A stretch of 25,232 nt of DNA. Source: a virus. Location of the stretch: positions 1-25,232 of IMG/VR virus record IMGVR_UViG_3300046756_000032; one strand, given 5' to 3'. The translations under genes were made by a program, and so were the position numbers. Below the pieces are notes generated by a model. That model did not search any database. It was not told the origin of the DNA and saw only the letters and a list, made by a program, of their open reading frames with translations. Positions 1-25,232 of this stretch are shown here, one piece after another (position 1 is the stretch's first letter; every line of letters starts with the position of its first letter).

Positions 1-1669
1 CTTGCTGGGCTTGTGGATTAGGCTGATTAGCTTGGTCTAGTACAGCAATCAACTCTTCGCGGTTAGCAAGGTTCATGTTGTCAATGATAGACGTTACCAG
101 CTTAGGATACATAGGTGTGTCTGGTGACATGGTTTGTAGCAACTGAACAAGCTGAGTCACTTCATACTCACGGGCTACAATGCCTAGTGAGCTAGTAGTG
201 TGGAACTTGTAGTCTGCTGCTGGGTATAGCTCAGGCTCAAACTGCATGTAACGCCACGCAGCCTTCTGCACGAAAGGAACTATAAAAGACTCTTGGAAGT
301 TAATCAGGGTACGCTTGTGACGCTTGATGATAGCGCCAAGCGACATAGAAACACCAGCAGCAGTAGCGTCTCCGTTGATAGAACCAGCGATACCAGCACT
401 ATCAATAGCGCCCGTTGCCGTTTGTACCATAGTTTGTAGAGCTTGTGCTTGAGCAAATGTCACCTGACTTACGTTGCCAAAGTTAAATGGCTGTAGCACC
501 TCAGAAGGCGCTCCGTTGGTTAATATAATCTTACCGGGTCTAATCTCTGGCTTAGCACCTCTAGGCATACGACTTGCGTCCATAGCCATCATTGGGTGTA
601 TAGTCAGTGCCAGAGCGTCGATTCTAGCGCGTAGTTCCGTGTCTAACGCCTTTTGTGAGTTATAGCCTTTCTCACATACTCCTCGACCCCAGAAGCGGCT
701 AGGAACGACATCCCAAGGGAATGCGACGATAGGGCGATCCTGCATCATGTAAGGATTAGCTTCTGCCTTCAGCAATGTACCGCTGTTAGCAATAACAACC
801 ATAGCTTCTACATAGTAGCTGTCATCTTCTGTATCTGAAGCCAGCTCTACTACTTCTTCCTCTGCATCTGGATCGTTTTGTGCATCTGTTAGCAGGTGTC
901 GTGGAACCAGCCCATAATATTTAGTCAGCCTAACCTTGTCTTCTGCAAAGGTAGTGAGGTCTTGATCTGGCTCAATGTTAAAGTCTGGCGCTGCTTCGCT
1001 AATGGGCTGATCTCTGTAGACACCTTTCTCCTGCAACTGCTCTACCAAGTGTGTAGAAACAAACTCATCTACTGCACAGCCTAGTGCTGAGTCAATGTCT
1101 GTAGCTACGGGGTCAATCAGGAAGTTTTGTGGCATAACAGGACGTAGCTTGATGCAGGTACGGTCTTGTATGTTTACACCTACTGCTTGTAACTCACCGC
1201 CCATTACAGGCTGTGTAGCAGGAGTCATCTCTTTTTCTTCTTCTAGGACTACTTCCGCAATGCCTGTACCAAATACAGCAGCGTTAATCAAACACTCTGC
1301 TACTGCCTTTCTAATCTTGTTCTTTTTAAAGTCTTCATCAAGAGCAGCACGTAGTATAGCAATGTCCTGCTTTTGTTGGTCTCTGTAGTCATCTCTAATG
1401 TCAAACCACTTACCACGACCAAAAGTAGCTTCTTCTAGCTCTGCTACTGAGGATTCAACAGCCTGCTGTAGCGCAGGGGATATAATCTTAGAGCGTTCAG
1501 ATTGACGTGTCATGTCCTCTGCTGCCCACTGACCACGCCATAGACGATAGTATTCGTCAAACTTCTCAGCGTAGTTAGCTTCGTAATGGTCGCGCCAGTT
1601 GTCGCACTTGTCCATTACCCAACCTTCTAGGGTCTGCTCAATTGTAAAGCTATCTTCATTCTCTAACAT
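1..1669 (-). CDS. Portal protein, 3' end beyond the left edge
   Basis: The frame opens with ATG at 1669 and stays open for about 556 codons to the window edge, so the C-terminus is missing. The protein starts MLENEDSFTIEQTLEGWVMD and is acidic, with no signal peptide. The N-terminal part (WRDHYEANYAEKFDEYYRLW, then SERSKIISPALQQAVESSVA) and a middle DPVATDIDSA stretch are typical of podovirus head-tail connector (portal) proteins. These form the dodecameric ring through which DNA is packaged and ejected. It starts 2 nt after the terminase stop, and an AGGG Shine-Dalgarno lies inside the last terminase codons. The position directly downstream of TerL supports the call. The assignment rests on family resemblance and gene order; no catalytic motif exists to confirm it. 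Capsid and scaffold genes would be expected further left. Confidence 0.82.
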   Translation of the reverse strand, partial: MLENEDSFTIEQTLEGWVMDKCDNWRDHYEANYAEKFDEYYRLWRGQWAAEDMTRQSERSKIISPALQQAVESSVAELEEATFGRGKWFDIRDDYRDQQKQDIAILRAALDEDFKKNKIRKAVAECLINAAVFGTGIAEVVLEEEKEMTPATQPVMGGELQAVGVNIQDRTCIKLRPVMPQNFLIDPVATDIDSALGCAVDEFVSTHLVEQLQEKGVYRDQPISEAAPDFNIEPDQDLTTFAEDKVRLTKYYGLVPRHLLTDAQNDPDAEEEVVELASDTEDDSYYVEAMVVIANSGTLLKAEANPYMMQDRPIVAFPWDVVPSRFWGRGVCEKGYNSQKALDTELRARIDALALTIHPMMAMDASRMPRGAKPEIRPGKIILTNGAPSEVLQPFNFGNVSQVTFAQAQALQTMVQTATGAIDSAGIAGSINGDATAAGVSMSLGAIIKRHKRTLINFQESFIVPFVQKAAWRYMQFEPELYPAADYKFHTTSSLGIVAREYEVTQLVQLLQTMSPDTPMYPKLVTSIIDNMNLANREELIAVLDQANQPNPQAQQ

Positions 1670-1671
1670 AG

Positions 1672-2925
1672 TTAATACCCTGCGTATTTATCTAAGTATT
1701 CGTAGTCTTCTTCTTCATAGTCTATAGCGTAAGCAACCTTAGCTAACTGGTCTACGTATGCCAGAGCATCTATTAAGTCGTCGTGAACTAACGGGTTAGG
1801 GAACTGAAACAGCTCATCTAAGAACTGAGCATTCCACTTGCCCTTGTTAAGTGTTAAGTTGCCGTGTTCTATACGGCCCTGTAGCGCCCACACGATCCTG
1901 TCTGTCTTCTTCTTGTTGCCGTGTGTCAACTCTTCAATTCTAAAGAAGCGTTGGTTCTGCTTCATTATGTCGTTCAAGTAAGGATAGACAGCGTTCTTTA
2001 ACGCTCCCTTCTCAATACCTACTGCGACTGGTTGGTAGTCTCTGACTGCATCGAAGATTCTTCTGGCAGTCTCTTTGACGCCCCAACGGCCATGTATGAT
2101 ATTAGCGACCCACCAACCGTCCACCCCAGCTTTGACCACTGCAATAGCTGTCTGGTCGAGTCTTTTAGTTTTTGTGGTAACTTTCTGGACATCTGCAAAT
2201 CCTGCCAAATCGACAGCAATGTAATAAGCGCCATCAGCAGGCTCTTCCTCACTAAATTGTACATCTTCTTCTTTAAACAGTTCACTACCGTGTGCCTCAA
2301 ACGAAGCCATAAACTCCTGACGGAAGCTAAAGGCTGACATGCTCTTCTCAGCAGCCTTGATCTCTTCAGGGTCTAGCAGTGGGTTGTCGTAGCTGGTAAA
2401 GTGATAACCTATCCAGTCCTCATCCTTAGCCACACTAGAGTACGTATACAATTCATAGAAGTGATTACGACCCATAGGCGTACCAATGAACAACGCCTCA
2501 CCCTTCTGATCCGCAAGAGCAGGGCGTAGGATTTGCTCCCACACCTCTGGCTTCATGTCTGCGTACTCATCCATACACAGGAACTTCAAGCTAACACCAC
2601 GCATGGTCTCAGGTCTATCAGCACCCTTCAGAGAGATGGTACAGCCATTGATCAGCTTAATCTGTAGGTTGTTGACGTGTGCTGACGATATGACGTTGTG
2701 TCCTAACTCCAGCAACAACTGCCACATAATGTCTCTAGCCTGACCCTGTGTAGGGGCAACATAGAACACCTGACCTTTCTTGTCTGACAACGCACTGATG
2801 ATTAGCTTCCACGCAGCTAGTCTACTCTTTCCTGTACGTCTACCAGCAGCTACCACTTTAAAGCGTGTAGCGTCTTCCCAGACTTCCTGCTGCCAAGGTA
2901 ACAGCTCAACCGCTAAATCAGTCAT
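1672..2925 (-). CDS. terL: Terminase large subunit
   Basis: This is the DNA-packaging motor ATPase and nuclease, 417 aa and near full length for a compact phage TerL. The N-terminal ATPase domain has Walker A AGRRTGKS at residues 27-34, Walker B FLCMDE at 115-120 (D119, E120 catalytic) and coupling motif IGTP at 147-150. The C-terminal RNase H-like nuclease domain has candidate metal ligands D239 (YYIAVDLAG), E305 (VGIEKG) and D382/D383/D386 (HDDLIDAL). The ATG overlaps the upstream stop in a TAATG junction, indicating translational coupling. It is followed at once by the portal gene. TerL acts at the portal vertex of the prohead; a small subunit is a candidate two genes further upstream (3589-3993). 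Confidence 0.95.
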   Translation of the reverse strand: MTDLAVELLPWQQEVWEDATRFKVVAAGRRTGKSRLAAWKLIISALSDKKGQVFYVAPTQGQARDIMWQLLLELGHNVISSAHVNNLQIKLINGCTISLKGADRPETMRGVSLKFLCMDEYADMKPEVWEQILRPALADQKGEALFIGTPMGRNHFYELYTYSSVAKDEDWIGYHFTSYDNPLLDPEEIKAAEKSMSAFSFRQEFMASFEAHGSELFKEEDVQFSEEEPADGAYYIAVDLAGFADVQKVTTKTKRLDQTAIAVVKAGVDGWWVANIIHGRWGVKETARRIFDAVRDYQPVAVGIEKGALKNAVYPYLNDIMKQNQRFFRIEELTHGNKKKTDRIVWALQGRIEHGNLTLNKGKWNAQFLDELFQFPNPLVHDDLIDALAYVDQLAKVAYAIDYEEEDYEYLDKYAGY

Positions 2926-3209
2926 TAATAATTAGCAACTGTAAAGCGGTAACCGTCATAAGTAAATGTTTTTTGTTTTTTAGCTTTAGCTTCCTTCAAA
3001 GCTTTTTTAAAGCCTTGCTTTTTACTAATCTTTTCTTTAGCTTTTTGGGCTTCAATGATAGAACCCTGTCTGACATTCTCTAAAGATTTAGTTTTAGTCG
3101 CGGCTTTAACGGCTGCTTTTGTTTTACCTTTAGTTGCTGCGGTGCCGACCCCTTTGGATAAAGTCCTACTAAGCCCTTGCCCTAAAGCCCTACCAATACC
3201 TGCTACCAT
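2925..3209 (-). CDS. Small lysine-rich protein of unknown function
   Basis: 94 aa, strongly basic and Ala/Lys-rich, with many AKAKK and KTKAAVKAATKTK stretches and a final YDGYRFTVANY segment. The Gly-rich N-terminus (MVAGIGRALGQGLSRTL) could be an amphipathic helix. There is a good start site: AAGGAT lies 8 nt before the ATG at 3209. The stop overlaps the TerL start by one base. Basic composition and a place next to TerL would fit a nucleic-acid-binding helper of packaging or a minor virion protein, but this is inference and no family is recognised. Confidence 0.75.
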   Translation of the reverse strand: MVAGIGRALGQGLSRTLSKGVGTAATKGKTKAAVKAATKTKSLENVRQGSIIEAQKAKEKISKKQGFKKALKEAKAKKQKTFTYDGYRFTVANY

Positions 3210-3221
3210 GATTATATCCTT

Positions 3222-3596
3222 TTAGTACGTCCACATTACAGGAGACTCATTACCGTCAAGGTCGCGGATGTCAACATGCACAAACTGACCAGCAACTCCA
3301 ATTCCTGAAAAGCCCATCTTGATAGCCTCCTCAACAATCTTAAACCGCTGTGTACCGTCTGTAACTTTAATGTCCGCTGCAATGCCTTGGGCATGGGTTC
3401 CGGGTGTCTCCTTTTTAGCTTCTATTGGGTGGTCTTTACTTCTAAAGCCACTGGTGATAACGAAGGGGAACCCACACTTCTCACGCAACAAATCCAACTT
3501 CAGCAACAACCTGTCACTAATCTCGTTCTCGCCAGTGTACTGACAAGCAAACTCTTCCCTAGTAAAATAATCTAAGTCTTCATTGATGTTATACAT
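3222..3596 (-). CDS. M15-family peptidase (endolysin-like, D-Ala-D-Ala type)
   Basis: 124 aa zinc peptidase of the M15 (DD-peptidase) fold, predicted to cut peptidoglycan peptide cross-links or stem peptides. The visible core is SGFRS at 49-53, then GTHAQGIAADI with zinc ligands H68 and D75, and FVHVDI with H107. It is short and single-domain, with no signal peptide and no wall-binding domain. ATG 3596 is preferred over an in-frame GTG at 3632: AGGGG lies about 9 nt upstream of the ATG, and this start leaves an 8-nt overlap with the previous gene rather than 44 nt. It sits inside the packaging block with no recognisable holin beside it. It could act as the lysis enzyme or as a virion-associated wall-opening enzyme. 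Confidence 0.88.
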   Translation of the reverse strand: MYNINEDLDYFTREEFACQYTGENEISDRLLLKLDLLREKCGFPFVITSGFRSKDHPIEAKKETPGTHAQGIAADIKVTDGTQRFKIVEEAIKMGFSGIGVAGQFVHVDIRDLDGNESPVMWTY

Positions 3597-3993
3597 CTGT
3601 GTAGTCCCCTTCAATGGGTTCTTCTTCGCCACCAGAGATCACTGTAGTCTCTCCACCAACCCCTGTAATAGAGATGTTGATGGCACTCTTGCCTCCGCTG
3701 GCCTTATCCTTCTCAAAATAACTAACAGGCAACAACCTGTCCATGCAGAGCTTCCATGCTGCCGCTTGATTCTTGTGGTCATCGTCCAAGGCTGCGTTGA
3801 GTATGCTGTCTAACACCTTCCTACTCTTAGGAGATGCCAACATTCTAGCCTTGTATTCGTTAATGACCGCTGCATCACCCTTGGGCCGCCCTACTGCATT
3901 GCGTTTACCCTTGGTTTTTGACACCACTGCTGTTTTCTTTGGTCGGCCCACCCGCTTCGCGGGCTGACTACCCTTAGATTCTTTACTACTCAT
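3589..3993 (-). CDS. AT-hook-containing protein, possible small terminase or DNA-binding packaging factor
   Basis: 134 aa. The basic N-terminus carries two AT-hook-like cores, RVGRPKKT near residues 14-21 and AVGRPKGD near 33-40, which usually insert into the AT-rich minor groove. A helical middle (INEYKARMLASPKSRKVLDS, then HKNQAAAWKLCMDRLLPVSY) is followed by a Gly/Ile-rich segment and an acidic C-terminus. It is the first gene of the leftward block, after AAGGGG 6 nt before the ATG, and lies upstream of TerL with two genes between. Position and DNA-binding character suggest a small terminase role. No classical small-terminase motif is seen, so the function is inferred. It could instead be a regulator or a nucleoid-like protein. 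Confidence 0.75.
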   Translation of the reverse strand: MSSKESKGSQPAKRVGRPKKTAVVSKTKGKRNAVGRPKGDAAVINEYKARMLASPKSRKVLDSILNAALDDDHKNQAAAWKLCMDRLLPVSYFEKDKASGGKSAINISITGVGGETTVISGGEEEPIEGDYTDV

Positions 3994-4009
3994 TGTATTC
4001 CCCTTAGTT

Positions 4010-4025
4010 CTTAAGGATACTTAAG
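4010..4025. promoter_or_regulatory. Candidate operator, copy 1 (CTTAAGGATACTTAAG)
   Basis: A 16-base element with dyad symmetry, CTTAAG-GATA-CTTAAG, lies 17 bases upstream of the first leftward gene and inside its predicted 5' untranslated region. The right half overlaps a perfect 12-base palindrome, ATACTTAAGTAT (4017-4028). An exact second copy lies 68 bases away. This looks like a binding site for a dimeric regulator; the regulator is not identified. Confidence 0.5.
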
Positions 4026-4077
4026 TATACTTTAGTTAAATTCTTTAATTATTATTAAAAGATCAATCCTAACGATG

Positions 4078-4093
4078 CTTAAGGATACTTAAG
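4078..4093. promoter_or_regulatory. Candidate operator, copy 2 (CTTAAGGATACTTAAG)
   Basis: Exact copy of the 16-base dyad at 4010-4025. It lies roughly 30-50 bases downstream of the predicted start of the leftward transcript, a position where a bound protein could block elongation. Confidence 0.5.
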
Positions 4094-4131
4094 GGCGCGA
4101 GGTAATCTCTATCTTCTTTACTATACAATAG

Positions 4132-4160
4132 ATTATACCACATTTATAACCAAATGTCAA
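4132..4160 (-). promoter_or_regulatory. Leftward sigma70 promoter, perfect consensus
   Basis: Read on the minus strand, TTGACA (4160-4155) and TATAAT (4137-4132) are separated by exactly 17 bases. Both hexamers match the sigma70 consensus perfectly. Transcription would start near 4125 and run into the packaging genes with an untranslated leader of about 130 nt containing the two CTTAAGGATACTTAAG copies. It is therefore a strong host-RNA-polymerase promoter pointing at late-type genes. Confidence 0.85.
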
Positions 4161-4368
4161 GTCTTTTCTTTACAGATGTCATCTTATTTATACATAAGGG
4201 CCGTCCCTTTAATAACTTTTGGCTATAACCAGGGATTCTTTAGAATACACAGGTATTACAAGGAGTTATAGTACACACACGTAGTCATAAGTAAACGTAA
4301 TTATACACTGTTTTTTCCAAATTACTACTATTTTGTATACCTGCGGGTACTTATACATTCCGCGCGCA

Positions 4369-4403
4369 TACTGGAGGCCCCCCGCGGGTACTGGAAGACC
4401 CCC
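4369..4403. repeat. Imperfect tandem repeat TACTGGARGMCCCCC
   Basis: TACTGGAGGCCCCCC (4369-4383) and TACTGGAAGACCCCC (4389-4403) match at 13 of 15 positions with a period of 20 bases. A related GCGGGTACT occurs at 4343-4351 and 4384-4392. The block is much more GC-rich than its surroundings. Role unknown; a protein-binding or origin-type repeat is possible. Confidence 0.5.
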
Positions 4404-4476
4404 TTCGTTACCACAGGTGGCCCTGAGAAGCCAGCTCCAAGTGTGACCAGCGGGACACATTGGGTCAGACACAGGG

Positions 4477-4506
4477 TTGACAGAGGGAGTGTGTGTATGC
4501 TATAGG
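4477..4506 (+). promoter_or_regulatory. Possible weaker rightward sigma70 promoter
   Basis: A perfect -35 TTGACA (4477-4482) is followed after 18 bases by TATAGG (4501-4506), a 4 of 6 match to the -10. The -10 overlaps the dyad ATAGG-ATA-CCTAT (4502-4514), so the promoter could be repressible. It lies about 100 bases upstream of the stronger promoter and would read the same genes. Confidence 0.4.
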
Positions 4507-4514
4507 ATACCTAT
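4502..4514. promoter_or_regulatory. Candidate operator, copy 3 (ATAGGATACCTAT)
   Basis: Inverted repeat ATAGG/CCTAT around ATA. It shares the decamer AGGATACYTA with the two 16-base dyads at 4010 and 4078. It sits on the -10 region of the possible promoter at 4477-4506, a classic repressor position. Confidence 0.4.
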
Positions 4515-4581
4515 GGAGCCATCTTGCTACATCTATGCGCGAACACAAGTAAAATTAATTTGAAAATAATTAAAATAATTG

Positions 4582-4609
4582 TTGACAGCAGAAAATCAGG
4601 CCCTATACT
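4582..4609 (+). promoter_or_regulatory. Rightward early sigma70 promoter with AT-rich upstream element
   Basis: A perfect -35 TTGACA (4582-4587), a 16-base spacer and a -10 TATACT (4604-4609, 5 of 6). The 32 bases before it (4550-4581) are almost pure A/T with AATTAATT and AATAATT phases, like an UP element. Transcription would start near 4616 and read the early small-gene block. No competing strong start lies between it and the first gene at 4943. Confidence 0.82.
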
Positions 4610-4615
4610 GGGCAC

Positions 4616-4942
4616 CAACGAAACGAGGGAACGGCTCCTCAGATTGATACCTAGTGTTGGCAGTGTCCAAGGGCGCTTATAGGCCAGCAACGAGGGAGAC
4701 AGTCCTCGCTTCGCTCTCGCAATAGCGGTGATCTTCGGATCAACTCTCTGGCTTCTTAGCCTTGGCAATAGCAGAGATGAAAGCCATACTAGGCGAGATC
4801 GAGTAACCAAGATTGATTCGGTTATGGCGGGAAGTAGCTTTCGAGCGAAGGTGGCCGCTAAGTAGTACCGGAGAGATCAGCGGTTATTCACCGGAACCAC
4901 TAGGCAGCTGGGGGTTGTGGTGAATAACTGGAGGTAATCGAG
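4616..4942 (+). ncRNA. Long structured 5' leader RNA upstream of the early genes
   Basis: About 327 nt separate the predicted transcription start from the first start codon, and they are packed with complementary segments. A 5' hairpin pairs CCAAC (4615-4619) with GTTGG (4656-4660), with GAGG/CCTC inside. CCAAGG (4667-4672) pairs with CCTTGG (4760-4765). AGGCCAG (4681-4687) pairs with CTGGCTT (4748-4754) and encloses CGAGG/CCTCG (4691-4708), CGCT/AGCG (4712-4727) and TGATC-TTCG-GATCA (4729-4742), a cUUCGg tetraloop. GCCATA (4783-4788) pairs with TATGGC (4823-4828). GCT-TTCG-AGC lies at 4837-4846. A 10-bp hairpin at 4883-4928 ends just before the Shine-Dalgarno. It matches no RNA family I know. 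It may be a regulatory leader or a processed small RNA. Two very short reading frames (4777-4806 and 4824-4865) have no clear ribosome site. Confidence 0.5.
4883..4928 (+). promoter_or_regulatory. Hairpin directly before the first early ribosome site
   Basis: GTTATTCACC (4883-4892) is the exact complement of GGTGAATAAC (4919-4928), a perfect 10-bp stem. GGAGG (4930-4934) follows immediately and stands 8 nt before ATG 4943. It is the first of four hairpin leaders in the early block; it shares ATTC..CCGG sequence with the next two and AACTGGAGGYAA with the one at 5805. Likely roles are RNA stability, processing or control of ribosome access. Confidence 0.65.
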
Positions 4943-5362
4943 ATGGCAAATAAAATCAAACACTTCAAGCATTCCTATGCGGAGTTGGCCAAGGTAGGAC
5001 GCAAGTATTACAACGATGGTAATTTTTGCACGGTGGTCGGCTTGGCGGTTGCTTGTGACCTATCATTCGGCAAGGCGAGGGCAATCGCAGAGCGCACCGT
5101 AAGCAGGCGCAAGGGTCGAGGTCTCAAGTTTTACGAGATTGAGCGACTATACGAGTCCATGGGTAAAGCATTGGCTCCCATATCTAATACCTTTGGCGCT
5201 ACGCTGGGCACGGTAGCCAAGCATGCACCAACTAAGGGTCGCTATTTGTTCCTGACCCGGAGTCATTGCGCGGTCAGCCGGGATGGTATCCTTGAGGACT
5301 GGAGTGCTGAGGGCAGCAGGCATAGAGTATTGAGGGCATTTAAAATAGTAGACATTAGCTAA
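4943..5362 (+). CDS. Early protein with papain-like cysteine peptidase signature (putative)
   Basis: 139 aa, the first gene of the early block, with GGAGG 8 nt before the ATG. The pattern GNFCTVVGLAVA (C29), GRYLFLTRSHCAVSRDG (H108) and ILEDW (D119) fits the Cys, His, Asp order and spacing of small papain-like or C39-like peptidases. In these an N-terminal Cys starts a helix, and His and Asp lie on neighbouring C-terminal strands. Similar small proteins with CTVRALA and GHAxAxxDG segments occur in other phages as far as I recall, mostly unannotated. A C-terminal basic stretch SRHRVLRAFKI follows. If active, it might process a host or phage protein very early in infection. Both activity and target are inference; it could be a catalytically dead fold. 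Confidence 0.7.
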   Translation: MANKIKHFKHSYAELAKVGRKYYNDGNFCTVVGLAVACDLSFGKARAIAERTVSRRKGRGLKFYEIERLYESMGKALAPISNTFGATLGTVAKHAPTKGRYLFLTRSHCAVSRDGILEDWSAEGSRHRVLRAFKIVDIS

Positions 5363-5369
5363 GTTATCA

Positions 5370-5409
5370 GGTGGCATTCCCGGCAGGAGTGCTACCGCAT
5401 AATTTAACT
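5370..5409 (+). promoter_or_regulatory. Hairpin plus CGCATAAT box before the second early gene
   Basis: GGTGGCATTCC (5370-5380) pairs with GGAGTGCTACC (5386-5396) around CGGCA, giving an 11-bp stem with two G-U pairs. CGCATAATTTAACT (5396-5409) follows, then GAGAGGT and ATG 5425. The layout and box are shared with the element at 5805-5841, while the stem sequences differ in compensating ways. Confidence 0.6.
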
Positions 5410-5424
5410 AGAGAGGTAAGACCT

Positions 5425-5796
5425 ATGAACTACGATGTCAACGTAAAAGATAATGACGCAGTGATTCTATTGATGGATGGTGCCAGAGCACTGGTGCATG
5501 ATTCAGGCAAGGAGTTTAGAGAGGCCCGCAATGATGAGGAAAGCAGCGAGGAGACGCTTAACTACCATGAATATAACCACTCAAAAGCGAAGGCAATGCT
5601 GGCCAGCTTAAGGTATACTTACGCAAGGAATCGCGCAGTTTGCGCTAAAACCTACACGCCAGACACTCCGGTAGGTCGTGCGGACTTAGCAGTTTACGCA
5701 GCAGAGACAGCCAAGGCTAAAGCAGAATACACGTTCGCGGCTTTGGTTGCTGGTGAAGCTAAGGAAGCTTGGAGAGAGAGCTACAGAAACAAGTAA
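5425..5796 (+). CDS. Early protein of unknown function
   Basis: 123 aa starting MNYDVNVKDNDAVILLMDGA. A longer frame opening at 5371 would run through the hairpin leader and has no ribosome site there. ATG 5425 has GAGAGGT about 8 nt upstream and is chosen. The protein is acidic at the N-terminus (EARNDEESSEETLNYHEYNH) and mostly helical, Ala/Lys/Glu-rich, in the second half, consistent with a helical bundle or coiled coil. No motif or family is recognised. It is flanked on both sides by hairpin leaders, which suggests separate translational control inside one transcript. Confidence 0.75.
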   Translation: MNYDVNVKDNDAVILLMDGARALVHDSGKEFREARNDEESSEETLNYHEYNHSKAKAMLASLRYTYARNRAVCAKTYTPDTPVGRADLAVYAAETAKAKAEYTFAALVAGEAKEAWRESYRNK

Positions 5797-5804
5797 GATT
5801 GTCA

Positions 5805-5841
5805 GTAGGTATTCCCCGGAGTACCTACGCATAATCTAACT
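5805..5841 (+). promoter_or_regulatory. Hairpin plus CGCATAAT box before the tiny membrane gene
   Basis: GTAGGTATTC (5805-5814) pairs with GAGTACCTAC (5819-5828) with one G-U pair and a CCCG loop. CGCATAATCTAACT (5828-5841) follows, 13 of 14 identical to the box at 5396-5409. Then GGAGG stands before ATG 5860. Confidence 0.62.
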
Positions 5842-5859
5842 TAACTGGAGGCAACAATT

Positions 5860-5949
5860 ATGAGGGACTGTATTGGATACATCGCGCTGGCTGCTGGGTT
5901 GCTGGTTGGCTGGCATTATTTACTAGAGTTTATTGTGGGAGTTATATAG
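5860..5949 (+). CDS. Tiny single-span membrane protein
   Basis: 29 aa: MRDCIGYIALAAGLLVGWHY, then LLEFIVGVI. Almost the whole chain is a hydrophobic helix after a charged MRD start, so it should sit in the inner membrane. GGAGG is about 10 nt before the ATG, after its own hairpin leader. The stop is 2 nt before the next ATG. It is one of four such proteins in this block. Function unknown; pinholin-like, exclusion or host-membrane roles are possible. Confidence 0.6.
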   Translation: MRDCIGYIALAAGLLVGWHYLLEFIVGVI

Positions 5950-5951
5950 AT

Positions 5952-6275
5952 ATGCAAAAAGCACATTTACATTTAATCAAGTGGGCGATTGCCCGTGGGT
6001 ATTCCGTGGCCGTGTTTGGTGAGGGCGAGTATGACGGTGTTCACCATACATATAAGGAGATCAAGGACAACGTGGAGGCTTGCGACATGGGCGAGATGGT
6101 ACTTGTCAAGCCTAGTGTCAAGACCGAAGGCAAGTGGACGAGGAAGGCAAGCTTTGCTTATATGTTCGACTATGATCAGAACAACGATGAGACCATTTAC
6201 GATTATGGAGTTAATGATATAACTGATGACTGGGCCGAAGATTATGAGAATCATATTATGGAGGTGACAGCATGA
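5952..6275 (+). CDS. Early protein of unknown function
   Basis: 107 aa, soluble and acidic at the C-terminus. The N-terminal LHLIKWAIARGYSVAVFGEG segment looks like an alpha/beta element. The second half carries FAYMFDYDQNNDETIYDYG and DITDDWAEDYENHIM. Proteins of this type occur in marine phage early regions as far as I recall, without a known function. The start is ATG 5952, two bases after the previous stop, and the end overlaps the next start (ATGA). It belongs to the same coupled early transcript. Confidence 0.72.
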   Translation: MQKAHLHLIKWAIARGYSVAVFGEGEYDGVHHTYKEIKDNVEACDMGEMVLVKPSVKTEGKWTRKASFAYMFDYDQNNDETIYDYGVNDITDDWAEDYENHIMEVTA

Positions 6276-6358
6276 CAGCACAAGACGGGGTACAGATAGC
6301 CATAGTGGTATTCGTGGCATTCCTTTGGATGACTCTTAAAATGATGGGAGTGATGTAA
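6272..6358 (+). CDS. Tiny single-span membrane protein
   Basis: 28 aa: MTAQDGVQIAIVVFVAFLWM, then TLKMMGVM. A short polar N-terminus is followed by one hydrophobic helix and a small basic end. It is coupled to the previous gene through an ATGA overlap, with GGAGGTGA 8 nt before the ATG. Function unknown. Confidence 0.55.
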   Translation: MTAQDGVQIAIVVFVAFLWMTLKMMGVM

Positions 6359-6359
6359 A

Positions 6360-6623
6360 ATGAAACACTGGGAACTTAAAGTATTAGAAAGTCATATCCG
6401 CGCAGAGTGGAATGAGTCAGCAACCTTTAATATGCAATGTCGCACCCATGATGGGCAGTGGAGTGATTACCACTGTTTCACAGTCTACGGCATAGAGTCA
6501 GCGCAGGAGGCTCTTGAGTGTGTGTTGGAGATGCTACAGGAGGAGCTGAAGGAAGATAAGGATTTATGGGAATACCTAGAGGAAAACCCCGCTGAGAGGG
6601 AGGACGCAATAAGATTGTTATAA
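6360..6623 (+). CDS. Small acidic early protein of unknown function
   Basis: 87 aa starting MKHWELKVLESHIRAEWNES. An N-terminal beta-rich half (FNMQCRTHDGQWSDYHCFTV) is followed by a strongly acidic helix (LECVLEMLQEELKEDKDLWE). The start lies 1 nt after the previous stop, with TGGGAGTGAT as a modest ribosome site. The acidic surface could mimic DNA, as in some phage inhibitors of host enzymes, but that is only a possibility from charge. No family recognised. Confidence 0.7.
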   Translation: MKHWELKVLESHIRAEWNESATFNMQCRTHDGQWSDYHCFTVYGIESAQEALECVLEMLQEELKEDKDLWEYLEENPAEREDAIRLL

Positions 6624-6636
6624 TAGTTGATTTATC

Positions 6637-6661
6637 ATAGCCATTGGCTTACAGTGGCTAT
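6637..6661 (+). promoter_or_regulatory. Hairpin before the 78-aa gene
   Basis: ATAGCCA (6637-6643) is the exact complement of TGGCTAT (6655-6661), extendable by two further pairs inside. It is followed by AACTAAACCAATAGAGGCAA and ATG 6697, and GAGGCAACA is shared with the leader at 5848-5856. This is the fourth hairpin leader of the block. Confidence 0.55.
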
Positions 6662-6696
6662 TATTAAACCAACTAAACCAATAGAGGCAACACAAG

Positions 6697-6933
6697 ATGA
6701 AACTTAAGCAATTAGGAAGTAACATGACTGAGCTGGATATGGGTGACGTGCAGGTATTCTTTAGCTATGATACACCAGTAGCTGCAAGGTTGACTGATGG
6801 CTCTCTAGTGCGTACAGATCAATGGTACAGCGCCTCCACTAGCAAGCACACAAACAAGTGGCTAGGTGATGGATGTTGCGACACGGTAGCAGTGCCACAG
6901 TCAGTGATTAATGAATTAGTGGAGGTAGTATAA
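6697..6933 (+). CDS. Small conserved-looking phage protein of unknown function
   Basis: 78 aa starting MKLKQLGSNMTELDMGDVQV. The features FFSYDTPVAA, YSASTSKHTNKWLG and a VPQSVINEL helix recall a small family common in phages and mobile elements in which FSYxTPVA and HINKWLG segments recur. I recall this family from experience and cannot check it here. It has two adjacent Cys (GDGCCDTV). It is preceded by a hairpin leader and AGAGG. Its stop overlaps the next ATG, and its last codons (GTG GAG GTA GTA) contain the ribosome site of that gene. Confidence 0.72.
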   Translation: MKLKQLGSNMTELDMGDVQVFFSYDTPVAARLTDGSLVRTDQWYSASTSKHTNKWLGDGCCDTVAVPQSVINELVEVV

Positions 6934-7067
6934 TGAGTAAATCAGACATACAGCGCAAGATTAAACACCACGAAAAACAGCGGGATTTTTATAGCGGTAC
7001 GCCAAGATCAAAAAAACTATGGCAGGCTGAGATAAACAAACTTAAAAAACTATTGGAGGTGGCATAA
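6933..7067 (+). CDS. Small basic helical protein, unknown
   Basis: 44 aa: MSKSDIQRKIKHHEKQRDFY, then a second Lys-rich helix ending LKKLLEVA. Two basic amphipathic helices with a short SGTPRS turn suggest a helical hairpin that may bind nucleic acid or dimerise. It is coupled by TAATG at both ends. The GGAGGTGG that encodes the C-terminal Leu-Glu-Val-Ala region is the ribosome site of the next gene. Confidence 0.6.
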   Translation: MSKSDIQRKIKHHEKQRDFYSGTPRSKKLWQAEINKLKKLLEVA

Positions 7068-7219
7068 TGAGCTACGAGTTTGATAAAATAGAAAAAGTAT
7101 TAAACGTACACTCAGACTTGAACATCTTATGGCGCGAAGGTAAACTTAGCGTTGATACGTTTAATGACTTGTGTGAGATACTGGACGAATACACAGATTT
7201 AATTGAGGAGGTGGCATAA
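7067..7219 (+). CDS. Small acidic helical protein, unknown
   Basis: 50 aa starting MSYEFDKIEKVLNVHSDLNI, with an acidic C-terminal helix (FNDLCEILDEYTDLIEEVA). Predicted all-helical and soluble. TAATG junctions link it to both neighbours, and GAGGAGGTGG before its stop serves the next gene. No family recognised. Confidence 0.6.
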   Translation: MSYEFDKIEKVLNVHSDLNILWREGKLSVDTFNDLCEILDEYTDLIEEVA

Positions 7220-7392
7220 TGAGTATTGAACCAGCAAATATGTTTGTAACACCGGACAACATGAAGGATTTGGAAGACAGGATAGAAAACTATTCAGGAG
7301 GCGAGAAGGCTGCCGCTTGGATGGGAGCCATGATGGCTTGGAATCTAGCATGTAAACTTGTAGAGCAGGTAGAGGAGTCGAGCGATGAATGA
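7219..7392 (+). CDS. Small protein of unknown function
   Basis: 57 aa starting MSIEPANMFVTPDNMKDLED. A Met/Ala-rich helix (AAAWMGAMMAWNLACKLVEQ) is amphipathic rather than clearly transmembrane, followed by an acidic end (VEESSDE). The GGAGGTGG ribosome site lies in the previous gene, and the end overlaps the next start by 8 nt. Function unknown. Confidence 0.6.
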   Translation: MSIEPANMFVTPDNMKDLEDRIENYSGGEKAAAWMGAMMAWNLACKLVEQVEESSDE

Positions 7393-7480
7393 CTTGTACT
7401 GGTACGCCAAGTGGTGTACAATAGGCTTTACTGTGGGTTTCTTTATAGGCTATGGAGTAGTATCATGGATAATATCATAG
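7385..7480 (+). CDS. Tiny single-span membrane protein
   Basis: 31 aa: MNDLYWYAKWCTIGFTVGFF, then IGYGVVSWIIS. A polar, aromatic N-terminus leads into a Gly-rich hydrophobic helix. GAGGAG about 9 nt upstream lies in the previous gene. The end overlaps the next ATG by 16 nt. Unknown role. Confidence 0.55.
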   Translation: MNDLYWYAKWCTIGFTVGFFIGYGVVSWIIS

Positions 7481-7581
7481 CGGAAGTAGTGGGCTGGTCT
7501 GTATTGACAGCCCTTGTAATAGCGGCACACAAAGGTGTGTTCTGGTTAATGACTAATAATATACTGGAGTATTTTATATGA
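7465..7581 (+). CDS. Small membrane protein
   Basis: 38 aa: MDNIIAEVVGWSVLTALVIA, then AHKGVFWLMTNNILEYFI. There is one clear hydrophobic helix near residues 8-21 and a second semi-hydrophobic segment at 24-38. It starts inside the preceding tiny membrane gene and ends in an ATGA overlap with the next gene. The two membrane genes in tandem could act together, but this is not established. The ribosome site is weak. Confidence 0.5.
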   Translation: MDNIIAEVVGWSVLTALVIAAHKGVFWLMTNNILEYFI

Positions 7582-7733
7582 GAAACAATGAGTACCACGG
7601 CGACGAGCATATACTGGACGAGGACGAGTACCCACCCATGCAGCAATGGGAGATTGACGAGGCACTGGCTGACATACTGGGCGACGAAAAATGGCTGGAA
7701 AAACAGAGAGAGAAAACCAATGATAATCTTTAA
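7578..7733 (+). CDS. Small acidic protein, unknown
   Basis: 51 aa starting MRNNEYHGDEHILDEDEYPP and rich in Asp/Glu throughout, with WEIDEALADILGDEKWLEK as a likely helix. GGAG stands about 8 nt before the ATG. A different reading frame that is also open from 7588 gives an Arg/Thr/Trp-rich translation unlike a protein and is not used. The last 14 nt overlap the next gene. Strong acidity is the only clue; function unknown. Confidence 0.58.
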   Translation: MRNNEYHGDEHILDEDEYPPMQQWEIDEALADILGDEKWLEKQREKTNDNL

Positions 7734-7920
7734 TAGGGTATTGAGTGTAGAGTATAGACTGGGCGTAGGGTTTGACCTAGAGTTTCCTGACAGTAGACCG
7801 GTCTGGGTATACAATACAAACACAGGCAACACAGAGACCATGCCATTCCAAGGTGTCATTTTACATCTACCCTTGTGTCTGGTATCTTATGGCCGGGTTT
7901 ATGAGGAGGTATCAGAGTGA
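7720..7920 (+). CDS. Small protein of unknown function
   Basis: 66 aa starting at ATG 7720 (MIIFNRVLSVEYRLGVGFDL), predicted mostly beta. The frame is open further upstream from 7588, but that part overlaps the acidic gene at 7578-7733 and gives an unnatural composition, so the internal ATG is preferred. WVYNTNTGNTETMPFQGVIL suggests a beta hairpin. The ribosome site is poor, so translation may depend on coupling to the upstream gene. No family recognised. Confidence 0.58.
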   Translation: MIIFNRVLSVEYRLGVGFDLEFPDSRPVWVYNTNTGNTETMPFQGVILHLPLCLVSYGRVYEEVSE

Positions 7921-8141
7921 GTAGGATAAAGGAAGAGATGATGGGCTATGAGTACACCCAGAACGACTGGATTGAGCCACAGGCGCACGTTATGGTCGAT
8001 GAGCTGGTAGAGTATCAGGTATATTGTATGACGCTCTCAGAGCTAACACAGAGGGTCACCAAGCAGATGCGAGACGAGTACTATAGCAACCCGTATGACG
8101 AGATGACAAAACAATATAGAGAGGTATTCCCAAGTGAGTAG
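7917..8141 (+). CDS. Small protein of unknown function
   Basis: 74 aa with a GTG start at 7917 overlapping the previous stop (GTGA). A strong GAGGAGGT about 8 nt upstream sets the start. The sequence begins MSRIKEEMMGYEYTQNDWIE and ends in a helical, Tyr/Met-rich part (VTKQMRDEYYSNPYDEMTKQ). Soluble, acidic, no recognised motif. Confidence 0.65.
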   Translation: MSRIKEEMMGYEYTQNDWIEPQAHVMVDELVEYQVYCMTLSELTQRVTKQMRDEYYSNPYDEMTKQYREVFPSE

Positions 8142-8313
8142 ATGCAAAGCATGTGATGTGATACTGAATGAACATGAACTAAAGAAGGTCGATAAGGAGA
8201 CTGGGTTGCATTTAGACCTGTGCAATATATGTCTGTCGCATAGTGATGACGCTATGCATGACAGTCTTGGACACTTAAGCGAAAAAGAGTTTGACGTTCT
8301 CTTGAATACTTGA
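8134..8313 (+). CDS. Small zinc-ribbon-like protein
   Basis: 59 aa with a GTG start at 8134, overlapping the previous stop by 8 nt, after GAGAGG in the preceding gene. The Cys pairs C4-K-A-C7 and C30-N-I-C33 are spaced like a small zinc ribbon or treble clef. The start is MSRCKACDVILNEHELKKVD and the C-terminus is acidic. Its last 20 or so bases contain the promoter of the replication operon. It could be a nucleic-acid or RNA-polymerase binding factor; only the zinc site is visible. Confidence 0.65.
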   Translation: MSRCKACDVILNEHELKKVDKETGLHLDLCNICLSHSDDAMHDSLGHLSEKEFDVLLNT

Positions 8314-8319
8314 TATAAT
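8291..8319 (+). promoter_or_regulatory. Sigma70 promoter for the replication operon
   Basis: TTGACG (8291-8296), a 17-base spacer and a perfect TATAAT (8314-8319). Transcription should start near 8326, about 83 nt before the SSB gene. The -35 lies inside the end of the zinc-ribbon gene and its stop codon TGA (8311-8313) abuts the -10. The leader contains TTAAAG/CTTTAA (8329-8358), a possible weak stem. This makes the replication genes independent of the far upstream early promoter. Confidence 0.85.
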
Positions 8320-8408
8320 ACTAGGGTATTAAAGGGAAAATTATTTATTAATCTTTAAAGTATTAACCAAACGATCCTAAGGGGTCACAACAACGAGAGG
8401 TAGTAACC

Positions 8409-8774
8409 ATGGCAGTATTAGAAGGCTTAGTAGCATTTGAGAATCTGGACGAGCATGAGATGTATCAGGGTCAGTCCACCGGGAAGTTTTCTCTGGTTCT
8501 CAGCTTGGATGAACCAACGGCTGGCACATTGGCTGAGGCTGGTGTCAAGCTCCGCGAGTACGAAGGTGTCAAGCAGCGCAAGTTTAGCACCAAGTATGAT
8601 GTCCCGGTGATGGACGCTGAAGGTAATCCGTTCAAGGGTCGCATTGGTCGCGGGTCTAAGGTTCGTATCATGTACGCAGAGGGTCAGCCCCATCCGGTAC
8701 ACGGCACCAGCACGTACCTTAACAAGATCAAGGTGTTGGAGGTCGCAGAGCAGGAAGGCGGAGAGGACTTCTAG
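8409..8774 (+). CDS. Single-stranded DNA-binding protein, short T7 gp2.5-like
   Basis: 121 aa, about half the length of T7 gp2.5 (232 aa). Beta-rich segments (KFSLVLSLDEPTAGTLAEAG, KGRIGRGSKVRIMYAEGQP, STYLNKIKVLEVAE) fit a single OB fold. The chain ends in an acidic tail whose last residue is Phe (EQEGGEDF), the known hallmark of T7 gp2.5, where tail and terminal Phe contact the DNA polymerase and shield the DNA-binding cleft. It is the first gene after the promoter at 8291, with AGAGGT 8 nt before the ATG, and its stop overlaps the primase-helicase start. The role is inferred from the tail, size and position next to the replisome genes. Confidence 0.78.
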   Translation: MAVLEGLVAFENLDEHEMYQGQSTGKFSLVLSLDEPTAGTLAEAGVKLREYEGVKQRKFSTKYDVPVMDAEGNPFKGRIGRGSKVRIMYAEGQPHPVHGTSTYLNKIKVLEVAEQEGGEDF

Positions 8775-10399
8775 TGGCGGTTGAGTCAACATTCGTCCAG
8801 CATGAGCCATGCCCCAAGTGTGGCTCATCTGACAATCTGGCTCGTTATAGTGATGGTCATGCAGTCTGCTTCTCCGGGGGCTGCAACTATTACGAACATG
8901 GCAACGGTCAGATAGGACAAGCAGCACAACGCAAACCAACGAGGTCATTAGAGATGACAGGTGTAACAGCGGCAATCCCTGACAGACGTATCTCACAGTC
9001 AACGTGCCAGCGGTACGGTGTGACAGTTGAGTACGGTACGGATGGACAAATTGTCAAGCATCATTACCCGTACCACCACAAGGACACAGGTGCGGTGACA
9101 GGAACCAAGGTGCGGATCACCGAAAACAAATCTTTCTACGCAACGGGGGAGTTTAATGAGGCGGGTCTCTTCGGCCAGCAGGCTTTCAAGAGTGGCGGTA
9201 AATACATCACGATCACAGAAGGCGAGGCGGACGCGCTTGCTGTCAACGAGATGTTCGACGGAAAGTGGCCAGTCGTCTCCATCAGATCAGGTGCAGCCGG
9301 AGCAGCCAAAGACATCAAAGCAAACCTAGAGTGGCTTGAGACCTTTGACAATGTGGTGATCTGCTTTGACAACGACAAGGCAGGACAGGAGGCAGCCAAG
9401 TCGGTGCTTGATCTGTTCACCCCCAACAAGGCCAAGAATGTCACACTGCCAGCCAAGGATGCAGGCGACATGCTCAAGAGCAATCAGGTGCAGTCGTTTG
9501 TTAAGGAGTGGTGGAACGCTAAAGCCTATCGCCCGGACGGTATCGTGGCAGGCAATGAGACATGGGACATGATCATCAAGCAGGCTGATGTCAAGTCCAT
9601 ACCCTATCCATGGGAGTGTCTCAACGAGATGACCCATGGGTTCCGCAAGCAGGAGCTGGTGACAATCACGTCAGGCTCAGGCATGGGTAAGTCGCAGATC
9701 GTTAGGGAGCTGGAGCATTACCTCTTGGGTGCAACGGATGAGAACATTGGCATCCTCGCGCTTGAGGAGGACATCCCTAAGACAGCTCTGGGTATCATGT
9801 CCATTGAGGCTAACAAGCAGCTTCACTTGGACAAGACCGTCTCTCAGGAAGAGAAGAAGGGCTACTGGGATCAGACGCTAGGCACAGGCCGTGTGTTTAT
9901 GTTTGACCACTGGGGCAGTACCAGTGAGGACAACCTGCTGGGACGCATACGCTACATGGCCAAGGGACTGGACTGCAAGTGGATCATCCTTGACCACCTG
10001 AGCATCGTGGTCAGCGATCAGGACACAGGTGACGAGCGTAAGGCTATCGACAGTATTATGACCAACCTCCGCAAGCTGGTTCAGGAGACAGGTGTAGGGC
10101 TATTCCTAGTATCACACCTTCGCAGACCCAGCGGTGCTAAGGCACACGAGGACGGTGGTAAGATTAGCTTGGGTGAGCTGCGAGGTTCAGCGGCCATCGC
10201 CCAGCTCAGTGATATTGTCATAGGCTTGGAGCGTGACCAGCAACATGCTGACCCTGAGACACGCAACACCACCACGGTACGTGTGTTGAAGAATAGGTTT
10301 GTAGGACTGACTGGCCCTGCCTGTTACCTGTACTACGACAAGGAGTCAGGTCGCATGATTGAGACTAGCTGCCCCACAGGAGACGACCCGGAGTTCTAA
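8774..10399 (+). CDS. Bifunctional DNA primase-helicase, T7 gp4-like
   Basis: 541 aa; the T7 protein is about 566. The GTG start overlaps the SSB stop (TAGTG), with GGAGAGGA upstream. Domains in order: zinc-binding primer-recognition domain with C13, C16, C32, C37; TOPRIM primase with ITEGEADAL (E149) and CFDNDKAG (D199, D201); RecA-like helicase with Walker A SGSGMGKS (300-307), Walker B WIILDH (D407), SHLRRP (H448) and LKNRFVG with R508 as likely arginine finger. It should unwind the fork and lay RNA primers. The C-terminus is acidic and ends in Phe (GDDPEF), like the T7 gp4 tail that docks on the polymerase. It is coupled by TAATG to the polymerase gene. Confidence 0.95.
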   Translation: MAVESTFVQHEPCPKCGSSDNLARYSDGHAVCFSGGCNYYEHGNGQIGQAAQRKPTRSLEMTGVTAAIPDRRISQSTCQRYGVTVEYGTDGQIVKHHYPYHHKDTGAVTGTKVRITENKSFYATGEFNEAGLFGQQAFKSGGKYITITEGEADALAVNEMFDGKWPVVSIRSGAAGAAKDIKANLEWLETFDNVVICFDNDKAGQEAAKSVLDLFTPNKAKNVTLPAKDAGDMLKSNQVQSFVKEWWNAKAYRPDGIVAGNETWDMIIKQADVKSIPYPWECLNEMTHGFRKQELVTITSGSGMGKSQIVRELEHYLLGATDENIGILALEEDIPKTALGIMSIEANKQLHLDKTVSQEEKKGYWDQTLGTGRVFMFDHWGSTSEDNLLGRIRYMAKGLDCKWIILDHLSIVVSDQDTGDERKAIDSIMTNLRKLVQETGVGLFLVSHLRRPSGAKAHEDGGKISLGELRGSAAIAQLSDIVIGLERDQQHADPETRNTTTVRVLKNRFVGLTGPACYLYYDKESGRMIETSCPTGDDPEF

Positions 10400-12129
10400 T
10401 GAAGCAGGTTGTATTTGACATTGAAGCCAACGGTTTAAAGCCTACAAAGGTCTGGGTAATTGTAACTCAGGAGCTGGACACCAGTGAGACTAATGTGTTC
10501 TCAGGTGACACGCTGCTGTCATTCAACGATTATATTGCAGGTCTTGGAGAGTGTGAGATCATAGGTCACAACATCATTGACTATGACGTACCTGTCCTTG
10601 AGGAACTGCTAGGCACAGACTTTAGTAAGTGCAAGGTGTCTGATACTTTAGTTATGTCACGATTGGCTAACCCATCAAGAGAGGGCGGTCACTCGCTCCG
10701 TAACTGGGGTGACAGACTTAATCAATCTAAAGGAGATCACGATGACTGGGATAATTATTCGCAGGATATGGTGGACTATTGCAAGCAAGACGTTAATGTT
10801 AATGTGCTGGTGTACAAGAGATTACTTCGTGAGCTTGCAGATTTTGGAGCTGAAAGCATTAGCTTGGAACACCAAGTACAAAGCATTATATCAAAGCAGA
10901 TTAAAACAGGATGGCTCTTAGATCAAGAGAAAGCATTCGTATTGCTGGCTGAACTGAAGGAGAAGAAGTTTGATTTGGAGGATGAGGTACAGAAGGTATT
11001 TAAACCCTTGCCTACCTACATCAAAGAGATCAAACCGAAGATCAAGAAGGACGGCAGTCTGTCTATCGTGGGCCTGAAGTTTTTAGGAGATGACTGGGAA
11101 ACAGTGGGTGGCGAGTTTAGTCGCATCGACTTCCCTCAGTTCAACCTTGGTTCACGTCAGCAGATAGGACGATACCTCCAGCACTTTGGCTGGAAGCCTA
11201 AGCAATTTACTGAGACAGGACAGGCCATCGTAGACGAGGCAGTGCTGAGTACAGTGAAAGGAATACCACAGGCTTCCCTGATAGGTGAGTACCTGATGAT
11301 ACAGAAGCGTGTCGCACAGGTGCAAAGCTGGCTAGATGCAGTAGAGGATGACGGTAGAGTACACGGGTACGTTAATTCCAATGGCGCAGTGACAGGACGC
11401 ATGACGCACTCCAGTCCCAACATGGGGCAGGTTCCTGCGGTCTACTCACCCTACGGCAAGCAGTGTCGTGATGTGTGGACAGTGAAGGAAGGGTACAAGC
11501 TAGTCGGTATGGATGCCAGCGGTCTTGAGCTACGGATGTTAGCGCACTACATGAATGACGAGGACTACACGAATGAGATACTCAATGGAGATATACACAC
11601 GGCAAACCAGCTGGCTGCGGGCCTTGAAACTAGAGATCAAGCGAAGACTTTCATATACGCTTTCCTTTACGGGGCCGGAGATGCCAAGGTCGGAAGTATC
11701 GTTGGTGGAACTAGAAAGGACGGTCAACGACTTAAGGAAAAGTTCCTCACAAATACGCCAGCTCTTGGAGAGTTACGAACACGAGTTGGAATGGCGTCTA
11801 CAAGAGGCTATGTTTATGGCTTGGATAGGAGACGGATCGCCATACGATCAGAACACGCTGCATTGAACAGCTTACTCCAGTCAGCCGGGGCTATCGTTAT
11901 GAAGAAAGCCTTGTGTTTACTACACGAGTATGCTATAATATGGGGTATAGACTTTAACTTTTTAGGGAACATACACGATGAGATCCAGACAGAAGTCAGA
12001 CAAGAGAAGGCAGAGGTTTTCGGAAGACTGGCAGCAAGCTGTGTTGAAGCTGCCGGACTCCACTACGAACTCAACTGCCCTCTCGCAGGAGATTACAAAG
12101 TCGGAACCAGTTGGGCAGACACACACTGA
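10399..12129 (+). CDS. DNA polymerase, family A, T7 gp5-like
   Basis: 576 aa replicative polymerase with proofreading. The 3'-5' exonuclease carries FDIEANGLKP (D7, E9), GHNIIDYDVP and YCKQDVNVN. The polymerase domain carries motif A VGMDASGLELRML, motif B RDQAKTFIYAFLYG and motif C NIHDEIQTE. It is about 130 residues shorter than T7 gp5 (704 aa). The segment between exonuclease and palm is short, so the thioredoxin-binding loop of T7 appears absent. Tyr420 stands where T7 has Tyr526 and E. coli Pol I has Phe762; Tyr or Phe here is usual in lytic phages. The next T7 residue, Gly, is Ala here. The last 152 bases are shared with the GIY-YIG gene. Confidence 0.96.
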   Translation: MKQVVFDIEANGLKPTKVWVIVTQELDTSETNVFSGDTLLSFNDYIAGLGECEIIGHNIIDYDVPVLEELLGTDFSKCKVSDTLVMSRLANPSREGGHSLRNWGDRLNQSKGDHDDWDNYSQDMVDYCKQDVNVNVLVYKRLLRELADFGAESISLEHQVQSIISKQIKTGWLLDQEKAFVLLAELKEKKFDLEDEVQKVFKPLPTYIKEIKPKIKKDGSLSIVGLKFLGDDWETVGGEFSRIDFPQFNLGSRQQIGRYLQHFGWKPKQFTETGQAIVDEAVLSTVKGIPQASLIGEYLMIQKRVAQVQSWLDAVEDDGRVHGYVNSNGAVTGRMTHSSPNMGQVPAVYSPYGKQCRDVWTVKEGYKLVGMDASGLELRMLAHYMNDEDYTNEILNGDIHTANQLAAGLETRDQAKTFIYAFLYGAGDAKVGSIVGGTRKDGQRLKEKFLTNTPALGELRTRVGMASTRGYVYGLDRRRIAIRSEHAALNSLLQSAGAIVMKKALCLLHEYAIIWGIDFNFLGNIHDEIQTEVRQEKAEVFGRLAASCVEAAGLHYELNCPLAGDYKVGTSWADTH

Positions 12130-12673
12130 AGCCTCTTGTAAGTCATGCGGTGTTACACTAACCTCAGATAATTGGGTTCCTTCCTTGAAAGAAAGGAATA
12201 ATAAGGTGTGTAAAAGCTGTTGGAACACAAACTATAATGCAAAGAATAACCCGCGTCATAATCCTAACAGGATGTGGGTCAACGGAAAGTACGTGCCCAA
12301 GACACACCCGCTGTATAAGGCAGGACGATACAAAGGGTTTGAGGAAGCAGCCTTCAGTGGACTGGAGAACTTCAAGACCAACCCAGAGGGTCAGGTGTAC
12401 ATCATTACTAACCCTGCGTGGGAGGGCTGGGTCAAGGTAGGGATGGCTGTAGATGCAGAGGATAGGGCCGGAGGTTATCAAACAAGCTCACCTTACAGGG
12501 ACTACGAGCTGGCCTACGTGGTGGACACAAAAGACCGTAGAGCTACAGAAGCAGAGACCCACGCTAGACTAGGTGAGTTGTTTGAACAACGTAACGAGTG
12601 GTTCAAGTGTGATGTAGAGATGGCTAAACGTATTATAGATGGTGTAACAGGAGAGTACGATGAAGCGTGTTGA
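11978..12673 (+). CDS. GIY-YIG family endonuclease with N-terminal zinc finger
   Basis: 231 aa from ATG 11978; in-frame GTG 12041 or TTG 12044 would give about 210. AGGGA stands 9 nt before ATG 11978. A Cys4 finger (C54, C57, C78, C81) precedes the nuclease domain at about 138-220. That domain has VYIIT (Y141) and WVKVGMA in the GIY and YIG strands, R163 in AEDR, E193 in ATEAETHAR and EWFKC near the end, as in T5orf172/MUG113-type phage GIY-YIG proteins. Every possible start lies inside the polymerase gene; ATG 11978 falls within the codons for polymerase motif C. It may be a free-standing homing endonuclease or a DNA-processing enzyme. The end overlaps the next gene by 14 nt. Confidence 0.82.
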   Translation: MRSRQKSDKRRQRFSEDWQQAVLKLPDSTTNSTALSQEITKSEPVGQTHTEASCKSCGVTLTSDNWVPSLKERNNKVCKSCWNTNYNAKNNPRHNPNRMWVNGKYVPKTHPLYKAGRYKGFEEAAFSGLENFKTNPEGQVYIITNPAWEGWVKVGMAVDAEDRAGGYQTSSPYRDYELAYVVDTKDRRATEAETHARLGELFEQRNEWFKCDVEMAKRIIDGVTGEYDEAC

Positions 12674-13529
12674 AGATGTAGTACAGGACATCTACGCTCT
12701 GATGGAAAGCAAGGACGCTGACCCATCTGTAGATGTAGAGGCAGAGATAGACAGGTTTGGTGAAAGCGTTAAGGAACTGATGCGTACTGAGTTTGGTCGG
12801 AAGAAGCGAGAGGATAACCGCAAGCTACGCTTGTCGAACATTGGCCGCACTGACCGCTATCTCTGGAATCACTTTAATGGCACAGCGGGCGAAGACTTAC
12901 AGCCCCACACCTACGTCAAGTTTATGTATGGTCACTTGATTGAAGAGATGTTGTTGTTCCTCACTCGCATGGCTGGACATAGTGTTACTGATGAGCAGAA
13001 GGTATGTAAAGTTGAAGGCATCGTGGGTCACATGGACTGCAAGATTGATGGTGTTGTTACTGATGTTAAGTCAGCAAGCAGCTTTGGGTTCAAGAAGTTT
13101 AAGGATGGTACACTGGTCAACGATGATTCCTTCGGTTACATTGATCAGATCAAGGCGTATGCTCACTCTTGTGGTGAGACCCAAGTAGGTTGGCTAACAA
13201 TGGATAAAGCCAATGGTCACTTGACTTATCTTAAGTATGACCTTGAGGATACAGATAACGATAAGCTCAAAGAACCTATTGTCGATAGGGTTAAGCACAT
13301 CAAGCAGCTAGTGGAAGGCGATGAGCCAACTGAGTATTGCTATGACCCAGTACCTGATGGCAAGTCAGGCAACATGAAGTTAGCGGTGGGTTGTTCTTAC
13401 TGTCAGTTTAAAGAACATTGCTACCCTGACATGAGGGTCTTCGCTTATTCCTACGGGCCAAAGTATTTAGTAGACGTAGTAAAGGAACCCAAGGTACAGG
13501 AGGTCATGCCAGATGAAGAGGGCTTTTAG
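12660..13529 (+). CDS. PD-(D/E)XK exonuclease, Cas4/RecB-like, with four C-terminal cysteines
   Basis: 289 aa. Motifs in order: FMYGHLIEEM (H92, E95), GHMDCKIDG (D126), TDVKSAS (D135, K137) and YIDQIKAYAHS (Q163), the layout of RecB/Cas4-type nucleases. C227, C245, C248 and C254 match the spacing of the iron-sulphur-stabilised C-terminus seen in Cas4 and AddB. It probably serves as the DNA-degrading or recombination exonuclease that T7 supplies as gp6, giving nucleotides from host DNA and helping recombination. The C-terminus is acidic and ends in Phe (PDEEGF), like the SSB and helicase here. AGGAGA lies 6 nt before the ATG. It overlaps genes on both sides. Confidence 0.85.
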   Translation: MKRVEDVVQDIYALMESKDADPSVDVEAEIDRFGESVKELMRTEFGRKKREDNRKLRLSNIGRTDRYLWNHFNGTAGEDLQPHTYVKFMYGHLIEEMLLFLTRMAGHSVTDEQKVCKVEGIVGHMDCKIDGVVTDVKSASSFGFKKFKDGTLVNDDSFGYIDQIKAYAHSCGETQVGWLTMDKANGHLTYLKYDLEDTDNDKLKEPIVDRVKHIKQLVEGDEPTEYCYDPVPDGKSGNMKLAVGCSYCQFKEHCYPDMRVFAYSYGPKYLVDVVKEPKVQEVMPDEEGF

Positions 13530-13884
13530 ATCAGGACTTGAGAAGGATTTATCAGAGAAGCTAGATGGACAGTACAAGTTTGAACCGTATGATCTACCGT
13601 ACACAGTACACAAGAAGTATCTACCGGACTTCGTACACGAGGACAAGGCAATACTGATAGAGTGCAAAGGGTTCTTCAGAGTAGGTGATACACAGAAGTA
13701 CACAGCCATTAGAGATTCAATGCCAGAGTGGGAGTTAATCTTTGTGTTGTCAAACCCCAACAAGAAGGTACGAAAGGGTGGTAAGATAACTATGGGAGAG
13801 TGGTGTGAGAAAGAAGGGTTCCAGCACTACACTGTAGAGACAGCCAAGGAGATGACACGGTATATCAAAAGGAAGAAAGTATAA
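13513..13884 (+). CDS. Endonuclease I (Holliday junction resolvase), T7 gp3-like
   Basis: 123 aa; T7 endonuclease I has 149. The start FRSGLEKDLSEKL carries catalytic E10. YLPDF gives D39, and IECKG gives E50 and K52, matching T7 E20, D55, E65 and K67. The ending GEWCEKEGFQHYT parallels the T7 GEFCEKHG segment. It cuts branched DNA, resolves junctions before packaging and helps degrade host DNA. The start overlaps the exonuclease gene by 17 nt, with CAGGAGGT just upstream, and the stop overlaps the next ATG. Confidence 0.94.
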   Translation: MKRAFRSGLEKDLSEKLDGQYKFEPYDLPYTVHKKYLPDFVHEDKAILIECKGFFRVGDTQKYTAIRDSMPEWELIFVLSNPNKKVRKGGKITMGEWCEKEGFQHYTVETAKEMTRYIKRKKV

Positions 13885-14054
13885 TGGCTATGACACTGGA
13901 GGAGTTAAAAGAAAAGATGGTGTTACATTTAGATGAAGAGCTACTGTGTGAGCTGTTGTCTATAACACCGGATGATTTAGTAGAGGCTTTTGAACGTAGG
14001 ATTATTAGAAACTTTGACAGAATAGCAGAGGACTTTGAAGATGAGATTGAATGA
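13884..14054 (+). CDS. Small acidic protein, unknown
   Basis: 56 aa starting MAMTLEELKEKMVLHLDEEL and continuing LCELLSITPDDLVEAFERRI. It is all-helical and very acidic at both ends. ATG 13884 overlaps the endonuclease I stop (TAATG). The end overlaps the DUF3310 gene by 14 nt and supplies its GAGGA ribosome site. Proteins with this LEELKE...ISxxDLVxxFxDRI pattern recur in marine podoviruses as far as I recall; function not known. Confidence 0.7.
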   Translation: MAMTLEELKEKMVLHLDEELLCELLSITPDDLVEAFERRIIRNFDRIAEDFEDEIE

Positions 14055-14388
14055 CGCAACACCCGCAGACTGGGATAGAGTACGTAAGCAAGCACCAGCA
14101 ATAGAGAGAAAGTCAGGACTAGAGGCATGGATGAAGGCGGCACATGAGGAAGCTGAACAAATAATGGACAACGTAAACAAACCTACCCACTACAACACAG
14201 GCAACATAGAGTGCATTGAAGCTATTGAAGAGTCCATGTCTAGTGTTGCATTTAAGGGCTACCTCAAGGGCAACTGCATGAAGTACCTGTGGCGTTACGA
14301 CTACAAAGGTAAGCAGGTAGAGGACTTGAGGAAGGCTGGATGGTACTTAAACAAGCTAACAGCAATGGTAACAGAGGAGAATAACTAG
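14041..14388 (+). CDS. DUF3310 protein, related to the T7 gp1.7 nucleotide kinase C-terminus
   Basis: 115 aa from ATG 14041. A TTG at 14035 is also in frame, but GAGGA (14028-14032) is 8 nt from the ATG and only 2 nt from the TTG, so the ATG is chosen. The C-terminal domain carries NKPTHYNTG, IECIEAIEESM, KGYLKGNCMKYLWRYDYKG and DLRKAGWYLNKL, the conserved DUF3310 pattern. In T7 gp1.7 this domain belongs to an unusual nucleotide kinase acting on dGMP and dTMP. The adjoining ribonucleotide reductase supports a role in dNTP supply. Kinase activity is inference. Confidence 0.88.
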   Translation: MRLNDATPADWDRVRKQAPAIERKSGLEAWMKAAHEEAEQIMDNVNKPTHYNTGNIECIEAIEESMSSVAFKGYLKGNCMKYLWRYDYKGKQVEDLRKAGWYLNKLTAMVTEENN

Positions 14389-16268
14389 TGGATCAGTATC
14401 AACAGTTTATACACAAGAGCAGGTACGCACGTTGGCTACCTGAACAGAAGCGCAGAGAGACATGGGCAGAGACAGTGAACCGTTATGTATCCTTCTGGGT
14501 AGATCGTGGGCAGATAGACCAGAAGACCAGTGCTAAGATGTTTGACGCTATACATAACATGGACGTTATGCCTAGTATGCGCTGCATGATGACAGCAGGT
14601 GAGGCACTAGATAAAGATAACGTATCTGGATTTAATTGTAGTTACTTAGCTATTGACTCACCACGTAGCTTTGACGAGCTAATGTACGTGTTGATGTGTG
14701 GCACAGGCGTAGGCTTTAGTGTTGAGCGTAACTTCATCACCAAGCTACCTGTCATTGCAGAGACATTCCACAAGACTGACAGTGTGATTGTAGTAGCTGA
14801 CAGCAAGATAGGCTGGGCCTCTGCATTCCGTGAGCTTATTAGCCTGCTGTACGCTGGTAAGATACCTAAGTGGGACATGAGCAAGGTACGTCCATCAGGC
14901 GCTAGACTAAAGACCTTTGGCGGTAGAGCGTCAGGCCCAGAGCCTCTGGTGGATTTGTTTAACTTCTGTGTCGAAGTGTTTACTAAGGCAGCAGGACGAA
15001 AGCTGACGAGCATTGAGTGTCACGATGTAGTGTGTAAGGTAGCTGACATTGTAGTGGTAGGCGGTGTGCGTAGGTCTGCACTAATCAGCCTCTCTAACCT
15101 CTCTGATCCACGTATGGCGAAGGCTAAGTCAGGTAACTGGTGGGAGCTAGAAGGGCAGCGTAGGCTTGCTAACAACAGCGTAGCGTACACTGAGAAGCCA
15201 GACTTTGAGTCCTTCTTAGGAGAGATGCAGAACATGTACGAGAGTAAGGCGGGTGAGCGTGGTATCTTCAGCCGTGTAGCAGCTCAGAAGATTGCAGGCC
15301 GTAACGGCAGGCGCGACCCTGAGCAGGACTTTGGTACTAACCCATGCTCTGAGATTATCCTGCGTAGTAACCAGTTCTGTAACCTGTCAGAGATTGTAGT
15401 ACGTCCTGATGACACACTGGCTAGTCTCAAGAAGAAGGCAGAGATGGCTGCTATCATTGGCACACTACAGGCTACCTTGACAGACTTCCGCTACCTGCGT
15501 AACTGCTGGAAGAAGAACACTGAGGAAGAGGCACTGCTGGGTGTCAGCATGACAGGTATCATGGATCACTACCTACTGAGTAAGGGAGATTCTAAAGACT
15601 TAGCCAAGTGGCTGGAGGAGATACGTGATGTTGCTATTAAGACGAATAAGAAGTGGGCTGGAGTACTTGGGATTAATCAATCTACAGCTATTACATGTGT
15701 TAAGCCAAGTGGTACTGTATCTCAGCTTGTCGATTCTGCTTCTGGTATCCATCCTCGCTTCTCTAAGCATTACATTCGCAGAGTACGTAGCGACCACAAA
15801 GACCCGCTTGCGGTCTTCATGGGAATGGCCGGGTTCCCTGTAGAGCAGGATGTGATGTCACCTACGTCATCAGTCTTTAGCTTCCCTATCAAGGCTCCAG
15901 ATACCTCTGTGACCGTCAAGCAGGTAGGGGCTATGCAGCAGCTAGAGCTTTGGAAGGCTTACCAGAATCACTGGTGCGAACATAAGCCAAGTATCACTGT
16001 GTACTATACGGATGACGAGTTCTTGCAAGTAGCACAATGGATATGGGAAAACTTTGATCTGTGTAGCGGGATTAGTTTGTTGCCATATAGTGACCATGTA
16101 TATCAACAAGCTCCTTATGAGGACATCAGTGCTGAGGAGTACGATAAGCTAGTAGCAGAGATGCCGGTGGGTGTGGATTGGAATGATCTGGAGAAGTATG
16201 AGGAAGAGGATAACACGACAGGAAGTCAGGAGTTAGCGTGTGTAGGTGGTGCATGTGAGATAGTGTAG
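14388..16268 (+). CDS. nrdJ: Ribonucleotide reductase, class II (adenosylcobalamin-dependent), monomeric type
   Basis: 626 aa with a GTG start overlapping the previous stop (TAGTG), after AGAGGAG. It reduces ribonucleoside triphosphates to deoxy forms using a B12-derived radical, oxygen-independently. Key residues follow the Lactobacillus leichmannii enzyme: C84 in SGFNCSYLAID and C331 as the redox pair, N318-P-C320-S-E322 as the radical site (C320 and C331 are 11 apart as in the reference), and C618/C623 near the end as the shuttle pair (CVGGAC). CVKPSGTVSQLVDSASGIHP is the conserved phosphate/barrel segment. It is shorter than the 739-aa reference. It ends the operon before an intrinsic terminator, and no separate small subunit is present, as expected for this class. 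Confidence 0.95.
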   Translation: MDQYQQFIHKSRYARWLPEQKRRETWAETVNRYVSFWVDRGQIDQKTSAKMFDAIHNMDVMPSMRCMMTAGEALDKDNVSGFNCSYLAIDSPRSFDELMYVLMCGTGVGFSVERNFITKLPVIAETFHKTDSVIVVADSKIGWASAFRELISLLYAGKIPKWDMSKVRPSGARLKTFGGRASGPEPLVDLFNFCVEVFTKAAGRKLTSIECHDVVCKVADIVVVGGVRRSALISLSNLSDPRMAKAKSGNWWELEGQRRLANNSVAYTEKPDFESFLGEMQNMYESKAGERGIFSRVAAQKIAGRNGRRDPEQDFGTNPCSEIILRSNQFCNLSEIVVRPDDTLASLKKKAEMAAIIGTLQATLTDFRYLRNCWKKNTEEEALLGVSMTGIMDHYLLSKGDSKDLAKWLEEIRDVAIKTNKKWAGVLGINQSTAITCVKPSGTVSQLVDSASGIHPRFSKHYIRRVRSDHKDPLAVFMGMAGFPVEQDVMSPTSSVFSFPIKAPDTSVTVKQVGAMQQLELWKAYQNHWCEHKPSITVYYTDDEFLQVAQWIWENFDLCSGISLLPYSDHVYQQAPYEDISAEEYDKLVAEMPVGVDWNDLEKYEEEDNTTGSQELACVGGACEIV

Positions 16269-16277
16269 ATAAAACTT

Positions 16278-16301
16278 AGGGGCCAAGCGGCCCCTTTTTT
16301 T
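16278..16301. terminator. Intrinsic terminator between converging operons
   Basis: AGGGGCC (16278-16284) pairs perfectly with GGCCCCT (16289-16295) around AAGC and is followed by seven T (16295-16301): a strong rightward terminator after the reductase. On the minus strand the same stem is followed by TAAGTTTT, a weaker T tract, so it may also end leftward virion transcripts. The T run touches the stop codon of the leftward gene. Confidence 0.93.
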
Positions 16302-19300
16302 ATTTGTTTCTTTCAGCTTCTTGTCTTTCATTGTACTCTTCAGCACCGCCAAGGAACCAGTTGTAAACTAAGTTACCTACAACAGGAACAGGTTTGACTA
16401 GCTTTTCTACGTTAGGGTCGTCCTCTAGAAGCTCTTCTCCTAAACTAAACGCACTGTCTATGATAGGAGTAGCAGGAGCTATGGTATTTATAACTGCGCC
16501 CTTCCAATCACCGTTAGACAGGTAGCGATCAGTGGTGTACCTATTGATACCATACACACTAAGAAGATTCCACATCGCCCTGTCGGGTATGTCTTCAGCT
16601 TTAACTTCCCTACCTAATACTAGGTCTTTAGCGTACTGAGTCCCTGTGTTAGCCGTGGATAAGTAAGCCGCCAGTAGTGCTGCGTTCTTAACTGCTTCCT
16701 TCTTATTACCTTTAGCGTACTCTTGTACGACATTCCTACGCACTACGTCAATCTGTTTAAGAGTAAAAGACTTAAGCATGTAAAGTATACGATGATTAGG
16801 ATTGTTCAGATAAGCCTGAGGAAACTCACTCAAAGTCACGGGCTGAACATCTGACAACTCATTGAACAAGAAGTACTTAACTGTGTCAGTCATGTTCCCT
16901 TCTTCAAGGTCTTTAATCAAGGCTTGAGTCTCGTCTCCGTAGGTAGACCCTATCTTCTTTTTAAACTTACTTAAGTCTTTCTTCACCATCTTCTGGGCGT
17001 TCTTATAAGCAGCATTGATAAAGGTTTCTTTACCTAGTCGGTCTAATTTTTTAAAGCCTGAACCTCTCATCACTTTTTCTAGCATCTTAGAAGTTCCTTT
17101 TAAACTTCCCTCAGCTAGTTCTTTAGAGATTTCATCTAGTCCTATATCTATTAGCTCAATGTTTTTAGTTTTGAATAAACTAGCTAGTGTATTCCGAAGA
17201 CCGTTAAGAGCGCCTGAAGTACCTAGATCACCTAGCTGAGTAATCGCAGAGACAGGGTTAGCGATAGTACCCATGTACCCTAAGTCCCTGATGGTAGCGT
17301 TCAACGCTCCCGGAGATTGTTCGCCTCCTACGAAACGACTCTTAAGCATCTCAAGCATATCAGCTTCTTGTTCTGGACGAATACGTCCTTGGTTTATAGC
17401 GTCTTCAACGTAGTTACCTATCGACTTGTCAGCGTCTAACATCCCTTCTTTGTTAAAGGCTCCAAACTGACCCATGAACTTTCTCTTTTCAATATCGTTC
17501 ACAGCCCTACGTAAGTAGATAGCTAATGATTCTTCAGGAGAAGCGTAGTACTTCATCTGATCGTCACTTAAAGTTAGCTTACGCTGACGAACAAAACCCG
17601 GCTGACCTTTTTTAATACCAAAGGTATGACCTCTCATCAGCATGTCAATTACTTCTGCGTTTTCTTCTGCCGTTAGTTTCTCAGCAGAGATACCTTTTTT
17701 AGCAGCGTATCTATTCTTCGCCGCGCCTATCAAACCTTTCTGCTGTACATTTAAACTTTTTTGTAGACCTTCTAAATCTTTAACAAGACGGGGGAAGTAG
17801 TTATCAACCATCTTGAAGGAATGCCCTGAAGCTTTTAAATCTTTACCTATCTGTTTTAACATAGGCACAATCTTATCGTCAAACTCTGTAGACAGCTCAC
17901 GGCCCATCAGCGCCCTAGCAGCGTCGAAGTCTTCATTATATAACAGCCGTGCAATGTTGTTCTTGACAGGAGCATTAAGCTGAGAGAAACCCTTAACCCA
18001 GTTTTCAGCTTTACCAAGTGCTTGAGACGTATTCCTATGTGAGTCAAACTCAAATCTACGTAGGCGACCAAAGGTCTGCTCATCTATAGCCTTGATACGG
18101 GTACTGAGTACGCCTAGAATCTTATCAACCTTGCTGTTAGTATACCGGCCTACAGCACTATCATTGACAACTACATCATCTGCTTGCTTCTGTGCTACCT
18201 TTGCTGGAGAGATGTTTAGTTTAGCGCCTATGCGTGTTTGTGCTGCCTTAAGTTTATTAAGGTCTATACCCGCTTCCTGTAAAATCTCTTTTCCTTTTAA
18301 CGGATCAGCCCCTCGAGCTAGAGCTTTGTCCAACTCTATCTGAGCTTTTCTTACTAGCTTCTTAGCACCTCTGTCTCCTAATGCTTTAGCGCCACCTATA
18401 AAAGCACCACTAAGTGCACCGCCTGCTGCTGCGGATATGCCTGCCTTAAGAGGGTCTATCTCTCCAGCTTCTGAGTATACGTAGTCGTCAGCAATGCTAC
18501 CGAAGCCTGCAATAGCTGTACCTAAAGCAATACCACCTTTGACTGAAGCAGCCGCAGGTACTAAGTTAATAGGATCAACCACTGCTTTAGATATAGCGCC
18601 TGCTAAAGCTCCCTTAGATTCAGGCTGATAGTCAAACATAGGGCCTGACATTTTCATCAAGGCTCTTTCGTTTCTTCTTTTAATAGCCAAACGTCTTTCG
18701 TTAAACGGCAGCTTGCTGATGTCTTCTTTAAACTCTTCCTCAACAGTAGTTCCTGAGGGCATTGTTCCCATGGCTACAGGACTGTATCCGTAAGGAGTTG
18801 TGTATCCTTTGGCCCATGTAGGTACAGGATTAATAGCATCTAAAAAATTAAGAGCGTTAGCGATATAGCTAGGGTTCTTTTGAAACTCATATAAAAACTG
18901 TCTTGTTTCGTTTTCTGCGCCTCTTGATAGAAACTCACGCTTACCCTCTTTATTAATAATCAAGTCACCAGCTACTGCGTCTAATCGTTGTAAAGTAGCA
19001 GAGTTGTCTATATCTTCCTGTGTTATAACCTGTTCAATATCTATGACATCATCTTCATCAGAAAAGATACGTACAAGTTTATTATCCTTTACACGATCTC
19101 CCGGCAATACCCCTAGCTTTTGAAGAGTAAAACTTCCTGCAATATCTTCAAGAGTGAGAGTCGTACCTAGCTCCGCTTCTCTAGCTTCTTGAGCAGCTCG
19201 CTCTGCATCTTTTTGTGCAGTTACTTCCGCAGCCACAGCTTCCCGTCTAGCTCTTCTTTGAGCCAGAGGATTAACCTCGGTTTCTTCTTGCTGTACGTCT

Positions 19301-19323
19301 AAAGCTGCTGTCATGTCTACCAT
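16300..19323 (-). CDS. Large internal virion (DNA ejection) protein, putative
   Basis: 1007 aa, the largest gene here and last of the leftward virion operon, where podoviruses carry the largest internal core or ejection protein (T7 gp16 position). The N-terminal 20-55 region is a charged coiled coil. Residues about 57-88 and 101-133 form an imperfect duplication (EDIAGSFTLQKLGVLPGD versus EDIDNSATLQRLDAVAGD). Gly/Ala-rich hydrophobic stretches at about 239-280 and 293-316 could insert into membrane during ejection. Long Lys/Glu-rich helices follow. No lysozyme or transglycosylase motif was recognised. The start is ATG 19323, 2 nt after the previous stop; a second ATG lies three codons in. Role inferred from size, composition and position. 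Confidence 0.72.
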   Translation of the reverse strand: MVDMTAALDVQQEETEVNPLAQRRARREAVAAEVTAQKDAERAAQEAREAELGTTLTLEDIAGSFTLQKLGVLPGDRVKDNKLVRIFSDEDDVIDIEQVITQEDIDNSATLQRLDAVAGDLIINKEGKREFLSRGAENETRQFLYEFQKNPSYIANALNFLDAINPVPTWAKGYTTPYGYSPVAMGTMPSGTTVEEEFKEDISKLPFNERRLAIKRRNERALMKMSGPMFDYQPESKGALAGAISKAVVDPINLVPAAASVKGGIALGTAIAGFGSIADDYVYSEAGEIDPLKAGISAAAGGALSGAFIGGAKALGDRGAKKLVRKAQIELDKALARGADPLKGKEILQEAGIDLNKLKAAQTRIGAKLNISPAKVAQKQADDVVVNDSAVGRYTNSKVDKILGVLSTRIKAIDEQTFGRLRRFEFDSHRNTSQALGKAENWVKGFSQLNAPVKNNIARLLYNEDFDAARALMGRELSTEFDDKIVPMLKQIGKDLKASGHSFKMVDNYFPRLVKDLEGLQKSLNVQQKGLIGAAKNRYAAKKGISAEKLTAEENAEVIDMLMRGHTFGIKKGQPGFVRQRKLTLSDDQMKYYASPEESLAIYLRRAVNDIEKRKFMGQFGAFNKEGMLDADKSIGNYVEDAINQGRIRPEQEADMLEMLKSRFVGGEQSPGALNATIRDLGYMGTIANPVSAITQLGDLGTSGALNGLRNTLASLFKTKNIELIDIGLDEISKELAEGSLKGTSKMLEKVMRGSGFKKLDRLGKETFINAAYKNAQKMVKKDLSKFKKKIGSTYGDETQALIKDLEEGNMTDTVKYFLFNELSDVQPVTLSEFPQAYLNNPNHRILYMLKSFTLKQIDVVRRNVVQEYAKGNKKEAVKNAALLAAYLSTANTGTQYAKDLVLGREVKAEDIPDRAMWNLLSVYGINRYTTDRYLSNGDWKGAVINTIAPATPIIDSAFSLGEELLEDDPNVEKLVKPVPVVGNLVYNWFLGGAEEYNERQEAERNK

Positions 19324-19325
19324 GC

Positions 19326-20381
19326 TTATTTACCTATATCTGTATAAGCGTCATCATCTTGAGGTTCTACTTGTTTTTGTATTGGTCTGCCTCTACTGTC
19401 TAACTTTTTCTGATCGCCATTGTCGTCCGTCCCTAAATTAAGTGCGCCCATCACTTCAATAGCTTTAATTAGCGCCTTATCAAGAGCTAGTTGTTCTCTT
19501 ATTGTCAGCTCTTTTGCTTTTAAGAAAATAGCACTTCTGGTTTTGTCGGAGATATCATCAAACCCGGGTAAAGATTTACCAGCGCCAAGCCATCCATCTT
19601 TAAGCTCTGGTGGTAGGAGGGATTGGATTTGTTCTGTTGTAAAGATACCTTCATAAGCCTCTGTTTCATCTGATGTTAAAGGTTTAACTACAGCCGTTGA
19701 AGTTTTATAAAGCATATTTTCTGCTGTGTCTAAAGACATACCAGCTTGAATGTACCTTGCTAACTCAGGTCTTCCTCTATCAATTGCTTCTTTTGCGTAC
19801 AGTTCTCGGAGACTTGCTTGTTGAGCCAGTAGTTTATTTTCATCGCTTAGAGCTTTTGCTGCTGCTGCTGAGGCTCTTTCTTCGCCTGCTGCGGATATCG
19901 CAAATCTTGCTTTAGAAAGTGCTAACTGTTCTCGTTGTATCTCATCTTGTCGTTTTTGCCTTTCTTTATTATCAAGCCTATCAATCTTACCAAACTCATA
20001 AGCTTCTTGCGCCCTTATCTCTGCCGAAACTGCTCTTGCTTCTCGGGCTTTAGCTCGCGCCTCTTCAACTTCTGCTTGTTTAATCGCTTGTATCTTAGCA
20101 GCCGTTTGTGCCGCGCCTGCCAAGTCTCCGCTTATTTGTTGAATCTTAGCTAACTTTGCTAGGTCTTCTACCTTAGTAAGGTCTAGCTGACCCATAGTCT
20201 GAGCTACTGTTTCTTCATACGAAGGCGCTCCACCACGGGTTAAAGCTCCTATAGCTTGTCCCATACCTGCTGTAGTCTGTGCGCCAAACTGTCCAGCAAA
20301 GCCAGCAGTACCGGGCATAGCCTGTACAGGAGCTGGGCCACCTACACCTGTCAACATCCTTGCAATATCTGTTCTAGCCAT
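19326..20381 (-). CDS. Internal virion protein with long coiled coil, putative
   Basis: 351 aa from ATG 20381 (MARTDIARMLTGVGGPAPVQ). A longer frame from 20399 would add six residues, but GGAGGAGGTGG directly before ATG 20381 settles the start. That ribosome site is also the code for the Gly run ending the upstream protein. After a Gly/Pro/Ala-rich N-terminus, residues about 75-200 form a long Ala/Glu/Arg/Gln coiled coil (AKIQAIKQAEVEEARAKARE and more). The C-terminal part is acidic. Its place between the Gln-rich protein and the 1007-aa protein fits an internal core or ejection protein. No enzymatic motif is seen. Confidence 0.68.
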   Translation of the reverse strand: MARTDIARMLTGVGGPAPVQAMPGTAGFAGQFGAQTTAGMGQAIGALTRGGAPSYEETVAQTMGQLDLTKVEDLAKLAKIQQISGDLAGAAQTAAKIQAIKQAEVEEARAKAREARAVSAEIRAQEAYEFGKIDRLDNKERQKRQDEIQREQLALSKARFAISAAGEERASAAAAKALSDENKLLAQQASLRELYAKEAIDRGRPELARYIQAGMSLDTAENMLYKTSTAVVKPLTSDETEAYEGIFTTEQIQSLLPPELKDGWLGAGKSLPGFDDISDKTRSAIFLKAKELTIREQLALDKALIKAIEVMGALNLGTDDNGDQKKLDSRGRPIQKQVEPQDDDAYTDIGK

Positions 20382-20382
20382 C

Positions 20383-21615
20383 TTAACCACCTCCTCCAAA
20401 TATTCTACTAAATAACCCGCCCACAGCGCCTGCTGCTTGCTGCCTTAGAGCTGCTTCTGCCATGTCTTTTAACGAACCTGTAGGCATAGCCGCCACTGTA
20501 GCCTGCTGTTGAGGAGTAGCTGGAGTGCCTAAAGCAGCACCTAACAATCCTTGCTGCTGTTGTAGACGTAACTGATTAGCTAACTGCTCAGACTGTATCC
20601 TCGACTCTAAACCGCCTAGCTGTAATTGCCCTGCAATCTGTTGACCAGTCCTACGACCAACATCAGCAAAGCCAGCAGGAGTAGCACTAGCCTGTAGCAT
20701 AGCAAGAGCTTGTTGCTGCGGCTGGTAGCCAGCAGTCATTAGACCTGTAGCACCTGCTAGAGCTTGCCGCTGCTCTGATAAGGCTTGCTGCCTAGCACCT
20801 ACATTAGCTCGTGCCATAGCTTCCTGACGAGCAGTCTCTTGCGCTAGTAGCTCAGGAGATGCGCCGCCATAAGCAGCAGAGGACAGGCCTAGACGGCCTT
20901 GTGACAGCATACGCTCTTCTAGTGCTAGACGCTGACGCTCCTCTTCAGGACGCTGTGTAGCCCGTATCTGCTCATATATAGCAGCTTGTTGTTCAGTAGG
21001 GTCTTGACCTACCTGACCAAATAATCCCTGTGCCTGACCCAATAGTTGCGCTTGTAGAGCTTGTTGCTCTGGAGACAGGTCAATACCAAAACCACCTTCA
21101 GCAGTAGTAGAAACACCACCTAATCCACCAGTAACGGTGTAGGGTCTAAACTGTGTAGCCTCGCGCCCTTCTTCTGCTAGTAAACCTAACTGCTCTTGAG
21201 TTTCTCTGCCTAGCTGTTGAACATCTTGTATGTTTTCACGACCTAAGTAATATTGACCAGCACCTCTGAGCAAGTTCTGAATCATGTTACTACCGCCAGC
21301 GGCTTGGCCAGTCTGCGGAGAACTAAGCATGGTTTGTGTCTGTTGCGTTGTTTGTTGAGTAGAGGGTGTAAGTGTTGGCTGATAATCTAAACCAAACAAA
21401 CTAGCCATTGTGTTGTTAGCTGACGCTAGATCAAACGAAGGGAAAGCAGAAGAGCCTATATCGTACAAGCTAGGTACAGACAAGCTAGACTCTATTTGCT
21501 GTGCCATTGTAGGAGGAACATAGCCAGTAATAGGATTAGCAATAAAACTACCTGTATTAGAAGGCGCGAAAGGATTATCATCAGGTGTGTAGTTCCCGTA
21601 CATATCAATAGCCAT
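20383..21615 (-). CDS. Gln/Ala-rich virion protein, putative internal protein
   Basis: 410 aa starting MAIDMYGNYTPDDNPFAPSN. Low-complexity Gln/Ala/Leu/Gly composition from about residue 85 on (TQQTTQQTQTML, QALQAQLLGQAQGLFGQVGQ, QARQ-type helices), ending LFSRIFGGGG. The ATG overlaps the previous stop (TAATG) with GGAGGG upstream. In podoviruses, Gln/Ala-rich helical proteins at this site tend to be small internal or ejection proteins such as T7 gp14, or tail-associated proteins. The match is by position and composition only. Confidence 0.66.
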   Translation of the reverse strand: MAIDMYGNYTPDDNPFAPSNTGSFIANPITGYVPPTMAQQIESSLSVPSLYDIGSSAFPSFDLASANNTMASLFGLDYQPTLTPSTQQTTQQTQTMLSSPQTGQAAGGSNMIQNLLRGAGQYYLGRENIQDVQQLGRETQEQLGLLAEEGREATQFRPYTVTGGLGGVSTTAEGGFGIDLSPEQQALQAQLLGQAQGLFGQVGQDPTEQQAAIYEQIRATQRPEEERQRLALEERMLSQGRLGLSSAAYGGASPELLAQETARQEAMARANVGARQQALSEQRQALAGATGLMTAGYQPQQQALAMLQASATPAGFADVGRRTGQQIAGQLQLGGLESRIQSEQLANQLRLQQQQGLLGAALGTPATPQQQATVAAMPTGSLKDMAEAALRQQAAGAVGGLFSRIFGGGG

Positions 21616-21848
21616 TAGTACGACCCTCCAGTAATTGTGTCAGCCGTTAGTGTGCCTGTCACGTTTACGGTAGCGGCTGTTACAGTACCAGTAAAAGTAG
21701 GAGCAGCAGTGTCAGCCTTGCTGTTTACCGCTGTTGCTATGTTAGTGTATTCTGTGTCGATTTCTGTACCACGTACAATCTTATTGGCGTTACCAGAGGG
21801 CAAAGAATCCTTAGCCGCAAAATTAGTGGTCTTTGTATAGTTGGACAT
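21615..21848 (-). CDS. Short tail-fibre-like protein
   Basis: 77 aa starting MSNYTKTTNFAAKDSLPSGN, a motif I know from the virion-anchoring N-terminus of many marine phage tail fibres (FAAKDSLPSGNANKIVRGTE, then IDTEYTNIATAVNSK). A short Thr/Val beta segment (GTVTAATVNVTGTLTADTIT) follows and the protein stops. The receptor-binding part usually attached is absent. It may be a small virion protein, or a fibre stub acting as adaptor for a fibre encoded elsewhere. Both ends lie at or next to neighbouring start and stop codons, so it looks like an intact gene rather than a frameshift. Confidence 0.72.
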   Translation of the reverse strand: MSNYTKTTNFAAKDSLPSGNANKIVRGTEIDTEYTNIATAVNSKADTAAPTFTGTVTAATVNVTGTLTADTITGGSY

Positions 21849-23390
21849 TTAGATAAGTCTCCCTAGTAAAGCATGTATGTCAATCTTTTGAATGGAAAAT
21901 GGTACGTTGTCTATTTGTGCTTCAATACCAATGGTAACAATAGAGCCACTACCACCAGTGTTTACAGAAGGCGTGTTGATTAGAGCGTCTGCTCCTCCTG
22001 AGTATTCTGCTATTGCGTACTCTGCAACACCATATTCAGCAATAGCGTTAGACGCAGAAAATGTAAAGGCTTGCTTATTGTAGACATCTGTATAGTCATA
22101 GCCCCAGTTAAGCGTTATGTCAGTACCGTGTGCGCCTACAATAGTCAAGTTAAACTTCTTTAAGAACTTGAGATTAGAAGAGTTACCAAAGTCTGTGGGG
22201 TTACTAAAGTAACGTAGCTGATAGGTAGCTGTACCGTCTAAGTAGCCTGCGTACTTAACAATGCCTGTAGACTTGCCTATGTAAATTGTGTCGTCTTCTA
22301 AACGTGCAAAAGACAAAGGGTCTAGTCCTGTCCATGTAGTAGCTCTGTGCGCCCCAGATTGATCTAACGGGCCACGCATATCAAAGCAGTACACAGTATT
22401 GGTAGAGGGTAGAGAAAGCAGGTAGAAGGCTTCGTCTGGGCTATATAAAGACTTAATAGGTAGCTGCTCTACATTAACCTTCTCCATCAGATCGTTACGG
22501 ACATATTTACTAATGTCGCGCATAGGTAGAGACTTTTCTTGTATTACTCTACCAAAACTACGTAGCCCGGAGTCTGATAAGAAGATGACATCTGTACCTG
22601 TCTGCTGTACTGAGTCTCTAGCTATACATCCTCCTCCTTCAATGGTATCCGCTAGAACCATGTTTGCAGGACTAGTAGCTCCTGAGTACACAACAATAGA
22701 ACGCTTACCAAATATAATTAAGAAGTCATTGTGTGCCGTTAATGATACAATCTCGTCATAACCTGAAGGCCATACTTTTTCTATATCTAAACTACCAGAA
22801 GTGCCTCCTGTCCAGTGATGTCCTTGGAGAAGATCGCTCCAGTAAACAGTGTGTTTGTTACCTACTACATCTGCTACCCATAGCCTACCAAAAGCTGCTA
22901 AAGCCTCGTTAGCTGACGGCATTGTTCCTGTAGCGTGTGAATGAGAAGCCACAGGTTCCAGCACAAACGATCCTCCGTGATCTGTAGCTAGTAAAGGAGC
23001 GTGGCCACTTTGCACCATATACAAATGATCGTTAAAAGTTACACACTTCCAGTTATTTGCCGTTATCGTGTAGCTGCTGGGGGTAATATCAGTAAGAGTA
23101 GTAGTGCCTAAAAATATTTTATTATTACCAGCAGAGATTACACGCTTGTCGCCGCTTTTGTCTACAAACTCAAAAACTGTTTCTATACCACGGCTGCTGC
23201 CTAACACAGAAGAACCGTTAGTAGTGACCTCTTCCCAGCCTTTACGCGCCCCTATACGGCCTAGCTTGTCAATAACACAGTTGTCAGCAATAGCAGCAAA
23301 CGACGGGTCTACGCCTATTGGTGAGTCCTGAGTATTGAGTCCAGCAAAGCCGGGAGCTGCAATAGTAATGTTCTGTAGCTGTTGAGCCAT
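21849..23390 (-). CDS. Tail tube/stabilisation protein (T7 gp12 or P22 gp10-like), putative
   Basis: 513 aa, beta-rich. The N-terminus FAGLNTQDSPIGVDPSFAAI, then NCVIDKLGRIGARKGWEEV, is a familiar opening of phage stabilisation or nozzle proteins. Repeated strands with FNDHLYMVQSG, AFGRLWVAD and VYWSDLLQG suggest a beta propeller, as in T7 gp12 and P22 gp10. Near the C-terminus the triple AEYGVAEYAIAEYSGG is a short internal repeat. It follows the tail adaptor gene, the T7 gp11-gp12 order, and overlaps it at TAATG. It should build the end of the short tail. The family is assigned from sequence feel and gene order. Confidence 0.75.
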   Translation of the reverse strand: MAQQLQNITIAAPGFAGLNTQDSPIGVDPSFAAIADNCVIDKLGRIGARKGWEEVTTNGSSVLGSSRGIETVFEFVDKSGDKRVISAGNNKIFLGTTTLTDITPSSYTITANNWKCVTFNDHLYMVQSGHAPLLATDHGGSFVLEPVASHSHATGTMPSANEALAAFGRLWVADVVGNKHTVYWSDLLQGHHWTGGTSGSLDIEKVWPSGYDEIVSLTAHNDFLIIFGKRSIVVYSGATSPANMVLADTIEGGGCIARDSVQQTGTDVIFLSDSGLRSFGRVIQEKSLPMRDISKYVRNDLMEKVNVEQLPIKSLYSPDEAFYLLSLPSTNTVYCFDMRGPLDQSGAHRATTWTGLDPLSFARLEDDTIYIGKSTGIVKYAGYLDGTATYQLRYFSNPTDFGNSSNLKFLKKFNLTIVGAHGTDITLNWGYDYTDVYNKQAFTFSASNAIAEYGVAEYAIAEYSGGADALINTPSVNTGGSGSIVTIGIEAQIDNVPFSIQKIDIHALLGRLI

Positions 23391-24022
23391 TATGAGTACC
23401 AGATAGTTTCTTCAGGATGTAATGCAGCGTCCATTGCTATAGCGTCTGCTAGTGAAGCATCAGCTAGTGCGAACAGTTCCGCTGCGCTAGTACCACCAGT
23501 CTCTCCTCTCTCTCTTGCTCCTAACGCTGTAGCCAGACGTATAACAGGGTTATAAGGCACGTTCAGTGGGTCTGTGTCGTTGGTAAAGTCTGTAGTACGT
23601 AACACCACATTAAACCGCAGTGTGTACGCAGCGTCAGGAATAGGGTATAGATCAACACCGTTTATACCGTTAATGCTGTAAAACTGAGTAGTACCTTTAG
23701 GAACACTAGGGAAGTCTAGGAAAGCGTTGTCAAACCACTGAGATGGCTTGTACTGCAAGAAGCAGTTTTGTGTGTCGTTGGTAGCATCTAGTATCTTAAT
23801 AGTGTTGTCAGCACCTGTAAGGACGTAGTTAAACACGTTAGCCTGTGTGTCTACTGTCAGTGTGTTACGTAGTCCTGTCCAGTCCCAAGCGTTCTCTACT
23901 GTACGTTTAGCGTCATTAACATACTCACCTATTAGCTTGGAGTAGCTGTTCTCGCCTACGGTAGAGACTTCGTTTTCACGTAGCCTGACCAGCACCTTGT
24001 TAACCAGTTGTAAGTATGTCAT
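23390..24022 (-). CDS. Head-to-tail adaptor (tail tubular protein A, T7 gp11-like)
   Basis: 210 aa. The opening MTYLQLVNKVLVRLRENEVS with YVNDAKRTVENAWDWTGLR is characteristic of podovirus gp11/gp4-type adaptor proteins, which bind below the portal ring. FNYVLTGADNTIKILDATN and GVDLYPIPDAAYTLRFNVVL form the beta part, and a C-terminal helix (AELFALADASLADAIAMDAA) follows. The ATG overlaps the upstream stop and the end overlaps the next start, so the three tail genes are translationally coupled. Confidence 0.84.
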   Translation of the reverse strand: MTYLQLVNKVLVRLRENEVSTVGENSYSKLIGEYVNDAKRTVENAWDWTGLRNTLTVDTQANVFNYVLTGADNTIKILDATNDTQNCFLQYKPSQWFDNAFLDFPSVPKGTTQFYSINGINGVDLYPIPDAAYTLRFNVVLRTTDFTNDTDPLNVPYNPVIRLATALGARERGETGGTSAAELFALADASLADAIAMDAALHPEETIWYS

Positions 24023-25232
24023 TAGAGTGAAACTCCTTGTTTTTGGAATAACTCTTGTAAAAGCTCTTCTTGTGTTAGTTGTTGTAGTATGTTTAGTTCT
24101 AAACCGTTGTCATAAGTAAATTCAGACAAAGGAGACTGTATGTCTTCATAAACATAAGGCATTGTTTGTACGTCTCCAAACTCTAACGTACTAAAAGGCA
24201 CTAGCTCTTGAGTGTCTTCTACCTTTGTTTTAAATTTAAACAACTCGTCAGCAAACAACGAGTCAGTAGTTCTAGTGGATGACATAGGAACAGCGCCAGA
24301 GGCTGTAGCCATCATTCCGGACATTGTTAAATCAACACTGGGTAAATCAACACTGGGTAAATCAATACGAGGTAAATCAACACTAGGTAAATCAATATCT
24401 GGTAACGCGTCTCTAACGGCTGTGTCTAAAGCAGATAGAGCATCGCCTACAGGCCGTATAACAGCGTCATCTACGTCTTTAGCTACTTCTCGTACAGGTT
24501 GTATAATAGCATCATCTACAACGCTGCCTCCCGCTCTCACAACGTCTTCGACAGCACTGCCTGTTGTTTCAGCTACTTCTTTAATTGGTTGTAAAATTTG
24601 ATCATCTAAGTTACGACCTAGCTCTTTTACTGTCTCTGAATCCCCTACATCACCTAGAGCGTTTTCTACAAAACGAACAAAAGCTGTACCAACTTCCCCA
24701 AGAGGACGTACGAGATCCCTAACAACATCTTCAACAACCCTTAAGTCTATGTTAGTTTCGGGCAAATCAATAGAGCCTAACGTGCCGCCCTCTCTGATGT
24801 ATTTACCTAAGCCCTGCGCCAGTGCCTCATCTAACTCCGCACCTCCAGCTACAGCAGATACAACCTGACCTAAACCTTCTTGAAAATCATCATATTGTAT
24901 TCCTGCGCCTTCAATGGTTGCTTGGTCTAACCCTACTGAGTCTAAACCTCTGTTAATCAGTGGTTGACCTACAAGAGCTAGAGCAGCTCCTTCGACATCA
25001 CCAGCGGCTGCTACATTTAGGGCAGTCTGTGTTTGAGCATAAGTAGTGCCAAATAAACCCCTACCTGCGTTAGGAACTGGAGGGCCTGCTTGTCCTGAAG
25101 GTAAGTCTGTTACGCTAGGCGGCTCAATAACTCCAGCAATGTCAAGTCCTTGCATCAAGCTAGTAGCTATCTCTACAGGCGATACGTCCATACCTGCTGC
25201 CGCTTTAGCTCCTGTTAAAGCTAATGTTCCTC
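24022..25232 (-). CDS. Repeat-containing virion-region protein, 5' end probably beyond the right edge
   Basis: The frame has an ATG at 25191 (389 aa), but it stays open for 13 more codons to the edge (GTLALTGAKAAAG) and that ATG has only a weak ribosome site, so the true start may lie outside. The protein is Gly/Ala-rich at first. It then has repeated helical units with a DxxIxxP[IV]xEVA theme (DDQILQPIKEVAE, DDAIIQPVREVAK, DDAVIRPVGDAL), followed by pentapeptide DLPSV repeats near 270-290 and an acidic, hydrophobic C-terminus. No family is recognised. Position directly before the adaptor gene suggests a structural or assembly role, perhaps a minor capsid or scaffold-like protein. Confidence 0.68.
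   Translation of the reverse strand, partial: GTLALTGAKAAAGMDVSPVEIATSLMQGLDIAGVIEPPSVTDLPSGQAGPPVPNAGRGLFGTTYAQTQTALNVAAAGDVEGAALALVGQPLINRGLDSVGLDQATIEGAGIQYDDFQEGLGQVVSAVAGGAELDEALAQGLGKYIREGGTLGSIDLPETNIDLRVVEDVVRDLVRPLGEVGTAFVRFVENALGDVGDSETVKELGRNLDDQILQPIKEVAETTGSAVEDVVRAGGSVVDDAIIQPVREVAKDVDDAVIRPVGDALSALDTAVRDALPDIDLPSVDLPRIDLPSVDLPSVDLTMSGMMATASGAVPMSSTRTTDSLFADELFKFKTKVEDTQELVPFSTLEFGDVQTMPYVYEDIQSPLSEFTYDNGLELNILQQLTQEELLQELFQKQGVSL
24326..24400 (-). repeat. 15-bp tandem repeat, five units
   Basis: Five consecutive units close to GGTAAATCAACACTG on the plus strand, each one pentapeptide (D-L-P-[SR]-[VI]) on the coding minus strand. Units differ at a few positions, mostly at the third to sixth base from the end. 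The repeat is in frame, so copy-number change would lengthen or shorten the protein without breaking it. Confidence 0.85.

Follow-up and report, generated by a model that had tools for sequence, protein, structure and literature searches.

Genomic context of the block

Do the four very short reading frames that precede the replication genes of this phage encode proteins, and would such proteins serve lysis or another step of infection? The window, i.e., the whole stretch of DNA analysed here, is an entire IMG/VR record of 25,232 bases. It was recognized as a fragment of a T7-like phage by its genes for DNA polymerase, endonuclease, gp2.5-like SSB, ribonucleotide reductase, terminase, and an M15-type endolysin. 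Its source is a marine virus of bacteria, from an uncultured marine phage group. No DNA match, near or distant, was found for the window among 50,697 phage records, and a primase pattern scan of bacterial genomes detected no relative. In IMG/VR, many related contigs were found. The micro-ORFs (m1 to m4) are located on the + strand with the replication genes, i.e., SSB, primase, and polymerase downstream of m4 and g51, whereas the M15 peptidase and virion genes are on the - strand.

A sigma-70-like promoter candidate of the block was found at 4582..4609 (+ strand, TTGACA-16-TATACT), and another, of the replication genes, at 8291..8319 (+ strand, TTGACG-17-TATAAT with TG before the -10). Among the 11 loci listed for the 4582 site, the window, L045, and L013 share it, seven gave no hit, and L030 has a different, weaker site. 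Of 131 loci, 115 have a promoter-like site upstream of the SSB gene. The strand, the promoter-like sites, and the neighbouring replication genes suggest that the block is expressed early. On the - strand, a perfect sigma-70 consensus promoter (TTGACA-17-TATAAT with TG) was observed at 4160-4132, facing the terminase and virion strand.

Four single-helix micro-ORFs

The earlier note had described four reading frames of 29, 28, 31, and 38 codons, each encoding one hydrophobic helix. All were recovered exactly where it had placed them, on the + strand and with ATG starts, i.e., m1 (5860..5949, 29 aa), m2 (6272..6358, 28 aa), m3 (7385..7480, 31 aa), and m4 (7465..7581, 38 aa). Each is predicted to be a single-helix microprotein; m3 carries a GxxxGxxxG motif, and m4 represents the short form of a family in which long forms occur as well. 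The hydropathy of the best 17 residues was 1.74, 2.29, 1.72, and 2.18 for m1 to m4, respectively. AlphaFold2 predicted one helix for m3 (residues 3-30, mean pLDDT 92) and one for m4 (residues 2-37, mean pLDDT 88). By their lengths of 28-38 aa, their hydropathy, and the AlphaFold2 models of m3 and m4, the four fall among small single-span proteins, i.e., shorter than about 50 aa with one hydrophobic helix.

Fixed criteria applied over 5797-7581 returned exactly four ORFs, m1 to m4, on the + strand and none on the reverse strand. In 500 dinucleotide shuffles of the same interval, the mean was 0.076 such ORFs and the maximum was two; thus four were never obtained, and none of the 500 shuffles had even three or more. 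Because the criteria were chosen after the ORFs had been seen, this control is biased in favour of m1 to m4, and the comparative evidence given below is independent of it.

Shine-Dalgarno matches of 5, 6, 5, and 4 nt precede m1 to m4, in agreement with the plausible ribosome sites proposed before. The gene-to-gene overlap pattern, also proposed, was confirmed for three of the four: m2 and m3 overlap their upstream genes by 4 and 8 nt, m3 and m4 overlap each other by 16 nt, and m4 overlaps its downstream gene by 4 nt. The exception is m1, which follows a 63-nt structured leader (5797-5859). Repeated gene joints were also observed at 6918-6939, 7052-7073, 7204-7225, and 7902-7923, in which the ribosome site of the next gene lies inside the last codons of the preceding gene (often ..EVA, stop) and start and stop overlap. 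Such joints would allow cassette-like swapping of small genes.

Two other readings of m4 were rejected. A start at GTG 7411 (56 aa) was discarded because m4 of L013, which is separate from m3, uses the same ATG, and because the extension varies widely among relatives. For a frameshift fusion of m3 and m4, the overlap was read by eye and no slippery site was seen.

Conservation and selection

Relatives were gathered via the neighbouring genes and not via the micro-ORFs, so the slot occupancy reported below is not circular. After removal of contained loci, 238 loci and the window were reduced to 177 sequences including the window, among which overlapping contig pieces may remain; L115, the window itself, was excluded from the counts. 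Since loci may be overlapping parts of one contig, the number of distinct proteins is the safer count. Iterative profile searches of the + strand ORFs in the 177 sequences detected m1 in 3 loci, m2 in 28 (18 distinct proteins after start trimming), m3 in 56 (27 distinct proteins), and m4 in 66. When long or diverged forms were used as the start, m4 was found in 87 loci in one search, and the merged set comprised 98 loci with 65 distinct proteins.

Among ungapped homologues of at least 55% identity, pN/pS in the proposed frame was 0.12 for m1 (n=3), 0.22 for m2 (n=5), 0.29 for m3 (n=17), and 0.23 for m4 (n=24), the ratios of m3 and m4 being taken over ORFs that include the overlaps. The comparison genes g51, g74, and g59 gave 0.08, 0.19, and 0.32. 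Shifted frames of m1 to m4 gave 0.58-1.48 where defined; m1 and m2 each had one shifted frame with no synonymous change, so that its ratio is undefined. Pairs of sequences share ancestry, and the binomial figures for pN/pS are therefore a guide only. The earlier note had pointed to frame disruption in close relatives as the observation that would count against the genes; there the frames were intact, with purifying selection in all four. Judged by this in-frame selection, m1 to m4 are real genes.

Slot occupancy was counted in 86 loci that contain g51 and g74 and extend more than 900 nt upstream; these correspond to 76 distinct blocks. The short or long form of m4 was present in 67 of them, m3 in 41, m2 in 20, m5 (a fifth family, described below) in 12, and m1 in 3. 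At least one membrane micro-ORF was found in 71 of the 76 blocks, and five had none by the tests applied. A different ORF, basic and then hydrophobic, occupies the m4 position in three of the nine blocks that lack m4 (L023, L140, and L028).

No match over the cut-off was found for m1 to m4 and their variants in Pfam, PHROGs, NCBIfam, and PADLOC, or for m5 in PHROGs, NCBIfam, and PADLOC. Matches of m4 to PsaM (E 0.074), of m2 to PspB (E 0.047), and of m3 and m4 variants to PHROGs (E 0.05 and above) were weak or under the cut-offs and were dismissed. In the phage collection, two variants of m3 and a long m4 had no match beyond chance, and no isolate there carries either. A search of the PMC literature, which is a limited test, found no paper on these microprotein families.

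m1 and structured RNA leaders

The leader of m1 (5797..5859, + strand) is predicted to fold as a two-tier hairpin with an MFE of -18.6 kcal/mol. Over seven distinct homologues, two of its 16 pairs showed compensatory changes and 99.1% of cells were paired. The m1 protein was recognized by profile in three loci only, with one more in L284 by a separate search. With the non-coding leader as bait, counting + strand hits only, nine hits were found in eight contigs, the window included (L127 and L218 are one contig), and an ORF of 29-32 aa followed all nine. Eight of these ORFs exceed the hydropathy cut-off and start with MR[D/E]; that of L227 (1.23) does neither. The m1 relatives are strongly diverged, yet they stand behind the same structured leader. 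Since the leader hits are each followed by a small ORF, m1 seems to represent a family that evolves fast and is linked to its own leader.

Structured RNA leaders were observed before four genes of the block, at 4870-4942, 5363-5424, 5797-5859, and 6624-6696, with compensatory changes in 4 of 19, 6 of 15, 2 of 16, and 6 of 10 pairs, respectively, and 99-100% of cells paired. In L004, a leader of the same kind stands before m2 instead. The search of Rfam assigned no family to the leaders of the block, its single match (E 0.99) being under the cut-off.

m3 and its occurrence in a T4-like phage

In 11 aligned m3 proteins, G14 and G18 of the GxxxGxxxG motif were invariant and G22 nearly so. When IMG/VR was scanned using the m3 alignment, 46 loci were detected, of which 43 have neighbours of this block. 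The three others (L308-L310) are almost one sequence and belong to a T4-like phage, as judged from the family B DNA polymerase, UvsX, and helicase genes on the contigs of L308 and L309. There, m3 is flanked on one side by a DUF3310 gene and on the other by a beta-ketoacyl synthase gene, which is followed by a fatty acid desaturase gene. On the T4-like contig L339 (15129-17372), the beta-ketoacyl synthase and fatty acid desaturase genes come directly after m3.

The m3 of the window and its best T4-like match are identical in 23 of 29 residues and 64 of 87 bases, and in 15 of 19 residues outside the scanned motif, whereas 20,000 shuffles gave at most 13 identical residues. The T4-like phage carries m3 without g51 or m4, so m3 is independent of its neighbours. 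This occurrence is the best evidence for m3 as a self-sufficient gene.

m4, its downstream genes, and m5

The short form of m4 has 38 aa, whereas long forms, of about 47-66 aa, carry a basic tail at the N terminus; the m4 start was placed in 66 of 67 blocks. Almost all short forms (22 of 23) begin within m3, the overlap being 13 nt in 11 of them and 16 nt in the other 11; the remaining short form has m3 farther upstream. None of the 44 long forms overlaps m3: 27 have no m3, 16 have it after m4, and one before. In 31 of the 67 blocks, the m4 stop overlaps the first g51 start by 4 nt.

Directly after m4, g51 (7578..7733, + strand) encodes a small acidic soluble protein, which served as the slot anchor and was found in 101 loci (70 distinct). 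It is followed by g66 (7720..7920, + strand), encoding a conserved 66 aa protein in 126 loci (93 distinct). Between g66 and g74, a fifth microprotein family, m5, was found in 20 loci (17 distinct); this slot is empty in the window. In relatives (e.g., L068, 7031-7153), m5 has about 36-45 aa, with one helix and an acidic tail.

Proposed role and alternatives

The best reading is a tentative one, to which we give somewhat less than an even chance: m1 to m4 may be microproteins that are expressed early, act autonomously in the inner membrane, and pack against membrane proteins or lipids of the host during takeover. Like m5 in relatives, they would be expressed alongside the genes for takeover and replication, separately from those for lysis. 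Every one of them would insert as one helix in the host inner membrane, where the helix could pack against host proteins or lipids. By this packing, an envelope function would be altered in favour of the phage; the function could be that of a transporter, that of a complex for respiration, division, or proteolysis, or the membrane potential. In this scheme, m4 would form the core of the set, m3 would be a mobile member with a glycine zipper, and m1, m2, and m5 would be accessory. The predicted helices of m3 and m4, the glycines of m3, and the precedents of Gp11 and YohP, described below, point to helix packing of this kind in the host inner membrane. The near-universal m4 also fits a core role in replication or in lysis timing.

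More speculatively, and with a rather low probability, m3 could be a mobile glycine-zipper effector of 29-31 residues common to unrelated lytic marine phages. It would oligomerise or clamp onto a conserved inner-membrane complex and so reset host energetics early, as one of several unrelated one-helix microproteins that phages of the m4 type would use in combination.

An unlikely alternative is superinfection exclusion, in which the microproteins would block DNA entry of later-arriving related phages from the inner membrane. The predicted membrane location and the probable early expression agree with it, as do the patchy distribution of m2 and m5 and the strong divergence of m1 alleles within one slot. 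However, exclusion genes are usually variable, and m4 is nearly universal (67 of 76 blocks). In addition, m1 to m4 had no match over the cut-off to the listed exclusion and defence families of Pfam, PHROGs, NCBIfam, and PADLOC.

The microproteins might also anchor phage replication or transcription, the basic N-terminal tail of m4 and the acidic g51 product tying the replication complex to the membrane. We regard this as improbable. The tail of the long m4 forms, the frequent 4-nt junction of m4 with g51, and the SSB, primase, and polymerase genes that come next would suit such an anchor, but the short m4 form, as in the window, has no basic tail, a DNA-binding feature was not found, and the T4-like phage has m3 with neither g51 nor m4.

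Returning to the membrane takeover reading, it places the microproteins apart from lysis. The earlier note had offered pinholins as one possible role, its argument being that no other holin was recognized near the M15 peptidase. Inside the window this observation is correct, but it arises because the window is truncated. Contig G018 (22,853 bp) is identical to the window at 99.97% over 8376-25232 (16.9 kb) and extends about 6 kb further. At 17449-17826, on the virion strand and 592 bp past the end of the window, it encodes a dedicated holin, PF11351 GTA_holin_3TM (E 4.2e-17, over the cut-off), which also matches the holin family phrog_3427. Contig L081, whose name indicates the same metagenome, is 100% identical to the window over 952-8502, the four ORFs included. 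The phrog_3427 holin was found in eight of 20 searched records, most of them partial, and in one of the eight as an edge fragment only; one relative, G001, carries m2, m3, m4, and m5 as well as the PF11351/phrog_3427 holin.

The microproteins as the sole holin or as pinholins were therefore rejected, and a lysis function in general, i.e., as pinholins or as antiholins timing a separate holin, has a still smaller chance than the anchor. The helices are tiny and hydrophobic, and the glycine zipper of m3 could pack oligomers. No match of m1 to m4 to Pfam holin families was found, and the best PHROG holin match, m3 to phrog_24402 (E 0.76), is not significant. The microproteins are encoded on the replication strand, outside a lysis cassette and the late-gene strand, in a virus that has another holin, and each has one helix where the known pinholin has two. 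What is retained of the earlier interpretation is that the block is tightly packed and holds four genuine genes for membrane microproteins of one helix each; the pinholin role is not retained. It is very probable that the four are real genes and that the main holin of the virus is not among them.

Spurious ORFs, or devices for translational coupling with an irrelevant product, are the least probable reading by far: the ORFs lie at gene junctions and might do no more than couple translation, but the in-frame purifying selection, the conserved residues, and the presence of m3 in another phage type speak against it, and amino-acid conservation disfavours it for m3 and m4, the case against it being weakest for m1 and m2.

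An uncultured group of marine phages thus has several unrelated microproteins, conserved and in fixed slots, and a T4-like phage shares one of them. Proteins so short slip past gene finders and family libraries, and early membrane genes can resemble holins when a contig is truncated. As candidates for phage control of the host inner membrane, m1 to m5 are short and testable.

Comparison with known systems

The GTA_holin_3TM (PF11351)/phrog_3427 protein is encoded by the same virus population as m1 to m4. It has 127 aa and, by its family name, three helices, it lies on the virion strand beyond the window, and it is none of the four. The phage 21 pinholin has two helices and is a late-expressed member of a lysis cassette. 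It resembles m1 to m4 in its small hydrophobic helices and in helix packing via small residues, whereas m1 to m4 have one helix each.

Closer in the proposed role is Gp11 of Staphylococcus aureus phage PhiNM1, an early membrane protein of 53 aa that binds MurG and DivIC (PMC11237401). As is proposed for m1 to m4, Gp11 is very small and membrane-bound, and it is an early phage product that acts on host envelope proteins; it differs in its predicted double transmembrane helix and its Gram-positive host (PMC11237401). YohP of E. coli, with 27 aa, alters the membrane and lowers the membrane potential (PMC12719787), and essentially consists of one transmembrane domain (PMC7549839). It is of the size class of m1 to m4, for which one transmembrane helix each is likewise predicted. 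YohP is a host stress protein (PMC12719787), whereas m1 to m4 belong to a phage.
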